64,000 bases of DNA, from the IMG/VR virus record IMGVR_UViG_3300043409_003130, positions 18,526-82,525 of that record; one strand, 5' to 3'. This DNA is from a virus. This document shows positions 1 through 64,000 of the stretch, in pieces; the first letter of the stretch is position 1, and each line of letters begins with the position of its first letter. The notes below the pieces were generated by a model. That model searched no databases, had not been told where the DNA came from, and was given only the letters and a program-made list of their open reading frames with translations. The translations under genes and the position numbers were made by a program.

Positions 1-3000
1 ACATATGGAACAATTAATCCATATATTCGTGGTTTTTATTATATTGGTGATACCCTTGCGGATAGTGTAGGTACGAGTGGAACATCTGGTACATCAGGTA
101 TTACTGGGTCAAGTGGAACTAGCGGCTCTTCTGGAACCTCAGGTTTAAGTGGAAGCTCTGGAACTTCAGGTTTAAGCGGAAGCTCAGGAACAGCAGGTTC
201 GTCTGGAACATCTGGTTCAAGCGGTACTTCCGGTATAGATGGTTCAGCTGGAACCTCAGGTTCAAGTGGAAGCTCTGGAACCTCAGGTTCAAGTGGAAGC
301 TCTGGAACATCTGGTATAGACGGTTCTTCTGGAACTTCAGGTTCAAGCGGTAGCTCTGGTTCTTCAGGTTCAAGCGGAACTTCAGGTTCTGATGGTTCAA
401 GTGGTAGCTCTGGTTCTTCTGGTTCAAGTGGAACCTCAGGATCAAGCGGTTCAAGTGGTAGTTCAGGTTCAAGCGGAACTTCTGGTTCTAGTGGAACGGC
501 CGGTTCGAGTGGAACTTCTGGTATTTCAGGAATAAACGGAACGTCTGGTTCTAACGGTACTTCTGGTACAGCCGGTTCAAGTGGAACTTCTGGTTCGTCT
601 GGAACTTCTGGGTCTAATGGTTCTAGTGGAACTTCTGGTTCTAATGGTTCAAGTGGAACAAGTGGTATAAATGGATCAAGCGGTACTTCTGGTATTTCCG
701 GTATAAATGGAACATCTGGTTCAAGCGGAACTTCTGGTTCATCTGGAACCTCTGGGTCTAATGGTTCAAGCGGAACTTCCGGTACTTCTGGTTCTAGTGG
801 AACGGCCGGTTCTAGTGGAACAAGTGGTATAAATGGTTCTTCCGGAACTTCAGGTATATCAGGAATAAATGGAGCAGCAGGTTCAAATGGAACTTCTGGT
901 ACATCAGGTTCTGACGGTTCAAGTGGTAGTTCGGGTATTTCTGGTTCAAGTGGTTCTTCCGGTTCAGATGGTTCAAGCGGTAGTTCAGGAACATCTGGTT
1001 CAAGTGGTACTTCTGGTATAAATGGTTCTTCCGGAACTTCCGGTATTTCTGGTATAAATGGAACATCAGGTTCAAGTGGAATAAGCGGTAGTTCAGGTTC
1101 AAGTGGAACAAGTGGAATTTCTGGAACTTCTGGTTCTAGTGGAATTTCTGGTTCTTCAGGTTCAAGTGGTTCTTCTGGTTCTTCAGGTTCAAGTGGTTCT
1201 TCTGGTTCAAGCGGTAGCTCAGGAACATCAGGTTCAGATGGTTCAAGCGGAACTTCTGGTACAGCTGGAACATCAGGTTCAAGTGGTACGTCTGGTATAA
1301 ATGGTTCAAGCGGAACAAGTGGTATAAATGGTTCAAGCGGAACTTCTGGTATTTCAGGAATAAATGGAACATCAGGTTCAAGTGGAATAAGTGGTAGCTC
1401 AGGAACTTCCGGTTCAAGCGGTAGCTCAGGTATTTCAGGTTCAAGCGGTACTTCTGGAATTGACGGTTCATCTGGAACTTCAGGTTCAAGTGGAATAAGC
1501 GGTAGCTCTGGTTCTTCTGGTTCAAGTGGAACCTCAGGATCAAGCGGTTCAAGTGGTGAATCTGGTTCAAGCGGAACTTCTGGTTCTTCTGGTACATCAG
1601 GTTCAAGTGGAACAAGCGGTATAAATGGTTCAAGTGGCACTTCTGGTATTTCTGGTATAAACGGTACTTCAGGTTCAAGCGGAATAAGTGGTAGCTCAGG
1701 AACATCAGGAATAAGTGGTAGCTCAGGAACTTCAGGGGTAAACGGTACCTCCGGTACATCAGGTTCAAGCGGTATAGACGGTTCAAGTGGTACTTCAGGA
1801 ACGGCTGGTTCTTCTGGTACGGCTGGTTCGAGCGGTAGTTCTGGTTCTTCCGGTTCAAGCGGTTCATCTGGTTCAAGTGGAACTTCTGGTTCTTCTGGTT
1901 CAAGTGGTAGCTCGGGTATTTCAGGTTCAAGTGGAACTTCTGGTATATCCGGTATAAATGGAACGTCTGGTTCAAGTGGAACTTCTGGTATATCGGGATC
2001 AAGTGGAACTTCTGGTATATCAGGATCAAGTGGAACTTCTGGTATTTCAGGTTCAAGCGGTAGTTCTGGTTCTTCGGGAATAGACGGTTCAAGTGGAACT
2101 TCCGGTTCAAGTGGTAGCTCTGGTACTTCAGGTTCAAGCGGTATATCCGGTTCTTCAGGTACATCCGGTACAGCTGGAACATCTGGTTCAGACGGTTCTT
2201 CTGGTACATCAGGTTCAAGTGGAACATCCGGTATAAATGGTTCTTCTGGAACATCGGGTATTTCTGGTATAAATGGAACATCAGGTTCAAGTGGTACATC
2301 CGGTTCAAGTGGTATTTCAGGTTCAAGTGGTACTTCAGGAATAAGCGGTAGCTCCGGTACATCTGGTATATCCGGTTCAAGCGGTAGTTCAGGTTCTGAT
2401 GGTTCAAGTGGTAGCTCAGGAACTTCAGGTATATCCGGTTCTAGTGGAACTTCTGGTTCTTCAGGAATAGACGGTTCAAGTGGAACATCAGGTTCAAGCG
2501 GCAGTTCCGGAACATCAGGTTCAAGTGGTACGTCTGGTATAAACGGTTCAAGTGGAACTTCAGGTATTTCTGGAATAAACGGTACTTCAGGTTCAAGTGG
2601 AACATCCGGAATAAGTGGTAGCTCGGGAACTTCCGGTTCAAGTGGAACTTCTGGTTTAGCTGGTTCTAGTGGAACTTCTGGTTTAGCTGGTTCTAGTGGA
2701 ACATCTGGTTCAGATGGTTCAAGTGGAACATCCGGAATAAGTGGTAGTTCAGGAACGTCCGGTTCAGATGGTTCTTCTGGAACATCAGGTTCTTCAGGTT
2801 CAAGTGGTACATCTGGTTCTTCAGGTTCAAGTGGTGCATCTGGCTCAAGTGGTAGTTCTGGAACATCCGGTATAAATGGTTCTTCTGGAACTTCTGGTAT
2901 TTCAGGAATAAATGGTACGGCCGGTTCTTCTGGTTCAAGCGGTACATCAGGTATAAATGGCTCAAGTGGAACTTCTGGATCTAGTGGTATAGGCGGTTCA

Positions 3001-6000
3001 AGCGGTACATCTGGTTCAAGTGGAACTTCAGGCTTTGATGGGTCATCTGGTTCAAGTGGAACCTCTGGTATATCAGGTTCAAGTGGAACATCTGGTTCAA
3101 GCGGAACCTCAGGATCAAGCGGTTCAAGTGGTGAATCTGGTTCAAGCGGAACTTCTGGTTCAAGCGGTTCTAGTGGAACTTCTGGTTCAAGCGGAACAAG
3201 TGGTATAAACGGTTCAAGCGGTACATCCGGTATTTCTGGAGTAAATGGAACTTCCGGTTCAAGTGGAACTTCAGGTAGTTCAGGCTCTAGCGGAACTTCT
3301 GGTTCAAGCGGTGAATCTGGTTCTTCCGGTTCAAGTGGAACTTCTGGATCAAGTGGAATAGACGGGTCTTCTGGTACATCAGGTTCAAGCGGCACATCTG
3401 GTTCTTCAGGCTCAAGCGGTAGCTCAGGAACTTCTGGTACATCAGGTGCATCAGGTTCAAGTGGAACAAGTGGTAGCTCAGGTTCAAGTGGAACTTCCGG
3501 TTCTTCAGGTTCAAGTGGAACTTCGGGTATAAACGGTTCAAGCGGTACTTCAGGTATTTCTGGAATAAATGGTACATCAGGGTCAAGTGGAATAAGTGGT
3601 AGCTCTGGTTCAAGCGGTAGCTCAGGAACTTCAGGCTCAAACGGTACTTCAGGAACAGCCGGGTCAGATGGTTCAAGCGGAACTTCTGGTTCTAGTGGAA
3701 CATCTGGTATAAACGGTTCAAGTGGAACTTCTGGTTCTTCTGGATCAAGTGGAACAGCTGGATCTTCAGGAACCTCTGGTTCTTCAGGAACTTCAGGTTC
3801 AAGTGGAACTTCTGGTTCTTCAGGTTCAAGTGGAACTTCTGGTTCTTCTGGTTCAAGCGGAACCTCTGGTATAAATGGTTCAAGTGGAACTTCTGGTATT
3901 TCTGGAGTAAATGGAACTTCTGGTTCAAGTGGAATTTCCGGTTCTTCTGGAACATCAGGAATAAGTGGAAGCTCAGGAACTTCCGGTTCTGACGGTTCAA
4001 GCGGTAGTTCAGGGTCAAGTGGTGCTTCGGGTTCTTCTGGTTCAAGCGGCACTTCTGGTTTGGACGGTTCAAGCGGTAGTTCAGGCTCTAGTGGAACTTC
4101 TGGTTCTTCTGGTTCAAGCGGTGAATCTGGTTCTTCTGGTACATCAGGTTCAAGCGGTTCAAGCGGTTCTAGTGGAACAAGTGGTATAAATGGTTCAAGT
4201 GGAACGTCCGGTATTTCTGGTATAAATGGAACATCAGGTTCAAGTGGAATTTCCGGCTCAAGTGGAACTTCTGGTATTTCAGGTTCAAGTGGTAGTTCAG
4301 GAACTTCTGGATCAAGCGGAACTTCTGGTATTTCAGGTTCAAGCGGAACATCTGGTTCCGATGGATCTAGTGGTAGTTCAGGTATTTCTGGTTCAAGTGG
4401 GACTTCTGGTTCTTCTGGAACTTCCGGTTCAAGTGGAACTTCTGGTTCTTCTGGTTCAAGTGGAACCTCTGGTTCTAGTGGTAGTTCTGGTTCTTCAGGT
4501 TCAAGTGGTACTTCTGGTATAAACGGTTCAAGTGGAACGTCAGGTATTTCTGGAATAAACGGTACTTCAGGATCAAGCGGAATAAGTGGTAGTTCAGGTT
4601 CAAGTGGAACATCGGGTTCAAGCGGTACATCTGGTTCAAGCGGGTCAAGCGGAACTTCTGGTTTAGCTGGATCAAGTGGAACATCTGGTTCAGATGGCTC
4701 AAGTGGAACATCAGGAATAAGTGGAAGCTCAGGAACTTCAGGTTCAGATGGTTCAAGCGGTAGTTCTGGTTCTTCAGGTTCAAGTGGAACTTCTGGTTCT
4801 TCTGGTTCAAGCGGAACCTCTGGTTCTAGTGGTAGTTCGGGAACATCTGGTATAAATGGTTCTAGTGGAACATCTGGTATTTCAGGAATAAATGGTACAT
4901 CCGGTTCTTCAGGTTCAAGCGGTACATCTGGTATAAATGGTTCAAGTGGAACCTCTGGTTCTTCTGGTTCAAGTGGTGAATCTGGTTCTTCCGGTTCAAG
5001 CGGAACTTCTGGATCAAGTGGAATAGACGGGTCTTCTGGGACGTCAGGTTCAAGCGGTAGTTCTGGTTCTTCAGGTTCAAGTGGTAGCTCAGGAACTTCT
5101 GGTTCAAGTGGAATTTCAGGATCAAGCGGTAGTTCTGGTTCTTCAGGTTCAAGTGGTACCTCTGGTATAAATGGTTCTTCTGGAACATCAGGTATTTCTG
5201 GAGTAAATGGTACATCTGGTTCAAGCGGAACCTCAGGAATAAGCGGTAGCTCAGGAACTTCTGGTATATCAGGTTCAAGTGGTAGCTCAGGAACTTCTGG
5301 AACATCAGGTTCAAGTGGGACTTCAGGTTCTTCTGGAACTTCAGGTTCAAGTGGAACTTCCGGTAATGATGGTTCTTCCGGTTCAAGCGGAACTTCTGGT
5401 ATTTCAGGTTCAAGCGGTTCAAGTGGAACTTCTGGCTTAAGCGGTAGTTCAGGAACTTCTGGTATAAATGGTTCTTCTGGAACTTCCGGTTCAAGTGGAA
5501 CTTCAGGTATTTCAGGAATAAACGGAACATCAGGTTCTAGTGGAACTTCAGGTATAAATGGTTCAAGCGGAACTTCAGGTTTAAATGGTTCTTCTGGAAC
5601 CTCTGGCCTAAGTGGTAGTTCAGGAACTTCAGGTTCAAGCGGTACATCCGGTTCAAGTGGTACATCTGGTATAAATGGATCAAGTGGTACATCTGGTTCA
5701 AGTGGGACTTCGGGTTCTTCCGGTTCAAGTGGAACTTCTGGAACATCAGGTTCAAGTGGGACTTCAGGTTCAAGTGGTACATCTGGTTCTTCAGGTTCAA
5801 GCGGAACTTCTGGTTTAAATGGTTCAAGTGGAACATCTGGTATAAATGGTACTTCTGGTTCAAGCGGTACTTCTGGATCAAGTGGAACATCTGGTTCTAG
5901 TGGTAGCTCAGGAACTTCAGGTTCAAGCGGATTAAGCGGAGTAAATGGAATAGACGGTTCAAGTGGAACTTCTGGTATAAATGGTTCAAGTGGAACATCT

Positions 6001-8493
6001 GGTTCTTCTGGATCAAGCGGAACTTCTGGGTCTAGCGGAACTTCAGGTTCTAGTGGGTCTAGTGGAACATCTGGTTCTTCTGGATCAAGCGGAACATCTG
6101 GTTCTAGTGGTAGTTCAGGAACTTCAGGTATAAATGGTAGTTCAGGAACTTCGGGTATAAATGGTTCAAGTGGAACTTCAGGCTCAAGTGGAACTTCGGG
6201 TTCAAGTGGTTCTAGTGGAACTTCAGGTTCAAGTGGTTCTAGTGGAACGTCTGGTTCTTCTGGAACATCTGGGTCTAGTGGAACATCTGGAACTTCTGGT
6301 TCTAGTGGTACTTCTGGATCAAGCGGAACTTCTGGTATTTCAGGAATAAATGGTACTTCAGGTTCAAGCGGTATTTCAGGTTCAAGTGGAACTTCTGGAA
6401 TATCTGGAACTTCAGGTTCAAGTGGTAGTTCAGGCTCTAGTGGAACTTCTGGTATTTCAGGTTCAAGTGGAACTTCTGGTTCAAGCGGTAGTTCAGGTTC
6501 AAGCGGAACGTCTGGTTCTTCAGGTTCAAGCGGTAGTTCAGGAATATCTGGTTCTTCTGGAACTTCTGGTTCAAGTGGTTCAAGCGGTTCATCTGGTACA
6601 TCAGGTTCAAGTGGTACTTCTGGTATTTCAGGAATAAATGGTACATCTGGTACATCTGGTGCAACTGGTTCAAACGGTTCTTCTGGAACTTCAGGTTCAA
6701 GTGGTAGCTCAGGTACATCAGGTTCAAGTGGTAGTTCAGGTTCAAGCGGAACTTCTGGTTCTAGCGGTAGTTCTGGAACATCAGGTATAAATGGTTCAAG
6801 CGGTAGCTCTGGAACTTCTGGAAATTCAGGTTCAAGTGGGACTTCGGGTTCTTCAGGCTCAAGCGGTAGTTCAGGTTCTTCAGGTTCAAGTGGTAGTTCT
6901 GGAACATCAGGCGTATCAGGTTCAAGTGGAACATCTGGAATATCTGGAACTTCTGGTTCAAGTGGTAGCTCAGGTACATCAGGTTCAAGTGGTAGTTCAG
7001 GTTCAAGTGGAACTTCTGGTTCAAGTGGAACTTCTGGTTCTTCAGGTTCAAGTGGTAGTTCTGGAACATCAGGTTTAAGCGGTTCAAGTGGTACTTCTGG
7101 TATTTCTGGAGTAAATGGAACTTCTGGTACTTCTGGTGCAAATGGTTCAAGCGGAACCTCTGGTTCAAATGGTTCAAGCGGTACTTCTGGTAATTCAGGT
7201 TCTAGCGGGTCAAGTGGAACTTCCGGTAACTCAGGTTCAAGTGGTACGTCTGGCTTAAACGGTGCAAATGGTTCAAGCGGAACTTCAGGTTCAAGCGGAA
7301 CTTCTGGTTCTTCAGGCTCAAGCGGTAGTTCAGGTTCTTCAGGTTCTAGTGGTAGTTCAGGAACTTCCGGTTCTTCAGGTTCGTCAGGTTCAAGTGGAAC
7401 TTCTGGTATAAATGGTTCAAGCGGAACCTCTGGTACGTCAGGTGCAACTGGGTCAAATGGCTCTAGTGGAACATCAGGTTCAAGCGGTAGCTCTGGAACA
7501 TCAGGCTCTTCTGGTTCAAGTGGAACAAGCGGCAGCTCAGGTTCAAGCGGTAGTTCAGGAACATCAGGCTCAAGCGGTTCAAGTGGAACTTCTGGTATTA
7601 GTGGCAGTTCAGGTACTTCAGGTATTTCTGGAGTAAATGGAACTTCTGGTACATCAGGCGGAACTGGTTCAAACGGTTCAAGTGGAACTTCAGGTTCTTC
7701 AGGTTCTAGCGGTACGTCCGGTGCAACTGGTTCAAACGGTTTAAATGGTTCAAGTGGAACTTCAGGTTCTTCAGGTTCTAGTGGTGCAACCGGCTCAAAC
7801 GGTTCTTCTGGAACTTCAGGTTCTAGTGGATCAAGCGGTTCAACTGGTTCAAATGGTTCTTCTGGAACTTCAGGTTCTAGCGGTACTTCTGTTGCTGTTT
7901 CTGGAACAAATAATACCCTTGTTAAATTTACATCTTCTTCAACTGTTGGTAATTCAACAATAACGGATGATGGAACTAATATAAAAGCGACAACAACTTC
8001 ATTAGTCGCTGGATATGACCCAACTCCATTAGCTGGAACCATACGAGACGGGGTAACATCAGTGCTAGGTGATTTAAATTCATGGAATAGTAATTTCTAT
8101 CAAGGAACTGTATTATATTCAGAAACAGCAGGAGCAACAATTACCTTTGGTCAATTATGTTATAGAACACAAAACGAAACTTGGGAATTAGCTGATGCAA
8201 CAGCAATTGCATCCGCAGCAACTAACATGTTAGGCATTTGTGTTAAATCTTCAACTTCAACTAATCCAACTTCCATACTAATTAATGGGTTTGTTGAAAC
8301 TGCTACTTATGCAGCTATTTTAAAATCTGGAGAACCTTTGTATATGGCTATAACTGCAGGCAGTATGACTAAAACCGCACCAACCACTGCTGGAAACATA
8401 GTTAGATTAATAGGTCATACATTTTGGGACTCTAATACAAATTCAAAAATAGTAATACGCTTTAATCCTGAAAATTCTTGGATAGAATTATAA
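1..8493 (+). CDS. Giant collagen-like tail fibre protein (5' partial)
   Basis: The frame is open from base 1 to the TAA at 8491-8493 without an early start codon, so the gene begins upstream; at least 2,830 residues are visible. About 23 ordinary residues precede 869 Gly-X-Y triplets (bases 70-7890, almost all GSS, GTS, GIS, GIN, GSD), followed by a C-terminal domain of about 200 residues rich in T, S and hydrophobics. Collagen-like repeats with a C-terminal globular domain are typical of trimeric phage fibres and adhesins. The repeats contain essentially no proline, which is unusual for collagen, and roughly two thirds of their residues are Ser or Thr. The next genes encode a Gly-rich adhesin, a small tail protein and a glycosyltransferase of a protein O-glycosylating type, so the fibre is the obvious acceptor. 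Third codon positions vary between repeats, showing selection on the protein. Fibre role is inferred; the open frame is direct. Confidence 0.85.
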   Translation, partial: TYGTINPYIRGFYYIGDTLADSVGTSGTSGTSGITGSSGTSGSSGTSGLSGSSGTSGLSGSSGTAGSSGTSGSSGTSGIDGSAGTSGSSGSSGTSGSSGSSGTSGIDGSSGTSGSSGSSGSSGSSGTSGSDGSSGSSGSSGSSGTSGSSGSSGSSGSSGTSGSSGTAGSSGTSGISGINGTSGSNGTSGTAGSSGTSGSSGTSGSNGSSGTSGSNGSSGTSGINGSSGTSGISGINGTSGSSGTSGSSGTSGSNGSSGTSGTSGSSGTAGSSGTSGINGSSGTSGISGINGAAGSNGTSGTSGSDGSSGSSGISGSSGSSGSDGSSGSSGTSGSSGTSGINGSSGTSGISGINGTSGSSGISGSSGSSGTSGISGTSGSSGISGSSGSSGSSGSSGSSGSSGSSGSSGTSGSDGSSGTSGTAGTSGSSGTSGINGSSGTSGINGSSGTSGISGINGTSGSSGISGSSGTSGSSGSSGISGSSGTSGIDGSSGTSGSSGISGSSGSSGSSGTSGSSGSSGESGSSGTSGSSGTSGSSGTSGINGSSGTSGISGINGTSGSSGISGSSGTSGISGSSGTSGVNGTSGTSGSSGIDGSSGTSGTAGSSGTAGSSGSSGSSGSSGSSGSSGTSGSSGSSGSSGISGSSGTSGISGINGTSGSSGTSGISGSSGTSGISGSSGTSGISGSSGSSGSSGIDGSSGTSGSSGSSGTSGSSGISGSSGTSGTAGTSGSDGSSGTSGSSGTSGINGSSGTSGISGINGTSGSSGTSGSSGISGSSGTSGISGSSGTSGISGSSGSSGSDGSSGSSGTSGISGSSGTSGSSGIDGSSGTSGSSGSSGTSGSSGTSGINGSSGTSGISGINGTSGSSGTSGISGSSGTSGSSGTSGLAGSSGTSGLAGSSGTSGSDGSSGTSGISGSSGTSGSDGSSGTSGSSGSSGTSGSSGSSGASGSSGSSGTSGINGSSGTSGISGINGTAGSSGSSGTSGINGSSGTSGSSGIGGSSGTSGSSGTSGFDGSSGSSGTSGISGSSGTSGSSGTSGSSGSSGESGSSGTSGSSGSSGTSGSSGTSGINGSSGTSGISGVNGTSGSSGTSGSSGSSGTSGSSGESGSSGSSGTSGSSGIDGSSGTSGSSGTSGSSGSSGSSGTSGTSGASGSSGTSGSSGSSGTSGSSGSSGTSGINGSSGTSGISGINGTSGSSGISGSSGSSGSSGTSGSNGTSGTAGSDGSSGTSGSSGTSGINGSSGTSGSSGSSGTAGSSGTSGSSGTSGSSGTSGSSGSSGTSGSSGSSGTSGINGSSGTSGISGVNGTSGSSGISGSSGTSGISGSSGTSGSDGSSGSSGSSGASGSSGSSGTSGLDGSSGSSGSSGTSGSSGSSGESGSSGTSGSSGSSGSSGTSGINGSSGTSGISGINGTSGSSGISGSSGTSGISGSSGSSGTSGSSGTSGISGSSGTSGSDGSSGSSGISGSSGTSGSSGTSGSSGTSGSSGSSGTSGSSGSSGSSGSSGTSGINGSSGTSGISGINGTSGSSGISGSSGSSGTSGSSGTSGSSGSSGTSGLAGSSGTSGSDGSSGTSGISGSSGTSGSDGSSGSSGSSGSSGTSGSSGSSGTSGSSGSSGTSGINGSSGTSGISGINGTSGSSGSSGTSGINGSSGTSGSSGSSGESGSSGSSGTSGSSGIDGSSGTSGSSGSSGSSGSSGSSGTSGSSGISGSSGSSGSSGSSGTSGINGSSGTSGISGVNGTSGSSGTSGISGSSGTSGISGSSGSSGTSGTSGSSGTSGSSGTSGSSGTSGNDGSSGSSGTSGISGSSGSSGTSGLSGSSGTSGINGSSGTSGSSGTSGISGINGTSGSSGTSGINGSSGTSGLNGSSGTSGLSGSSGTSGSSGTSGSSGTSGINGSSGTSGSSGTSGSSGSSGTSGTSGSSGTSGSSGTSGSSGSSGTSGLNGSSGTSGINGTSGSSGTSGSSGTSGSSGSSGTSGSSGLSGVNGIDGSSGTSGINGSSGTSGSSGSSGTSGSSGTSGSSGSSGTSGSSGSSGTSGSSGSSGTSGINGSSGTSGINGSSGTSGSSGTSGSSGSSGTSGSSGSSGTSGSSGTSGSSGTSGTSGSSGTSGSSGTSGISGINGTSGSSGISGSSGTSGISGTSGSSGSSGSSGTSGISGSSGTSGSSGSSGSSGTSGSSGSSGSSGISGSSGTSGSSGSSGSSGTSGSSGTSGISGINGTSGTSGATGSNGSSGTSGSSGSSGTSGSSGSSGSSGTSGSSGSSGTSGINGSSGSSGTSGNSGSSGTSGSSGSSGSSGSSGSSGSSGTSGVSGSSGTSGISGTSGSSGSSGTSGSSGSSGSSGTSGSSGTSGSSGSSGSSGTSGLSGSSGTSGISGVNGTSGTSGANGSSGTSGSNGSSGTSGNSGSSGSSGTSGNSGSSGTSGLNGANGSSGTSGSSGTSGSSGSSGSSGSSGSSGSSGTSGSSGSSGSSGTSGINGSSGTSGTSGATGSNGSSGTSGSSGSSGTSGSSGSSGTSGSSGSSGSSGTSGSSGSSGTSGISGSSGTSGISGVNGTSGTSGGTGSNGSSGTSGSSGSSGTSGATGSNGLNGSSGTSGSSGSSGATGSNGSSGTSGSSGSSGSTGSNGSSGTSGSSGTSVAVSGTNNTLVKFTSSSTVGNSTITDDGTNIKATTTSLVAGYDPTPLAGTIRDGVTSVLGDLNSWNSNFYQGTVLYSETAGATITFGQLCYRTQNETWELADATAIASAATNMLGICVKSSTSTNPTSILINGFVETATYAAILKSGEPLYMAITAGSMTKTAPTTAGNIVRLIGHTFWDSNTNSKIVIRFNPENSWIEL
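70..7890 (+). repeat. 18-bp-period coding repeat (Gly-Ser-Ser-Gly-Thr-Ser)
   Basis: The dominant unit is 18 nt, GGT TCA AGT GGA ACT TCT, coding GSSGTS, interspersed with GIN, GIS, GSD, GLS and GAT variants. The Gly phase is the same at 70 and at 7882 (868 x 9 nt apart), so there is no net phase change over 7.8 kb. In GSS the first Ser mostly uses TCN and the second AGY, codon families that cannot interchange by one base change, so they record the ancestral unit. Copies are diverged at synonymous sites rather than identical. Confidence 0.9.
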
Positions 8494-8503
8494 TATTTAA
8501 TTT

Positions 8504-9451
8504 ATGAAAATTAAAGGAGTAGATACAACGGTTATTGTTAAAATAAATGGAATTGCTCGAGCTTCAATTGTAAAAGCCTCTGGAGTAGCCCTTCCAGTTA
8601 TATCAACTACCACTACAACAACCTCTGGTGGATTTACCTCAGCAACTGGTGGAACCGTAACAACTTCTGGTGACTATAAAATACATACATTTACTAGTGT
8701 AGGCAGTACAAACTTTGTAGTTAGTACCGTTGGAACTGCTCCAAATAATAAGTTTGAAATATTATTAGTTGCAGGCGGAGGTGGTGGAGGTGGACAGTAT
8801 GTAGGAGGCGGTGGCGGTGGCGGCGGAGTCATTGAAAATACAAACTATGGTTTATCAAGTGGTGCAACAACATATAGTGTAGCAGTAGGTGGTGGTGGAG
8901 CTGGAAGTAGTTACTTTGAAACAGCCGGCGGTAACGGTACAAACACAACTTTTGATAGTAATACGGCAGTCGGCGGTGGCGGCGGAGCAAGCCATGGAGC
9001 TAATGCTCAAGTTGGAGGTTCAGGTGGAGGTGGTGCCGGTCTACAATATAACAATCCAACACAGGAATTAGGAGCAGCTGGAACAGCAAGTCAAGGTAAT
9101 GCAGGTGGTAATGGTTCTGGTGCAGGTCCATACTATGGTGCAGGTGGTGGAGGAGGAGCCGGGGCAGTTGGAAGTGTTGGAACTGGTACAAATGGCGGAG
9201 CTGGTGGAGCCGGAGTAGTATCAGCAATAGATAGTAATTACTACGGTGGAGGCGGCGGAGGCTCGGTTTATACAGCAAATGGAACCGGCGGAGCTGGAGG
9301 AACTGGCGGCGGTGGAGCTGGAAGTGATGGAGGCGGAACGAATGGCACTGCTAATACCGGCGGTGGAGGCGGTGGTTCTGAAAGAAATGGAACAGCTACC
9401 GGTGGTTCAGGTGGTTCAGGTATTGTAATAATAAAATATAAATTTCAATAA
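8504..9451 (+). CDS. Glycine-rich phage adhesin / tail fibre tip protein
   Basis: A 315-residue protein starting 10 nt after the fibre stop. Residues 1-35 form a short beta-type leader, followed by a Thr-rich linker (TTTTTT near 37-42) and the pattern 'GGTVTTSGDYKIHTFTS..STNFVV', then FEILLVAGGGGGGG and blocks of poly-Gly alternating with short polar strands, ending GGSGGSGIVIIKYKF. This is the layout of the Gly-rich domain common in phage tail adhesins, where polyglycine helices build a lattice that shows variable receptor-binding loops. It lies with the fibre and probably forms its tip or a second receptor-binding protein. Family assignment is by pattern; the receptor is unknown. Confidence 0.75.
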   Translation: MKIKGVDTTVIVKINGIARASIVKASGVALPVISTTTTTTSGGFTSATGGTVTTSGDYKIHTFTSVGSTNFVVSTVGTAPNNKFEILLVAGGGGGGGQYVGGGGGGGGVIENTNYGLSSGATTYSVAVGGGGAGSSYFETAGGNGTNTTFDSNTAVGGGGGASHGANAQVGGSGGGGAGLQYNNPTQELGAAGTASQGNAGGNGSGAGPYYGAGGGGGAGAVGSVGTGTNGGAGGAGVVSAIDSNYYGGGGGGSVYTANGTGGAGGTGGGGAGSDGGGTNGTANTGGGGGGSERNGTATGGSGGSGIVIIKYKFQ

Positions 9452-9820
9452 ATGGCACATTTTGCACTTATAAAAGAAACTATTGTAATTGCAGTAATTA
9501 TAGTTGATAATAATGCAATTACCGATAATGGAGTTGAGGTTGAACAATTAGGTATTGACTTAATAGACTCTTTAAATATTAAAGGGCTTTATGATTATGA
9601 TACGGTAAGACAAACCTCTTATAATTCAAATTTTAGAAGTAAATATGCCAGAATAGGAGACACTTGGAATGAAATTAATAATGTTTTTATTTCACCTAAA
9701 CCCTTTCCAAGTTGGGTATTAGATGCTAATTTTAAATGGAAATCACAAGTAACCTATCCAAGTAGTGGTCACTATACCTGGAATGAAACCCTATCTGAAT
9801 GGGTACCTTTATCATTTTAA
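9452..9820 (+). CDS. Small phage tail-associated protein
   Basis: A 122-residue protein whose ATG directly follows the adhesin TAA. It starts MAHFALIKETIVIAVIIVDN, has a central R-Q-T-S-Y-N-S-N-F-R segment, 'KYARIGDTWNEINNVFISPKPFPSWVLD' type wording with the PKPFPSW core, and ends with 'HYTWNETLSEWV'. Small proteins with the same order of motifs (MAHFA.., QTSYN, G.TYD.....F.PPKPFPSW, YTW) occur next to tail fibre genes in many marine T4-like phages; their role is not known to me. Its place between adhesin and glycosyltransferase suggests a fibre-associated structural part. Confidence 0.6.
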   Translation: MAHFALIKETIVIAVIIVDNNAITDNGVEVEQLGIDLIDSLNIKGLYDYDTVRQTSYNSNFRSKYARIGDTWNEINNVFISPKPFPSWVLDANFKWKSQVTYPSSGHYTWNETLSEWVPLSF

Positions 9821-9851
9821 TTAATCTTAAAAACCACTAGTGTAATATAAG

Positions 9852-9868
9852 TATAATCTTAAAAGATT
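9852..9868 (+). promoter_or_regulatory. Putative promoter -10 box with overlapping inverted repeat
   Basis: TATAAT at 9852-9857 lies 18 nt before the ATG of the glycosyltransferase gene. It is overlapped by the inverted repeat AATCTT-AA-AAGATT (9855-9868), which could be an operator or a small 5' hairpin. A second AT-rich element, GTGTAATATAAG, lies just upstream. Confidence 0.4.
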
Positions 9869-9875
9869 TAATTAT

Positions 9876-12200
9876 ATGTCAAATTTAAAAATAAAGGCTC
9901 ATACTTCGTTTATTGGAACCACCGGTTATAATAATCATGCTCAGTCATTTTTTAAAACCCTATCAAAGTATACACCAGTTGAAGTTAGAAATTTTACAAT
10001 AGGTAAAAGCTGGACTAATTATTCAGATGAACCACATAATGGTGAGCCTTATTTAGATAATACCCTAAAAACAATGTTAGTTCAACAAAGTTTATGGGAT
10101 CATAATAAGCGGCTGTCGGACTATCCAATTTATAAAAATTGGCATAATCCAGGCAAAGCGGATATTAACTTAGTTTTAAATGAAACCAATCATCACTATT
10201 TTTATCAAGACTATCAAGGCTATTCAATTGCCTATAACGTTTGGGAATCAACTTTACAACCTGAAGCTTTTTTTAATAGACTATTAGACTTTAATGAATT
10301 ATGGGTTCCTTCAAAATGGCAACGAGACTGTACGATTGCTCAAGGTTATCCAGCTGATAAAATATTTGTTATACCAGAAGGCGTTGACTCTGATATATTT
10401 TTTCCAGAAGAGGTTAGCCATCCACTAACCAGTAATGGCAGATTTACCTTTTCTATATTTGGAAGATGGGATTACCGAAAGTCAACCAAGGAATTAATAG
10501 AAACTTTTTTATCTGAATTTTCAAAAGACGAACCGGTTGACCTAATATTAAGTATTGATAATCCATACTCTGGTGATGGGCTAACGAGTACAGAAGAGAG
10601 ACTTGCCCATTATAACTTTACAGATGACCGCCTTAAAGTATTACACTTACCGCCTAGAGAAGAATATATTAAATTATTAAAGTCAACTAGCGTATTTCTT
10701 TCATGTGCCCGAGCCGAAGGTTGGAATCTTCCATTAATTGAGGCAATGTCATGCGGAACTCCATCAATCTATTCAAACTGCTCAGCTCAATTAGAATTTG
10801 CAGAAGGTAAAGGTTTACCAGTTAAAATAGTTGGTGAAAGGCCGATTAGTGAAAGTACCTATGCTCATTTTAATGAGAGTATTGGAAACTATTATGAGCC
10901 TGACTTTGTAGACCTAGCAAAGGTAATGAGATCAGCCTATACAGATTGGGCTAAATATAAAAAGGAGGCACTATCCCAGGCCAAGGAAATTCATAAAAAT
11001 TTTAATTGGGATAAAATTGCAAAAGAGGCAATGGATCATATTAATAGTCAGTCTGAAATCATTAACCGTGTGAACTCAGCTGCTAGCAAACCGCTAAATA
11101 TTGGCCATCATTTTGTTAGAGGCGCACATATTGAGTTATCCGGAGGCGATCCTAATCAATATTGGGTTGAATTTATAAATCAATCAACCGGCAAAGTTGA
11201 ACACTCTGGAGAAATTTCAAATAGTATGTGGATTAAAACCAGTAAAACCTATTTTATTGACTGGTTAATAACTGTAAAAGACCTTTCGTCAGGAGAAATT
11301 GTGTTTAACAAAAAATTAGATCTATTAGATAAACGTGTCTATATTTCGCTTGATTCAAAATCATTAGGTGATACCCTAGCCTGGTTTCCAGCAGTTGAAG
11401 AATTTCGTAAAAAACACAAGTGTAAAGTTATATGCTCTACTTTTCAAAATGATTTTTTTGAAAAAACCTATCCAGAAATAGAATTTATTAAACCTGGAGA
11501 TGAAGTACACGATGTAAAAGCCCTATATTCAATTGGGTGGTATTATGGTGAAAATGAAGAATTAAATCCAAATATGAATCCTAACGAGACTAAAAATCAA
11601 CCAATGCAAAAAACTGCATTTGATATTTTAGGGCTTGAATATCAAGAAGTTGTTCCAAAATTAAGTATTCCAACTGAAACTAAAAAGAAACAGGTTGCCA
11701 TTGCAATTCATGCAACTTGTCAGGCTAAATATTGGAATAATCCAACCGGTTGGCAAGAGGTTGTTGACTGGTGTAGTTCCCATAATTATGAAGTTGTCCT
11801 AATTTCAAGAGAAGATTCAGGTTTCATGGGAAATATTCAGCCTACTGGTATTAGAAAATTACCAAGCGGTCCAATTGAGGCAGCTATTTCTGAAATTTCA
11901 AAGTCTGAAGCTTTTATTGGAATAGGCAGTGGTCTAAGTTGGTTAGCATGGGCATTAGGAACTCCAACTATCCTAATTTCAGGATTCTCACATGACTATA
12001 CCGAACCACTTACAAATACCAATAGAATTTGTTCACCGGCTGGTAAATGTGCAGGTTGTTTTAATACTCATAAATTAGATCCAAGCGACTGGAATTGGTG
12101 CCCGATCCATAAAGGAACTGACCGCCAATTTGAATGTTCTAAATTAATTACAGCAGACTCGGTAATATCTCAATTAAAGACGATACTTGGTCTCGTATAG
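9876..12200 (+). CDS. Two-domain glycosyltransferase: GT4-like plus Aah/TibC-type O-heptosyltransferase
   Basis: A 774-residue fusion. Residues 1-400 look like a GT4 retaining glycosyltransferase: IPEGVD near 167, FGRWDYRKS near 195, and the E-x7-E motif EGWNLPLIE at 281-289 followed by AMSCGTP. Residues about 405-774 match the bacterial autotransporter heptosyltransferase family: SLGDTLAWFPAVEEF, QAKYWNNPTGW, IGIGSGLSWLAWALG, and the cysteine cluster C725-AG-C728, C742-PIHKGTDRQFE-C754 that in TibC binds iron. That family transfers heptose from ADP-heptose to serine hydroxyls of repetitive adhesins in the cytoplasm. Fusion to a GT4 domain suggests a second sugar could be added to the first. 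It sits 1.4 kb after a fibre with about 1,700 Ser/Thr in repeats, the likely substrate. The family match is strong; sugar and acceptor are inferred. Confidence 0.85.
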   Translation: MSNLKIKAHTSFIGTTGYNNHAQSFFKTLSKYTPVEVRNFTIGKSWTNYSDEPHNGEPYLDNTLKTMLVQQSLWDHNKRLSDYPIYKNWHNPGKADINLVLNETNHHYFYQDYQGYSIAYNVWESTLQPEAFFNRLLDFNELWVPSKWQRDCTIAQGYPADKIFVIPEGVDSDIFFPEEVSHPLTSNGRFTFSIFGRWDYRKSTKELIETFLSEFSKDEPVDLILSIDNPYSGDGLTSTEERLAHYNFTDDRLKVLHLPPREEYIKLLKSTSVFLSCARAEGWNLPLIEAMSCGTPSIYSNCSAQLEFAEGKGLPVKIVGERPISESTYAHFNESIGNYYEPDFVDLAKVMRSAYTDWAKYKKEALSQAKEIHKNFNWDKIAKEAMDHINSQSEIINRVNSAASKPLNIGHHFVRGAHIELSGGDPNQYWVEFINQSTGKVEHSGEISNSMWIKTSKTYFIDWLITVKDLSSGEIVFNKKLDLLDKRVYISLDSKSLGDTLAWFPAVEEFRKKHKCKVICSTFQNDFFEKTYPEIEFIKPGDEVHDVKALYSIGWYYGENEELNPNMNPNETKNQPMQKTAFDILGLEYQEVVPKLSIPTETKKKQVAIAIHATCQAKYWNNPTGWQEVVDWCSSHNYEVVLISREDSGFMGNIQPTGIRKLPSGPIEAAISEISKSEAFIGIGSGLSWLAWALGTPTILISGFSHDYTEPLTNTNRICSPAGKCAGCFNTHKLDPSDWNWCPIHKGTDRQFECSKLITADSVISQLKTILGLV

Positions 12201-12210
12201 ATAATTCTAT

Positions 12211-12828
12211 ATGATTTTAAACTCAAGACAGAATGGATTTCTAATAAATTTACCGCAGGATTTTTTTAATGCTGAGGTTCAAACCCGATATGATAAATAT
12301 TACAGAAATTTATTATTACCGTATAAGTCAATTTCAGATTTTATGGCATCTACCATTCAAGGAGTTAATTTTCCAGGTTTAACAACGGTATTGCCTACTC
12401 AAATTAGAACACTAGGCAAAATTCAAGAAGTGCAAAGTGCAAAACCTATTGCGGATATGTTTACTAGAGAGTTAAAATTAACTTTTAAGTTAACTGATGC
12501 ATATCTTAACTATTTTATATTTTTAGATAATGCACTAAATTATTTAGAACCAGCAAACACCTCAACCTCGTATATTGGAAATACGGCACTAGGCCAATCG
12601 TTAACCGTTCCGCCAATTGCCAATAATAATCATCCATTTTTTAGTCCAATCCGATTAACTCTATTAAATAACGAAGGGTATGCAGTAAGTTCAGTAATAT
12701 TTAACCGGCCTCAGCTTAAACAGCTCAGTGAATTAACCCTAAGTTATTCAGCAGTGGTTCCAAAGTTTAGCTTTTTTACTGCAACTTTTAGCTATTATAA
12801 TTTTGATTTAGAATTAGACTTTGACTAA
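12211..12828 (+). CDS. Putative tail tube / tube-cap protein (gp19/gp54-like)
   Basis: A 205-residue protein. After a short N-terminal extension it shows 'GVNFPGLT' and 'KPIADMFTRELKLTFKLTDAYLNYFIFLDNAL', an insertion rich in N and P, then 'SPIRLTLLNNEG' and a closing 'YSAVVPKFSFFTATFSYYNFDLEL'. This beta-rich order, with a strand pair near 85-115 and a final F-x-Y-x-x-F-x-I/L-E strand, is that of T4 tube-type proteins gp19 and gp54. Overlaps the stop of the convergent nucleotidyltransferase gene by 4 nt. GATAAT at 12200-12205 is 5 nt before the ATG and could be a -10 box. Assignment to tube versus tube cap cannot be made by eye. Confidence 0.5.
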   Translation: MILNSRQNGFLINLPQDFFNAEVQTRYDKYYRNLLLPYKSISDFMASTIQGVNFPGLTTVLPTQIRTLGKIQEVQSAKPIADMFTRELKLTFKLTDAYLNYFIFLDNALNYLEPANTSTSYIGNTALGQSLTVPPIANNNHPFFSPIRLTLLNNEGYAVSSVIFNRPQLKQLSELTLSYSAVVPKFSFFTATFSYYNFDLELDFD

Positions 12829-13622
12829 TCGATTCCGCCTGGAATTACTAAACCTTCTTCTGCTAGTTTAGCTCGATACTCTTTTAAAATAAGAGGCATA
12901 TTTAATTTAGGATTAGTACTTTGACTAGCGGTTGTTAATAAAGCGAGCGTCTTTTCGTAGGTATTCCATTTAGCATATGGATAATTTTTTCCAAATAATA
13001 TATCTGAAATTTCAGGAATTGTATCTGCAATAAGCTTGCGATCAACTATTTTATAATTAATCTTTTTTAATTCTTTAGTAAATTGATATATTCCGTCCGG
13101 TCTAAACATATATCCTTTAAACTGGGTTACAGTACTGTTCTTTTCAATTTTATCAAACTGCATAGAGTCTAGTGCACAAAATATCAAAAAGACTCGGTGC
13201 TTAGTGGAATAGTCTTCTTCATCAATTGACTTATAGAAAATATCATTTATATTACGATTTGTGTCTAATGGTTTGACAAACATATCAAATTGTACAAAGT
13301 GCCCTTTAGAAATTTCAAATTTAACTGACACAATATTAAATCCATAAAATATTTTTGTTTCGTATCCAGCCGTTTGAATTTTTGCTGATATATCAGGCAA
13401 ACTAAGCTCAGAATAAAATAGTGCATCAAGATCTCCGGAAATATCTTTTTGTCTCCATGAACCAATTAATTCAAGTTCAGCTTCTCCAAATAATTGAGTC
13501 ATTGCACTTTGGAATTTAGCAAAGGCCGGCTCAACTTCTGCACGATTAAGACTCTGTGCATCCGGAAAAGCATTTCCACCTTCGGTAACGGTAAATGTTT
13601 TAAACTCTACTAGATACTTCAT
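12825..13622 (-). CDS. Nucleotidyltransferase-like protein with capsid-targeting-type N-terminus
   Basis: A 265-residue protein. The motif G54-S55-W-R-x-x-D-x-S-G-D64-L-D66, with a third acidic residue in V-Q-F-D113-M-F, is the metal-binding signature of polymerase-beta-type nucleotidyltransferases. The substrate (nucleotide, RNA or protein AMPylation target) cannot be read. The first residues, MKYLVEFKTFTVTE followed by GG, match the capsid-targeting peptide seen in at least twelve other proteins here, with V-T-E|G as a plausible prohead-protease site. It is last in the leftward late operon (spanins, gp15-like, this gene), overlapping the gp15-like stop by 4 nt. I infer a virion-packaged enzyme delivered at infection. 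Confidence 0.65.
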   Translation of the reverse strand: MKYLVEFKTFTVTEGGNAFPDAQSLNRAEVEPAFAKFQSAMTQLFGEAELELIGSWRQKDISGDLDALFYSELSLPDISAKIQTAGYETKIFYGFNIVSVKFEISKGHFVQFDMFVKPLDTNRNINDIFYKSIDEEDYSTKHRVFLIFCALDSMQFDKIEKNSTVTQFKGYMFRPDGIYQFTKELKKINYKIVDRKLIADTIPEISDILFGKNYPYAKWNTYEKTLALLTTASQSTNPKLNMPLILKEYRAKLAEEGLVIPGGID

Positions 13623-14386
13623 ATATTTGGATCTTGGCCGGTTGTTTGATCAACCCAACCACTTGTTAGTGTATTATTATTAATTGAATCCTTTTTAACT
13701 ATACCAATTTTGTCCATAATATTAGAACTTTTACGTTTAGAAGTTTTTTCAAAACTAGGGAAATACGTTTCAACCGCAACTGCTAACGAAACCGTTATTT
13801 TATTATCCGTGTTCATGGTAAATGTTGAATATTTTTTATCAACCAGTTCAGTAGACGGAAATGAAAATTGTGCAGGAATTCGAACTCCATTATATTGAAA
13901 ATACATTACTCTATTTGAATAATATATGTCTAATAACTGTTCAGCAATTTTAAATGCTTTATTTAAATTATCACAAATAATTTTAATATCAAATTTTACA
14001 GAGAGCGGAAGTGTATAGAGTTGAGCTGAATAACCAGTAAGAATATTTGCATCATTTGCTCCCTTTTCAGTAGCTGAAAATTGTCCTCTAACAAATTTAT
14101 TTGTAATATCAGCCGAGCTCACCTCAAAAGAAGTCAATGATACAATTCCTCTAGGAATAATATCGTAAGCTCCTTCCGCTACCGGTATTTCACAGTTATC
14201 CGGTAAACCTACATAAAAATCCTTTAAGAAACCTTCATCGGTTGCAAAATTATATAAAAATGGCACTGAAAATGTCTCTTTATGATCTGCTCTAGAAATA
14301 GTAAGATGCATTTCGCTATTTAATAAGTCAAGCAGAGAAATTGTTAAATTTCTTAAAAATATATCATCGGTATTTAATGTATTCAT
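13619..14386 (-). CDS. Tail sheath terminator / stabiliser, T4 gp15-like
   Basis: A 255-residue protein. It has a conserved order of features: an early helix (LRNLTISLLDLLNSE), a strand with VPFLYN, an I-P-R-G segment near 75, a middle domain with 'LPLSVKFDIKIICDNLNKAFKIAEQLLDIYY', then a beta segment ending 'KITVSLAVAVETYFPSF'. T4 gp15 shows the same plan: VPITYA, LPRI, a strand plus the helix DDMFQIVEQILPYF, and a closing strand with a Y-P-P motif. gp15 caps the sheath and tube and joins the tail to the head. It lies in the leftward operon with spanins and overlaps the nucleotidyltransferase start. Recognition is by pattern and moderately secure. Confidence 0.6.
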   Translation of the reverse strand: MNTLNTDDIFLRNLTISLLDLLNSEMHLTISRADHKETFSVPFLYNFATDEGFLKDFYVGLPDNCEIPVAEGAYDIIPRGIVSLTSFEVSSADITNKFVRGQFSATEKGANDANILTGYSAQLYTLPLSVKFDIKIICDNLNKAFKIAEQLLDIYYSNRVMYFQYNGVRIPAQFSFPSTELVDKKYSTFTMNTDNKITVSLAVAVETYFPSFEKTSKRKSSNIMDKIGIVKKDSINNNTLTSGWVDQTTGQDPNI

Positions 14387-14395
14387 ATTTATTAT

Positions 14396-14809
14396 TTAAT
14401 TTGATGAAAATCCGATTACTGCTAATACTGCAAATACACCAGCTGCAATTTTTATAATTTTATTCTTACTACGTTCTTTCTTAACGTCCTTTTCTAAACC
14501 TGTAACAATTTGGGTGTACTTAACCTCTTTTTGTCTATATAAATCAATTTGTGATGAAAAATTAGCTACTTTAGAAACATATGTATTAACCAGTCTCTCA
14601 TTAGTTAAATTCTTTTCTTCTAACTGATTTACTAATATAATAGTTTTAGTTAATTCTATTTTAGCAGAGTCACCTCTTACTAAATCTATTGCAATCTGCT
14701 TTGCAATACTATCTGGAAAGCAGTGAACTTTTTTATTTGTAGCGATTTGTGAAAAAGTCATCGAGCTCAACAGGAGTAGCCCGACTAATATCTTTAATTT
14801 TCTTACCAT
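14396..14809 (-). CDS. Putative spanin partner: exported protein with C-terminal membrane segment
   Basis: A 137-residue protein with a signal peptide (MVRKLKILVGLLLLSSMTFS, cleavage probably before Q21), a single Cys in VHCFPDSIAKQIAIDLVRGD, a long helical, coiled-coil-type middle (residues 45-110) and a C-terminal hydrophobic helix (IIKIAAGVFAVLAVIGF). The start overlaps the preceding spanin-like gene by 77 nt in another frame, as in Rz/Rz1 pairs. Similar signal-plus-coiled-coil-plus-TM proteins are common in phages of Bacteroidota. I infer a role in the last lysis step or envelope spanning; it is not a lipoprotein by sequence. Confidence 0.5.
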   Translation of the reverse strand: MVRKLKILVGLLLLSSMTFSQIATNKKVHCFPDSIAKQIAIDLVRGDSAKIELTKTIILVNQLEEKNLTNERLVNTYVSKVANFSSQIDLYRQKEVKYTQIVTGLEKDVKKERSKNKIIKIAAGVFAVLAVIGFSSN

Positions 14810-15086
14810 AATAATTTTGTATTTCTTTTATTTTATTTTTAGTTGAGTCAATTTGTTGATCTGCAACAACTAAGTTATGTTGATACCCTATAATTAGGCT
14901 ATCGTATTTAAGTTGATCCTTTTCTAATTTAGAGATAATTGTTGATAAACTATCAATTTGTGACTTTTCTTTACTATACTTGTCTGACTGGTCTGGGTCA
15001 ATTGAAATACACAGTGATACAATTAAAATTACAATTATAATTACCAAGGTCCAAATTAGTTTGGTTCCATTTTCTAGTCCTGTCAT
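14733..15086 (-). CDS. Putative inner-membrane spanin (Rz-like)
   Basis: A 117-residue protein with an N-terminal membrane anchor (KLIWTLVIIIVILIVSLCIS, residues 9-28) followed by about 75 residues of coiled-coil-prone sequence and a short tail ELDDFFTNRYK. Topology N-in/C-out and length are those of i-spanins such as Rz. The next gene starts inside its 3' end in another frame, the usual Rz/Rz1 arrangement. A TATAAATA late promoter lies immediately upstream. No holin or endolysin is adjacent, so the lysis assignment rests on topology and overlap only. Confidence 0.55.
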   Translation of the reverse strand: MTGLENGTKLIWTLVIIIVILIVSLCISIDPDQSDKYSKEKSQIDSLSTIISKLEKDQLKYDSLIIGYQHNLVVADQQIDSTKNKIKEIQNYYGKKIKDISRATPVELDDFFTNRYK

Positions 15087-15091
15087 ATAGT

Positions 15092-15099
15092 TATTTATA
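15092..15099 (-). promoter_or_regulatory. Late promoter TATAAATA (minus strand)
   Basis: On the minus strand TATAAATA is followed by ACTAT and then the ATG of the spanin-like gene. It matches the T4 late promoter core. The start site would fall close to the ATG, giving a very short or absent leader. Confidence 0.6.
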
Positions 15100-15123
15100 T
15101 TAAGTTTTAGTTACTTTACCTAT

Positions 15124-15161
15124 TAAAAAATTATGCACTACTGTTGAGATAGTGCATAATT
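15124..15161 (-). terminator. Rho-independent terminator of the tmRNA gene
   Basis: On the minus strand the stem ATTATGCACTA / TAGTGCATAAT encloses a 9-nt loop and is followed by six U. It starts 8 nt after the tmRNA 3' end. Confidence 0.85.
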
Positions 15162-15168
15162 ATTCCCG

Positions 15169-15550
15169 TGGAGGCGGAGAGATTCGAACTCTCGTCCGTA
15201 TAGCCTCAAATTAGGCCTTCGTTTACATGCTTAGTTAATTTTGCTAAACTAACAAACTTCACAGTTCCCTTATTGAATAGGTCGGTTTACTGAGAACTTA
15301 TCTTCTATATCACTTTTAACGATATTGATCATATCGGTTTGCAACTTTGGGTTACTTAAGCAGTTGCCGCTTACCACTTATGCAGCTAATAAAAGCTCTT
15401 CAGTAGCTGGAGTGTTAACTTGGTTAACAAGGCTCCAGAAAGTTATATTGTTGTCAATTAACTTACAGTAATACCAGGTTTACGAGCTTTAAGTATCATC
15501 CTCGACATGCAGACTCAATTGGATAACTAACGTCAAATCCGGTCGCCCCC
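15169..15550 (-). ncRNA. ssrA: Transfer-messenger RNA (tmRNA), phage-encoded
   Basis: Read on the minus strand the 382-nt RNA begins GGGGGCGACCGGATTTGACG and ends ...GAGAG-TTCGAAT-CTCTC-CGCCTCC-A. The ends form a perfect 7-bp acceptor stem (GGGGGCG/CGCCTCC) that contains the G3-U70 pair required for alanine charging, plus a 5-bp T stem with loop TTCGAAT; CCA is not encoded. Inside, a PK1-like stem (CTGGAG/CTCCAG, about 15401-15437) is followed by a short frame GCT ACT GAA GAG CTT TTA TTA GCT GCA TAA, giving the tag ATEELLLAA, with the -LAA end recognised by ClpXP-type proteases. The resume codon (GCT at about 15406) is inferred from its place just after PK1. A terminator follows directly. Host SmpB would be needed, as no smpB is visible here. 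Confidence 0.9.
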
Positions 15551-15554
15551 AATT

Positions 15555-15560
15555 AGTATA
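15555..15560 (-). promoter_or_regulatory. Possible promoter of the tmRNA gene
   Basis: The minus strand carries a very AT-rich stretch with TATACT at 15560-15555, four bases before the first G of the tmRNA. The spacing is slightly short for a -10 box, so this is tentative. Confidence 0.35.
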
Positions 15561-15619
15561 ATAATAATATACTATAATTATTTATCTGGTATCAAAAATT
15601 AGGTAATAAATATTGGGAT

Positions 15620-15627
15620 TATAAATA
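15620..15627 (+). promoter_or_regulatory. Late promoter TATAAATA
   Basis: TATAAATAAC followed by TAAAAAG lies 22 nt before the ATG of the baseplate wedge gene. The same core, TATAAATAAC-(T/A)-AAAAAG, recurs before several other virion genes of the window. Confidence 0.7.
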
Positions 15628-15649
15628 ACTAAAAAGAAGTCTCAAGATA

Positions 15650-17512
15650 ATGGCTAATTTATCAACTCAAAATAATTCGCTTAGGCTATTTACAAGCCTT
15701 AAAATAAGAATCGGTGATATCTTAGGTGAAACTATTGGTTTTTTACAGGAAACCTTTAAACAAAGTAAAACAATATTTACTGCAGCTTCTCCATTTGGCC
15801 AATTACTAATTGTTTTTGAAAACTTAAGTCAATTAATTTTTTATTATATTGAAGATTCAATTACTGAACTTAATATTTATGAAGCGTCTAGAGCATCTTC
15901 AATATATTCGTTAGCTAGTTTAGCTGGACACAATCCAAGCCGAGCCATTGGAGCAATTGCCCAAATTAGAATTAAACCAAAGACTGGTATATCATTTGAA
16001 AATAATATCATAGTATTAAATGATTTGCTTAAACTTAGGTGTACAAATAATGGACTTCAATACGTGCTTGAATTACCACAAGATGAACTTAGGCTTGACT
16101 TAACAGATTTTCAAACCCTAACTGTTTTAGGTATTAGACAGGGGGAGGTTCAGTCCCAGACCTTTACGGCAAAGGGTATTGCATTTGAGAGTTATCAAAT
16201 GGGTTTAGAAAATAATTATTATGTTGATAATTTTAAAGTAAATGTTTATGTAAATGGAGAAATATGGACTAAATACGAGTCCCTATTAGATATTCCGCGC
16301 GGTGATAAAGGTTTTATTATTAAAACTGGAATAACCAACGGTTTAGATCTGTATTTTGGAAATGGATCATTTGGTAAAATACCAACTCTTGGCTCTACTA
16401 TTGTTGTTGAATATCTTAGTTCAGAAGGAGCTGGCGGCAATATCAAAATAGATGATGCTAGACAAATTAATTTTACGTTTGACGAAACAGGTTTTTCAAT
16501 AGTAGGCGATGAAATTGACTTAAATTCAGTATTAGAAATTACCGTAATAAGTCCTCCAAGCTTTGGAGTTGACCCAGAAGAGCTTGAATTAACCAGATTA
16601 ATTGCACCAAAGGCATCTAAGAATTTTGCACTAATTAACGTGGATAATTATGAAGTCTTATTACACAAATTACAAATGTTTTCAACTATTCGAGTATTTT
16701 TAGCTCCGCCTCCTGCGCCAACTTCGAATACTATACCTGCTGTAATTGCTGCTACTGGCCTGGTTGTTACTGGCCCGGTTACTGGTGTTGCTTTACCAAC
16801 TACTGTATCGGGTAGTTCCCCTACTATAACTGCTGCACTTGGAGGTTCTTCACTTGCGCGTATGATTAATTTATTTTTAATACCCGATGTTTCACAGTTA
16901 TTTGCAAATGGTAGTGACTATTTTAAACTAAATACCGATAAGTTTAAATTAACAAATTATCAAAAAAATCAACTTTTAAATTTTATAGAACGATCTGGAA
17001 CTAAAATGATTTCTACCGATATTATAATTATTGACCCTATCATAACTAAATATGTTTTAAATATAAGTGTTATTGGATTTGAAGATGTTTCAAATGATAT
17101 AATTAAATCGGATATAACTAATGCAATTGGTCAATATTTTATTAAATTAAGTAGATATGATCGAGTTCCAAAAAGTGATTTAATTAAAATTATAGAAGAG
17201 GTAAATGGAGTAGACTCAGTAAGTATCACCATATTATCTGAACTAAATGAAAAGGCTGCAATTGATAGAGCCACTCTTGTGTTAACTGGGGCGAGTTCCA
17301 CAACTAACCAAATTCAATCTGAAGTATTAATTGGATTAGATGAATTTAACGATATCATTATTAATTCTAATCAATTTCCAGTTATTAGAGGAGGCTGGAG
17401 AGATCGTGCCCAAAATTTGTATAGTGAAGTTATCTCAACTACTGAACTTAGCCCAATTAATATTGAAATAAAAACGGTTAAAACAAAACGTAACAAAATA
17501 ACATTATTATGA
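15650..17512 (+). CDS. Baseplate wedge protein, T4 gp6-like (baseplate J family)
   Basis: A 620-residue protein. Residues 50-110 hold a helical region (LLIVFENLSQLIFYYIEDSITELNIYEASRASSIYSLASLAGH), followed by the baseplate-J core with LYFGNGSFGKIP near 225-245 and EYLSSEGAGGNI, the signature loop of the gpJ/gp6 family, and a C-terminal domain with DIIIIDPIITKYVLNISVIG and YDRVPKSDLIKIIEEVNGVDSV. In T4, gp6 dimers form the inner iris of the baseplate. A low-complexity hydrophobic insertion (PPPAPTSNTIPAVIAATGLV onward, about 350-400) is unusual. Starts a rightward operon that runs through packaging genes; the next gene overlaps by 4 nt. Confidence 0.8.
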   Translation: MANLSTQNNSLRLFTSLKIRIGDILGETIGFLQETFKQSKTIFTAASPFGQLLIVFENLSQLIFYYIEDSITELNIYEASRASSIYSLASLAGHNPSRAIGAIAQIRIKPKTGISFENNIIVLNDLLKLRCTNNGLQYVLELPQDELRLDLTDFQTLTVLGIRQGEVQSQTFTAKGIAFESYQMGLENNYYVDNFKVNVYVNGEIWTKYESLLDIPRGDKGFIIKTGITNGLDLYFGNGSFGKIPTLGSTIVVEYLSSEGAGGNIKIDDARQINFTFDETGFSIVGDEIDLNSVLEITVISPPSFGVDPEELELTRLIAPKASKNFALINVDNYEVLLHKLQMFSTIRVFLAPPPAPTSNTIPAVIAATGLVVTGPVTGVALPTTVSGSSPTITAALGGSSLARMINLFLIPDVSQLFANGSDYFKLNTDKFKLTNYQKNQLLNFIERSGTKMISTDIIIIDPIITKYVLNISVIGFEDVSNDIIKSDITNAIGQYFIKLSRYDRVPKSDLIKIIEEVNGVDSVSITILSELNEKAAIDRATLVLTGASSTTNQIQSEVLIGLDEFNDIIINSNQFPVIRGGWRDRAQNLYSEVISTTELSPINIEIKTVKTKRNKITLL

Positions 17513-17754
17513 TAAGAAATTCAATTTATTGGGGTATATACAATAGAAAAGACCTTCGACTAAATTTAGGATTTAGATATAAAGGTCAAGTTTTAAAAAA
17601 GACCCTATCTAATCAAATGTTTGGAGTTAATCCAATATTAGATGGATTTATTGACTATATGGAATCATTTATATATGAACATATTGAGGCAGTAAAACAA
17701 ATAAAAATCTTTGCCAATCCGGCACTAGATAAAAACGAAAACCGACTAAATTAA
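17509..17754 (+). CDS. Small conserved-looking phage protein, unknown
   Basis: An 81-residue protein whose ATG overlaps the gp6-like stop (ATGA). It has a basic N-terminal half (YNRKDLRLNLGFRYKGQVLKKTLSNQMFGVNP) and a C-terminal helix (ILDGFIDYMESFIYEHIEAVKQIKIFANP). I do not recognise a family. Translational coupling to a baseplate gene suggests a baseplate or assembly role. Confidence 0.55.
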   Translation: MIRNSIYWGIYNRKDLRLNLGFRYKGQVLKKTLSNQMFGVNPILDGFIDYMESFIYEHIEAVKQIKIFANPALDKNENRLN

Positions 17755-17761
17755 ATAATTC

Positions 17762-18499
17762 ATGGCTCAAGTATTTAACAAAGAAAAAAAGGCACAAATT
17801 CGCGGTGAACTTGAAGACCTATTATCCACATACCAAGGCGGACCAAATCCAGTAGATGATATTGCGGATTCTCAACTAGGTGAAATTGCAATGGCTCCGC
17901 CGCTTGATTTTGAAGAGATGAATTCTAACTTTGAAAAACAGGCAAAGGATATTACAAATTCAATGCTTAAATTTTATGTAGAATTAGGAGTACTTGAAAA
18001 ACATGAATATTTAAAACAGAAACAGATTTTAGATAATTCAAATATTCAAAATATCTTTTTTCAGTTAAAAACAATTCGAATGGCAATTGAAAAAATAACA
18101 GAAGAAATTAATCAAGGCAATACTCATCCACGACTTTTTGAAGTATTTGGGCAGTTACAGGATAAATTAACAATGGTTGTAAAAACCCAAGCCAATTACA
18201 TGTTATTTCTAGAGGATACCTATAAAAAAGTACATCAAGATATTGAACAACGAGGCAGTGGATCTTCTAAGTCAGTAACTCCATTAATTGAGTCTAGTAA
18301 TGAATATTATATAACAGCCGGCACTAAAAATTTAATAAAAGAGATAACAGTTGAGGAAATTGATAAACCATCAGATACTCGCCACCTAACTCATCCTGAT
18401 CGAAAAACTGAAGTTATGCAAGAACGCGGATTAACTCAAATAATAAAGCCTGAAACTTTGATCGATGATTTGTCAGATGATGTTAACTCGTTAATATGA
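17762..18499 (+). CDS. terS: Terminase small subunit, T4 gp16-like
   Basis: A 245-residue protein immediately before and overlapping the large terminase by 4 nt. A central helical region (about 55-160) contains 'NTHPRLFEVFGQLQDKLTMVVKTQANYMLFLEDTY', which parallels the T4 gp16 segment '[29 protein letters not shown]' that forms the oligomeric ring. N- and C-terminal tails are acidic and flexible, as in gp16. It recognises phage DNA and stimulates the packaging ATPase. Longer than T4 gp16 (164 residues), mostly in the C-terminal tail. Position next to terL supports the call. Confidence 0.78.
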   Translation: MAQVFNKEKKAQIRGELEDLLSTYQGGPNPVDDIADSQLGEIAMAPPLDFEEMNSNFEKQAKDITNSMLKFYVELGVLEKHEYLKQKQILDNSNIQNIFFQLKTIRMAIEKITEEINQGNTHPRLFEVFGQLQDKLTMVVKTQANYMLFLEDTYKKVHQDIEQRGSGSSKSVTPLIESSNEYYITAGTKNLIKEITVEEIDKPSDTRHLTHPDRKTEVMQERGLTQIIKPETLIDDLSDDVNSLI

Positions 18500-20445
18500 A
18501 AGATTTTATAACAAATAGTGGAGGAACCTCTAAATTAAAACTTTCAAATTTAGATCCTGAGAATAATGCAATTTGGACATCCGAAAAGATTAATCAACTA
18601 TTAGAAGATTTTGAAAATGGAGTAATTGATATTAAAACAATCAAAAATTCTCCGTTTAAAGATAATGATCCAGCCTGGAAAAAAGCAAATCTAGTATTTG
18701 AATATACTCCAGAAGAGCTTGATGAAATCCGAAAGTGTAAAGCTGATCCTGTTTATTTTGCAAGTAGGCATGCTCAAGTAATGCAGGAACAGGGCATTGA
18801 GCAAATTATGCTAAGAGATTATCAAGAAGAGATAATTAAATCATTTAAAGATAACCGATTTAACTGTTTAATGGCGTCTAGACAAATTGGAAAAACTGTA
18901 ATGTCTGGCCTATTTATTGCATGGTACCTAGTATTTCATACTGATAAAAATGTATTGGCTGTAGCCAATATTGCATCAACCACTAAGGAGGTTTTAGATA
19001 AAATTAAATCAGTACTTGAAAATTTACCGTTCTTCTTAAAACCTGGCTGTGTTTCAAATAATGTAATGTCAATGAAGTACGATAATGGGTGCAGACTAAT
19101 TGGCCGTACTACCACTAAAAATACTGGTATTGGTTTTACAATCCATGTACTCTATATTGACGAATTTGCGCATATTAATGCCTCATATTTGGACTTTTTT
19201 TATCGAGCAATTTATCCAACTATTTCAGCATCAAAGAACTCAAAAATCATAATAACTTCAACTCCAAATGGTATGAATCGTTTTTATGAAATTTACATGG
19301 ATGCAATGAATCATAATAATGAATATGTTCCATTAAGAGTAGATTGGTGGCAGGTTCCTGGAAGAGATGATGAATGGAAACGCAGTACAATTGCAAACTT
19401 AGGCTCAGAAGAAGACTTTAACCAGGAATATGGGTTGCAATTCTTTTCATCAGATAAATTATTACTACAGTCTAAAGATCTTAAAAAAATATTTGCCCTT
19501 AGAACTCAATACGTCATCCCAGAGTGGGCTCAAAACCCAACTACATTAGATCTATTACACGGACTTACCGTTCACCCAAACTTTAACAAGTTAACCCTAA
19601 ATGATATTAAAAATGATAAAAACTACTATATATTTTCAATTGATACAGCTGACGGTTTAAATCGTGACTATTCAGTAATTAATATTTTTAAGTTTATTGC
19701 ACTGCCATTAAAAATGCTGACTCCAGTAAAGGAGTTCATTAAAAACGAAACTGATATTTTTTCGCTAGTTCAAGTTGCAACGTTTAGAACAAATACCAAA
19801 GATATTAATCAATATTGTAATTCGTTAGAGTATTTATTATATACGGTATTTAATACTGATAAGGTAAGATTATTAGTCGAGTTAAATCATAAAGGCGAAT
19901 ATGTAATGGATAAAATTATGAAACATGAAGCCTATTGGAGTGGACTCCTTGTTTTTTCAAAGCATACAGAATCTGCACAGCACCTTAAACCTGGCCTTAA
20001 ATTAACCACAACTAATAAAATTAAATTTTGCGAACGATTTAAATACTTAACGGCGGTTAATAAGATATTACCAAATGAATTTAAAACAGTTCATGAGCTT
20101 GGAGCATTTGGCCGAACTTCTAATGGTACATACCGCAGCCAAAGTGGCAATGACGATTTGGCAATGACGTGTGTTAATTCAGCAGCATTTTTTGAATCTC
20201 CTAATTTTTTTGAATTAGCCAGTGATGAACTTGATAAACAGTCACCAGAATATATGGCAGAACTCTACTTAAATTTTTTAAATGAAGTATATTTATCAAA
20301 AGAGTCAAATTATGATTTTGAAATGATAAATTCTATGAATAGTGCAGGCACGGCTAGAACCAGTAATGCTAGCCACCGACTAGATGAAAATTATATTGAT
20401 AATCATAAATTAACTCTACAAAAATTTTATGGAAACACTGACTAA
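18496..20445 (+). CDS. terL: Terminase large subunit, T4 gp17-like packaging motor
   Basis: A 649-residue ATPase-nuclease that translocates DNA into the prohead. Walker A is S128-R-Q-I-G-K-T134; Walker B is VLYIDEFAH with D222-E223; the coupling motif is TSTPNG near 254-259. The C-terminal RNase H-type nuclease has SIDTADGLNRDYSV (D383, D391) and a late acidic motif in GNDDLAMTCV. Length and motif order match T4 gp17 (610 residues). It overlaps terS by 4 nt and the next gene by 1 nt, indicating one transcript. Confidence 0.95.
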   Translation: MKDFITNSGGTSKLKLSNLDPENNAIWTSEKINQLLEDFENGVIDIKTIKNSPFKDNDPAWKKANLVFEYTPEELDEIRKCKADPVYFASRHAQVMQEQGIEQIMLRDYQEEIIKSFKDNRFNCLMASRQIGKTVMSGLFIAWYLVFHTDKNVLAVANIASTTKEVLDKIKSVLENLPFFLKPGCVSNNVMSMKYDNGCRLIGRTTTKNTGIGFTIHVLYIDEFAHINASYLDFFYRAIYPTISASKNSKIIITSTPNGMNRFYEIYMDAMNHNNEYVPLRVDWWQVPGRDDEWKRSTIANLGSEEDFNQEYGLQFFSSDKLLLQSKDLKKIFALRTQYVIPEWAQNPTTLDLLHGLTVHPNFNKLTLNDIKNDKNYYIFSIDTADGLNRDYSVINIFKFIALPLKMLTPVKEFIKNETDIFSLVQVATFRTNTKDINQYCNSLEYLLYTVFNTDKVRLLVELNHKGEYVMDKIMKHEAYWSGLLVFSKHTESAQHLKPGLKLTTTNKIKFCERFKYLTAVNKILPNEFKTVHELGAFGRTSNGTYRSQSGNDDLAMTCVNSAAFFESPNFFELASDELDKQSPEYMAELYLNFLNEVYLSKESNYDFEMINSMNSAGTARTSNASHRLDENYIDNHKLTLQKFYGNTD

Positions 20446-20750
20446 TGAAATTTACAGATTTAGAAAAACCGGATTTTTTAAAAGATAAGCATGTAATTTT
20501 TACTAAAATTATTAATGCAATTGAACGCTCTCATTTAAAAAAGTCTCCAAATATTTTCATTAAGAATATTAAATTAATGGAAGAAGTTGTTGATGTAATC
20601 GCAACCCGTGATGAATGGCCAGGTTGTTTAACTAGAGCCTTAACATTTTTTGAAAGTATTGAAGATTATGAATCATGTCAAAGGTGTAAAAATCTTAATC
20701 AATTAATTAAATTACCAATTAAAAAAACTAGAAAAAATGGAAAATCGTAA
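20445..20750 (+). CDS. Hypothetical protein between terL and phoH
   Basis: A 101-residue protein starting on the last base of the terL stop. Helical N-terminal region (FLKDKHVIFTKIINAIERSHLKKSPNIFIKN) and a C-x2-C pair (CQRC) near residue 80, with a basic C-terminal tail. Another Cys at GCLTRAL could complete a weak metal site. No family recognised. It overlaps the phoH start by 14 nt, so it is co-transcribed and co-translated with packaging and phoH genes. Confidence 0.6.
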   Translation: MKFTDLEKPDFLKDKHVIFTKIINAIERSHLKKSPNIFIKNIKLMEEVVDVIATRDEWPGCLTRALTFFESIEDYESCQRCKNLNQLIKLPIKKTRKNGKS

Positions 20751-21477
20751 GGATTCTAAAAAACCGGCCAGGTCAAATAAACCTAAACGTGAGACGTATG
20801 AAATTTCAAAAAAGGATTTAAGAAATATTACGCTAAAGCAGTCTCAACAAATATATTTTAATAAAATTATAGCAAATGAAATAACCTTTTGTTATGGACC
20901 AGCTGGAACGTCTAAAACGTTTACTGCATGTCTAGCGGCTCTTCAATTATATTTAGATGGCAAAATAAAAAAGATCATTTTATCTAAGCCTATCCAAGAG
21001 TCTGGTGAAAAGCTTGGATTTTTACCTGGAGAAATAAAGGACAAAATTGATCCATTTATGGAAAGTTATCGATCAAATTTAGTAAAATTAATACATGACC
21101 CAAATTTAGTTAGTTGGTTAGAGTCAATTGGAGTTATTGAATTTAGGCCACTTGCCTATATGAGAGGCGCAACCTTTGATAATTGCTTAATGATATTAGA
21201 TGAAGCTCAAAATGCAGATTTTAAACAATTAATGTTATTTGTAACCAGAATGGGAAAAGATTCTAAAGTATTGATTTGCGGAGATGTAAGCCAATATGAT
21301 ATTGCAAAGAGTAAAGTAGCTTTACCGGATTTTATAAATGTGCTATCTGGAATTAACGGATTAGACGTTCATAAATTTAACGATGAAGATATTGTAAGAA
21401 ATAAAATTTTAATTCAAATAGCTGACCGCTATGATAAATGGAAAGAGTCAAACCCAAATCATCAATTTTTTAAGTAA
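20737..21477 (+). CDS. phoH: PhoH-like ATPase
   Basis: A 246-residue PhoH-family NTPase. Walker A is G54-P-A-G-T-S-K-T61; the family segment 'LSKPIQESGEKLGFLPGEIKDKIDPFMESY' follows; Walker B is LMILDEAQN; and 'CGDVSQYDI' is the sensor region. PhoH is related to the helicase half of RecD-like enzymes and is a common marker of T4-like phages; its role in phages is unclear (RNA or nucleotide metabolism). A basic N-terminal tail (about 25 residues rich in K and R) precedes the domain. Overlaps the previous gene by 14 nt. Confidence 0.93.
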   Translation: MENRKDSKKPARSNKPKRETYEISKKDLRNITLKQSQQIYFNKIIANEITFCYGPAGTSKTFTACLAALQLYLDGKIKKIILSKPIQESGEKLGFLPGEIKDKIDPFMESYRSNLVKLIHDPNLVSWLESIGVIEFRPLAYMRGATFDNCLMILDEAQNADFKQLMLFVTRMGKDSKVLICGDVSQYDIAKSKVALPDFINVLSGINGLDVHKFNDEDIVRNKILIQIADRYDKWKESNPNHQFFK

Positions 21478-21494
21478 GTTTTAAAAACCAAAAT

Positions 21495-22121
21495 ATGAGC
21501 GCATACGACCTAATAAACAAGCAACTCAATAATGAGATGCAAAAACTTGCTGAAAAAATAAAAAGCAAAGACTATACTGAACGTGATCGAAACCGATTAG
21601 CATCAATTATGTATCCAAAATTAAAATATTTTATATGGAAATTTTTTAATGATGAAGATGAAACTGCTGAAGTATTGCATAATACTTTATTTAAAATATT
21701 TAAAGGCCTGGATTCGTATAATGATACATTTAGATTTACTACGTGGATTTATACAATTGCAAAAAATGAGGCACTATTACATAAGCATAAGTTAATTAAA
21801 AATTATGCTATCAGAATTGATAATATGACTCGACCTTTAAATATTGAAGATGATAGTGTTTTTAATTTTGATAAAGAAATATACATTGAGTCTCTATATA
21901 AAATGACAACTGATGAATTGCAATCTCTGCCGGACGGTATTGAAAAATCAATTTTAGTAGACAAGGAAATTCATTCAATGAAAGGCGATGCAATTGCCTC
22001 TAAATATAATATGAATTTGAATACAGTTAAGACTAAAATTAGAAAGGCTCGAAAGATGCTAAAGGATTCTGTGCTTATTAAAAATCCACAAATGAAAGAA
22101 AATTTAACTACTTATTTTTAA
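21495..22121 (+). CDS. ECF-like RNA polymerase sigma factor (candidate late sigma)
   Basis: A 208-residue protein with sigma-70 regions 2 and 4. Region 2 (about 25-105) includes NDEDETAEVLHNTLFKIFKG and FRFTTWIYTIAKNEALLHKHK; region 4 (about 140-190) includes SLPDGIEKSILVDKEIHSMK and the helix-turn-helix GDAIASKYNMNLNTVKTKIRKARKML. That is the two-domain plan of ECF sigma factors. T4-like phages use gp55 to read TATAAATA late promoters; this window is full of such promoters and no other sigma is visible, so I infer it fills that role. It follows phoH by 17 nt in the packaging operon. Confidence 0.82.
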   Translation: MSAYDLINKQLNNEMQKLAEKIKSKDYTERDRNRLASIMYPKLKYFIWKFFNDEDETAEVLHNTLFKIFKGLDSYNDTFRFTTWIYTIAKNEALLHKHKLIKNYAIRIDNMTRPLNIEDDSVFNFDKEIYIESLYKMTTDELQSLPDGIEKSILVDKEIHSMKGDAIASKYNMNLNTVKTKIRKARKMLKDSVLIKNPQMKENLTTYF

Positions 22122-22124
22122 ATT

Positions 22125-22625
22125 ATGAAAGATTTTATTAATCCTGTTACTTTTTATGAAACTATTGTAATCATAGTTAAAAATTTAAAAAATTTTATTT
22201 TTTATAGAACCAAAATGTCAGCTATCAATAAAAGTGGAGTTCTAAAACAGACAGGTTTAAGATTAGACCTTCGAGCTAGGGCATATTACGTATTAAATAT
22301 TGAACCTGAATTATTAATGATGGGCCAAGATACACTAGAGTTAGAAAAAAGTAGAGTATTTGAGTCATTAACTAAAAAGAAAGAACTTTTTGAAAACCAT
22401 AATTTAACTGAATTAATTGAGGCAAAAACTGACCGAATTAAAACCTCTGACTACTATGCCTACCTAATTCAAATTAAATATAGACCCATGGCTACTGTTT
22501 CAAACCATATATATGTATTAAGCTGGTTAACCTGTTTAGGTTTTATTGCCTATTGGATATACCTAGGTTTTTTAAATTACAATGAAATCCAAACCGGATT
22601 AGGGGACTTGCTTAATAAAAAGTAA
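22125..22625 (+). CDS. Membrane protein of unknown function
   Basis: A 166-residue protein, 3 nt after the sigma factor gene. It has a weakly hydrophobic N-terminal segment, a soluble charged centre (residues 30-125) and one clear membrane helix at about 129-150 (IYVLSWLTCLGFIAYWIYLGFL) with a short tail. Met31 is a possible alternative start that would remove the first basic-hydrophobic segment. No family recognised. Confidence 0.6.
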   Translation: MKDFINPVTFYETIVIIVKNLKNFIFYRTKMSAINKSGVLKQTGLRLDLRARAYYVLNIEPELLMMGQDTLELEKSRVFESLTKKKELFENHNLTELIEAKTDRIKTSDYYAYLIQIKYRPMATVSNHIYVLSWLTCLGFIAYWIYLGFLNYNEIQTGLGDLLNKK

Positions 22626-22634
22626 ATAAATAAC
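22623..22634 (+). promoter_or_regulatory. Late-promoter-like element
   Basis: TAAATAAATAAC followed by TAAAAAAT lies 17 nt before the ATG at 22652. It resembles the recurring TATAAATAAC-TAAAAAG element, with the first T replaced. Confidence 0.45.
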
Positions 22635-22651
22635 TAAAAAATAAATTATAA

Positions 22652-22954
22652 ATGAAATTTATAGATCAACACTTTACTAAAATTGTAATTATCATATTGT
22701 TTATTGCCTTTATACAAACCTGTACAATTTCACGAAAGTCTTCAAGTTTAGAAAAGCAGTCAAAAATAACAAATGCAAGATTAGATTCAATTCAGGCTAT
22801 CTTATTTACTAAAAATGATATTGCTAAATTAATTGAAATTGAAGGTTTAAAATCTGAAAAAAGAATGATTCAATCAACTGACCGTAAGATATTTGATGTA
22901 AATCGTCAAGCCGAAATTGATAAAGAGATTAAAAAGATTGAATCAACTAAGTAA
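22652..22954 (+). CDS. Small membrane-anchored coiled-coil protein
   Basis: A 100-residue protein with an N-terminal membrane helix (TKIVIIILFIAFIQTCTIS, residues 9-27) and a charged, helical remainder. Cys24 follows the hydrophobic segment but there is no convincing lipobox. Its topology resembles small spanin- or holin-partner proteins, but no specific role is supported. It overlaps the next membrane protein gene by 1 nt. Confidence 0.55.
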   Translation: MKFIDQHFTKIVIIILFIAFIQTCTISRKSSSLEKQSKITNARLDSIQAILFTKNDIAKLIEIEGLKSEKRMIQSTDRKIFDVNRQAEIDKEIKKIESTK

Positions 22955-23643
22955 TGGGGTCAAATACTGTTAAATATTTTATAATCAGTACATTTGTAAC
23001 TCTATACCTGTTAGTATCCGTTATCTCTACAATTCACGTAATTAGCTTTTTTGAATTATCAAATCCGCAATGGTTAGCTATAAGCTTGGCTATTGCATTT
23101 GAAATTGGAGCAGCTGCCTCATTAGCATCATTAATAACCCTTGATAAAATGAATAAGGGTATTGTATGGGGCCTTTTTATTATATTAACATGCATGCAGG
23201 CAATGGGTAATACATATTATGCCTATATTAATTTAGAAAACTTTCAAGGTTGGATTGAACTATTTGGATTAAGTGAAGAGGACCAAATTTATCAAAAACG
23301 AATTTTATCAATTGTAAGCGGTGCAATTTTACCAGTCATTGCCTTGGGTTTTATTAAAGCACTGGTTGACTATATTAAGCCAACCCCTGAGCAAATTGAG
23401 GTTAAAACTGATAATATAGTTGAGCCTGACATTAAATCAGCAATTCCTATAATAAATAGTATTGAGCCTGATCCAATTGAGGACACTGATACTACTTATA
23501 TGGATCAATATTTACCAAGCAAACCGGCTGAGCCAGTTGTTATAGATACGCCCGAAATTAATAAAACTCGGGTATCCACTAAACTAACAGATTCAGCCCT
23601 TGCAAGAGGGTTTAGTGGTTTAAAAAAACCATTTGACCCATAA
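22954..23643 (+). CDS. Four-helix membrane protein of unknown function
   Basis: A 229-residue protein with four predicted membrane helices at about 8-31, 40-62, 69-90 and 117-138, then a polar, acidic, proline-containing cytoplasmic tail of 90 residues. Conserved-looking residues include GNTYYAYIN after helix 3. It is coupled by a 1-nt overlap to the preceding membrane protein. A holin-like or superinfection role is possible but nothing in the sequence decides it. Confidence 0.6.
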   Translation: MGSNTVKYFIISTFVTLYLLVSVISTIHVISFFELSNPQWLAISLAIAFEIGAAASLASLITLDKMNKGIVWGLFIILTCMQAMGNTYYAYINLENFQGWIELFGLSEEDQIYQKRILSIVSGAILPVIALGFIKALVDYIKPTPEQIEVKTDNIVEPDIKSAIPIINSIEPDPIEDTDTTYMDQYLPSKPAEPVVIDTPEINKTRVSTKLTDSALARGFSGLKKPFDP

Positions 23644-23659
23644 AAATATTAACCAATGA

Positions 23660-24328
23660 ATGCCGTATATTACATATAAGGATGATCCTTTAGCCAAAAG
23701 AGTTAGTGCAGCATATGCCAATCTGTGTAGTAAATTTCCAAGTAAGAAATTTTTAAAACTAGTAGACCGATGTTTTGCTATTTTTAATGGGTCAAAGAAA
23801 GAGGCTAACTTTTGTGAATTAGAAGAGTTTATTTATCCAGTAGATGGACAATTATCAATTAATTTTGAAGTATGTGCAAATGAAACCTTATCAATATTTG
23901 ATAATGGATTAGATGATATTAGTTCATACACTGCATCTGGGACTCCATCTAATTATCCACTTGGAGCTGACGCTGAATATATTGAATCGGTTGGAAATGG
24001 TACAGTTTTTTACTTAACGGCAAATGACCGAAACTATGCTAGAGGCTGTATACTATATGTAACCTATCCATCGCTTGATAAAAACGGAGATGATATATTA
24101 CCAGCAGATCATGAATGTAACTTAATATTAACAAATAGAACTCTTGAAACCTATACAGTTTCATTACATCAGTTTTTCGCTCATTTCTCTAATCCTGAAA
24201 CCAGGGGAGCGGATAGTTTGATAAATAAAATAGAGATATTTAATCCAAATGATAATTTTAGTATTAAAGTAACTGGATTAATTGTATATGTAAAAAGTAA
24301 TGAAGACCCAAGCGATTGTGCTTGTTAA
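23660..24328 (+). CDS. Hypothetical, probably virion protein
   Basis: A 222-residue soluble protein, beta-rich from residue 60 on, with several cysteines and a C-terminal SDCAC. The ATG at 23660 is chosen; another ATG 4 nt upstream is out of frame. It stands in a run of five genes leading to the baseplate hub gene, so a structural role is likely. No family recognised. Confidence 0.55.
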   Translation: MPYITYKDDPLAKRVSAAYANLCSKFPSKKFLKLVDRCFAIFNGSKKEANFCELEEFIYPVDGQLSINFEVCANETLSIFDNGLDDISSYTASGTPSNYPLGADAEYIESVGNGTVFYLTANDRNYARGCILYVTYPSLDKNGDDILPADHECNLILTNRTLETYTVSLHQFFAHFSNPETRGADSLINKIEIFNPNDNFSIKVTGLIVYVKSNEDPSDCAC

Positions 24329-24343
24329 AAAAAAGATAATAAA

Positions 24344-24670
24344 ATGATCGGACCTCCTGCTAAATTTTTAAGAAAACATACCTCTGCTGAGAATTCAACA
24401 AATTATACCCCAGCTTTTACTGACCTATCGGGTTTCGGAAGCTCAAATGGATCAGTTGGTTCATGGACTCCTCTGTATTATGGTGTACATAACTATAGTG
24501 CTGCTCAAACAATTTCAGTATGGACAGTTGAACAAGGAACTGCTGGAACTGGAGTAAGCGTTTATGTATCTCAAGGAGGTACGTTTTATGCAAATATTTC
24601 AAAATTAACGGTTGGAACCAGTGGACCAGTTACGTTACTCGGTACAACAAATACTCAAGTTTCTCTATAA
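24344..24670 (+). CDS. Small virion-type protein, unknown
   Basis: A 108-residue protein rich in G, S, T and aromatic residues with alternating strands (SVGSWTPLYYGVHNYSAAQT, GVSVYVSQGGTFYANISKLT). The composition resembles decoration or fibre-type domains. It overlaps the next gene by 1 nt. No family recognised. Confidence 0.55.
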   Translation: MIGPPAKFLRKHTSAENSTNYTPAFTDLSGFGSSNGSVGSWTPLYYGVHNYSAAQTISVWTVEQGTAGTGVSVYVSQGGTFYANISKLTVGTSGPVTLLGTTNTQVSL

Positions 24671-25122
24671 TGGTACCAGTTTTAACCTTTGGTCAAAGAC
24701 AACAAGCACTAACCGGTCTTCCATTTTATGGAAAATCTGACTTTAATTTTGTTGCCTCAAAATCACCATTCAGTAATGGTATTTCAATTAAATTACTGCC
24801 GTTGGCTGATTTATCTAGACCTGAAGTGGTTGCAACTGATGAATTTGATATGGATCTTAGAGCTCTAAACAATCAATTTAAAAAGGGCTCTAGAATTACT
24901 GGTGTAAAAATTAATTCAACATTTACCAATAAGAAAAAGGAACCAACTATGATAATTGGTAAATTTGAAGGCATGACAATAGATAAAGGAACCAAGACAA
25001 TTCGAGCATTTATTACTGATCAACAAACCTTCAAGAAAGTTGAAGTTTATCCAGAAAGTTTAAACCGATTAACTGAATCCAAATCATACCTAGCGAAAAC
25101 CTTCCTAGCATTTGTGATATAA
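24670..25122 (+). CDS. Hypothetical baseplate-region protein
   Basis: A 150-residue protein with an N-terminal segment LTFGQRQQALTGLPFYGKSD and a C-terminal domain of alternating strands (SRITGVKINSTFTNKKKEPTMIIGKFEGM...KVEVYPESLNRL split across about 75-140), possibly an OB- or SH3-like barrel. Located between virion-type genes and the gp26-like gene. No family recognised. Confidence 0.5.
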   Translation: MVPVLTFGQRQQALTGLPFYGKSDFNFVASKSPFSNGISIKLLPLADLSRPEVVATDEFDMDLRALNNQFKKGSRITGVKINSTFTNKKKEPTMIIGKFEGMTIDKGTKTIRAFITDQQTFKKVEVYPESLNRLTESKSYLAKTFLAFVI

Positions 25123-25145
25123 TTATCTAAACAACTCAATTAATT

Positions 25146-26171
25146 ATGATAGAAGAAGAACAACCATTAGATGAGGCTGCGCTTTTTTTGGAAAATCAAG
25201 ATAAGATTTACGGAAAAAATGTTGATATTAACCAGGCAATTAAAACTGCTCAAACTGCTCAACCTGCTCCAATTACTTCATTAGGTAATGCCTTAACTCC
25301 AATGCTAGAGTCTACAATTGGTGGACCAAATGATTCACTTTGGAAAAATGTGCCAATTGAAAACCTGCCAAGTAAAGGCCTATTTTATCCAGCAGACGCG
25401 GAGATTACGATAAAAGCCGCAACCGTTGCTGAAATTAGACACTGGTCTACAATTGATGACTCTGACATATTAGATATTGATGATAAACTAAATTATGTTA
25501 TTGAGAAGTGCAGTCGATTTAAAATAAAGGGTGGAACTTCATGGTTATCATGGAGAGATATTTCAGAATTAGACAGAGTTGCTATAATTTTTCTAATTCA
25601 AGAATTAACATTTCCGGCTGATCAAAATTCATTATTTTCAGAATTTGAGTGTACTGAATCATGTAAAGGCCAGGTTAAATGGAAAGACTCTGTCAAGATT
25701 AAGAGTTCAATGTTAACCTTTATAGAATTACCTGAAGAGATAATGAAATATTATTCAGCTGAATATCGATGCTTTGAAGTAAAGTCAGAAAAATTAAATG
25801 AGATTTTTTATCTATACATGCCAACAATTGGAGCAATTGAAAGGTTAAGAGCCAGAATTGCTGAGGCTCGATCTAAAAATCGAAAACCTGATATGGCATT
25901 TTTATCAGTAGCGGCCTATTTAATTCAAGACTGGCAAGCATTTACTCAACAAGAATATTATAACTTGGTTAATACCTCTTACGCTTGGCATATTAATAAA
26001 TTTACATTTATTAAAAAGTTTACTGAATTAATAGAAAATGCTAGAGAATCGGTTGTAAGTACAGTTTGTCCAAATTGTGGAAACAAGGTAACATCACCTC
26101 TTTTTACACAGTCCAGCTTCACGTTCAGGGATTTTTTCCTTATTTCAGGTGGACTTGACGAACTTATTTGA
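25146..26171 (+). CDS. Baseplate hub assembly protein, T4 gp26-like
   Basis: A 341-residue protein. The segment NLPSKGLFYPADAEITIKAA near 76-95 followed by 'TVAEIRHWSTIDDSDILDIDDKLNYVIEKCSRFKI' is the hallmark start of the T4 gp26 baseplate family (LPS-G-YP, then a helix with a conserved D-x-I/V-x-x-C). Two Cys pairs (CTESCKG near 177 and CPNCGNKV near 315) suggest a zinc site not obvious in T4. The last codons overlap a small gene in another frame, and the T-TTT-TTC heptamer at 26132-26138 lies there. Family call by pattern; the hub role is inferred. Confidence 0.62.
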   Translation: MIEEEQPLDEAALFLENQDKIYGKNVDINQAIKTAQTAQPAPITSLGNALTPMLESTIGGPNDSLWKNVPIENLPSKGLFYPADAEITIKAATVAEIRHWSTIDDSDILDIDDKLNYVIEKCSRFKIKGGTSWLSWRDISELDRVAIIFLIQELTFPADQNSLFSEFECTESCKGQVKWKDSVKIKSSMLTFIELPEEIMKYYSAEYRCFEVKSEKLNEIFYLYMPTIGAIERLRARIAEARSKNRKPDMAFLSVAAYLIQDWQAFTQQEYYNLVNTSYAWHINKFTFIKKFTELIENARESVVSTVCPNCGNKVTSPLFTQSSFTFRDFFLISGGLDELI

Positions 26172-26328
26172 TATTAACCGGATTCTGGCAGTGAAGCTTA
26201 ATCAATCATTTAATAGTCTATATGAATTACCTTATTATGAATATATGTACTATTTAAAACTTTTAATAAATGAGACTAGTGAAAATTCAAATGAAGTCTT
26301 TGAACTTGAACCAAACCGGCCAACGTAA
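26149..26328 (+). CDS. Small overlapping gene or frameshift extension of the hub protein
   Basis: A 59-residue frame opening with GTG at 26149 inside the end of the gp26-like gene, in the +1 frame: VDLTNLFDINRILAVKLNQS followed by FNSLYELPYYEYMYYLKLLI. The E-L-P-Y-Y-E-Y segment resembles the C-terminal parts of phage tail or baseplate assembly proteins made by frameshifting. It could be an independent translationally coupled gene, or be fused by a +1 slip at the T-run 26132-26137. A strong terminator overlaps its 3' end. Confidence 0.55.
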   Translation: MDLTNLFDINRILAVKLNQSFNSLYELPYYEYMYYLKLLINETSENSNEVFELEPNRPT

Positions 26329-26348
26329 TTAGCCAGTTTGGTTTTTTT
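26311..26348 (+). terminator. Rho-independent terminator
   Basis: Stem CCAAACCGGC / GCCAGTTTGG with one mismatch and an 11-nt loop, followed by seven T. It overlaps the last codons of the small frame ending at 26328 and closes the packaging/baseplate transcript. Confidence 0.85.
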
Positions 26349-26350
26349 AT

Positions 26351-26358
26351 TATAAATA
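26351..26358 (+). promoter_or_regulatory. Late promoter TATAAATA
   Basis: TATAAATAACAAAAAG directly follows the terminator and lies 30 nt before the ATG at 26389. Confidence 0.7.
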
Positions 26359-26388
26359 ACAAAAAGAAATACTAAATTATTTAAGTAA

Positions 26389-28455
26389 ATGGCTAATTCT
26401 AAGGAAATCGTAATTAAGATAGAAGGAGTAACTGACTTGGCTGCAAGTGGCGGAGCCCAAATAGTTGAATGTAATAGTACTGGAAAGTCAAATATGCTTG
26501 GACCATTAGCTAAAGGTCTTAACCAAAACTCAACATGGAACGCTACCGTTTTAAATGATAAAGGTACAGTTACAATTCCTAATATATCAATTTCTACATA
26601 CTATTTAATACAGTTAGTTGGTACTCTGCCTGCTATAGTTAAGTCAGATGACCTTAATAAATCAGGTGAAGTTGTATTAAAAAGAGACCCTAACACTGTT
26701 CTTGCGGAGCAGGAGGTGATTACCGATAAATTTGTTAAACCACCAGATGAGATAGAGGAGACCCCTGCTAGCACAGAGGACGGTGCCAGATTTGAATATG
26801 AAATTAATAATGATGTAAAAAAATCCAGAGTATCCGTTTCATTATACGGAATACTTCAACATAATGGAGTAATAGTAGACGATAAATTAATAGGAACTAG
26901 CGAAATCAAAAAATATAAAAAAGGTGACACTGGTGCAGATAGTATAGAGGTTATTGCCTCTGAGTTAAAAAGGCAAATAATTTATGATTCTCAAAATTTT
27001 ATTCAATATAAGTATGATACTTATATTGAAACTGATAAAGTCAAAGAACGAAATGCTAAAAAGAGTGTACCGTCTAAAGTAACAAAAGCCGAAGCTGAAG
27101 CTATTACTAAGGACTTATGGAAAAAAATTGAAGCAAAGCGCGCACAAGACATAACGCCAACTAATGTAATTAATACAGAGAATAAAGCCAACAGCCAATC
27201 CAATACCAAAAAAGGAGCGCTTAATTTGATGAAAATAGAGGGCGGCCATAATCTATTAGACGCGGACCCAGCTGCATTTTATGAAAAAATAGATAAGACT
27301 GGTAAAGAGCCTAAGGTCGAACAAATTCCTTCAAATAATCAGTCAACTAATATATCCAAGATAATTACTGATAATTCAGTTAAACAAGATAAAGATGGAA
27401 ATATAATTACCTATTCAAATTCAAAAACTCAAAATATATCTAACAATAGCTCAAATGAAATAACTAATTCTATAGTCAAAACAGGTAGCCCTTCATCTGA
27501 TGACAAATATAAAGATGCAGCAAAGGCAAATATTAATACCTATCAAGAATCTCAAAAGGTTCTGAAAGATGCACTTGGAGATCCTACGATAGATAAAGCG
27601 GGTAAAGCTGCAATAAAAAAAGAACTTGCTGCGGTAACTGCCACTCTTAAACAAGAAATAGCTAATTACAATAAAGAGTATCCTGATGATAAAACATACC
27701 AATCCGCTGGGGCTAAAGCAAATGTTACTAAAACAAATAAAAAAATATCAGCTGAGGCAAAAACTGAAAAAAAGGCTGAAACTAAATCCGCTGATGCCAA
27801 AACCGGACAAAAACTTGCTGAACCGGCTAAAACTGCTTTAGATAGCAAACAAAAAACTGAATCTGGTAAATCAGCCGACAGTGTATTACAGCAGCTTAGT
27901 GGAATGGATGATAAAAAAGATCCAGAGGTTAAGTCTAACACAAGTAGTTCAGTTGAAGATATTCAAAAGATTATTAATCAAGAATTAGATTATGACCCTC
28001 GTACAGATGCTGAAATTACTGATACAGTTAAGTCTGACTCTGGTATTAGTGCTGCTTCTGAGAAGTCAACGTTAAAGAACCAACCCCAACCTAAAATCAA
28101 GGTAAAAAAAGAAAAACAGAGTACCAAATCCATATTGGAAGAGAAGCCTAAGGCTATTGAATCTAAAACGGTTAAGGAATTAACTGCACTTAACAATAAT
28201 ATACAAAATTTAAACAAAAACCCAGTCAATATTGATAACGGGAGCCAAATTACAAATACCAATACTAATAATAATAATACTAATCCAGTTGACCTTTATA
28301 AGAATCCTCGACCTGCGTCCAAACCTGGTAGCATGGCTAAAGAAACAAAAGAGAAACCTGAACCGGTTGATAATTCACAATCGGCTCTTAATTCTCAACT
28401 ATTACATGCAATATACGATTTACTAAGTACCGGAATAAAAGTAAAATACTCATAA
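26389..28455 (+). CDS. Large low-complexity virion-type protein, unknown
   Basis: A 688-residue protein. Residues 1-110 look like a beta domain, and about 140-240 another compact region (RFEYEINNDVKKSRVSVSLYG). From about 270 to 660 it is polar, rich in K, A, S, N and Q, and mostly disordered or helical, with an N/T run (TNTNTNNNNTN). It ends with a compact helix LLHAIYDLLSTGIKVKYS. A long helical-disordered protein next to baseplate genes might be a tape-measure or hub-linked protein, but I cannot support a specific assignment. It overlaps the next gene by 1 nt. Confidence 0.5.
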   Translation: MANSKEIVIKIEGVTDLAASGGAQIVECNSTGKSNMLGPLAKGLNQNSTWNATVLNDKGTVTIPNISISTYYLIQLVGTLPAIVKSDDLNKSGEVVLKRDPNTVLAEQEVITDKFVKPPDEIEETPASTEDGARFEYEINNDVKKSRVSVSLYGILQHNGVIVDDKLIGTSEIKKYKKGDTGADSIEVIASELKRQIIYDSQNFIQYKYDTYIETDKVKERNAKKSVPSKVTKAEAEAITKDLWKKIEAKRAQDITPTNVINTENKANSQSNTKKGALNLMKIEGGHNLLDADPAAFYEKIDKTGKEPKVEQIPSNNQSTNISKIITDNSVKQDKDGNIITYSNSKTQNISNNSSNEITNSIVKTGSPSSDDKYKDAAKANINTYQESQKVLKDALGDPTIDKAGKAAIKKELAAVTATLKQEIANYNKEYPDDKTYQSAGAKANVTKTNKKISAEAKTEKKAETKSADAKTGQKLAEPAKTALDSKQKTESGKSADSVLQQLSGMDDKKDPEVKSNTSSSVEDIQKIINQELDYDPRTDAEITDTVKSDSGISAASEKSTLKNQPQPKIKVKKEKQSTKSILEEKPKAIESKTVKELTALNNNIQNLNKNPVNIDNGSQITNTNTNNNNTNPVDLYKNPRPASKPGSMAKETKEKPEPVDNSQSALNSQLLHAIYDLLSTGIKVKYS

Positions 28456-28685
28456 TGAAATATCTAGACCAAATAAAGAAAATCGTATTAAATTACGATA
28501 AAATTCAGCAATCTTTAAATTTATTAGAAGAACAGGCTCATATACTAAATTTAAGTAAAAATGCAATTGAATTACAGTTAGCTGAAGTAAAAGAGTCAGA
28601 ACGACTCCTAATAGATAAAATAAAGTCTGAAACTGGAGAAGTTCCTGACTTTTATAAAATTTTACAAGAATTACAAAAAGTATGA
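28455..28685 (+). CDS. Small coiled-coil protein
   Basis: A 76-residue, almost wholly helical protein with heptad spacing of L and I (LDQIKKIVLNYDKIQQSLNL, LEEQAHILNL). It overlaps its neighbours on both sides by 1-4 nt, so it is translated with the two large virion-type proteins, perhaps as an assembly chaperone. No family recognised. Confidence 0.55.
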   Translation: MKYLDQIKKIVLNYDKIQQSLNLLEEQAHILNLSKNAIELQLAEVKESERLLIDKIKSETGEVPDFYKILQELQKV

Positions 28686-31612
28686 TTTCAAATTTTATAA
28701 ATTTATCAAGTTATTGTGTACTTGAATTTAGAGCAACCCCAATTGGCGATGCAAATCCACCATTATTAACTTCACAATTTTATCTAGTTGATAATAAACA
28801 CTTAGGTATTAAACAAATTTATAATACTGATGGATATTCAGCAACAACTCGCAATACTAGAAATTTTAGTCTTATTGGACTAGGCGGATCTAAGTTAATA
28901 TATAATGATATTACATTAATCCCAATGTATTCAGATTTTGATCCATTAATAACAGAAACCACTGTTTCTAGTGAATTAAGTATTAATATGGTAATGGACA
29001 CAATGCGATTTCATTTTGCATCAGGTTTTAATTTTACTGACGTTGAACATATAATTGTTGGAGCCCGTCATAAACTTAATAATATTACTCAAATCCAATT
29101 AGCCAATATTATATTAAATGCAGTAACCACTGCCGCACTTTTTAGTTATAATACCCGACCTCTATTTTTAGCCAATACAATATATGATAAGTATATTGAT
29201 ATTAAAATTCCATCAATTCCATGGCTAGATGCAGACTTTAAACAGTTTGGAGCCAGTTCATTTGAACATGCAATAACTGGTGGTATTGGTTTCATTAAAA
29301 ATGCCCCAATTACAGTATTTTTAGCAGAAGCGACCCAATCTGATTACTTTGCACCAAATAATATAACATATGAGCAATATCAAATTACTCAATATTATGA
29401 AGGTTCAGTTTCGCAAATTAATAAATTTGATACACTAGGTTGCCAAATTGCCGAGGCAGAGGACGGCGACTATATTGAATTTTTTGCAACCTGGAATGGA
29501 GCATTTCCAGATTCATTAATTGCAACCCTAAATGAGAGTGGAGCTGATCAAGAATGGATAATATCACATCAACTGACTATATACGAACATATTGGTTCAG
29601 ATATTGTGCTATCTGGAAATTCTTTAATTTATCAAGAGTCTAATTTTGATACCCCATTAACCTATCGGCCTATATTAAAACAGGCTGGCTTTGCGGTAGC
29701 AATGTCAATTGACTATATAATGAGATTAATCAATAAAAAAAATGGGGACCAAGTAATAAAAAGTGCCTCAATGAGTATTATTAATCCAAACCGATATGGT
29801 AAAAAATTAGAAAAAATTGAATTATTAAACGGCCCGCAGTCAATGCGAATATACAATAAAATTGAGCAAAAAAACTTTGAGACCAATGCAATTTTTTCAG
29901 GATCAGTACCGTCAATAAGCACAAGTGCTCCAAGTACTACACTCTTAACTAATCAAATTACGTTATTAACCTCTCAAAGAGATACACTACAGGCCCTATA
30001 TACTAGTGCCCAAATTCCAATTACGTCGGTTATTAAACAGATAAGTATTCAATTAAGTAGCGGTAATGCACTATCCCCAATTGGTGAACAGCTTATTTAT
30101 GGACAAGGTCGAGCGGTGTTAGTAATTGATCCAGTTGATAATTTAATAAAATTAACACTTTATAAAAAAGAAACTCTAGGTACCTCAATACTAAGTTTAG
30201 CCCCAATAAATTTAGTGGCTGGATTTAATAGCGTAACATTTAAATTAACATTCGGTACCACTAACGATTTTATATTTTCAAATACTTCAATTGGTAACAT
30301 ATCTAGTTTGGCAAACGGCGAACTTTTATTTAGAATTCCAAAGGTTCAGGCTAAATTACTATTAGAGAATTCAGAGAATACGTTTATGGTAACCAAAGTT
30401 GACCCACTTGGAACCGAAACTCTTATGTATACTGGTACCTGGTTATCATCATCTGATTACCAAGCCGCAAATACCGCGGTTGATATTGCCAGAGAAAATG
30501 CCGTAACCGCTGCTGCCTTAGCCACTGCCCTTGCAACAATTAATACATTAAATCTTGAAAAGAGTTTATTAACGACTCAGAAAAATGCAGCAATTGCACA
30601 GAAAAATACAGCAATTGCAGAGAAAAATACAGCAGTTACGGCATTTGCAACGCATATGGCAATACCGCATAATACCGGAACTGGCGGCGGTCCGCCGCCA
30701 CCGACAACTACAACAACTACGGCGCCAGCAATAGTTGAAGCAATTTCAGGATTTGGTCCACAAACCGGAAACGTTGGATCAACGGTTGCCTTAAGTGGAA
30801 ATTTTAATTTTGGCAACCCTGGAACTATTAAGGTTGGAAGTACCCCAGCGGTAATTAGCCTGCTACGTCCAAATGATAATGCGATTAACTTCACTATTCC
30901 AGCTGGTGTAAATATTGGAACAGGTAATCTGTCAGGTACTCCAAATTTAATATATTATACTGGTTCAAATGGAAGTGTTAGCACAAGTGCAGGTCCATTT
31001 ACTGTAACTGAACCTGCTAATACAACTACAACGGTTCACTATCATGTATATGTAGGTAATAGAACTGGATCAGCTGGTGCATATACCTATGCTGACTGGC
31101 CAATGGACAGTCCGACTACAATGTTCTATTACAACATGTTTGAAATACAAACGGAAATAATGGTTAATGGAGTTGGACAAGGATTTAGCAATCCAAGTAC
31201 ACAAAAGGTATTTATGAGGTCTCCAGCTAGTACATATTCAGGGTTAACCCAGCTTCAAATAACTGGACCAAATCCAGCGGCTGCAGTATATGTAAACGGT
31301 CTATCATATGATAGTGGATGGGTTAGCGGAACCTTTACCATGCTTAAAACTGATAGATTTAAAATAATTAGAAGCTCTAGTACAAGTAACAATGCCACAA
31401 GCATATCAGATTCGGTTTGGTTAACTGATGATCAGATCTATCGTAGAAATTACACAAGCGGCCAATTTGGATATAGTGCTCCATATAACATTGGATTAGG
31501 AAACGGGCTTCCATATAGTGCACAAGTTTCAAATGGATATATCTATTTTACTGAGGAGCAGTTATCTGGTAAAACGATACATATTTGGTCTGGCGCAAAA
31601 AGCGCATATTAA
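28682..31612 (+). CDS. Large virion structural protein with IPT/TIG-like domain
   Basis: A 976-residue protein. Residues 1-570 are beta-rich with no recognised family. Residues about 592-658 form an Ala-rich coiled coil with the tandem heptads AIAQKNT, AIAEKNT. A poly-Thr linker (674-680) leads to an IPT/TIG-like immunoglobulin domain (about 683-776, with ISGFGPQTGNVGSTVALSGN), then a second Thr-rich linker and a C-terminal domain of about 190 residues rich in aromatic residues and glycine. The modular layout suggests a baseplate-attached fibre or wedge protein with an exposed tip. Confidence 0.6.
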   Translation: MISNFINLSSYCVLEFRATPIGDANPPLLTSQFYLVDNKHLGIKQIYNTDGYSATTRNTRNFSLIGLGGSKLIYNDITLIPMYSDFDPLITETTVSSELSINMVMDTMRFHFASGFNFTDVEHIIVGARHKLNNITQIQLANIILNAVTTAALFSYNTRPLFLANTIYDKYIDIKIPSIPWLDADFKQFGASSFEHAITGGIGFIKNAPITVFLAEATQSDYFAPNNITYEQYQITQYYEGSVSQINKFDTLGCQIAEAEDGDYIEFFATWNGAFPDSLIATLNESGADQEWIISHQLTIYEHIGSDIVLSGNSLIYQESNFDTPLTYRPILKQAGFAVAMSIDYIMRLINKKNGDQVIKSASMSIINPNRYGKKLEKIELLNGPQSMRIYNKIEQKNFETNAIFSGSVPSISTSAPSTTLLTNQITLLTSQRDTLQALYTSAQIPITSVIKQISIQLSSGNALSPIGEQLIYGQGRAVLVIDPVDNLIKLTLYKKETLGTSILSLAPINLVAGFNSVTFKLTFGTTNDFIFSNTSIGNISSLANGELLFRIPKVQAKLLLENSENTFMVTKVDPLGTETLMYTGTWLSSSDYQAANTAVDIARENAVTAAALATALATINTLNLEKSLLTTQKNAAIAQKNTAIAEKNTAVTAFATHMAIPHNTGTGGGPPPPTTTTTTAPAIVEAISGFGPQTGNVGSTVALSGNFNFGNPGTIKVGSTPAVISLLRPNDNAINFTIPAGVNIGTGNLSGTPNLIYYTGSNGSVSTSAGPFTVTEPANTTTTVHYHVYVGNRTGSAGAYTYADWPMDSPTTMFYYNMFEIQTEIMVNGVGQGFSNPSTQKVFMRSPASTYSGLTQLQITGPNPAAAVYVNGLSYDSGWVSGTFTMLKTDRFKIIRSSSTSNNATSISDSVWLTDDQIYRRNYTSGQFGYSAPYNIGLGNGLPYSAQVSNGYIYFTEEQLSGKTIHIWSGAKSAY

Positions 31613-31662
31613 AAAGCTAATTTATTATAAAAAGCCATAGATAAATAAAGTTAGAGAATATA

Positions 31663-31682
31663 TTAAATAAATAATAAAAAAG
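31663..31682 (+). promoter_or_regulatory. Late-promoter-like element
   Basis: TTAAATAAATAATAAAAAAG lies 12 nt before the ATG at 31695. A further ATAAATAAAG is at 31641. Both are variants of the recurring late element. Confidence 0.45.
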
Positions 31683-31694
31683 ATAACTAGTTCA

Positions 31695-33233
31695 ATGAAC
31701 AGTCTCATACAAGAATTAACAACAGAGTTAAAATCAAATACTCAAATCAAAGATAGTATTGTCGTAAAGGTAGTATTAGAGTCAATTAATAATTCAGTAC
31801 TATTAGGAGTCTCTTCTTCTGATGTATTGGAAAATGCACTTTCTACACTTGACCAGTTAGCCCAGGCTACAGTTAATGAAAACTTAAAAGAGGTGGTTGC
31901 TAAATTTAAAAAAATGGCAGTAAAACCTACACAAAGACTTCAAAATATGGCAAAAGAGGCTGGCATATCAATAAAGATTAAGGCCTTAAAAGAGTCAGCG
32001 ATGTATGGAGATCCAACTTTTAAATATACAATTTCTAAAATTGAAGAAAAGTTAGCCGGTATTCCAGAGTTTAGACTAATTGGAGTTATTTCTGAAGCAT
32101 TAACACCGTATTCATATGACAAGAATGTTGCCGATACTATTTCTGAATTAGCAAAATATGTAAATGAAAATCGTGCAAAATTAGAGGTAATCAATGCAAT
32201 ATTTGAAATGAGACAAACAAGTTCAATGATTTATAGCGAATCTATTGCAGAACTTGAAAATTCATTATTAGAAAATTCATATAGTTCAGATACGCTTAAG
32301 ATGAAAATGCGTGGAAAATCTACACTACCTATTGTAAATAGACTTATTAATACCTTAAGTATGGTTGAGTCTAAATTATCAGGTAAATTTAATATTGGAC
32401 TAGGAAATGGAGATGCAAAAGTTAATTCAATTATTGCTCCGTTCTGTAAAATATCAGAGTCAGAAGCAGTTGTTTTTGTAGATAATAAGTTTATTAAATT
32501 AACTGAAGAGGATAGCCCTAAGCAGGTAGAAATTTCAGACCTTGCTGAATTTCCAGAATTTGTTGAAGTTTGCGAAGCTTTTGCAGGTTTAAATTTCCAG
32601 GAGCAAGATAATTCAATTGTTACAAACGGTAGAAATTTACAAATTAAGTTCTCAATAAATGAAAATGGTAACTTAACCCTATTTGTTAATAATAATATAG
32701 TTGAAGACTTAACTAAAATGAACTTGTCTGAATTATTTGTTATGGAACAGTTTGAAACTCGTTCTAAATTAACAAAGATATTTAATTCATTAGACACTAT
32801 TGTTAATTTGGAATTTGCTAAGAAAATCGTAAATGAAAGATTAGATAAAGACTCATTGGTATTTACACTTGGAGAAACTCTTTATATCTTTGAAAAGTTA
32901 GGTCAAACCAGACTTATCAAGAAAATGGATGGTTTACAATTTCATAATTACGTAATGGAAAATTTCAAATATGATGTTAGCGAACTATATTCAATTCAGT
33001 TAGAAGATAATGAATTTAAACTTCGTGAACTTGAAGAAGATAAAAAGATAATTGAGTCAGACTTATCTAAACTAGAATTATCAATTTCTAAATTAGAAGA
33101 AGCCTTAACCGACTCTACTTTATCTGAAGAGTATCAAACGCAATTATCTGATCTTAAAGTTTCAATTGAAAAGAACGTAAACTCTCTTAAGAATCACTAT
33201 ATTCAATTAGATCAATCGAAAAAAAAAGCATAA
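31695..33233 (+). CDS. Helical phage protein, unknown; ends at an A9 run
   Basis: A 512-residue protein. The N-terminal 150 residues and the C-terminal 70 (coiled coil about 445-505) are helical, with a mixed centre containing 'IAPFCKISESEAVVFVDNKFIKLTEEDSPKQVEI'. It terminates at TAA just 3 nt after a run of nine A (33219-33227). A -1 shift at this run would add 98 residues. Late-type promoter elements lie upstream and the gene is isolated from its neighbours by 80 nt or more. Family unknown; a virion or scaffold-like protein is possible from composition and late promoter. Confidence 0.65.
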   Translation: MNSLIQELTTELKSNTQIKDSIVVKVVLESINNSVLLGVSSSDVLENALSTLDQLAQATVNENLKEVVAKFKKMAVKPTQRLQNMAKEAGISIKIKALKESAMYGDPTFKYTISKIEEKLAGIPEFRLIGVISEALTPYSYDKNVADTISELAKYVNENRAKLEVINAIFEMRQTSSMIYSESIAELENSLLENSYSSDTLKMKMRGKSTLPIVNRLINTLSMVESKLSGKFNIGLGNGDAKVNSIIAPFCKISESEAVVFVDNKFIKLTEEDSPKQVEISDLAEFPEFVEVCEAFAGLNFQEQDNSIVTNGRNLQIKFSINENGNLTLFVNNNIVEDLTKMNLSELFVMEQFETRSKLTKIFNSLDTIVNLEFAKKIVNERLDKDSLVFTLGETLYIFEKLGQTRLIKKMDGLQFHNYVMENFKYDVSELYSIQLEDNEFKLRELEEDKKIIESDLSKLELSISKLEEALTDSTLSEEYQTQLSDLKVSIEKNVNSLKNHYIQLDQSKKKA

Positions 33234-33523
33234 ACGAGGCTGAGTCGATTACACTAGTTTCTCCAAAAACTTCAAAATATAGTGTTGGAAAACGGGTTGT
33301 ACTAAATGATAATACTTCAGGTACAATTATTGGAATAGATGCAGTTAGTGGAACTTATCTATTAATGACTTCAGATAACAGGTCAATTCGGGTTAAAACC
33401 TCAGATATTGAAAGTTTAGAAAAACCCAAGGATAATGACTATCAAATATCTGGAATTAATCCAGATAAAACTGATGAACTTTCAATTAAAGATACTCCAT
33501 TTGATTTAAACCAAGACAAGTAA
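33227..33523 (+). other. Orphan reading frame: probable -1 frameshift extension
   Basis: Directly after the A9 run the -1 frame is open for 98 codons: SINEAESITLVSPKTSKYSV, then a small beta domain GKRVVLNDNTSGTIIGIDAV resembling a KOW/SH3-type barrel, ending FDLNQDK at the TAA 33521-33523. It has no ATG until 33366 and no promoter, so it is unlikely to be independent. Either ribosomes slip at A-AAA-AAA (33221-33227), giving a 610-residue form, or one base is mis-called in the run. Confidence 0.6.
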
Positions 33524-33529
33524 TTATAG

Positions 33530-33535
33530 TATAAT
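33530..33535 (+). promoter_or_regulatory. TATAAT promoter box
   Basis: AGTATAATAG with TATAAT at 33530-33535 and a 20-nt leader to the ATG of the methyltransferase gene. Confidence 0.45.
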
Positions 33536-33555
33536 AGTCTAAACATTATAGAAAA

Positions 33556-34356
33556 ATGGCAGACGTATTATGCTCAATTGAGGAAGCTAGAGAAGCTGGA
33601 ACTCTTCAAGTCTTTGAAAAAAAGACTAAATATCACGAATATAAATTTCTGGTTAGGTCAGAAGAAGAGATCAAATTCAATGTTTCTCAAAATATCTCAA
33701 TGAAGCCGACTGGTGGAGAGTATTTTAAACCATTATTTTTACCTCACTATGCACAGGACGGTAATCCATTAAGCCTGGATGATCTTAATCAAGAAGATAC
33801 TTGGTTAGATGCTGGAGCCCATATTGGTATATTTGCAACCCGACTACTTACCCAATTTCCAAAAATTAAAAAAGTTTATTCATATGAGCCGTTTCATAAT
33901 AATGTAGAATTTGCTCAACAGAATATTGAAATGAATGGTGTACAAGATCGTTGCGAAATTATTGAAAAGGCTGTTGTACCTGGTGACGAAACCTCAGTAG
34001 ACTTTTTTCTTTCTCAAGATTCAGGTAAACACTCAGTTCATCCAGTAAAAGGTAGAAAAGTAATGACTGTGCCTGCTGAGAATATTAATGAAGTTCTTAA
34101 AAAGGTTAACTGTGTAAAGATGGATATTGAAGGTCTAGAATATGAGATGATTAAGTCAATTACTGACTGGAGTAAAATAAAATTATTTATTGTAGAATAT
34201 CATTTTCATTATAGTTGGCTACTTGAAAATCGCACTCAAAAGTTTAATGAAGTAATGTCAATTATGGAAAATAACTTTGATCGTATTTTTGTAAACCGAA
34301 ATGCTGGAACAAGTAAGCATTTCATAACTCACTTTGCTGGATTTAAAAATGTGTAA
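33556..34356 (+). CDS. FkbM-family SAM-dependent methyltransferase
   Basis: A 266-residue protein. The SAM-binding motif is WLDAGAHIGIFA near 90-101, followed by YSYEPFHNNVEFAQQNIEMN (motif II acidic E), and the family segment VNCVKMDIEGLEYEMIKS. FkbM enzymes O-methylate sugars in glycans and antibiotics. It lies one gene before a putative glycosyltransferase, suggesting a sugar-modifying pair acting on phage or host glycans. The next small gene begins directly at its stop. Confidence 0.85.
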   Translation: MADVLCSIEEAREAGTLQVFEKKTKYHEYKFLVRSEEEIKFNVSQNISMKPTGGEYFKPLFLPHYAQDGNPLSLDDLNQEDTWLDAGAHIGIFATRLLTQFPKIKKVYSYEPFHNNVEFAQQNIEMNGVQDRCEIIEKAVVPGDETSVDFFLSQDSGKHSVHPVKGRKVMTVPAENINEVLKKVNCVKMDIEGLEYEMIKSITDWSKIKLFIVEYHFHYSWLLENRTQKFNEVMSIMENNFDRIFVNRNAGTSKHFITHFAGFKNV

Positions 34357-34539
34357 ATGGAAGTATTAAAAGTAATTGAAGAGGCTAGAGAAATTGTAGA
34401 GTCAATTGGTGAAACTTGCCCAGTCTATGTTGGATTTGAAAAATCTGAATATATTGTTACTGGCAAGCAGATGCAAAAAATCGCCGAGGCTCTTTATTCA
34501 GCAGACTGTGAACTTTATAATATATTAAATAAAACTTAA
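34357..34539 (+). CDS. Small hypothetical protein
   Basis: A 60-residue protein (MEVLKVIEEAREIVESIGET and so on) starting directly after the methyltransferase stop. Two helices flank a short strand VYVGFEKSEYIVTGKQM. Its start, VIEEAREIVES, is similar to the SIEEAREAGT segment of the preceding protein, perhaps by chance. No family recognised. Confidence 0.5.
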   Translation: MEVLKVIEEAREIVESIGETCPVYVGFEKSEYIVTGKQMQKIAEALYSADCELYNILNKT

Positions 34540-34551
34540 TTATCTAAATAG

Positions 34552-34557
34552 TATAAC
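34552..34557 (+). promoter_or_regulatory. TATAAC promoter box close to the start codon
   Basis: AGTATAACTAG places TATAAC 5 nt before the ATG at 34563, close to the spacing of the three TATAAT-N6-ATG sites, suggesting a nearly leaderless mRNA. Confidence 0.4.
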
Positions 34558-34562
34558 TAGAT

Positions 34563-35627
34563 ATGCAAACTACTGAATCTAAATCTTTATATGCTTATTT
34601 TGGAGAATTAGGTTTATTTAGTGGAAATATTCCAGGCCATACCTTTTATCAATTAGGTTTACTTGACTCCATTTCTGAAAAATATGGAGTTAGCCGATTT
34701 GATTTTTTAAACTATATAGATGATGCTCCGCCAGTCGATATGGTTCCAATTTTTGGAGATGGTAAATTAGGTTCAATATTTCATACCTATAGCAAAAAAT
34801 TAATTGATCATTACCGAATAGGCTTTAATCGAGTTATTTCTAATATTGAGGATAAGCGGTATTCAAAATTATTTCTAAAAGCCAGATTTCGTAATTTATC
34901 AACTCTTGAAAAAAAATTAACGGATGCTTCAAAATTTGAAAAAATTATTGAAGTTGCAATTAACTCAGGTTATGACCCAAAAGATATTGTAGTATTAGAT
35001 ACTGACCTTTCACTTAGTGAATCTTTTATTGCCAGACTGGCTGAATTAGGAATCACTAGGGAAATTCCATCAATTACAATACCTGGCATAGGCAAATCAT
35101 TTTTGAAAAGTTGCATGGATCTACATCAAAAGTCAAGTGTTATTAAGCCAGCGAATCTTATATACTATGGAAATTTATCATTTGAAAATTATAAATCTGG
35201 CCACAGTAAAAATACAATTATTAATGATATTATTAATAATGTAGACCATATGACACTATTTAGCGGTGACTCTTTTAAAATGACTGTTGCTGCAAAGTCA
35301 ACTCCTGAACTTGAGCAATGGATTAATTCAACTAAGTTGGTTAAGTTATGCCCTAGAGAGAACCGTAAAGATATTTGGACTGCGCTGGAAAATTCACTGG
35401 TTTCGGTAAATGTAAGTAAAGATCTCTATTTAAAAGAAGGTTTTATTCCAGCCCGGGTATACGAATCAGTTATATTTGGAACCGTTCCAATTTCATATAA
35501 GGTTGGAAGCCAGCCTGCACTAACCTTCAATACAGTATCTGAATTTGAAGAAATTTGTAAATTTCTAAAAGACTGTTCCGGGGCTGACTATTTTAAAATA
35601 CTTAGCCAAATAGCAGATTCACTTTAA
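34563..35627 (+). CDS. Putative GT-B-type glycosyltransferase
   Basis: A 354-residue protein. The C-terminal third holds 'EGFIPARVYESVIFGTVPISYKVG', which resembles the nucleotide-sugar binding end of GT-B glycosyltransferases (R-x-x-E, then G-x-x-P-I). The N-terminal region has GELGLFSGNIPGHTFYQLGL, a Gly-rich entry to a Rossmann-like domain, and VVLDTDLSLSESFIARLAEL. It might modify DNA bases, as glucosyltransferases of T4 do, or a virion glycan; the sequence does not decide. Neighbour of the FkbM methyltransferase. Confidence 0.42.
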   Translation: MQTTESKSLYAYFGELGLFSGNIPGHTFYQLGLLDSISEKYGVSRFDFLNYIDDAPPVDMVPIFGDGKLGSIFHTYSKKLIDHYRIGFNRVISNIEDKRYSKLFLKARFRNLSTLEKKLTDASKFEKIIEVAINSGYDPKDIVVLDTDLSLSESFIARLAELGITREIPSITIPGIGKSFLKSCMDLHQKSSVIKPANLIYYGNLSFENYKSGHSKNTIINDIINNVDHMTLFSGDSFKMTVAAKSTPELEQWINSTKLVKLCPRENRKDIWTALENSLVSVNVSKDLYLKEGFIPARVYESVIFGTVPISYKVGSQPALTFNTVSEFEEICKFLKDCSGADYFKILSQIADSL

Positions 35628-35639
35628 TTAATATTTCAC

Positions 35640-35648
35640 TAATAAATA
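35640..35648 (+). promoter_or_regulatory. Late-promoter-like element
   Basis: TAATAAATA followed by ATAAAAAG lies 20 nt before the ATG at 35669; it matches the recurring late element apart from an inserted A. Confidence 0.45.
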
Positions 35649-35668
35649 ATAAAAAGTATTAATGATTA

Positions 35669-38026
35669 ATGAAATTTATAACATCATCGACTGAATTTTT
35701 TGAACTTCATAATAATCCTAAATTAATTAAACTTAGGGAATCTATATTAGCAGTTCCTATTGAGAATTGGAAATATATCAGTACTCTTAAATTTAAACAA
35801 GCTAAGGAAATTTCTAAACAAGAGGCCTGGGCCATAACTTCTCACCAAATATACCTATTAGAAAATTTTGATAGAATTTCAGATATTAATAGAAATGAAA
35901 GCTTACTAACCAGATATGGATATAATTCAGTCTCTTTAACTCTAGAAGGAGCATATTTAGAAACGCTTGAATCACTTGAATCTTTAAATGAAAGTTTGTT
36001 CTCTTCAGTTAAAGACTTTTTATCTATGATGACCGATGGCGGCACGCCAATGGGTGTATTACATTTTGTATTAGATATTATTGGAATTATTCCAGGCTCA
36101 TGGATTGGTTTTCCTAGTGATGTTATTGCAAACTTATTAAATGCACTAATTTATGCTTTTCAAGATAAACCAAGTTATATACTAGCTTTTTTGAATCTTG
36201 CATTTGCATTTTCTGGCCCAATTGGAGCGGGTTTTAAAACTTTATTTAAACCGTTTATGGTAGGCGGAGAAAAATTAATTGCTTTAATATTTAAGGGTTC
36301 AAGTTCAGCAGCATTAAGGGCTGGAGTAATGGACTTTAAAGCTGGTGCACTTGCTATTGATAAAGGAGCGGCAGCCGGTATTATTCCAAAATTTGGAGAC
36401 CTATTAAAAGGAGTTGGGACATTTATTATTACCACTGGCCTAAAGATAATTAAATCATTAATTTCAATTATATCTAGTGCAGTTAAATTTGTATCGGTCG
36501 GTATAATTGATTTAAAAAAACTATTACCAGTAACTAAATGGATTGATGAACTTGTTATTAAAGCAACCGCTGCTGGAAAAGCCTCAACTGAAGCTGGTGA
36601 ACTTTTACTAAAACAAGATGCCCAATTAGTGGCTGGTGCTGAACGCACGGCCGCTGCTGGTTCAGCCTTATCCAAGGATGCAGCTCTTGCTTTAGGTAAA
36701 GATGCAACAGCTGCTGCCGAAATTGAAGCTAAAACATCAAAAGCCCTTGGTGATCTTGAAGGATTAAGTGCAAAGATTGAAAATGATATTCTAAAATCTG
36801 CTGAGTATGAAGCATTTTTGCTAGCCAAGCCAGGCGAAGCAATTAAAGCACTGTATAAGAAATCTGCCACTACTGAAAAATTAATAGGCGGCGTTCTTAA
36901 TACTAAATCAGCAAGTTCAATTGTAAATTTAATGAAAGAGACTAAAATATCTAGTGAACTTGTAAAAATGGGCTGGAAGCCAGGTGAAGCTGCTCTAGTT
37001 AAGGCAATCAAAACTGGAGACGCTGCTACTATTTCTAAATTATTTGGTCAAATGGCAGAAAATCCTAAAATTATGGAACAGATTCTGTTAAAGGAACCTC
37101 GGGTTGCAGCAACATTATCTATATTTAAAGAGGCACCTGAGGCCTTAATTGCTGGAACTAAAAACCTTAAGGCTATTCAAAAAACTCTTACTAAATTAAC
37201 TGGTGGCTTGGCATATCGTGGAATTACCCTAAAAGCCCTTATTGGATTTGTTTTAAAACAGTGTATGAAAGGCGAATGTGCACAATCTATAATAAATGGA
37301 GGGCCTGATAAAATTTTATCAAATGTATCAGCCGCTGCATCTGGCGCAGCAACCTCTGCCTTAATGAGTTCAATGAATGAACTATTATCTAACGTTACAA
37401 TAAATGAAGAATCTGATCCACTTTCTGAAATAAGTGCAGCTGATCTTGAAGAATTTAAAACCAATGACCCTGAGCAATATCAGATATTATCTAAGCAAAT
37501 AGCTGATGCCAAATCGGCTAAGTCAAAGTTAATTAAAGAAACTAACGCTGACCCATGCCAATTGGAAAGTAACTTAGCTGAGGCTAAGACTGGTGTTGTG
37601 TTAAAGTGGCATCATGCATATCAAGAAGGAAAGGTTGTAACCAATTTAGTTACACCTGAGGATTGGGAACAATCCGGCCTAAATGAATATAGCAAATCAT
37701 TTCTTACCCTAGTCGGAGAAGATTCTAATATTGATGCACAGCATCCAATATCTGCATCGGATCCTTATCATGTAGCATATTTATCAGAGATATTTGACCA
37801 TAAATCTGGGTCAATATTAATTAATGAAACTGATAAGTCTAATTTAGATAAAACGCTTGAAGAATTGGTAGAGGAAGGATCATTAAATCCATCTAAAAAA
37901 GAAGAGGTTAAGAAAGAAACTCTTGATCATTGGAAAAATGGAACAGTACCAAAGTCATTTGGTCTTGATGATGTTAAGTTAGATGAATCTTTTTTTAAAA
38001 TTGGAAAATTAATAACACGTAGATGA
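35669..38026 (+). CDS. Large internal protein with hydrophobic pretoxin-like region
   Basis: A 785-residue protein. Residues about 125-215 form a hydrophobic segment starting 'TPMGVLHFVLDIIGIIPG' and including NALIYAFQDKPSYILAFLNL, the wording (D-x-I-G-x-I-P-G ... NA-IY ... Y--A---L) of the membrane-active domain that precedes toxin domains in polymorphic toxins. Further hydrophobic helices follow near 250-280, then Ala-rich helices (300-360) and a soluble acidic C-terminus. MKFITSSTEFFEL at the start is a weak fit to the capsid-targeting peptide. With the late promoter, I infer a packaged protein that inserts into the host membrane on DNA entry. It overlaps the next gene by 4 nt. Confidence 0.5.
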   Translation: MKFITSSTEFFELHNNPKLIKLRESILAVPIENWKYISTLKFKQAKEISKQEAWAITSHQIYLLENFDRISDINRNESLLTRYGYNSVSLTLEGAYLETLESLESLNESLFSSVKDFLSMMTDGGTPMGVLHFVLDIIGIIPGSWIGFPSDVIANLLNALIYAFQDKPSYILAFLNLAFAFSGPIGAGFKTLFKPFMVGGEKLIALIFKGSSSAALRAGVMDFKAGALAIDKGAAAGIIPKFGDLLKGVGTFIITTGLKIIKSLISIISSAVKFVSVGIIDLKKLLPVTKWIDELVIKATAAGKASTEAGELLLKQDAQLVAGAERTAAAGSALSKDAALALGKDATAAAEIEAKTSKALGDLEGLSAKIENDILKSAEYEAFLLAKPGEAIKALYKKSATTEKLIGGVLNTKSASSIVNLMKETKISSELVKMGWKPGEAALVKAIKTGDAATISKLFGQMAENPKIMEQILLKEPRVAATLSIFKEAPEALIAGTKNLKAIQKTLTKLTGGLAYRGITLKALIGFVLKQCMKGECAQSIINGGPDKILSNVSAAASGAATSALMSSMNELLSNVTINEESDPLSEISAADLEEFKTNDPEQYQILSKQIADAKSAKSKLIKETNADPCQLESNLAEAKTGVVLKWHHAYQEGKVVTNLVTPEDWEQSGLNEYSKSFLTLVGEDSNIDAQHPISASDPYHVAYLSEIFDHKSGSILINETDKSNLDKTLEELVEEGSLNPSKKEEVKKETLDHWKNGTVPKSFGLDDVKLDESFFKIGKLITRR

Positions 38027-38751
38027 TAAGACCATTTGATGAGTTTCAAGTTCATGATATTTTCTCTAAAAAAATTGCCTTAATTGGAGAAAACCATAAT
38101 ATTCCTGACCTATTTAATAGTGATGCAAAGATTAGCGTACAAATTACCCCAAATGAATATTCAACACATCAAGTATTTAATAGATTAGCCGGCTCAGACT
38201 TAATTCCAGGATTTGTAGGAGACCGATTTAAGGCTATGAAATTAAGGACACCAATTTCAGTAATTTCTCCAAACTCTACTATTCAAACTTTTCCAACATT
38301 TAGACACCTGAATAGTGCAAATTTATTAAAGGGTTCAATTTATTTTAGTAAACCAAAAATTGATACTCAAATTCAGGTTGCTACATATGAAGGGCGTATA
38401 ATTGGAGCTAGAGAAATAATTGACGGCAGGCCAATTCATTTAAATATCTCTCGATATCCTGAGATTCCAATATTATCTCAAATTTCTGAAAACTTATATT
38501 CTAAATTATCATCGGAATTTTCTAGATTTAGAATAGGTTTTACTAAATCTGGTCCAATCCTATTGGCAATGGAAAATTTTAAATTAAAAACACCTGAGCT
38601 TGTTGATTTATATTTCCAAGCATATGAATCTAAACTTGGAAAAATCCCAAACTGGTATAGACACCAAACCTCTAAATCATTAGTTGAAAAATATTTAAGT
38701 GAGTATATTAATAGAGAGGAGATTTCCAAGAAGTGTCCTTATCTACTTTAA
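38023..38751 (+). CDS. Hypothetical protein, possible degenerate ATP-grasp half
   Basis: A 242-residue protein coupled by a 4-nt overlap to the large internal protein. The second half has 'QIQVATYEGRIIGAREIIDG' and 'FSRFRIGFTKSGPILLAMENF', which recalls the C-terminal lobe of ATP-grasp proteins (R-x-Y-x-x-x-G-x-I-I-G, then I-D/G-x-x-x-x-G-x-x-x-x-E-N), but the catalytic acids are not clear. The start MIRPFDEFQVHD weakly resembles the capsid-targeting peptide. Function unknown. Confidence 0.4.
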   Translation: MIRPFDEFQVHDIFSKKIALIGENHNIPDLFNSDAKISVQITPNEYSTHQVFNRLAGSDLIPGFVGDRFKAMKLRTPISVISPNSTIQTFPTFRHLNSANLLKGSIYFSKPKIDTQIQVATYEGRIIGAREIIDGRPIHLNISRYPEIPILSQISENLYSKLSSEFSRFRIGFTKSGPILLAMENFKLKTPELVDLYFQAYESKLGKIPNWYRHQTSKSLVEKYLSEYINREEISKKCPYLL

Positions 38752-38760
38752 TAACTAACT

Positions 38761-39243
38761 ATGATTAATACATTTGAAAAGTTCGCTAATCGTGACTCTA
38801 AAAAAAAGAGAGACAGTGCAGGAATTGCAATAATTTACAATTCAAAAAATTCTAAACCTAAAATTTTATTGGTTCATGCAACCAATGGTAGCTGGGCCAA
38901 GCCAGTTATGGGAATTCCCAAGGGTAAAATAGAGGATGGCGAATCTCCAGAAGATGCTGCAGTTAGGGAAACATACGAGGAAATTGGCATACTGATTAAG
39001 CCTAATCAAGTAGAGCCACATACTGAAATAATTCAGGTATATTCTGGCAAAACGGTTATTAATAATATTCACTATTTAATTTGTAATATCGATAGCCTAT
39101 CTGAAATTGGCTTAACTGGTTTAACCGTGCCTAAATCACAATTACAAAGTGGCGAAATTGACTGGGCTGGGTTTATTGATATTGAGCTAGCCTATTCTAA
39201 AATAGCAGCAGCTCAGCGAATAATTTTAGATAGATTTTCCTGA
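38761..39243 (+). CDS. Nudix hydrolase
   Basis: A 160-residue protein with a complete Nudix box from G55: G-K-I-E-D-G-E61-S-P-E-D-A-A-V-R69-E70-T-Y-E73-E74-I-G-I77. Nudix enzymes cleave nucleoside diphosphates linked to other groups (NTPs, NADH, ADP-sugars, capped RNA). The substrate is not evident. The N-terminus MINTFEKFANRDS resembles the capsid-targeting peptide in its first eight residues but lacks a clear cleavage Glu, so packaging is uncertain. Confidence 0.9.
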   Translation: MINTFEKFANRDSKKKRDSAGIAIIYNSKNSKPKILLVHATNGSWAKPVMGIPKGKIEDGESPEDAAVRETYEEIGILIKPNQVEPHTEIIQVYSGKTVINNIHYLICNIDSLSEIGLTGLTVPKSQLQSGEIDWAGFIDIELAYSKIAAAQRIILDRFS

Positions 39244-39295
39244 AACTTGCCTATTTTTTTTAGTAAGATAATCTAAATATTAAACTAAATAATTT

Positions 39296-39820
39296 ATGAA
39301 ACAAACAAAAGACCTAATTACTGATTCACTAGTAATGGATGCGCCTGATACTGAAATAGTTGCAGGACCTGAGTCATCTACCGAAACTACCACTGAGCCT
39401 GAGGCTAAAGAAATGTCAGAAGTTGACAAATTAATTAATAAGCGTACTGGCTATTGGGCTGTTAATTTAGACTTGGCTGATTTAAAATGGATTAAAAATG
39501 GCTGCAATAACAAATTTCCATTTACTGGTCCAAATGAGGCTTTTATGTTAATGAATTGCTACTTAGGATTTGCCTCTGCAATTGGAACGCTAGAGGCAGC
39601 AACGAATAGCGGAATTGATAACTCTACTGCAAATTTATCAGCATCTGCAATTGAAGCCTGTGCCTTAATTTTAAATAGATATGATGGCTCTGGATTAGAT
39701 ACTGCTCAACGAGTATTTAGAATTGCAATTGCATTAAATAATGTAATTATGGAAATGAAATCATTAGATTCTCAAATTGCAAAATTACGAGAAGCTGAAA
39801 CCACTCCAGACTCTAATTAA
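39296..39820 (+). CDS. Hypothetical protein
   Basis: A 174-residue protein with a disordered acidic N-terminus (residues 1-45 rich in T, E, S, P) and a helical domain with 'TGYWAVNLDLADLKWIKNGCNNKFPFTGPNEAFMLMNCYLGFAS', ending in a helix KSLDSQIAKLREAE. No family recognised. It is followed without gap by a small gene. Confidence 0.5.
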   Translation: MKQTKDLITDSLVMDAPDTEIVAGPESSTETTTEPEAKEMSEVDKLINKRTGYWAVNLDLADLKWIKNGCNNKFPFTGPNEAFMLMNCYLGFASAIGTLEAATNSGIDNSTANLSASAIEACALILNRYDGSGLDTAQRVFRIAIALNNVIMEMKSLDSQIAKLREAETTPDSN

Positions 39821-40023
39821 TGGGATATCATAAGCGATTATTAGATATTGATCTAATTAAATTAGCAGCAGCTTCATCTAGCCATGAATTATTTGAAAAA
39901 TACATGACTGCTGCAGATGCCTATTCATTTATGGATACTGAGTCCTCTATTCTTTGGGATAAATATTCAAATGGAAATGCTAAAAATAGACTAAAACTCT
40001 ATAATACAATTAAACTAATGTAA
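39820..40023 (+). CDS. Small hypothetical protein
   Basis: A 67-residue helical protein (MGYHKRLLDIDLIKLAAASS ...) whose ATG overlaps the previous stop by 1 nt. Rich in Y, L and A, with an 'ELFEKYMTAADAYSFMD' amphipathic helix. No family recognised. Confidence 0.5.
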   Translation: MGYHKRLLDIDLIKLAAASSSHELFEKYMTAADAYSFMDTESSILWDKYSNGNAKNRLKLYNTIKLM

Positions 40024-40042
40024 AATCGTTTTATTTCAAATT

Positions 40043-40068
40043 AAAAAGCCGCATTAGCGGCTTTTTTT
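40043..40068. terminator. Bidirectional terminator between convergent genes
   Basis: AAAAAGCCGC-ATTA-GCGGC-TTTTTTT: a GC stem with a 4-nt loop flanked by A and T runs, so it can stop transcription from both sides. It overlaps the 3' end of the minus-strand ATP-grasp gene. Confidence 0.85.
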
Positions 40069-41181
40069 GGTAAGATCCTTTAATAGTCGTTTGGCATAGT
40101 CAACTGGCCTTTGAATTGCAGTTTTTCTAATATCAGGTAATATTTTAAATAAATTTCTTCCTGGAATTGAATTTACCTCTAACATGTAGATTTCGCCACT
40201 TTGATCTATTAAAAAATCCAATCCAACTTCGCCAATCGGACCAGACTTTTTATCTAAAATATCAAATATTACCTGTGATGAATCTCTAATTGACTGGGCA
40301 ATCGGGCCGTCTATGTCTTGGTTAAATATTGATTTTAAAATATTACTTAGGGTTTCTTTACTGCCGCCTTGATGTAAATTTGCTGTAATTTTACTGGGCT
40401 TAGCCAATCTAACTGCCATACCTGTTCGTATAGGTTTTTTAGCCTTATCTCGTTGATATATTACCCTAACGTCAAATACTCCTCCGTTATATTGAGGTAG
40501 AGCAATACACTCCTGAATAATATAGGTTCGGCCATTAGACCTCATGCTTTTACGAACTTCATCAATACGGTCTACTAAATTTAAGTCAGTTGCCGTGGTT
40601 GACTTATCTAAATATTTAATTAAATAGCCTGACTCTTTTTTAGCTACCTTAATTATACCTTTACCGCCGGATCCAAATCTAGGTTTAATAATTGCTTCTG
40701 GGTAATTACTCATAAACCTAATAAGATTAGATTTACTGTATTTTTGGGTATGCGGAATCTTTAATTTGCCAAGGTCTTCATTTATTAAGGTTTTGTGTGT
40801 TAAATATTTATCAAGTGAAACTTTTCTAAAATCTGGACTGTTTAGCGGAGTACACCCAAGATTTAATAAAAATCGGGTATTTGAAGTTTTACCGGTATTG
40901 GTTTTATTTTTAAAGCTTCTATCATAAAATACCGCAGGTAGTCCTCTAACTGATGAGGTCCAATCATCATTAACTAGGGTCCAGGCAGTACAGCCAGTTG
41001 AGGTAAAGTCAGTAAATACAAATGCATCAATCTCTGAGTCATTTGCATATTGAATTAATTCTTTAAAATAGCCGGTTTGTTCACCAAATTGAGAGTCCTC
41101 ACCGGTGTCACCAAGTATCCCAAATGCCTGATCCTGTGCAGTTGAATCTAAATATTCTGCAAATTCAAAAAGATACTTCAT
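40054..41181 (-). CDS. ATP-grasp enzyme (YheC/YheD-like) with capsid-targeting-type N-terminus
   Basis: A 375-residue protein. The ATP-grasp fold is marked by AIIKPRFGSGGKGIIKV (nucleotide-binding loop near 162-178), YIIQECIALPQYNGGVFDVRVIYQR and the metal site GEVGLDFLIDQSGEIYMLEV then NSIPG (about 320-347). This order matches YheC/YheD and related ligases that join a carboxylate to an amine; the substrate is unknown. The start MKYLFEFAEYLDS matches the packaged-protein peptide, though the cleavage Glu is less clear. An ATAAATAA element (minus strand, 41188-41195) precedes it. Confidence 0.72.
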   Translation of the reverse strand: MKYLFEFAEYLDSTAQDQAFGILGDTGEDSQFGEQTGYFKELIQYANDSEIDAFVFTDFTSTGCTAWTLVNDDWTSSVRGLPAVFYDRSFKNKTNTGKTSNTRFLLNLGCTPLNSPDFRKVSLDKYLTHKTLINEDLGKLKIPHTQKYSKSNLIRFMSNYPEAIIKPRFGSGGKGIIKVAKKESGYLIKYLDKSTTATDLNLVDRIDEVRKSMRSNGRTYIIQECIALPQYNGGVFDVRVIYQRDKAKKPIRTGMAVRLAKPSKITANLHQGGSKETLSNILKSIFNQDIDGPIAQSIRDSSQVIFDILDKKSGPIGEVGLDFLIDQSGEIYMLEVNSIPGRNLFKILPDIRKTAIQRPVDYAKRLLKDLTKKSR

Positions 41182-41210
41182 ATTAATTTATTTATCTCTA
41201 CTGTGTTCTA

Positions 41211-41218
41211 TATAAATA
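41211..41218 (+). promoter_or_regulatory. Late promoter TATAAATA (rightward, divergent region)
   Basis: CTATATAAATAAC: the exact TATAAATA core 53 nt before the ATG at 41272. The minus strand of the same 90-nt gap carries ATAAATAA at 41188-41195 for the leftward ATP-grasp gene, so the gap holds two divergent late promoters. Confidence 0.65.
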
Positions 41219-41271
41219 ACTATGTATAACTAAGATATTATTTAGTTAATTATAAAAAAGTAAATAAATTT

Positions 41272-42303
41272 ATGATATTTAAATCATTTAATCAGTTTAT
41301 AACCGAATCAAATTCAGCAAGTTTAGTACCGGTTAATGAAGGTATTTTTCAACAGGACGTAGTTTTTAAACTTAAAAAAAGAACAGCAGACGAAGACGGC
41401 GGTGAACGTGCTAAGCTTTCAATGATTGCAAAAGTTAATCCACCAAACGGTACTCCTGAACCTGCAGCAATAGAGTTAGTTAGACAAATGGCTCAAGATA
41501 AATTAGCAAATGATGCACTATTTAAAGTATCAACGGAAGGTAATATTGTATTTATTACAATAGATAAAAATAGACAAAGATTTGTGATTAATGACCAGGC
41601 AATATTAATTGCCGTACTATCATTTAGAAATTCTGATAATTTTGATATGTCAAAGGCCGATAGTTTAAACTTAAAACCGTTTATGATAGCCGGTGATATA
41701 CAAATTTGGGAAGACAAAGATATGGCTGCCTTATCTAAATTAAATGTAACTAACCCCATTAAACAAGGGAAAAATCAAGAGATTATTGATGATGAGCATA
41801 AAGAGAATAAAGAGAATAAGCAGACTGATCAAACTCCAATTAAGTTACCTACTGCTGATTCTGATGTATTGGCATTTTTAAAAGAAAAGCTGTTAGGCGA
41901 TGCTGGAAAAGTAGTTGAATCAGTTAATGGCACAGTTGCACTTGCTAAATCTGGAATAAAGAGTAGAGAAGTAAAATTTGCCCAGTTAATATTATTAGCT
42001 CCTGAATTTAGTAAAGAATTACCTAATATAAAACTTGCAAGTACGCTAGGTTCAGCAGACGGATCCTACGGACCAAAAACAGCAGCGGCATATGGTCTTC
42101 TACTTGATGGTAAGTCAGATACTTCACGTAATTCGCTTGAAGTAGCCGACATTGAAAAACTTGCTCAATACTGTACCTTAGTTAAATTAACCAAACCTAG
42201 ATTACAACAAATATGGGATGCATCTGAGTTAAAAACTGGAGGTGAAGATAAATCCGATACCAGCGGTAAGGACGGGTCATTTACCTTTGTTAATAAACCT
42301 TAA
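41272..42303 (+). CDS. Putative packaged protein with peptidoglycan-binding-like C-terminal part
   Basis: A 343-residue protein. The N-terminus MIFKSFNQFITESNSA fits the capsid-targeting peptide with I-T-E|S as cleavage site; a second candidate, V-N-E|G, follows at residues 21-24. Residues 25-150 are mixed alpha/beta, 165-190 acidic and disordered (HKENKENKQ). The region near 235-280 ends with SADGSYGPKTAAAYGLLLDG, which resembles the closing D-G-x-F/Y-G-P-x-T-x-x-A of peptidoglycan-binding domain 1. It is followed by another packaged-type protein gene 21 nt on. Confidence 0.5.
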   Translation: MIFKSFNQFITESNSASLVPVNEGIFQQDVVFKLKKRTADEDGGERAKLSMIAKVNPPNGTPEPAAIELVRQMAQDKLANDALFKVSTEGNIVFITIDKNRQRFVINDQAILIAVLSFRNSDNFDMSKADSLNLKPFMIAGDIQIWEDKDMAALSKLNVTNPIKQGKNQEIIDDEHKENKENKQTDQTPIKLPTADSDVLAFLKEKLLGDAGKVVESVNGTVALAKSGIKSREVKFAQLILLAPEFSKELPNIKLASTLGSADGSYGPKTAAAYGLLLDGKSDTSRNSLEVADIEKLAQYCTLVKLTKPRLQQIWDASELKTGGEDKSDTSGKDGSFTFVNKP

Positions 42304-42324
42304 ATATTTAAAAAAATTCCAAAT

Positions 42325-43980
42325 ATGAAACATATAAATTTAACAAACTATGCAATTCTTACTGAGAATAAAAGTAGTGGATACTATTCAGTAACTGAAG
42401 CTGATATTGTTGCACCAAAGATTGCGGCAAAACCACTCTCAATTGATGCTGGAGACTCTGAAGAAATTAAGGCAATAAAGGGTGTAATTATTAACAAGAC
42501 TCCAGTTGAGGCATTTAATGCATTAACCGCAGGAGCTACTGCTTTAGCTGCTTCTACTTCTGTAAAATCAGTAGTTGATATTACAATTGATACTAAAACC
42601 TATAAGGTTGACTTAAATAAAATAGCTGATACAAAACCTTCTCAAATTTGGATTGACTATGACAGTGCAAGTCTAAAATTAATTGAAGGCTTAAATTTAG
42701 AATATATTACAAATTATATAAGGGAACAAACCGAGGGTATTGGAACAGCTGAGGAAGAACTTGCCTCAATGGCTGGTGCAATATACGCATATTGTAGAGA
42801 AAACGGTGGCAATACTAAAGCCGTAATGGCAGCAGTTGCAGACTACTATACTAAAAATAAAGGTCAAGAATTTTATTCAATGTTAGATGATGACTTTGAT
42901 GGTTCTCCTAAAGTATTAGTTGATGCCTTATTTGGAAAAACTGTTACTCAAGATCAAATTAATACTGCATTAATGGTGGATGCAGGTCAAAGTTTATTAG
43001 TTGATTTAACAATTATGTTAGGAACTTGGGGATTAACGGCCCTTAGTGCTGGCGCCGCTGCTCCAGCTGCGGCTGTTCAAACTGCTAGGGTTGGATCTAC
43101 CTTAAAAAATATATTTACTTTTGGAAAATCCGCAAGGACAGCCAAAGCTTTAGAAACTGGAATTGTTGCAGCTGAAACTGCATTAACTGGAGCTAAGCTA
43201 CTAACTGGTGCTAATAAACTAAGACAACTAGGCTCTGCAATTAGTCTAAGTGCCGAAGAGGTTAAATTAATACAGGGTGTTAAAAATGCATCTCAGATTA
43301 ATAGGTTCCTAACTGCAACCAAAGGCGGTTCCATGAGTTTGAATGGACAAAAAATGGCAGCTGAACTTGCAGCAGATTCTCCTGGTTTTTTTAAATCAAT
43401 TAAGGAGCTATTTAAAATTTCTCCAGGTGTAGTAACCAAATTAGTTGCAGCAGTTGGTGGTCCTAAAACTGCTACATTAATCGCAACTGCGCCTGGAGCA
43501 ATAGATACTATTCTTGATACCACTGCCTGGGTAACCAGTAATCCAGAAGATGAAAATGAAACTGGTTCAAGTACTGATATTAGCGAAGATGGTATTAATA
43601 AACTTGTAAATGCACTATATAATGAGGCTAAGAGCGGAACTTTTGGATATACAGATGGAGGCGCTGAACTTAAAATTGCATTTTTAATGTTGAGTTTAAC
43701 TCCACAAACATATGAGTTAGTAGATAAAGCCTGGACAATTTCATATGGCGATAAATACGGAAATTTATATGATTCATGTGTTGCTGGAGAATTAGATTTT
43801 GATCTATTTGATTTAGTTAATGGCTATTTAGGTAGTTTTGGAAAAGGCGAACTTGCCGGACAGGTTGCAAAACTTAAAGCTAATATAGCTAAGCCAGCTA
43901 GCGCTGAACCAGTAAAACCAATAAAGGAGTCAATTACACAAGCTAGGCTAAAAACGTTTAATGATTTTTACAAAAAATAG
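42325..43980 (+). CDS. Large Ala-rich putative internal/ejected protein
   Basis: A 551-residue protein. MKHINLTNYAILTEN at the start has L-T-E as possible cleavage site, and V-T-E|A occurs at residues 23-26. Residues 130-200 include 'EGIGTAEEELASMAGAIYAYC', helical and perhaps annexin-like by chance. From 225 to 420 it is Ala/Leu-rich with amphipathic and hydrophobic helices (LLVDLTIMLGTWGLTALSAG), suited to membrane insertion. The C-terminal part has 'AELKIAFLMLSLTPQTYELVDKAW'. I infer a core protein injected with DNA. A terminator follows. Confidence 0.5.
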   Translation: MKHINLTNYAILTENKSSGYYSVTEADIVAPKIAAKPLSIDAGDSEEIKAIKGVIINKTPVEAFNALTAGATALAASTSVKSVVDITIDTKTYKVDLNKIADTKPSQIWIDYDSASLKLIEGLNLEYITNYIREQTEGIGTAEEELASMAGAIYAYCRENGGNTKAVMAAVADYYTKNKGQEFYSMLDDDFDGSPKVLVDALFGKTVTQDQINTALMVDAGQSLLVDLTIMLGTWGLTALSAGAAAPAAAVQTARVGSTLKNIFTFGKSARTAKALETGIVAAETALTGAKLLTGANKLRQLGSAISLSAEEVKLIQGVKNASQINRFLTATKGGSMSLNGQKMAAELAADSPGFFKSIKELFKISPGVVTKLVAAVGGPKTATLIATAPGAIDTILDTTAWVTSNPEDENETGSSTDISEDGINKLVNALYNEAKSGTFGYTDGGAELKIAFLMLSLTPQTYELVDKAWTISYGDKYGNLYDSCVAGELDFDLFDLVNGYLGSFGKGELAGQVAKLKANIAKPASAEPVKPIKESITQARLKTFNDFYKK

Positions 43981-44005
43981 TTTTACTTAAATAAATTTTT
44001 AAAAA

Positions 44006-44029
44006 AGCTGAAGAAATTCGGCTTTTTTT
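44006..44029 (+). terminator. Rho-independent terminator with GAAA tetraloop
   Basis: AGCTGAA-GAAA-TTCGGCT followed by a run of seven T; it closes the packaged-protein operon just before the ligase promoter. Confidence 0.85.
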
Positions 44030-44040
44030 GTTTTATTTAG

Positions 44041-44046
44041 TATAAT
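44041..44046 (+). promoter_or_regulatory. TATAAT-N6-ATG promoter (predicted leaderless)
   Basis: TAG-TATAAT-AGTTTT-ATG: the -10 hexamer ends exactly 6 nt before the ligase start codon, so a normal start site falls on the A of ATG. Confidence 0.6.
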
Positions 44047-44052
44047 AGTTTT

Positions 44053-45348
44053 ATGCAAAATGATTTTATACAGTTACAAAACTTTATTGAAGAGATGAAA
44101 TCTAACTCTTCAGTCCTTATAAAGAAAGAGATTCTATTAAAATATGATTCTCCATTCTTAAGAAAAATATTTGAATATACCTATTCTCCATTTAAACAGT
44201 ACCATGTAACCTCTGCTAATCTTAAAAAGCGATCAGATCTAACCCTAGTATATAACTATAATGACTTATTTCAGTTACTTGATGATCTAAACGATAAGCA
44301 TGTGACTGGCCACACTGCAATTCAGTGTGTTAATGGTTTTATTGCAACATATCCGGAGTTCTCAAATGTCATCTATGATATTGTTGATCGTAATATAAAA
44401 ACCCGAGCAACGGCCACCCTAATTAATTCAGTTTTACCTGGAACAGTTCCAACTTTTAATGTAGCCTTGGCTGAAAAATTTGAATCTGCTGAAAAAAAGA
44501 TAGACTTTGAGACTCAAACCTGGTGGGCAAGCCGTAAACTTGATGGAGTCAGGTGTATTGCAGTTATCGATAAGGCTGGAGAAATAAAGTTTTTTTCCAG
44601 ACAAGGTAAAGAGTTTTTAACCTTGGCTAATCTAGCTACTGATCTTAAAAAATTAGGCTTAAGGTCAACTGTGCTGGACGGAGAAGTTTGCCTAATGCAA
44701 GAGTCTGGTCTTGAAGATTTTCAGGGTGTAATAAAAGAAATTGGTAAAAAAGATCACGTAATTAAGTCTCCAAAATATCATATATTTGACCTATTAACGC
44801 TTGATGAATTTGAAAAAGGTATTGGCGAAATATCATTAACTGCCAGGCTGGTAATAATAAGTAAACTATTTGAAGAGGTAGAACTTGAATTTGCCGAGCC
44901 ACTGTATCAGTTTAAAGTAGAGAGTCGTGATCATTTTGAAGTATTAGTAGCTGATGCATCAGCAATGGGCTATGAAGGTATAATGATTAGACATGATGTT
45001 GGGTATGAAGGCCGTCGCTCAAAAAATCTGTTAAAAGTTAAAAAGATGCATGATGCTGAGTATACAGTAACTGGACTAGATTCAGGTATAAATCGTATTA
45101 TTGATGCAGGTAAAGAGGTTGAAGAGGTTATGTTAAAGGCTGTAATCGTAGAGCATAAGGGCAATACGGTAAGAGTTGGTTCAGGTTTTAATCTTGAACA
45201 GCGCAGGTATTATCATCAAAACCCAAATGAAATTTTAGGTAAAATAATAACAGTACAATTTTTTGAAGAAAGTCAAGATATGAAAGGTAATTTTTCTCTC
45301 AGATTCCCAGTATTCAAAGGTATATACGGAAAAGCTAGAGAATTTTAA
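44053..45348 (+). CDS. ATP-dependent DNA ligase
   Basis: A 431-residue ligase that seals nicks using ATP. The adenylation motif is R161-K162-L-D-G-V-R (K162 is the AMP acceptor); motif III-like FFSRQGKEF, motif IIIa/IV LDGEVCL and EGIMIRHD, and motif V LLKVKKMHDAEY are all in order, followed by an OB domain with VIVEHKGNTVRVGSGF and ITVQFFE. The N-terminal 145 residues are a DNA-binding-type extension, as in T4 gp30, and shorter overall than gp30. First gene of the metabolism cluster; guanylate kinase follows after 3 nt. Confidence 0.93.
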   Translation: MQNDFIQLQNFIEEMKSNSSVLIKKEILLKYDSPFLRKIFEYTYSPFKQYHVTSANLKKRSDLTLVYNYNDLFQLLDDLNDKHVTGHTAIQCVNGFIATYPEFSNVIYDIVDRNIKTRATATLINSVLPGTVPTFNVALAEKFESAEKKIDFETQTWWASRKLDGVRCIAVIDKAGEIKFFSRQGKEFLTLANLATDLKKLGLRSTVLDGEVCLMQESGLEDFQGVIKEIGKKDHVIKSPKYHIFDLLTLDEFEKGIGEISLTARLVIISKLFEEVELEFAEPLYQFKVESRDHFEVLVADASAMGYEGIMIRHDVGYEGRRSKNLLKVKKMHDAEYTVTGLDSGINRIIDAGKEVEEVMLKAVIVEHKGNTVRVGSGFNLEQRRYYHQNPNEILGKIITVQFFEESQDMKGNFSLRFPVFKGIYGKAREF

Positions 45349-45351
45349 AAT

Positions 45352-45834
45352 ATGAAACACAAACGAATAATATTAGTAGGCAAGGCTGCAAGCGGCAAAG
45401 ACTATATTCGTAAAACATTTGAGGCTCAAGGTTTTAAATATGCAGTAAGCTATACAACTAGACCTCCAAGACCAGATGAAATAGGCGGTCAAGATTATTT
45501 TTTTATTAAACAGCCTGATGCACAGGACATGATTGATAAATGCGAATTTTATGAATGGGTTGCATTTAACGGATGGATTTATGGAACAACTAAAAAGCAG
45601 TTTTATAATGATGATATTTTTATTATGACACCATCTGGTTTAAATCAATTATCTGAAGATGATAGAAAAACATCAACCGTAATTTATTTAGATATTGATG
45701 AAGAGGTAAGAAAACAGAGATTACTGGAGAGAAAAATGCCAGGCGATTCAGTTGAGCGTAGACTTGAGGCTGATCGCGAAGATTTTAAAAACTTTAAAAA
45801 CTATAATATAAAAATAACAAATCAAAACTTTTAA
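45352..45834 (+). CDS. gmk: Guanylate kinase-like nucleoside monophosphate kinase
   Basis: A 160-residue P-loop kinase: Walker A G10-K-A-A-S-G-K16-D, then YAVSYTTRPPRPDEIGGQDYFF, the GMP-binding signature of guanylate kinase (S-Y-T-T-R-x-P-R-x-G/D-E-x-x-G-x-D-Y-x-F), and an arginine-rich lid (RKQRLLERKMPGDSVERR). Somewhat shorter than cellular Gmk (about 190-205 residues). It would convert (d)GMP to (d)GDP for DNA synthesis. Placed between ligase and an ssDNA-binding-type protein. Confidence 0.88.
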   Translation: MKHKRIILVGKAASGKDYIRKTFEAQGFKYAVSYTTRPPRPDEIGGQDYFFIKQPDAQDMIDKCEFYEWVAFNGWIYGTTKKQFYNDDIFIMTPSGLNQLSEDDRKTSTVIYLDIDEEVRKQRLLERKMPGDSVERRLEADREDFKNFKNYNIKITNQNF

Positions 45835-45835
45835 C

Positions 45836-46237
45836 ATGAGCAATTTTGAATTAACAGGGGTAATCATTGAGGCATTTCCAGCCCAAACATTTAACAAAGG
45901 ATTTCGTAAACGCGAATTTGTCGTTGAGACAGGGGATAAGTACCCGCAAAAAATACTATTTCAATTAGTACAAGAAAAATGCGATATGCTGGAGTCATTT
46001 GGTATCGGCGATACTGTTACTGTATCATTTAATCCAAAGGGCCGCGACTGGACTGATAAAACGGGTCAAGTAAAATATTTTACAACTCTTGAAGCTTGGA
46101 GAATTAGTGGTCAAAAAAGAGCAGAAATTGGAAACTCTTCTGATGATACCGACTTTGATGATATTCATACATCAGCACCTATTGCTAAATCAACAACACT
46201 ACTTGATGAGTTAACTGATGATGATTTACCTTTTTAG
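45836..46237 (+). CDS. DUF3127-like OB-fold protein, likely ssDNA-binding
   Basis: A 133-residue protein. 'FELTGVIIEAFPAQTFNKGF RKREFVVET' (read without the gap) with DKYPQKILFQL and GDTVTVSFNPKGRDW match the DUF3127 family, which is typical of Bacteroidota. The linker is acidic and the C-terminus is LDELTDDDLPF, very like the D-D-D-L/I-P-F tip of bacterial SSB that recruits partner proteins. I infer an SSB-like role in phage replication. Neighbours (ligase, kinase, exonuclease) agree. Confidence 0.75.
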   Translation: MSNFELTGVIIEAFPAQTFNKGFRKREFVVETGDKYPQKILFQLVQEKCDMLESFGIGDTVTVSFNPKGRDWTDKTGQVKYFTTLEAWRISGQKRAEIGNSSDDTDFDDIHTSAPIAKSTTLLDELTDDDLPF

Positions 46238-46246
46238 AATATAATC

Positions 46247-46879
46247 ATGAGGTTTGTAAGTATTGATATTGAGACAACTGGATTAGATCCAGAGTATTGT
46301 CAAATTCTTCAAATTGGTGCAGTTATTGAAGATACCGTAAATGTGGTACCGTTTGATCAACTGCCTAAATTTAAGTGTATTGTTGAGCACGCTAAATATA
46401 CTGGGCAAGCATTTGCGCTAGATATGAATCAACCTATTTTATCAATTCTAGCAAAATTACAAACTTCAAATAAAGAGGATCGACTTGCAATTAGAAGTGA
46501 GTATAATATTTTACCTGAATCACTGGTTGCCCAGTCTTTTTCAATGTGGCTAAACTCAAATGGGTTAGGTCCAGTCAATGAGACCACCAGTCAAATTAGC
46601 ATAACCGTTGCTGGCAAAAACTTTGCAACATTTGATAAATTATTTTTAGAAAAATTATCAGGTTGGTCAAATAAAATTCAAATCAGGCAGCGAATTATAG
46701 ATCCATCAATCTTATTAATGGATTGGCAGGTTGATAAAAGCTTACCTAATTTACAGACCTGTATGGATCGATGTAAATTAACACGCAAAGTAGCCCATGA
46801 GGCTCTGCAAGATGCACTCGATGTGGTTAGAGTTATCAGAACTGCAACCAATGATTACCGATCAACTGGTCAAATTTAA
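46247..46879 (+). CDS. DEDDh-type 3'-5' exonuclease (DnaQ-like)
   Basis: A 210-residue protein. ExoI is FVSIDIETTGLDP (D7, E9), ExoII is VAGKNFATFDKLFL (Asp), and ExoIII is HEALQDALDVVRVI with the His of the DEDDh subgroup. It is a stand-alone nuclease, comparable to proofreading epsilon subunits or RNase T/oligoribonuclease. Within the repair and replication cluster; follows the OB-fold gene by 9 nt. Confidence 0.85.
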   Translation: MRFVSIDIETTGLDPEYCQILQIGAVIEDTVNVVPFDQLPKFKCIVEHAKYTGQAFALDMNQPILSILAKLQTSNKEDRLAIRSEYNILPESLVAQSFSMWLNSNGLGPVNETTSQISITVAGKNFATFDKLFLEKLSGWSNKIQIRQRIIDPSILLMDWQVDKSLPNLQTCMDRCKLTRKVAHEALQDALDVVRVIRTATNDYRSTGQI

Positions 46880-46891
46880 TATATTTTGTAG

Positions 46892-46897
46892 TATAAT
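46892..46897 (+). promoter_or_regulatory. TATAAT-N6-ATG promoter (predicted leaderless)
   Basis: TAG-TATAAT-AATATT-ATG with exactly 6 nt between hexamer and the start codon of the UV endonuclease gene. Confidence 0.6.
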
Positions 46898-46903
46898 AAT
46901 ATT

Positions 46904-47878
46904 ATGAAAGATAATAATGTACGTTTGGGCTATTGTTGTATTAATTTATCATTAGCCAGTAGAAAAATTACAGCAAATCGTGGAATGATTAAGCGGACCT
47001 TTCAGGCAAAAGGTCAAGACTACTGTAGTTTATTAGCACACCAAAATATAAAAGATGTTCTTACTATTCTACGCTGGAATCTAACGCATGAAATCTATGT
47101 ATACCGAATATCAAGCGATATTTTTCCATGGATGTCAGAATATGAAATTCAAAAGCTTCCTAATTTTTCTGAAATTTTAAAGGATTTACAAAAGATTGGC
47201 GAGTTTGTAACCGCAAATGGTATACGCATATCAATGCACCCTGGCCAGTTTGATGTATTACCGTCTCCAAACGAGGCAGTCGTTAGAAAAACGCTAAAGG
47301 ATCTGGATCAGCACTGTGAAATTATGGATCTGATGGGCTTGCCATTAACACATGAGTTTCCAATTAATATCCATGTTGGCGGCACGTATGGTGATAAAGA
47401 GGCAGCAGCTGAGCGATTCTGTACTAACTTTGAAAAATTATCCGCAAATACAAAAAAGCGGCTTGTTGTTGAAAATGATGATAAAGAAACTCAATATTCA
47501 GTAGTTGACTTATATAATTTAATTTATAAAAAAATATCAACACCAATTACCTTTGACTTTCATCATCACCGATTCAATACCAGCGGGCTTACTGAAGAAG
47601 AGGCTTTAATTCTAGCCTCAACCACTTGGGGTAATGCTACTCAATTAACTCATTATTCAAGTTGCAAAAAAACATACGAAGATGCATCAGTAATTGCGCG
47701 GTCTCATGCGGACTATATTTATGAACAAATAAATACCTATAACCGTAAGTTTGATATCGAGCTTGAGTGTAAAATGAAAGACCTTGCCCTAATTAAATAT
47801 CGAATGTACTTTGCAAATCTACGTGAAACCTATTTACCGTTTGATGATAAAAGTATATTAGAAAAAAATCAATCCTAA
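46904..47878 (+). CDS. uvsE: UV damage endonuclease (UvdE/UvsE family)
   Basis: A 324-residue TIM-barrel endonuclease that nicks DNA 5' of UV lesions. Family motifs are all visible: RLGYCCINLSL at the start, 'ILRWNLTHEIYVYRISSDIFPW', ISMHPGQFDVLPSP, FPINIHVGGTYGDKEAAAERF, RLVVENDDKETQYSV, and ITFDFHHHRFN, which supply the His, Glu and Asp metal ligands. Full length for the family. It allows the phage to repair its own DNA without photolyase or UvrABC. The downstream Cys-rich gene begins right after its stop. Confidence 0.93.
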   Translation: MKDNNVRLGYCCINLSLASRKITANRGMIKRTFQAKGQDYCSLLAHQNIKDVLTILRWNLTHEIYVYRISSDIFPWMSEYEIQKLPNFSEILKDLQKIGEFVTANGIRISMHPGQFDVLPSPNEAVVRKTLKDLDQHCEIMDLMGLPLTHEFPINIHVGGTYGDKEAAAERFCTNFEKLSANTKKRLVVENDDKETQYSVVDLYNLIYKKISTPITFDFHHHRFNTSGLTEEEALILASTTWGNATQLTHYSSCKKTYEDASVIARSHADYIYEQINTYNRKFDIELECKMKDLALIKYRMYFANLRETYLPFDDKSILEKNQS

Positions 47879-48151
47879 ATGGATACAACTAACACAACAA
47901 CTGAAGACTGCGGCTGCGGTGGCTCTTCAACCATAAAGACTCCACAGCCAACAATTCTTTCTAAAATAATAAATAAGGTATTTGTTTCAGAATCTACTAA
48001 AAATCATAGGCTTTCTATTTGTAAAACGTGTGATCACTTTGACTCAACCTTTACCCGATGTAGACTGTGTGGCTGTTTTTTAGAAGCAAAAACTCGGCTT
48101 CAAGGCTTTCACTGTGCACTTGATCAAATCGGAGAAACTCCATTATGGTAA
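47879..48151 (+). CDS. Small zinc-ribbon-type protein
   Basis: A 90-residue Cys-rich protein: a CGCGG near residue 11, then C-x2-C ... C-x2-C-x-C (ICKTCDHFDSTFTRCRLCGC) followed by KTRLQGFHC, a two-pair zinc site. Similar small zinc-ribbon proteins with the C-G-C-x-x-x-x-K-T ending are frequent in phages and have no known role. It starts 1 nt after the UV endonuclease stop and is followed by a terminator. Confidence 0.6.
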   Translation: MDTTNTTTEDCGCGGSSTIKTPQPTILSKIINKVFVSESTKNHRLSICKTCDHFDSTFTRCRLCGCFLEAKTRLQGFHCALDQIGETPLW

Positions 48152-48164
48152 TCTTTAAAAACTT

Positions 48165-48188
48165 AAAAAGGGACGTACGTCCCTTTTT
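48165..48188. terminator. Bidirectional terminator
   Basis: AAAAAGGGACGTACGTCCCTTTTT, a perfect palindrome with T and A runs, lies between the zinc-ribbon gene and the convergent DUF4494-like gene. Confidence 0.85.
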
Positions 48189-48192
48189 TTAA

Positions 48193-48390
48193 TTACTCAA
48201 TTAGTCCCAATATTTTAGACTCCTGAACTGCCTCTAATTGGCAAGGCGAAATTCCTTGACCAAATCGATCCATTAATTTTTGTTCAGCTTCCCCAACTGA
48301 TGAGGCCTGTACTAAATATTGTTCTCTAATTTTTTTGGTTTTGCCATTGTCATCTTCTGACTCAAAGCGTAGTTTTGCTAAATAATACAT
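48193..48390 (-). CDS. DUF4494-like small protein
   Basis: A 65-residue protein: YYLAKLRFESEDDNGKTKKI, REQYLVQASSVGEAEQKLMD. The order Y-x-A-K/V-x-x-F/Y-E, D-x-G-K-x-K-K, E-x-Y-L-V-x-A-x-S-x-x-E-A-E is that of DUF4494, a small family found in Bacteroidota. Function unknown. It supports the host assignment. Confidence 0.65.
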   Translation of the reverse strand: MYYLAKLRFESEDDNGKTKKIREQYLVQASSVGEAEQKLMDRFGQGISPCQLEAVQESKILGLIE

Positions 48391-48443
48391 ATTTTAAGTT
48401 TTGATTTGATATGTTTTACTTGAAACGGCTAACCAGTTTTAAA

Positions 48444-48911
48444 TTAATTATTCCAATTTGGATTGGCAATAATTAACATGCCATCTTCAATTCTAGGAAT
48501 TTTGCCAAGATCGTTATAATCAGCATAATCAATTTCGTCTTGGCTAAATTTTTGACCGTTGAACATAATGTATTCTCCAGCGGGTGTAGCAAAATCATCA
48601 TTACCTCGGTGGCTGTGTCCTTGACCCTTTACTGAATCATCAGAGGCTTGATCAATAGAAGGTTTCATAAATCTATTAAAAAGGCCCTCTTTTACTGACT
48701 TATTAGAGTCCTTGATATTATTCTTTTTTGCAAACTGTTTTGCCTTTGCGATTGCTTGTCCTTTTGTCATACCGCCCTTTTGATATTGAGCAACTTTTGC
48801 ATCAATAAAATCAGTATCACCATCGGCATCTTGATCAACTTTCTTTTTCTTAATTGGCATATTGTCAAAAGCTTTTTCAAACTTTTCAAAAATTTCAACG
48901 TATTTTTTCAT
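48444..48911 (-). CDS. Putative packaged protein with EF-hand-like loop
   Basis: A 155-residue protein. The start MKKYVEIFEKFEKAFD resembles the capsid-targeting peptide. Residues 26-37 read D-Q-D-A-D-G-D-T-D-F-I-D, an EF-hand/dockerin-type calcium loop, followed by a Lys-rich helix (VAQYQKGGMTKGQAIAKAKQ). The C-terminal part is acidic with aromatic residues. The TATAAATAAC late promoter lies upstream. No enzyme motif is visible. Confidence 0.55.
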   Translation of the reverse strand: MKKYVEIFEKFEKAFDNMPIKKKKVDQDADGDTDFIDAKVAQYQKGGMTKGQAIAKAKQFAKKNNIKDSNKSVKEGLFNRFMKPSIDQASDDSVKGQGHSHRGNDDFATPAGEYIMFNGQKFSQDEIDYADYNDLGKIPRIEDGMLIIANPNWNN

Positions 48912-48937
48912 TTGTTTTTGGTATATTTTTATAAAGT

Positions 48938-48945
48938 TATTTATA
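48938..48945 (-). promoter_or_regulatory. Late promoter TATAAATA (minus strand)
   Basis: On the minus strand TATAAATAAC lies 26 nt before the ATG of the EF-hand-like packaged protein gene. Confidence 0.65.
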
Positions 48946-49021
48946 TAATGCCTAAATAAATTATGCTAATTAATATATGCCGGAAGTTCAGCGATAAATA
49001 TCTAAAAGAATATTAAGAGTT

Positions 49022-50086
49022 TTGAAGAATATTAAATCATTTACTGACTTTTTACAAATAAATGAAATGGGTGGCTGGGCAACAACTAAAACGCAGGGAA
49101 CCAAAATAACGCCGGCTGTTTTACAGGAGGCAATTGGGGTTCTTAAAAATATTTTTGACGATTTTAATCAATGGGCCCAGGCTCATGGTTTTGATTCATT
49201 AACCGTAGTTGGTCCTGGCGGATCAGGCGTCTATTTTAAAAAGGATCTTGAAGAGAATCCAGAAAAGGCATATGGTGATGTTGATATTCTTGTAATGTAT
49301 CCACTCAATGAACCTCAAGGCCGCCGAGCTGAAATTGATACTCTTAAAAAATATAATGGTCTTTTTTTACAGTGGTTAGCCAAGACAACTCGTCCTGACC
49401 TAGATAAAGAAGAAACCGGTGCCATCTCTGATGGTACTCTTAAGTTAGTCATAAATTTAAAGGATGGACCTGTGCAAGTTGATATTATTTCAACATTTAA
49501 TTACTCATCAGATTGGGCAAAAGCCCGATATACGCCAATTCGGGGTATTAAAGGCTTTGTTGTTGGTTTCTTATATCAAGCATTTGGTAATGCGCTTGAT
49601 GTTTCGGTAACTGATCGTGGCGTGGTTGCCAAGATTAAGGGCGGCGAGCTGGTTAATCCATTATTACGTAAGGGAGTTGAAGAGAGAATTGTCACCAGAG
49701 ATTTTAACCGGTTCCTAGCCCAGCTTGCAGAATTCACTGATGAATTTACGCGTGGAGAGAAGCGAGCAGTTCAGCTTGATCAATACTTGCAACAACATCC
49801 TGGTATTGATGTGACAGACTTAAGTCTTGAACAGATTTGCAATGGTATTTTGGGATTTGCCAGAACGCTAGATCAAAATGGTACATTCGAGCTTCCTAAA
49901 TCTAAATACAAGAACTCTCAAGAATTCTTACAGGAAGTTGTCAATATTTACAAAATAAAAATAGACAAGCACACGTCTTCGTCTAAATATAACAAGGCTG
50001 AAACCGATCTAGCTCATCAACAGCGAGCTAAGGTTATGAGTGATGCCGAAACCGCTTTTGAGTATGTTAGTAAAAAACTAGCATGA
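49022..50086 (+). CDS. Nucleotidyltransferase-like protein with capsid-targeting-type N-terminus
   Basis: A 354-residue protein starting with TTG (TTG AAG AAT ATT), which is chosen because the resulting MKNIKSFTDFLQINE|MGG is an excellent capsid-targeting peptide and no in-frame ATG precedes it. The motif VVGPGGSGVYF (G67-S68), then Y-G-D86-V-D88-I-L-V, and V-Q-V-D154-I-I is the nucleotidyltransferase metal triad. The rest is helical with basic patches (RKGVEERIVTRDFNRFLAQL). Substrate unknown. A GATAAATATC-TAAAAG element at about 48991 is a probable late promoter. It overlaps the phosphoesterase gene by 4 nt. Confidence 0.68.
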   Translation: MKNIKSFTDFLQINEMGGWATTKTQGTKITPAVLQEAIGVLKNIFDDFNQWAQAHGFDSLTVVGPGGSGVYFKKDLEENPEKAYGDVDILVMYPLNEPQGRRAEIDTLKKYNGLFLQWLAKTTRPDLDKEETGAISDGTLKLVINLKDGPVQVDIISTFNYSSDWAKARYTPIRGIKGFVVGFLYQAFGNALDVSVTDRGVVAKIKGGELVNPLLRKGVEERIVTRDFNRFLAQLAEFTDEFTRGEKRAVQLDQYLQQHPGIDVTDLSLEQICNGILGFARTLDQNGTFELPKSKYKNSQEFLQEVVNIYKIKIDKHTSSSKYNKAETDLAHQQRAKVMSDAETAFEYVSKKLA

Positions 50087-50724
50087 GCATACAAATACCT
50101 CCCAATAAAATATACGACCCAGCCAAGACCTGGTTTATAAGTGATCCACATTTTGATCATAGTAATGTTTTAAGATTTGAGGAAGGTTTCCATAACTTTA
50201 AGTCAATTGAAGAGCATGATAATGAAATAATTGCTCGTTGGAATTCAGTAGTACAGGAAGATGACACTGTTTTTTTCCTAGGTGATGCTTCAATGTATCG
50301 AATTAAATTGAGTTATCTTAAATGGATTTTTAGTCAGCTTAATGGAAATATTATTTGGTTAAAGGGTAATCATGATACTCATATAACTGACATGTGGTTT
50401 AGAGAACTTAGTGAAGCCTCAAAGATTATAGAGTTTAAAGAGTATGATGAGATTTTCTTTCCTGATTCTGACCAACAGATAGGATATCGAAGGCTTGTTC
50501 TATTCCACTATCCAATTCTTGAATTTAATGGAAAGCACCATGGTGCATATCATTTATACGGTCACTCACACACAATTGTGCACCCAATAAAAAATGCCTA
50601 TTCAGTATGTACCTGCTTGACTGATTATACACCAGTAAATTTTGAATGGGTTAAACAAACAATACAGAAACACAATGAAGGACTTAATAGACTTGGGGAA
50701 CTTAGTGTTCACCCAACTAGTTAA
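50083..50724 (+). CDS. Calcineurin-like metallophosphoesterase
   Basis: A 213-residue protein with the full metal-binding set: TWFISDPHFDHSNVLRF (D-x-H), DDTVFFLGDASM (G-D), IIWLKGNHDTH (G-N-H-D), and LFHYPILEF plus LYGHSHT (G-H-x-H). Small stand-alone phosphoesterases of this type are common in phages; the substrate (phosphodiester or phosphomonoester) is not evident. Coupled to the upstream nucleotidyltransferase by a 4-nt overlap, so the pair might add and remove a nucleotide-type modification. Confidence 0.88.
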   Translation: MSIQIPPNKIYDPAKTWFISDPHFDHSNVLRFEEGFHNFKSIEEHDNEIIARWNSVVQEDDTVFFLGDASMYRIKLSYLKWIFSQLNGNIIWLKGNHDTHITDMWFRELSEASKIIEFKEYDEIFFPDSDQQIGYRRLVLFHYPILEFNGKHHGAYHLYGHSHTIVHPIKNAYSVCTCLTDYTPVNFEWVKQTIQKHNEGLNRLGELSVHPTS

Positions 50725-51034
50725 AGAGCACGGTGAACTTGAAGAGTCACGTATGCTATTTTTATACGGGGTAACAACGTCAACCCGATGGGCTATATTA
50801 GATTCAGCAAAATGGGTACTAATTGACCGTGATGGTCTACTATATAATTTTGAAGATTCTGTATTGGCTGACCTGGCTAATACTTGGACCACTATTTCTG
50901 AATCAATGAAAGCTGCTAATGTAAAAAAATATTTAGATAAAGAGCGGTCAAATTATGAAAGTTCGCAGCCTAAACCTGGAGAGATTCGGGAATGGTTCGG
51001 TCAAGAGACTCCATGGAGAGAAATTAATCTTTAA
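50675..51034 (+). CDS. Hypothetical protein overlapping the phosphoesterase gene
   Basis: A 119-residue protein from the ATG at 50675 (another in-frame ATG at 50642 would extend it by 11 residues deeper into the phosphoesterase gene). Helical N-terminal half (DLIDLGNLVFTQLVKEHGEL), a strand pair (KWVLIDRDGLLYNF) and a polar C-terminus EIREWFGQETPWREINL. No family recognised. The overlap of 50 nt or more in a different frame is notable. Confidence 0.5.
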   Translation: MKDLIDLGNLVFTQLVKEHGELEESRMLFLYGVTTSTRWAILDSAKWVLIDRDGLLYNFEDSVLADLANTWTTISESMKAANVKKYLDKERSNYESSQPKPGEIREWFGQETPWREINL

Positions 51035-51044
51035 TAAAAAACAT

Positions 51045-51152
51045 ATGAAAACTTTCCTAAATAAAGCAGTTGACTGTATTGGTATTACATTAATGATTAC
51101 TGTAGTAGTTATTGGAATAGTATCTGAAATACTAAATATTATGCAATATTAA
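51045..51152 (+). CDS. Tiny single-span membrane protein
   Basis: A 35-residue frame starting at the ATG 51045, 10 nt after the previous stop: a short basic head MKTFLNKAVD, a membrane helix CIGITLMITVVVIGIVSEIL, and the tail NIMQY. Size and shape fit small phage membrane peptides. Its end overlaps the end of the convergent hydrolase gene by 14 nt. Coding status is plausible but unproven. Confidence 0.42.
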   Translation: MKTFLNKAVDCIGITLMITVVVIGIVSEILNIMQY

Positions 51153-52362
51153 ACTTATCACTGGCCGCAACTGCATGACTTCGATGGCTACTTGCTGTGC
51201 CACCTGCATTAACATCTGCAAAAAATTCAGCAGCGTCAGTTTTATCAGTAAATGTTGGAAAGCTTGATGCGGGTTTTCCTTTTGTTGCAAATGCTACTGC
51301 AATCTCTGCCGCTACATTAGGATCGTTTACCAAATCCGGATTGCCAACTAGGTCTTTACCTATTATATTTCCGTATTTTTTATAATTAGCTCTACCAGTT
51401 AACTGATTAAATCCGCGGCCTCTATATAGGTAGCCGTCTCCGCTTGACACTGGTCCATTACCAATAATATTTGCATAAACCAAATTAAAAAAATCTTCCG
51501 GCTTATTCTTAAGATCATCTAATTCTGAATCAGATAAGCTGCTAACTCTACTTCCAAATACTTCTTTAATTCTTGAGTTTGAGGTTGTGTCATACGGAAC
51601 TTCACTTTTAGGTTTAAAATTACACTCTTTTGAAATTACGGATAGAATACCTATTTGGGTAAGCGGGTCAGTTATTCCATTATCGGTCAGCGCGCTAATT
51701 AATAATGAAATATTTTCTTTTTGATTTGCGTCAAAGTTTCCAGAGCTAATATCAATATTACCAGTAGATTGGGAACCACCGCTCGTGGTAGATTTAGTAG
51801 ACTTGTCTAAATCACTTTGGCTAAAATTCTTCTCTTTTAGCTTTTCAATTAATCGCTTAATTAAATCTGCATTAATTAATACTTCATCGCCTCCAGAGGT
51901 TTCAGTAGATTGTGGCAAATTAAGTTTATCAATATATTCGGCTGGATCAACCACCTCATTATTTACAGTAACTGTAAAATGTAAATGTGGCCCTGTTGAA
52001 TTTCCTTTTCCTATATCGTTAGCACCTCCGCCGCTTAATCCAATAACTTGACCTTGTTTAACTTGATCACCGGTACTTACATCAACCTGTTTAATATGAC
52101 AATAACCGGTTATAATATTATTAGCATGTTTAATTCTAATAGTTCCACCGCACATACTATTACCATTTATATTAGCAACAATTACCTCTCCGTCAGCTGG
52201 TGAACTAACTGGCGTTCCAGATGCAGTCGCCAAATCAACACCATTATGCGGACGTGATGTCCTGGGTTCCCCAAATGGATGAGTTACATTAAAAACCGGT
52301 AATGGAGACATTAGGGTTGACTCATTAAGTGTTTTTATAAATTTGTTAAAACTGCTTATCAT
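51139..52362 (-). CDS. Virion-type peptidoglycan hydrolase: M23 endopeptidase plus GH19-like muramidase/chitinase fold
   Basis: A 407-residue protein. MISSFNKFIKTLNE|ST is a capsid-targeting-type start. Residues 30-140 are an M23 (LytM) domain: H39-N-G-V-D43, later YCHI near 88 and GPHLHF with H126 and H128 as zinc ligands. A helix module VLINADLIKRLIEKLKEKNF (161-180) is shared with the neighbouring amidase. Residues 215-400 carry a GH19-type lysozyme/chitinase fold: YRGRGFNQLTGRANYKKYG and the Glu of SVISKECNFKP. Two different cell-wall cleavages in one packaged protein suggest use at entry, lysis, or both. Confidence 0.83.
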   Translation of the reverse strand: MISSFNKFIKTLNESTLMSPLPVFNVTHPFGEPRTSRPHNGVDLATASGTPVSSPADGEVIVANINGNSMCGGTIRIKHANNIITGYCHIKQVDVSTGDQVKQGQVIGLSGGGANDIGKGNSTGPHLHFTVTVNNEVVDPAEYIDKLNLPQSTETSGGDEVLINADLIKRLIEKLKEKNFSQSDLDKSTKSTTSGGSQSTGNIDISSGNFDANQKENISLLISALTDNGITDPLTQIGILSVISKECNFKPKSEVPYDTTSNSRIKEVFGSRVSSLSDSELDDLKNKPEDFFNLVYANIIGNGPVSSGDGYLYRGRGFNQLTGRANYKKYGNIIGKDLVGNPDLVNDPNVAAEIAVAFATKGKPASSFPTFTDKTDAAEFFADVNAGGTASSHRSHAVAASDKFNIA

Positions 52363-52377
52363 TTAATTTATTTATTT

Positions 52378-53130
52378 TTAAGTATTATCAGTAGACTTGG
52401 AATCAGTATCGGTCTTCTTGGAATTACTTGGTAGTTTAATATCGTCATCTGAAAAGTTTTTATCTTTAAGCGTATTAATTAATTTTTTAATTAATTCAGA
52501 AGTAATAACTGTATTACCGCTAGCTGTATTAGAACTATGACTAGCTTTATCAACATTGGTTTCTTTATCAAATACAGATAAGTCAATTGGGTCGTCAAAG
52601 TGATCCATTACATATTTTTTAATTGTTGCACCTTCAGTTGCGGCCTTACTGCCTGGATTTACTTCACCATGACCAAATATTTGATCCTTAGTATATCCAA
52701 TATGTTTAATAATCTTTAATACAGCAATTCCCTGTTCAGGCATTTGTATATCAGCATCATTACTTGCAATAACCTCAACCCCTTGGGCATTGGCATTTGA
52801 AATTCCTGGAGGTGCTCCACGATCACGATATGCTCTACTGTCAGAAGACCCTACGTGTGCGCCTATTGAATTTGAAGGAAGTGTTTTATAAATTGTACCA
52901 TCTCTATCAACCACCCACTGTACGCCTAATCCGCCTCTAGCATTTAAAACACCAACCACCTGGTGAGCAGTTCCACGACCTGCCGTATGGTGAATTATAA
53001 AAAAATTATTTGACTTAATAGGCTGGCCTTTTCTAGCATATTGAGACTCGCTTGAAATATCTATAATTTCAGTCTGTGCCTCAACTGCTTCATTTATAAA
53101 TTTTTTAAAATTTAATATATTAATTGCCAT
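52378..53130 (-). CDS. N-acetylmuramoyl-L-alanine amidase with capsid-targeting-type N-terminus
   Basis: A 250-residue zinc amidase (amidase_2/PGRP type) that cuts between MurNAc and L-Ala. FFIIHHTAGRGTAHQVV gives H47-H48; the fold continues with GVQWVVDRDGTIYKTLP, GAHVG, and FGHGEVNPGSKAATEG near the second metal His. The start MAINILNFKKFINE|AV is a packaged-protein peptide. After the domain, residues about 208-230 (VITSELIKKLINTLKDKNFS) repeat the helix module of the M23/GH19 neighbour, and the tail is Ser/Asp-rich. Middle gene of a leftward wall-hydrolase set. Confidence 0.88.
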   Translation of the reverse strand: MAINILNFKKFINEAVEAQTEIIDISSESQYARKGQPIKSNNFFIIHHTAGRGTAHQVVGVLNARGGLGVQWVVDRDGTIYKTLPSNSIGAHVGSSDSRAYRDRGAPPGISNANAQGVEVIASNDADIQMPEQGIAVLKIIKHIGYTKDQIFGHGEVNPGSKAATEGATIKKYVMDHFDDPIDLSVFDKETNVDKASHSSNTASGNTVITSELIKKLINTLKDKNFSDDDIKLPSNSKKTDTDSKSTDNT

Positions 53131-53147
53131 ATCTAATTGTATTTTTA

Positions 53148-53489
53148 TTATACCTTAGAGTCATCTTTATTAAATTTATCAATTGCAGCGGCTGTATCTG
53201 GACCAAATTTTCCATCTACCTCGCTTGATCCTAAACTATAACCTAAAAACTTTAAGCCTATTTGAATTGCCTCAACTGTTTGTGAATATTCATAATCCTT
53301 ATTTTTAGTTATTTCAATTGATTGATTAGAGTCAACGAAATCTTGTAATTTTTTATAATAGGCCTTAGTGTTTTCACTATAGTTTTCATCATCATGTGAT
53401 TTACCTGTTAGCCAATCCCAGGTGTTAGATAAAAAAGTTCCAAGACCTTCATCTACCGTACTATTAAATTCATTAAAATTCTTAATCAT
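53148..53489 (-). CDS. Peptidoglycan-binding-domain protein with capsid-targeting-type N-terminus
   Basis: A 113-residue protein. MIKNFNEFNSTVDE|GLG fits the packaged-protein peptide. Residues 67-110 (VEAIQIGLKFLGYSLGSSEV, DGKFGPDTAAAIDKFNKD) are peptidoglycan-binding domain 1 with its D-G-x-F-G-P-x-T-x-x-A signature. First gene of the leftward wall set (binding protein, amidase, M23/GH19), 17 nt before the amidase gene, with a late promoter upstream. Confidence 0.78.
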   Translation of the reverse strand: MIKNFNEFNSTVDEGLGTFLSNTWDWLTGKSHDDENYSENTKAYYKKLQDFVDSNQSIEITKNKDYEYSQTVEAIQIGLKFLGYSLGSSEVDGKFGPDTAAAIDKFNKDDSKV

Positions 53490-53533
53490 ATAAACTTTAG
53501 CTTTATTTTTTGTATTAGAGTACTAATTATATC

Positions 53534-53541
53534 TATTTATA
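53534..53541 (-). promoter_or_regulatory. Late promoter TATAAATA (minus strand)
   Basis: On the minus strand TTTATAAATAG with the exact TATAAATA core lies 44 nt before the ATG of the peptidoglycan-binding protein and would drive the whole wall-hydrolase operon. Confidence 0.65.
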
Positions 53542-53546
53542 AACAT

Positions 53547-54293
53547 ATGGCTGACAAAATAAAGAGAGTAGTAATCAATGGATTCCGGTATTATCAAGTA
53601 ATTAATGAGTCTGGAATAGTTGGAACCTTTCCTAGTGTTACAACAGTATTGGGAGAAACCTCTGACAAAACCGGTCTCAATCAATGGAGAGACCGAATCG
53701 GCCATGCAAAAGCTGACCAAATTGGCCAGGATGCAGCAAATCGGGGTACTGTGATGCACCGACTATGTGAACTTTATCTAAATTTACCAAGTTCGCTTAG
53801 CCAAAAAGACCGATTAGATGAGACTCTATCAATTTCAAGACTAGATGACGAAATTGAAAAATTTGATACCAGAGCTAAGATTGTTGGCGGAATGCTCTTT
53901 TACAATTTTATCAAGGCCAATTCATTTAATGAAATTCATAAAGTAATTGCTCAAGAAAAATTTCTATGGACCTCTAGAGATGGCGGCTATGCTGGAACGG
54001 TTGATAACGTATCCGAGTTAATAACTGGAGATATTGGAGTAGTTGATTTTAAAACTGCAAAAAAACCAAAGGACGAGAAATGGATAGAGGATTATAAACA
54101 CCAAGTTGCAGCCTATTCGGTAGCAATTTGGGATAGACTTAATATTAAATCTACCACCTGTAAAATTTGGATATCAAATGAGGTTACTGATAAGCCTCAG
54201 CACTTTTCAATTAGTCCTAGTGAAATGAAGGAATATTATTTTAAATTTAGGGAACGTCTTGCTAAATTTTACAAACTACATCCAATTATCTAA
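53547..54293 (+). CDS. PD-(D/E)XK exonuclease (RecB/MGME1-like)
   Basis: A 248-residue nuclease. Active-site residues are visible in order: NRGTVMH71 (G-x-x-x-H), E136 region IAQEKFLWT, GYAGTVD153NV, GVVD167FK169TAKKP and the QVAAYS helix with Q186. This is the layout of phage and mitochondrial (MGME1) ssDNA exonucleases. Likely role: recombination or DNA turnover. It is divergent from the wall operon and its promoter region is shared with it. Confidence 0.85.
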   Translation: MADKIKRVVINGFRYYQVINESGIVGTFPSVTTVLGETSDKTGLNQWRDRIGHAKADQIGQDAANRGTVMHRLCELYLNLPSSLSQKDRLDETLSISRLDDEIEKFDTRAKIVGGMLFYNFIKANSFNEIHKVIAQEKFLWTSRDGGYAGTVDNVSELITGDIGVVDFKTAKKPKDEKWIEDYKHQVAAYSVAIWDRLNIKSTTCKIWISNEVTDKPQHFSISPSEMKEYYFKFRERLAKFYKLHPII

Positions 54294-54296
54294 AGG

Positions 54297-56261
54297 TTAA
54301 ATTTGAATAGGTTCGCCAATCTTTCTAAGTAGATCAAGTCTAACTGACACGCTACGGTCTCCCCAACCATAGGCTTTTACATAAATAAATTTCTGGTCAG
54401 ATGTATTTCTTGCACCATACTCACTTTTTGCAATAATTCCAAATGCATTTTGGTGACCTGCAATATAATAGTGTTGACCAGATCGTGCCGATAATTTATC
54501 ATCCATTGTAACTTCACTTAATTGATAGCCAGTTAAACCCAGTCCAACATACGGATAATTTATGGTAACTCCATTTACTGGATTGGTTAGTGTAATATTC
54601 TGAGCATTAGACTCAGTTAATTCAGCCAGGCTGCTAATTGGTCTAGGGTTATATTGTGAGCCTTTCCATGGAATAAAAACTGGGATTCCCCAATTATTTC
54701 TAAACATATCTCTTTGTGCTGGGCCTAATACAATAAACTGTAAATTTCTAGTAAAATCCTGTGACTTAAATTTCTTTACTAATTCAAAATTTCTAATCGC
54801 TGACCGGTTTGCCATATCGCGCTTAAGTTCTGCACCAGTTGGCGGAAATGTTCCAAATGTAGCTAAACTTTGAGAACGCTCAGCATTTTGAGTACGTTCT
54901 GTCTCTAATCTACGGGCAGTTGCTGCTTCTACTTCAGCCTGTCTAGCTGCAACAAGTTCTGGATTTAATAGGGCCTCAACGTATCTAATTTCAGCAGTTG
55001 ATAAATTAACTCTAGTTAGGTCAGGTATTTGATTAATATTAACCTTAACCCATGAAGATTTTGTGGTTGTTGTTCTGGAATCATTTGATTGAGTTGGAGT
55101 AATTTCTCCATTATCTATTCTGATTGCATCTGATATTTTGGCAGCTCGATACTCTGTATTATTTCTGGAAACAACTCTACGAATCGGCAGCCCTGAATAG
55201 TTTGCATCGTATAGGTAGGTCTTCACAACAATAAAATCACCAATATCCCAATCTGCATCTGGATCAGCACCGTATTGTCTGAGTCGGTCAGCGAGTCTTT
55301 CGCGAACTTCCGCTTCTTCTCTAGCTTGTCTCTCTCGATCGACTTGCTGTTGTCTAGCTTGGCGTTCTTGAGCAAGGCGATCCGCTTCATCTCTACTTGA
55401 CTCAATTTGCTCAGCCTTTTCTCTAGATATTCGTGAATCTGTAACTAGCGATCGAATATAGTCACTGTTTAATTTAACTAATACAGTATTTGGTAAAATT
55501 TCTAATAGTTCATCATCTATATCAAATTTAGTTGGTGAAGTAGTGCTGGTTCCACCTAGTGAAGCTATAAAAGAGTCAGCAACTTTAATTTTTTTAGCGG
55601 TTGGCAAGGCTTTGTCCATTGCTAACCAATTTCTTACTCCAATTATTGCATGGGCATCATCTTCATTTGCAATACCATTGGTTCCTTTAAATGAAAGTAG
55701 AGAACCCCAAGCCTTATCCTTTTCAGTTGAGCCAGATGGATTTGATGAAATATAGCCAAGTGTTTTTAATACTTGTCTGTACATTTTATAGCCTAGACCA
55801 ATACCTCGTAATGAAGGTGGAATTCCTCCACCGGGAAAATGGCTTCTTTGAAATGAGTCTTCATCATCAATTTTAAATTTAATTGCATCTGAATAGGTTG
55901 GAAATACATCTCTCCATTTTCCAAATAGATCAACAAATTTAGACTCATTAATTGATTTAAGAGACTTCATTAACTCAACGATATCAGTTGGAAATTTAAT
56001 ATAATAGTATCGAGTATTTGAAATAGGCTCAACTATAATATCAGACCTGTTAATTTGTCTTAATTTTAATATTAATTCACCAGCAACTTCTTCAAATATT
56101 TTAGGCTTAACTGGTTGTCTATTGCGTAAATCAAGAGAGGCCTGTCTCATTGCACCCATGTCGCTGCCACTTAATCGTTCAACCCTTTTAATCCCCATTT
56201 CATCAACTAGACCGGTAGGTGTATTTGATTCATTAACTAATTCAATAAATGAATTTATCAT
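54297..56261 (-). CDS. Large putative packaged protein with GNAT-like motif
   Basis: A 654-residue protein. MINSFIELVNE|SN fits the capsid-targeting peptide. Residues 143-188 (GGGIPPSLRGIGLGYKMYRQ, VLKTLGYISS and then GSTEKDKAWGSL) contain R152-G-x-G-L-G, the acetyl-CoA pyrophosphate loop of GNAT acetyltransferases, followed by a plausible beta5 strand and helix. A highly charged coiled coil (about 280-345, rich in R, E and Q) and a second one near 435-465 separate soluble beta domains. Whether acetyltransferase activity remains is uncertain. ATAAATAAA elements lie upstream on the minus strand. Confidence 0.58.
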   Translation of the reverse strand: MINSFIELVNESNTPTGLVDEMGIKRVERLSGSDMGAMRQASLDLRNRQPVKPKIFEEVAGELILKLRQINRSDIIVEPISNTRYYYIKFPTDIVELMKSLKSINESKFVDLFGKWRDVFPTYSDAIKFKIDDEDSFQRSHFPGGGIPPSLRGIGLGYKMYRQVLKTLGYISSNPSGSTEKDKAWGSLLSFKGTNGIANEDDAHAIIGVRNWLAMDKALPTAKKIKVADSFIASLGGTSTTSPTKFDIDDELLEILPNTVLVKLNSDYIRSLVTDSRISREKAEQIESSRDEADRLAQERQARQQQVDRERQAREEAEVRERLADRLRQYGADPDADWDIGDFIVVKTYLYDANYSGLPIRRVVSRNNTEYRAAKISDAIRIDNGEITPTQSNDSRTTTTKSSWVKVNINQIPDLTRVNLSTAEIRYVEALLNPELVAARQAEVEAATARRLETERTQNAERSQSLATFGTFPPTGAELKRDMANRSAIRNFELVKKFKSQDFTRNLQFIVLGPAQRDMFRNNWGIPVFIPWKGSQYNPRPISSLAELTESNAQNITLTNPVNGVTINYPYVGLGLTGYQLSEVTMDDKLSARSGQHYYIAGHQNAFGIIAKSEYGARNTSDQKFIYVKAYGWGDRSVSVRLDLLRKIGEPIQI

Positions 56262-56349
56262 ATAATTAATATATTTATTTGTTTTATTTATTTAAGAGAT
56301 CTTTAATATTAATTGGTGTAATATAGTTATACTAAATAAATAATATAGA

Positions 56350-57057
56350 ATGGAAAAGATTATAATAAAAAAATCAGGTCTATATTTTTCATTTTGGGAT
56401 GAATCTACCCTCTCCTGGAATGATAGACTTATCTCTGATTCAGATTTACCAATTACTTGGTATTTTCAATATAGTATAGAAATTGAAGAATTTTTAACCA
56501 TTACTGACTTATTATTACTTTTTGCACAGTATCAAGAAGATTTAGAGTTTGCATTTAGTAAATCACTATTAATTGTACCGTTTGACGAAATTTTATCAAT
56601 TATTAATAAGCCAGTTGGGATTAGTTTAATTGAGCCAACTGAACTGTATTTAATTAAGTTAGGCGAAATTAGAAAATCTGAAATATCGATTCCATATATT
56701 ATTAGCTATCCAACTCTAATGGGATTAGAGGTGATTGGCGAGACTGGTGATGAAGACGTGCTGTACTCATTAACCGATATTAAGTTTGATGACTGGTGTA
56801 CCTTAACTATACAGATTGATGACTATTTAGAGTATATGGATACCGAAAAAAATGAGGTTGAATTTGAAGGAATAATTCAATGGACTCTATATGAGGCTCT
56901 TTCTTGTATTTTTTCTCAAATAACAAATAGTATTACTTTTACCAAGATAAAAGACAATCCAGAAGAATTTCAGTCCGTTAATACCGGTGGACCAATTATT
57001 GTTTCTGAATTATTTTCATGGATTGACGATATTGACAAATATTTTAAAGAAGCATGA
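56350..57057 (+). CDS. Acidic hypothetical protein
   Basis: A 235-residue acidic protein (many D, E, I, L; few basic residues) with no signal or membrane segment. It starts MEKIIIKKSGLYFSFWDES and ends FSWIDDIDKYFKEA. No family recognised. The upstream 90 nt contain TATACT (56328-56333) and an ACTAAATAAATAA run, so its timing class is unclear. It is the last gene before the dnaK region. Confidence 0.55.
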   Translation: MEKIIIKKSGLYFSFWDESTLSWNDRLISDSDLPITWYFQYSIEIEEFLTITDLLLLFAQYQEDLEFAFSKSLLIVPFDEILSIINKPVGISLIEPTELYLIKLGEIRKSEISIPYIISYPTLMGLEVIGETGDEDVLYSLTDIKFDDWCTLTIQIDDYLEYMDTEKNEVEFEGIIQWTLYEALSCIFSQITNSITFTKIKDNPEEFQSVNTGGPIIVSELFSWIDDIDKYFKEA

Positions 57058-57120
57058 CAATTTGTCATATTTAATACAATGGCATAGAATTTGTTATATA
57101 GTATATTAAAAAGACAAATT

Positions 57121-57243
57121 ATGCAAAAATCAACAAAAAATCAAAAATTAAAAAAAGTGGCTTATAATTTTGGCAGGCTTGCCAATTTTATTAAAGTTAA
57201 AGTACATTTACTTAAAAATAATTTATTAAAATGGGAAAAATAA
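57121..57243 (+). CDS. Short basic leader-like ORF overlapping dnaK start
   Basis: A 40-residue frame, [20 protein letters not shown], then [20 protein letters not shown], with 12 basic and one acidic residue. It begins after a probable promoter (TATAGTATATTAAAAAG, about 57095-57111) and its stop TAA (57241-57243) lies just inside dnaK, whose ATG is at 57231. It could be a translationally coupled leader or a small basic protein. Support is limited to start, composition and coupling. Confidence 0.42.
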
Positions 57244-59099
57244 TAGGAATAGACTTGGGAACAACTAATAGTTGTGTTTCAGTCATGGAAGGTAATGAAC
57301 CTGTGGTTATTGCAAATAATGAAGGAAAACGGACCACACCTTCAATTGTTGCCTTTATCGAAGGCGGCGAACGTAAAGTTGGAGATCCAGCAAAACGACA
57401 GTCAATCACTAATCCTAAAAAAACAGTTTATTCAATTAAACGTTTTATGGGTCACACGTACGCTGAGATTGTAAAGGAAATTGCAAAAGTTCCTTATCTA
57501 ATAGTAAAAGGCGAAAACAATAGCCCACGTGTAGAAATTGACGATAGAAAATATACTGCTCAAGAAATTTCGGCTATCATTTTACAAAAAATGAAAAAAA
57601 CAGCCGAAGAATATTTAGGAACCGAAGTAACTGAAGCGGTTATTACTGTTCCTGCTTACTTTAATGATGCTCAACGCCAGGCAACCAAAGAGGCCGGCGA
57701 AATTGCAGGTTTAACGGTAAAGCGAATTATCAATGAGCCAACTGCTGCCGCTCTTGCCTATGGTATGGATAAAAAAGGCAAGGAGATGAAAATTGTTGTG
57801 TTTGATTGCGGAGGCGGTACACATGACGTTTCTGTTCTTGAACTGGGTGATGGAGTATTTGAGGTTAAAAGTACCGATGGAGATACTCACCTAGGTGGAG
57901 ATGATTTTGATCAGGTAATTATTGACTGGTTAGCCGATGAATTTAAAAAAGAAGAAGGTTTAGATTTACGTCACGACCCAATGTCTCTGCAACGATTAAA
58001 AGAAGGAGCTGAAAAGGCAAAAGTTGAATTATCTAGTTCAACCAGTACCGAAATTAATTTACCGTATATAATGCCGGTAAATGGAATACCTAAACACCTA
58101 GTTAAAACACTTACTCGTGCTAAATTTGAACAGTTATCAGATAGTTTGATTAAGCGTACAATTAAACCATGTAAATCTGCTCTAAAAAATGCAGGTTTAT
58201 CAACGGCTGATATTGATGAAATTATCCTGGTTGGTGGATCAACCCGAATTCCAGCTATTCAAGCAGCAGTTGAAAAATTCTTTGGTAAAGCCCCAAATAG
58301 AAGCGTAAATCCGGATGAAGTGGTTGCACTAGGCGCCGCAATTCAAGGAGGAGTTTTATCTGGAGATGTAAAGGACGTATTATTATTGGACGTTACTCCA
58401 TTATCATTAGGTATTGAAACCGTTGGTGGAGTATTTACAAAATTAATAGAGTCAAATACAACTATTCCAACTAAAAAATCGCAAGATTTTAGTACAGCGG
58501 CCGATAACCAGCCATCAGTTCAAATAGTTGTTTTTCAAGGTGAGAGACCAATGGCAAAAGATAATAGAAAGTTAGGTGAATTTAATTTAGATGGAATTCC
58601 GCCAGCGCAAAGAGGTGTACCTCAAGTTGAAGTTACTTTGGATATTGATGCAAATGGTATCTTAAATGTAAGTGCAAAAGATAAAGCAACCGGTAAATCA
58701 CATAATATTCGGATTGAGGCAAAAAGCGGTTTAAGCAAAGAAGAAATTGATCGCATGAAAAGAGAGGCTGAACTAAATGCCGACTCTGATAAAAAAGTAA
58801 AAGAAGAAGTTGAGAAATTAAATGAAGCTGATAGTATGGTTTTTCAAACCGAAAAACAATTAAATGAATATGGAGATAAAATACCTGCCGAGAAAAAGAC
58901 AGGTATTGAAACCGCTTTAACTGAGTTAAAGGAGGCTTATTCAGCTAAAGACCTTTCAAAAATTGACTCTGCTCTAGCTGCAATAAATGCAGCCTGGACA
59001 GCAGCCAGTGAAGATATGTATAAAGCCAATCAGGCCGAACCTACTTCGCCTACTGCTGATGAGCCAGTTGCAGATGCCGATTTTGAAGAGGTAAAATAA
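57231..59099 (+). CDS. dnaK: Hsp70 chaperone DnaK, full length
   Basis: A 622-residue Hsp70. The ATPase domain starts [20 protein letters not shown] and includes [34 protein letters not shown] and [13 protein letters not shown]; the linker [15 protein letters not shown] and peptide-binding domain with [20 protein letters not shown] and [20 protein letters not shown] follow, ending in a lid and acidic DFEEVK tail. It closely follows Bacteroidota DnaK in wording. In the phosphate-2 loop the usual D-L-G-G-G-T-F-D is D192-C-G-G-G-T-H198-D. No DnaJ or GrpE is present here, so host partners would be used, perhaps for folding fibre or tail proteins. Probably acquired from a host. Confidence 0.96.
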
Positions 59100-59120
59100 T
59101 ATAACTTTTTTAGTAATTAA

Positions 59121-59154
59121 AAATGAGCTAACTCAAATTAGCTCATTTTTTTGG
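59121..59154 (+). terminator. Rho-independent terminator of dnaK
   Basis: AAATGAGCTAA-CTCAAA-TTAGCTCATTT followed by a T run; it ends directly at the next promoter. Confidence 0.88.
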
Positions 59155-59160
59155 TATAAT
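59155..59160 (+). promoter_or_regulatory. TATAAT-N6-ATG promoter (predicted leaderless)
   Basis: GG-TATAAT-AATACT-ATG with exactly 6 nt between the hexamer and the ATG at 59167; the dnaK terminator T run occupies the region just upstream. Confidence 0.6.
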
Positions 59161-59166
59161 AATACT

Positions 59167-60186
59167 ATGAGGAATAGCCTAATTAAAATATTTTATAACG
59201 AAAAACAGGTTTTAGAAAATAATTACAGTTTAAATTTTAGTAAGAGTCCGCTAAAACCAAAATTATTAATTGAATATCTTAGAGTCAATAATTTATTAAG
59301 TAACTTTTCAATAACTAAAAATTTTAATATATTTGGTAATGCTGATTTTAAATTAGCTCATACTGATAATTATGTTGATAATTTTTTTAGTGGAGGATAC
59401 TTATCTAGATCAAACGGCTTAGAATGGAGTCCGCAATTTGCTAACTCAGTTAGATACACAAATGCCTCTCTATATTCAGCTATAAAAAATTCAATAATGG
59501 AACCTGAAACAGTTAGTTTTAGTCCAACCAGCGGGTTTCACCATGCTAGACCAACTGGCGGTAGTGGATTTTGTACATTTAGTGGACAGGTAATTGCATC
59601 AGTTAAAATATGGAGAGAATTTAATAAAAGAGGTTGTTATTTAGACCTAGATGGCCACTTCGGTAATTCAATAGAGGACAGTCGGGAATTTCAGCCTGAG
59701 ATAAATGAGGCTATACCAGAGAATTTTAATTTTAATCCAACTGGAATTGACTATTCATATTATGAAAATTTAGTAGACTTTATTAAAAATACATTGGAAC
59801 CAGCTATTTTATCGGGTAAAATTAGCTATGTAGTTTGGTGTCATGGTGCAGATTCGCATTGTGACGATGAATTAGGCCATCAGTGTAGTACTGAGTATTG
59901 GACTAAATGTGCTGACTTTTTTTGGGCTTGGGTAAAAGTAATGGACGAAAAGTTAGGACGACCACTACCAGTTTCATGTGCCCTATTTGGTGGATACCGA
60001 TCCGATGACTATACAACAGTCTTAAGTTTACATACTTATGATTTAGTTGCATGTATTAATCGGCTGCTTGGAATTAATATTGACTATACGCTTGAGGTTA
60101 AACCTAGAAAAAATAAAAATTCACATGTACACTATTCACGAAAAAGAAAAAGAAGACTTAAATTTAGAACTTATACTCAAGTATAG
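59167..60186 (+). CDS. Histone-deacetylase-like amidohydrolase
   Basis: A 339-residue protein of the arginase/deacetylase superfamily. HDAC motifs are in order: LAHTDNYV (64-70 region, like H-S-x-x-Y-I), SGFHHARPTGGSGFCTFSGQ with the catalytic pair H125-H126, YLDLDGHFGNS with metal ligands D162 and H164, VVWCHGADSHCDDELG with the third metal ligand D229, and FGGY near 274-277 for the transition-state Tyr. The family removes acyl groups from lysines, acetylpolyamines or small amides. The basic tail KNKNSHVHYSRKRKRRLKF is overlapped by the next gene and may not be part of the fold. Substrate unknown; a host or phage acetyl-protein is possible. Confidence 0.85.
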   Translation: MRNSLIKIFYNEKQVLENNYSLNFSKSPLKPKLLIEYLRVNNLLSNFSITKNFNIFGNADFKLAHTDNYVDNFFSGGYLSRSNGLEWSPQFANSVRYTNASLYSAIKNSIMEPETVSFSPTSGFHHARPTGGSGFCTFSGQVIASVKIWREFNKRGCYLDLDGHFGNSIEDSREFQPEINEAIPENFNFNPTGIDYSYYENLVDFIKNTLEPAILSGKISYVVWCHGADSHCDDELGHQCSTEYWTKCADFFWAWVKVMDEKLGRPLPVSCALFGGYRSDDYTTVLSLHTYDLVACINRLLGINIDYTLEVKPRKNKNSHVHYSRKRKRRLKFRTYTQV

Positions 60187-60322
60187 AGATTTACTAAATA
60201 ATGGCACGTCTTCTAAATATTGGGTTGATATTTTACCAATAATTAAAGAATTTCAAAAATTAGAAAAGTATGAGTATTGTCAAGTACTATGGTCTTATTA
60301 CACTAAGTCCATTACTGGTTAA
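60125..60322 (+). CDS. Small acidic protein overlapping the HDAC-like gene
   Basis: A 65-residue protein from the ATG at 60125 (MYTIHEKEKEDLNLELILKY ...). Balanced helical composition favours this start; an earlier in-frame ATG at 60047 would add a leader that merely shadows the HDAC-like frame. It overlaps the HDAC-like gene by 62 nt in another frame. Function unknown. Confidence 0.5.
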   Translation: MYTIHEKEKEDLNLELILKYRDLLNNGTSSKYWVDILPIIKEFQKLEKYEYCQVLWSYYTKSITG

Positions 60323-60323
60323 C

Positions 60324-60668
60324 TTATGATAAGTTATACTTTTTCATTTTAGATGCACGGCGACGCGTTAAGTCTCTAAACAGGTCCCTAACATCAGGTT
60401 GACCAAGAGCTCCAGTTTGAACCAGTGTATAAAATTCAGCATCCGAATTCTGCATCATAATAAACCATTGTGCTAAATTCGGTTTCTTTTCAAATTCATC
60501 ATGTTGAATCTGCAGTCTACGAAATCTAGGAAATAGTTCGTATTCATAGCGTTCATCTTTAAAGAGTCGATTAATACCTAATTCACTTAATTTACGAAGA
60601 GGTCTATCACTGGCCACACTTGGCTGAATCTGGGTATTCCAATTTTCAAATAGAGTAATATGTTTCAT
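60324..60668 (-). CDS. Small putative packaged protein
   Basis: A 114-residue, Arg-rich protein. MKHITLFENWNTQ resembles the capsid-targeting start (M-K-x-I-x-x-F-E-x-W), although no hydrophobic-x-E site follows. The rest (LSELGINRLFKDERYEYELF, PRFRRLQIQH, RDLTRRRASKMKKYNLS) is helical and basic at the C-terminus. An exact TATAAATA element lies 9 nt upstream. Function unknown. Confidence 0.55.
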   Translation of the reverse strand: MKHITLFENWNTQIQPSVASDRPLRKLSELGINRLFKDERYEYELFPRFRRLQIQHDEFEKKPNLAQWFIMMQNSDAEFYTLVQTGALGQPDVRDLFRDLTRRRASKMKKYNLS

Positions 60669-60677
60669 ATTCTAAAT

Positions 60678-60685
60678 TATTTATA
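60678..60685 (-). promoter_or_regulatory. Late promoter TATAAATA (minus strand)
   Basis: On the minus strand TTTATAAATAA lies 9 nt before the ATG of the small Arg-rich gene. On the plus strand, 60695-60712 carries GGATAAATAAATAAAAAG for the divergent gene at 60723. Confidence 0.6.
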
Positions 60686-60722
60686 AAAGTTCTTGGATAA
60701 ATAAATAAAAAGTCAAGTTAAA

Positions 60723-61157
60723 ATGATTTATAAATATTCCGAATGGATTAAAGAATCTGAAACAGTTGAGGCTCCACCAGTAATGGACACAGCCGCTCAG
60801 CCTGCTGTACCTGCTGTATCTAGCGATTCTATGGAATCTGAACCACCAGCTGCTGATCTTGAAACATTTGATGAAACTACTGAAATCGGTAAATTTCAAA
60901 AATTAGATCAGGATCGTAAAACTGCAGTAAAGGCATTTAAAGATAAACAAAAAGAATTTTTGGCAATTGCGGTTGAAACTCGTAAGTCTCCAGTAACTGA
61001 TGAAGACAAAGAAAAGGTTAAAACCCTTAAAGACTCTCTTATTATATTAAATAAAACAATGAAAGATGCTGAGGCTGCTTTTAATAAATTTAATGATGAA
61101 GCCCTAGGATTAGGAGTTGAAATTCCTGGAATAGAGGCTGAGGATATTGAGCCATAA
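60723..61157 (+). CDS. Acidic putative prohead-core/packaged protein
   Basis: A 144-residue acidic protein. MIYKYSEWIKE|SETVEA is very close to the T4 internal-protein start M-K-T-Y-Q-E-F-I-A-E-A. Residues 18-55 are disordered (P, A, S, E), and 56-130 are charged helices (KLDQDRKTAVKAFKDKQKEF, MKDAEAAFNKFNDE). Composition resembles T4 prohead core or internal proteins. A late-type element lies 10 nt upstream, and the next gene carries the same kind of peptide. Confidence 0.6.
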   Translation: MIYKYSEWIKESETVEAPPVMDTAAQPAVPAVSSDSMESEPPAADLETFDETTEIGKFQKLDQDRKTAVKAFKDKQKEFLAIAVETRKSPVTDEDKEKVKTLKDSLIILNKTMKDAEAAFNKFNDEALGLGVEIPGIEAEDIEP

Positions 61158-61185
61158 TATAAAATTAAAAAAAAATAAAAATAAA

Positions 61186-61866
61186 ATGAAAAATTTAGTA
61201 AAAAGATTTGGTCAATTCGTAAATGAAGGTCACCATGATTCTATGTTTAGTCCAAATGCTGGAGATAATAATATGTTACCTAATAGAAACCGTTATGATC
61301 GCTATGAAGAAGAAGAAGGTGGATATGATGACGAAGGTAATTATATAAAAGATAAAATGTCAGGTGCTGAGTCGGAACCATGTGAAGATGGATGTAGAGA
61401 GTTTGATGAACGTGGTAAATGCATAGTATGTAATAATTCTGAGGATTCTGATTATTATGATGAAGATAATATAGACCCTCAACATGAAATAAATAAGACC
61501 TTATATGGTCAAGCAGATGCCTATCAACGGTCTAAAATTGATCGTCAAATCGACAGACATAATATGGGTAAAATGGATAATATGTCAGAAGAAGAATTAT
61601 ATGAAGCTAAGAAGCAGGAAAAAATTGAGGCACTTGATGCAATTGACAAGAAATTTGCAAAAATGAAACCAGCAAAGAAGTCTATGCCAATGAAGCCAAT
61701 GACAAAGAAGAACATGGAAATGGAAGAAGAAGAAGAGGAAGAAGAGTCGTCAATGAAGCCTAAAATGTTATTTGGTAAGCCAGTTAAATCTGCAAAGCCT
61801 GAAACTAAAACTAATAAAATGCCACTAAAAGGCGGAAAACCTGCATTTTTATTCGGTAAAAAGTAA
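61186..61866 (+). CDS. Low-complexity putative packaged/core protein
   Basis: A 226-residue protein. The ATG at 61186 is chosen over the in-frame ATG at 61147 because it gives MKNLVKRFGQFVNE|GHHDS, a model capsid-targeting peptide, and follows a long A-rich leader. It contains a C-x3-C ... C-x2-C set (CEDGCREFDERGKCIVC) that may bind zinc, an acidic centre, and a Met/Lys/Glu-rich C-terminus with MEEEEEEEESS and repeated P-x-K-P-M/K motifs. Charge-segregated low complexity resembles scaffold or core proteins. Confidence 0.6.
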   Translation: MKNLVKRFGQFVNEGHHDSMFSPNAGDNNMLPNRNRYDRYEEEEGGYDDEGNYIKDKMSGAESEPCEDGCREFDERGKCIVCNNSEDSDYYDEDNIDPQHEINKTLYGQADAYQRSKIDRQIDRHNMGKMDNMSEEELYEAKKQEKIEALDAIDKKFAKMKPAKKSMPMKPMTKKNMEMEEEEEEEESSMKPKMLFGKPVKSAKPETKTNKMPLKGGKPAFLFGKK

Positions 61867-61888
61867 AATACAATCCTTTTAAAATATC

Positions 61889-61926
61889 AAATGGGTCAAT
61901 ATCTAAAAAATACTGACCCATTTTTA
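61889..61926 (+). terminator. Rho-independent terminator
   Basis: AAATGGGTCA ... TGACCCATTT, extended by two further pairs after one mismatch, followed by T residues; it separates the core-type gene from the convergent nuclease gene. Confidence 0.8.
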
Positions 61927-61948
61927 ATTAGGGGAGTTTAGTTTTCTA

Positions 61949-62593
61949 CTATTTAAATTTAATACGGGTAATTGTTTCGATTTTTGAAAGCGGAGTTAAT
62001 TTACTCTCTAGGTCTTTAGGTTGAACTTTAGTATTTTCAAAAAGATAAGCTTCCCAAACCTTGGTTTTTTTAATAAAAATCACTTTCCAGCAATGAGTTG
62101 GAATTGTAACTGTTCCAATTTTACCAGCACTACCTAACGATCCACACCAAACTTTAACTGAGTCAAATTGGGTAGCAAGTTCGCGAGTTCTAGACTCTAG
62201 CGTTTTCCAGATACCAGCATTTAGTGAATGGTATTGCGGTGACATATTTGAAAAATAAAAACACTCTTTTTGTAATTCAGAACTACACTGATTATCAGCA
62301 GCTGGACACATATGACCTCGGTCAAATCCAGAACCTTTATAGTCGTCCATTAGGTCGGTTTCGGCAGCCAGTAATGGATCCGGCGCAAATGCATCTTTTC
62401 TAGGAACCTTTGACTCTGGGCAAACAAGTCGGGCTCGGGTATCCCACCATTCAATATTAACCGAATAGCGTAGATCGGTATTATAGTATGCAATATAACC
62501 CGTATGAGTTAATTTAACAATTGGGTCCTTTTTAAAAGATCCAAAAAGTAGGGTAATTATGACTAACCCTATAATTTTTTTAAATAGTTGCAT
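61949..62593 (-). CDS. Secreted DNA/RNA non-specific endonuclease (NUC1 family)
   Basis: A 214-residue protein. A hydrophobic N-terminal segment (LFKKIIGLVIITLLFGSF) is a signal peptide or anchor. The beta-beta-alpha-metal site is GFD91RGH94MCPAADN with catalytic H94, followed by CFYFSNMSPQYHSLN125AGIW with the metal Asn. Such nucleases degrade DNA and RNA outside the cytoplasm. Cysteines (C58, C97, C103, C111, C149 region) may form disulphides, in keeping with export. An ATAAATAA late-type element precedes it. It could destroy host or competitor DNA in the periplasm or after lysis. Confidence 0.87.
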   Translation of the reverse strand: MQLFKKIIGLVIITLLFGSFKKDPIVKLTHTGYIAYYNTDLRYSVNIEWWDTRARLVCPESKVPRKDAFAPDPLLAAETDLMDDYKGSGFDRGHMCPAADNQCSSELQKECFYFSNMSPQYHSLNAGIWKTLESRTRELATQFDSVKVWCGSLGSAGKIGTVTIPTHCWKVIFIKKTKVWEAYLFENTKVQPKDLESKLTPLSKIETITRIKFK

Positions 62594-62610
62594 TGGTTAT
62601 ATTTTATTAT

Positions 62611-62629
62611 TATTTATTTATGGTATAAT
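62611..62629. promoter_or_regulatory. Divergent promoter region: late-type leftward, TATAAT rightward
   Basis: The minus strand reads CATAAATAAATA (62622-62611) for the nuclease gene, and the plus strand has GGTATAATATA (TATAAT 62624-62629) 26 nt before the ATG at 62656. The two elements abut, so the two genes could be expressed at different times. Confidence 0.45.
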
Positions 62630-62655
62630 ATAATTAATAATCTAAACCTGGTCAT

Positions 62656-63015
62656 ATGAAAAACTTAATTTTAGCAATTACACTCTTAGCTTCAGCAAAT
62701 ATTTTTGCTCAAACAAACCAACGAGAAGCCGCCGAAGCCTTTTTAAAATCTCATCAGCTTGCATTTAATCAATTACAGGAACCAGTTTATTGCTCAAATC
62801 CAGATAGCTTAATTAAAATTTTAAATAGTCAAAACGTAAATTATATAATTAGTGAATATGAATTCATTGGCTCAGTAATTGCTGAACCTAATTTTGGAGG
62901 AGTAAGCGGAAAATCTGTAACCAACAATAAAGCTAAAGCATTTATTGCATATCAAATAGTTGAGAGAGAGTTTAGAACTTATATCATTGAAATAACTGGA
63001 CATAATTTCTTTTAA
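62656..63015 (+). CDS. Small exported protein, unknown
   Basis: A 119-residue protein with a clear signal peptide (MKNLILAITLLASANIFAQT, cleavage after A18). The mature part (about 100 residues) has a helix (REAAEAFLKSHQLAFNQLQE), 'CSNPDSLIKILNSQNVNYII' and a closing strand REFRTYIIEITGHNFF. It is divergent from the secreted nuclease and might act in the same compartment. No family recognised. Confidence 0.6.
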   Translation: MKNLILAITLLASANIFAQTNQREAAEAFLKSHQLAFNQLQEPVYCSNPDSLIKILNSQNVNYIISEYEFIGSVIAEPNFGGVSGKSVTNNKAKAFIAYQIVEREFRTYIIEITGHNFF

Positions 63016-63087
63016 TTACTTTGTATATCACACTATAAATACAAAGGGCTCCATTAGGAACCTGTGTTGTTACTATAGAGTTGAGAA

Positions 63088-63801
63088 TTAATTACTGAAG
63101 TCCCCTTCTCCTTGTTGTATATTTGCTTGACCGGTCTGTGCCGGTGGTATATTTGACTGGACTTGTGTATGGAGTCTTTGAGCGTCGACTAACCACTTGG
63201 CTACGTCTGAGGCTGCTAGCTGGTCCCTCATCATGTTAGCATAATCTGTGAATACGGCTTGAGTCTCTTGGCCCCAACCTGCTGGCATTTGACTTGGTGC
63301 AATAGCGGTTGCAATATCAATCATTACAGCCTTAGCTAAAGTAATCCCCTTTGTAGAAAGAGTTCGAGGTTTAGCGCCTGACCCTGATAAAATACCAGTA
63401 TTTCCAGTAATTAATGTTTTTAAGTTTGCCATGTTAACCACAGGTGTTTCATTTGCCAGCAGGTTTTTGCGTATTAAGCTTTTAGAACACACGGTTGCTC
63501 TATTTGAAAAATACTTTTCCGGACCCTGGCTTTGAATGGAGGTAAGTATGGGATAATTAGCGTCGCCGTTGGGTATTTTATCAGCTGCCCCGTGTGCATT
63601 TAAGATTGTGATCGCAAGTTCTGATGCAAGGCCGTTTGACCATGCTTTTAGAGAACCGATAGTTGCATAATAAAAACTAAATCCACGAGAAGATGCATCA
63701 GTTGGATTACCACCCATTGTTAATTTAATTGCATAGTTTTTAGAATTTATAATTCCACCGTTTTTCATTAGGGATAAAAATGCCGCCCCTAATCTCAGCA
63801 A
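63088..63801 (-). CDS. Phage protein, C-terminal part of a larger or coupled gene
   Basis: A 237-residue frame from the ATG 63801 to the stop at 63088. Residues 1-75 (LGAAFLSLMKNGGIINSKNY, GFSFYYATIGSLKAWSNGLA) and the rest, with 'APSQMPAGWGQETQAVFTDYANMMRDQLA', are helical and soluble, ending ANIQQGEGDFSN. The ATG overlaps the stop of the upstream frame (ATGCTGA). The protein reads as if it continued the upstream frame (SITASNNGFAC then LRLGAAFLSL), so a frameshift or mis-called base near 63797 is possible. Family unknown; virion protein likely. Confidence 0.55.
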   Translation of the reverse strand: MLRLGAAFLSLMKNGGIINSKNYAIKLTMGGNPTDASSRGFSFYYATIGSLKAWSNGLASELAITILNAHGAADKIPNGDANYPILTSIQSQGPEKYFSNRATVCSKSLIRKNLLANETPVVNMANLKTLITGNTGILSGSGAKPRTLSTKGITLAKAVMIDIATAIAPSQMPAGWGQETQAVFTDYANMMRDQLAASDVAKWLVDAQRLHTQVQSNIPPAQTGQANIQQGEGDFSN

Positions 63802-64000
63802 GCATGCAAAACCGTTATTAGATGCAGTTATGCTAAGTGGTTTACCCTCCGGAAAATCCGCTTTAGTTAGAGTGATTGACCCAGTATCAGTAATAGTCTT
63901 ACCGTTTATTGTTAATATATCTTTGCCTACTGGTACTGGAGTGCCTGGTCCAGTTGGTGATATTGTACCGTTAAATTTACCTTCAGTTGAAATATTGCTA
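63795..64000 (-). CDS. Partial gene running off the window end
   Basis: The last 206 bases hold an open minus-strand frame: ...GKFNGTISPTGPGTPVPVGK, then DILTINGKTITDTGSITLTK and ADFPEGKPLSITASNNGFAC with TGA at 63795-63797. It is a Gly/Thr/Pro-rich beta domain of a fibre- or virion-protein type, truncated at the window edge. It is either a separate gene translationally coupled to the next one or the N-terminal part of the same gene interrupted by a frameshift. Confidence 0.55.

What the first reader, a model, noticed from the sequence alone, without database searches (positions are those of the whole stretch)
40054..41181. ATP-grasp ligase with packaging-type start
A YheC/YheD-like ATP-grasp enzyme with intact nucleotide and metal motifs begins with MKYLFEFAEYLDS and is preceded by a late-type promoter. 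Late expression and a packaging peptide are odd for a biosynthetic ligase and suggest it works at the start of the next infection, perhaps by tagging host proteins or cell-wall precursors with amino acids.
Basis: partly seen in the sequence, partly recalled or inferred. Interest (0 to 1): 0.58.

Follow-up and report, generated by a model that had tools for sequence, protein, structure and literature searches.

The report
Phage ligase with capsid-packaging tail
A large T4-like phage from metagenomes carries a late gene for an amino-acid-joining (ATP-grasp) enzyme whose loose front end resembles the tag T4 uses to load proteins into its head, so the enzyme may be carried in the virus particle into the next cell; neither packaging nor target has been shown.

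Summary
It is a bona fide YheC/YheD-type ATP-grasp (Pfam E 1.1e-55). Residues 1-19 are an extra tail: predicted unstructured (1-13), yet conserved at residues 1-10 (F5-E6-F7 invariant in 8 of 8 rows) before a variable linker. The tail resembles capsid-targeting tags found on some 26-36 proteins of two 253-kb relatives, which encode T4-type gp23 and the S77 prohead protease. It keeps the positions that target T4 IPIII (4 and 7) but lacks the usual (I/L/V)xE cleavage site at the tag's end; the only conserved candidate is (L/V)FE at residue 6-7, where T4 Alt is cut. A late-type octamer lies 6-9 nt before the ATG in 8 of 8 homologs; the short gap predicts a leaderless late mRNA. Late expression and head packaging are supported inferences; action in the next host is plausible; the substrate is unknown. 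Best reading: a T4 Alt-like, virion-carried enzyme with new chemistry (amide ligase). The wider tagged set, including several peptidoglycan hydrolases, may be the more interesting lead.

The parts
40054..41181 (-). YheC/YheD-type ATP-grasp ligase, 375 aa, ATG start at 41181
   Evidence: ORF list; Pfam PF14398 1.1e-55; homologs in IMG/VR
41125..41181 (-). N-terminal tail, residues 1-19: conserved capsid-targeting-like part (1-10) and variable linker (11-19)
   Evidence: pairwise identity 0.74 (2-9), 0.30 (10-19), 0.84 (20-40); pLDDT about 26 for residues 1-10, under 50 for 1-13; profile rank 24 of 419
41164..41172 (-). L4-F5-E6, the only conserved (I/L/V)xE-type candidate prohead protease site; same residue number as the T4 Alt site ITE-6
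   Evidence: (L/V)FE in 8 of 8 rows; Alt site from PMC5694885 passages
40084..40818 (-). ATP-grasp catalytic domain, residues 122-366
   Evidence: Pfam match; structural matches to TTL, LysX, RimK, Ddl at Z about 9.5-10.5
41189..41196 (-). late-type octamer GATAAATA, 7 nt before the ATG
   Evidence: conserved at 6-9 nt in 8 of 8 homologs; same-strand placement class 5-10 nt
41211..41218 (+). TATAAATA facing the divergent neighbour at 41272; not the promoter of the ligase
   Evidence: an opposite-strand octamer is present in 8 of 8 homologs
40043..40068 (.). GC-rich hairpin with A/T runs on both sides between the convergent genes, stop codon of the ligase in its loop: probable two-way terminator
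   Evidence: read directly from the sequence; not tested by scan
41272..42303 (+). divergent neighbour with a full capsid-targeting start MIFKSFNQFITES
   Evidence: conserved neighbour
42325..43980 (+). second neighbour, start MKHINLTNYAILTE
38761..39243 (+). Nudix hydrolase, start MINTFEKFA, same conserved block
   Evidence: Pfam NUDIX 7.3e-15; synteny in G003 and G006

Best explanation
The gene makes a virion-carried amide-forming ligase. It is transcribed late from its own promoter, probably as a leaderless or nearly leaderless mRNA. Its unstructured N-terminal tail (hydrophobic residue 4, Phe 7) binds the prohead core as in T4, so a modest number of copies are enclosed. The S77 prohead protease either leaves the tail on or cuts after (L/V)FE at residue 6-7, as it cuts T4 Alt after residue 6. 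The enzyme enters the next host with the DNA and uses host ATP to activate a carboxylate as acyl-phosphate and join it to an amine, most likely adding an amino acid to a host protein, peptide or small carrier, as RimK/MptN-type ligases do. Shown here: enzyme family, intact motifs, conserved disordered tail, profile match to the tag set, protease and capsid protein in relatives, conserved late octamer. Inferred: late expression, packaging, ejection, host target, chemistry of the product.
For: YheCD match and conserved catalytic residues, also against two cellular YheCD proteins. Tail conserved at protein level: codons 2-10 of L004 differ from the window by 5 synonymous and 1 non-synonymous changes. 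Tail disordered in the model and without counterpart in a Paenibacillus YheCD protein, whose likely start lies just before the GIL strand. Tag-like N-termini (regex) on 36 of 309 ORFs in G003 and 26 of 281 in G006 against 1 of 247 and 5 of 227 at an internal position. Ligase tail ranks 24 of 419, 2 of 841 control ORFs as high. S77 protease and Gp23 in G003 and G006. In T4, targeting depends mainly on residues 4 and 7, processing on 8 and 10, and Asp-10 blocks processing but not targeting (PMC9026906, passages); Alt is cut at ITE-6 (PMC5694885, passages). Late octamers are enriched upstream on the same strand: at 16-30 nt 39 and 38 against 1 and 1 reverse-complement; at 5-10 nt 11 and 10 against 0 and 0, in G003 and G006. 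Same place and inverted orientation in 5 of 5 relatives examined besides the window record, one of them with one flank only. A RimK-type ATP-grasp is annotated 'structural protein' in YerA41, a phage with 63 particle-associated proteins by LC-MS/MS (PMC7354516, passages).
Against: No virion proteomics. The usual (I/L/V)xE at the end of the tag is missing in the window protein and most homologs. L050 and L051 carry one extra residue after Met, so as written they score -14.85 on the ungapped profile. Rank 24 is the lower edge of the tag-like group, and that the 23 clusters above are tags was judged by eye. The S77 protease is not in the window's own 82.5-kb record, which is a fragment. The tag set is not enriched in PTm1 or PAU. 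The YerA41 paper passages I saw do not name the ATP-grasp protein.
Confidence: 0.5

Rival explanations
1. The tail does bring the enzyme to the prohead core, but its work is done in the producing cell or prohead: it modifies core, capsid or other virion proteins during assembly, and any carried copies are by-products.
For: Late expression and core association fit equally well. The gene always lies among late, tagged neighbours.
Against: No conserved small substrate gene beside it; the 67-aa ORF at 39820 has no listed counterpart in G003, G006, L050 or L051. Needs ATP inside the prohead or before closure.
Confidence: 0.2
2. The tail is not a targeting tag. It is a short conserved N-terminal arm needed for folding, dimer contact or regulation, and the ligase works late in the cytosol, for example on glycan or nucleotide metabolism.
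For: Missing cleavage site; low rank among tags. FkbM-type methyltransferase and glycosyltransferase genes are in the window, and Pfam 'sugar-transfer associated ATP-grasp' also matches (1.2e-14).
Against: Tail disordered in the model and separated by a variable linker; 6 of its first 7 residues equal those of a fully tagged protein of the same phage, MKYLVEF...TVTE at 12825-13622.
Confidence: 0.22
3. It is a virion structural protein that keeps an ATP-grasp fold without catalysis.
For: None beyond possible packaging.
Against: Nucleotide and metal residues invariant in 8 of 8 rows, and most also kept in two cellular YheCD proteins.
Confidence: 0.04

Closest known systems
T4 Alt (head-packaged ADP-ribosyltransferase)
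   Same: Late, tag-bearing enzyme; candidate cut after residue 6 at an (I/L)xE-type site (Alt ITE-6, PMC5694885); about 40 copies enclosed and ejected in T4 (PMC9026906).
   Different: Different fold and chemistry; packaging here is inferred only.
T4 internal proteins IPI-IPIII and their capsid targeting sequence
   Same: Hydrophobic/aromatic residues at 4 and 7 on a short N-terminal propeptide.
   Different: No conserved (I/L)xE at the end of the tag; cargo is a metabolic-type ligase.
YheC/YheD-like ATP-grasp family (PF14398)
   Same: Full-length domain match and catalytic residues.
   Different: Extra 19-residue tail; the phage clade is 54-94% identical to the window protein and about 23-29% to plasmid-encoded bacterial members.
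R2K ATP-grasp peptide ligases of jumbo phages (PMC7824862, passage)
   Same: Phage ATP-grasp ligase predicted to modify host proteins.
   Different: Different ATP-grasp clade; no tag reported in the passages I saw.
YerA41_066, RimK plus Zn_protease fusion labelled structural protein
   Same: ATP-grasp ligase listed as virion protein in the record.
   Different: RimK clade, not YheCD; different phage group.

Membership tests
YheC/YheD-like ATP-grasp (PF14398) | Score above the curated cut-off over the whole domain | tested here: met
   189.1 bits against 26.8, profile 9-255 of 255
YheC/YheD-like ATP-grasp (PF14398) | Conserved ATP and metal residues | tested here: met
   K166, R239, N268, D322, E335, N337 kept in 8 phage rows and two cellular proteins; E224 not kept in the cellular ones
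RimK / MptN / D-Ala-D-Ala ligase equivalogs | NCBIfam cut-off for a named enzyme | tested here: not met
   best MptN 48.5 of 350 bits, RimK 40.2 of 143.4
T4-type capsid targeting sequence | Hydrophobic/aromatic residue 4 and aromatic residue 7 (targeting) | tested here: met
   L4 or V4 and F7 in 6 of 8 rows, and in L050 and L051 the same pair one residue later; T4 rule from PMC9026906
T4-type capsid targeting sequence | (I/L)xE processing site at the end of the tag (about residues 8-19) | tested here: not met
   window, L002, L003, L004, L007, L051 lack it; L050 (LIE) and L052 (VFE) have one
T4-type capsid targeting sequence | Alternative processing site near residue 6, as in Alt | tested here: inconclusive
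   (L/V)FE at 6-7 in 8 of 8 rows; cleavage itself not testable
T4-type capsid targeting sequence | S77 prohead protease in the same phage | tested here: inconclusive
   present in relatives G003 and G006, not in the fragmentary own record
T4-type capsid targeting sequence | Protein found inside the head | not testable with these tools
   needs virion proteomics
T4-type late promoter | TATAAATA-like octamer on the coding strand upstream of the gene | tested here: met
   GATAAATA or AATAAATA 6-9 nt before ATG in 8 of 8; T4 itself has its octamers at 13-52 nt

The most novel reading that the evidence does not exclude
A clade of T4-like jumbo phages ejects a large enzyme kit, some 26-36 tagged proteins including several peptidoglycan hydrolases, nucleotidyltransferases and an ATP-grasp ligase, and the ligase rewires a host target by amino-acid ligation in the first minutes of infection: a virion-borne YheC/D-type amide ligase.
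Probability: 0.25. Interest if true: 0.75.

Novelty: new variant of a known kind. Interest (0 to 1): 0.5.

Why it matters
Head-packaged enzymes act before any phage gene is expressed; few are known (recalled) and T4 Alt is the standard case. An amide ligase in that role would add new chemistry to host takeover and give a lead to the function of the YheC/D family, for which the listings of three searches of the paper library showed no functional study. The tag is readable in sequence, so the ejected set of this phage group can be predicted and checked by one proteomics run.

Tried and rejected
Close isolate relatives: none; tblastn in 50,697 phage records gave no match at 1e-3 and only 4 records at E up to 10. 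Cellular relatives by pattern scan of genome contigs: none confirmed. A plus-strand TATAAATA as the ligase promoter: rejected by strand. Graspetide-type partner peptide: no conserved small neighbour. Substrate from structure: model confidence is moderate (pLDDT 71, pTM 0.62) and Foldseek TM-scores low (0.27-0.38 of the query in the rows shown), so the fold search says only amide-ligase-like ATP-grasp; the rows are nearly tied. Tags as a general trait of related cultured phages: regex hits in PTm1 6 of 295 (control 4 of 219) and PAU 4 of 288 (control 6 of 236), not enriched. T4 as calibration: 8 of 252 ORFs (control 2 of 176), two of them MKTYQEFIAE proteins; IPI, which I recall as MKTFKEFTS..., is not among the regex hits, but an ORF with that start scored 6.25 on the profile, second in T4. 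Literature on leaderless late mRNAs with this octamer: only the search listing seen. For PMC10537231 I saw passages; nothing relevant to packaging.

Rows dropped: the homolog alignment used 8 rows; L005 and L006 (same protein as L004) and L045-L049 and L053 (the same places fetched again) were left out. Gene tables in my scripts are mechanical ORFs of 60 aa or more with overlaps removed, so counts are approximate. The Pfam scan of tagged proteins covered 20 of the 49 loosely tagged G003 ORFs; of these 49, chance may account for a share (internal control 12 of 261). Paper supplements were not read.

Full report
What is there. The finding lies on the minus strand: a 375-aa ORF from 41181 to 40054. 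It is the only match to itself in the 82,525-base virus record that holds the window. Pfam places it in the YheC/YheD-like ATP-grasp family with E 1.1e-55 over nearly the whole profile; no PHROG matches. The record also encodes a terminase, a baseplate wedge protein and a sigma-like factor.

Relatives. IMG/VR scans gave 9 loci (6 of them already). With the window they make 8 distinct proteins, the other 7 being 54-94% identical to it. Two relatives are on contigs of 253,137 and 252,618 bases. Both hold a T4-type major capsid protein (PF07068, 9.2e-43 and 8.9e-41) and an S77 prohead protease (PF03420, 1.1e-9 and 2.6e-10). The nearest records among annotated phages by terminase or capsid protein are distant (about 30-39% identity): uncultured huge phages, PAU, Tenacibaculum phages and Prevotella Lak phages among them, which points weakly to Bacteroidota hosts. 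None of PTm1, pT24 or PAU has a PF14398 match.

The tail. A Paenibacillus YheCD protein has its likely start a few residues before the GIL strand that corresponds to residues 21-23 of the phage protein, so about 19 residues are extra. AlphaFold2 gives pLDDT about 26 for residues 1-10 and puts the first strand at 17-23. Mean pairwise identity is 0.74 for residues 2-9, 0.30 for 10-19 and 0.84 for 20-40. Codons 2-10 of L004 carry 5 synonymous and 1 non-synonymous change against the window, so it is the peptide that is kept. Conserved disordered end, variable linker, folded domain: that is the layout of a targeting tag.

Is it the tag of this phage group? A regex for a T4-like tag ending in (I/L/V/M)xE hits 36 of 309, 26 of 281, 14 of 148 and 10 of 72 ORFs of G003, G006, G002 and G000; the same pattern at an internal position hits 1 of 247, 5 of 227, 0 of 101 and 0 of 64. 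Typical ends are FINES, FITEA, FVNEN, WLNEA. The ligase does not fit that regex. On a profile of positions 2-11 trained on 9 clusters without it, it scores 7.17 and ranks 24 of 419 clusters; the 23 above look tag-like by eye, some less cleanly than others, and the first clearly unrelated ones score below 5. In PTm1, PAU and T4, 2 of 841 ORFs reach 7.17. Homologs L050 and L051 score -14.85 as written because of one extra residue after Met; L050 with that residue left out scores 6.11 and L052 5.96. The closest start in the window is that of the tagged protein at 12825-13622: MKYLVEFKTFTVTE against MKYLFEFAEYLDS.

How T4 reads such a tag. PMC9026906 (passages) states that targeting of IPIII lies mainly at residues 4 and 7 and processing at 8 and 10, and that Asp at 10 blocks processing but still allows targeting. 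PMC5694885 (passages) states that Alt loses six residues by cutting at ITE-6. The ligase keeps L/V at 4 and F at 7 (register shifted by one in L050 and L051) and (L/V)FE at 6-7 in 8 of 8 rows, and lacks a conserved site further on. So the expected outcome is packaging with an Alt-like cut after residue 6, or packaging without cutting.

Expression. [GAT]ATAAATA is strongly placed upstream of genes on the coding strand: in G003 and G006, 39 and 38 times at 16-30 nt (reverse complement 1 and 1) and 11 and 10 times at 5-10 nt (0 and 0); a first-order Markov model of the pooled upstream regions gives means of 4.0 (16-30) and 1.5 (5-10) for both genomes together, maxima 11 and 6 in 200 runs. The gap between the two classes (11-15 nt: 1 and 0) suggests two kinds of late mRNA. 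With T4 spacing (recalled: start about 6 nt after the octamer) the 5-10 class would be leaderless or nearly so. T4 itself shows 13-52 nt. The ligase belongs to the short class in 8 of 8 homologs (6-9 nt), and an opposite-strand octamer for the divergent neighbour is also present in 8 of 8. The bare count of TATAAATA in the window is not above chance. The gene ends in the loop of a GC-rich hairpin flanked by A and T runs.

Context. In G003, G006, L050, L051 and L052 the ligase gene sits at the same place and runs against its neighbours (in L052 only one flank is held). The divergent neighbour carries a full tag in the window. Tagged proteins with a recognisable domain include M23 plus GH19 and Amidase_2 in the window, and lysozyme, VanY, CHAP and a nucleotidyltransferase in G003 (20 of 49 loosely tagged ORFs scanned; a RecA match among them is probably a chance tag). 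Cell-wall hydrolases with a head-packaging tag are unexpected and I have no good explanation.

Function. NCBIfam's best are MptN (6e-13) and RimK (2.5e-10), far below cut-offs. VIA-align gives TTL, CPS, LysX, Ddl, RimK and an ATP-grasp peptide ligase at Z about 9.5-10.5 over residues about 120-350, nearly tied. Most of these join an amino acid to a carboxylate through an amide bond, so an amide ligase is the best guess. An ATP-grasp protein annotated as structural in YerA41 has RimK (3.7e-37) and Zn_protease (1.1e-6) domains; its paper reports 63 particle-associated proteins by LC-MS/MS and suggests that the DNA- or RNA-modifying enzymes among them are injected (PMC7354516, passages), though the passages I saw do not name this one. 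PMC7824862 (passages) proposes that R2K ATP-grasp ligases of jumbo phages modify host proteins.

Verdict. I put head packaging at about 0.65 and action in the next host through ligation at about 0.5. Targets are open.

Noticed in passing
window 51139-52362 (-), 52378-53130 (-); L018:610-1434, L019:13186-14436, L019:15353-15979: Several peptidoglycan-acting enzymes (M23+GH19, Amidase_2, lysozyme, VanY, CHAP) begin with full T4-type capsid-targeting tags; wall hydrolases inside a phage head would be unusual.
   Followed up: partly
G000, G002, G003, G006; e.g. window 41189-41196: A separate class of late octamers ends 5-10 nt before the ATG (7, 9, 11 and 10 genes), predicting leaderless late mRNAs; T4 has none this close.
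   Followed up: partly
G003 and G006 whole contigs: 26-36 proteins per 253-kb relative carry capsid-targeting-like starts, against 8 regex hits in T4; most of those scanned have no known domain.
   Followed up: partly
phage PAU, JQ362498: Fifteen mechanical ORFs begin with MKTL and seven with MKTI, for example MKTLYSTLLDVLSETK; possibly that phage's own tag family.
   Followed up: no
L059:2629-4050 (YerA41_066): Annotated structural protein of YerA41 is a RimK ATP-grasp fused to a Zn_protease-family (PF05618) domain.
   Followed up: partly
window 57231-59099 (+): Phage-encoded DnaK-like chaperone (by eye from the translation, not searched).
   Followed up: no
window 4060-8493 (+): Very long SSGTSG-type repeat protein, possibly a fibre; its other frames give spurious long ORFs.
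   Followed up: no
window 12825-13622 (-): Tagged protein MKYLVEFKTFTVTE with no Pfam or PHROG match shares the ligase's first residues.
   Followed up: partly
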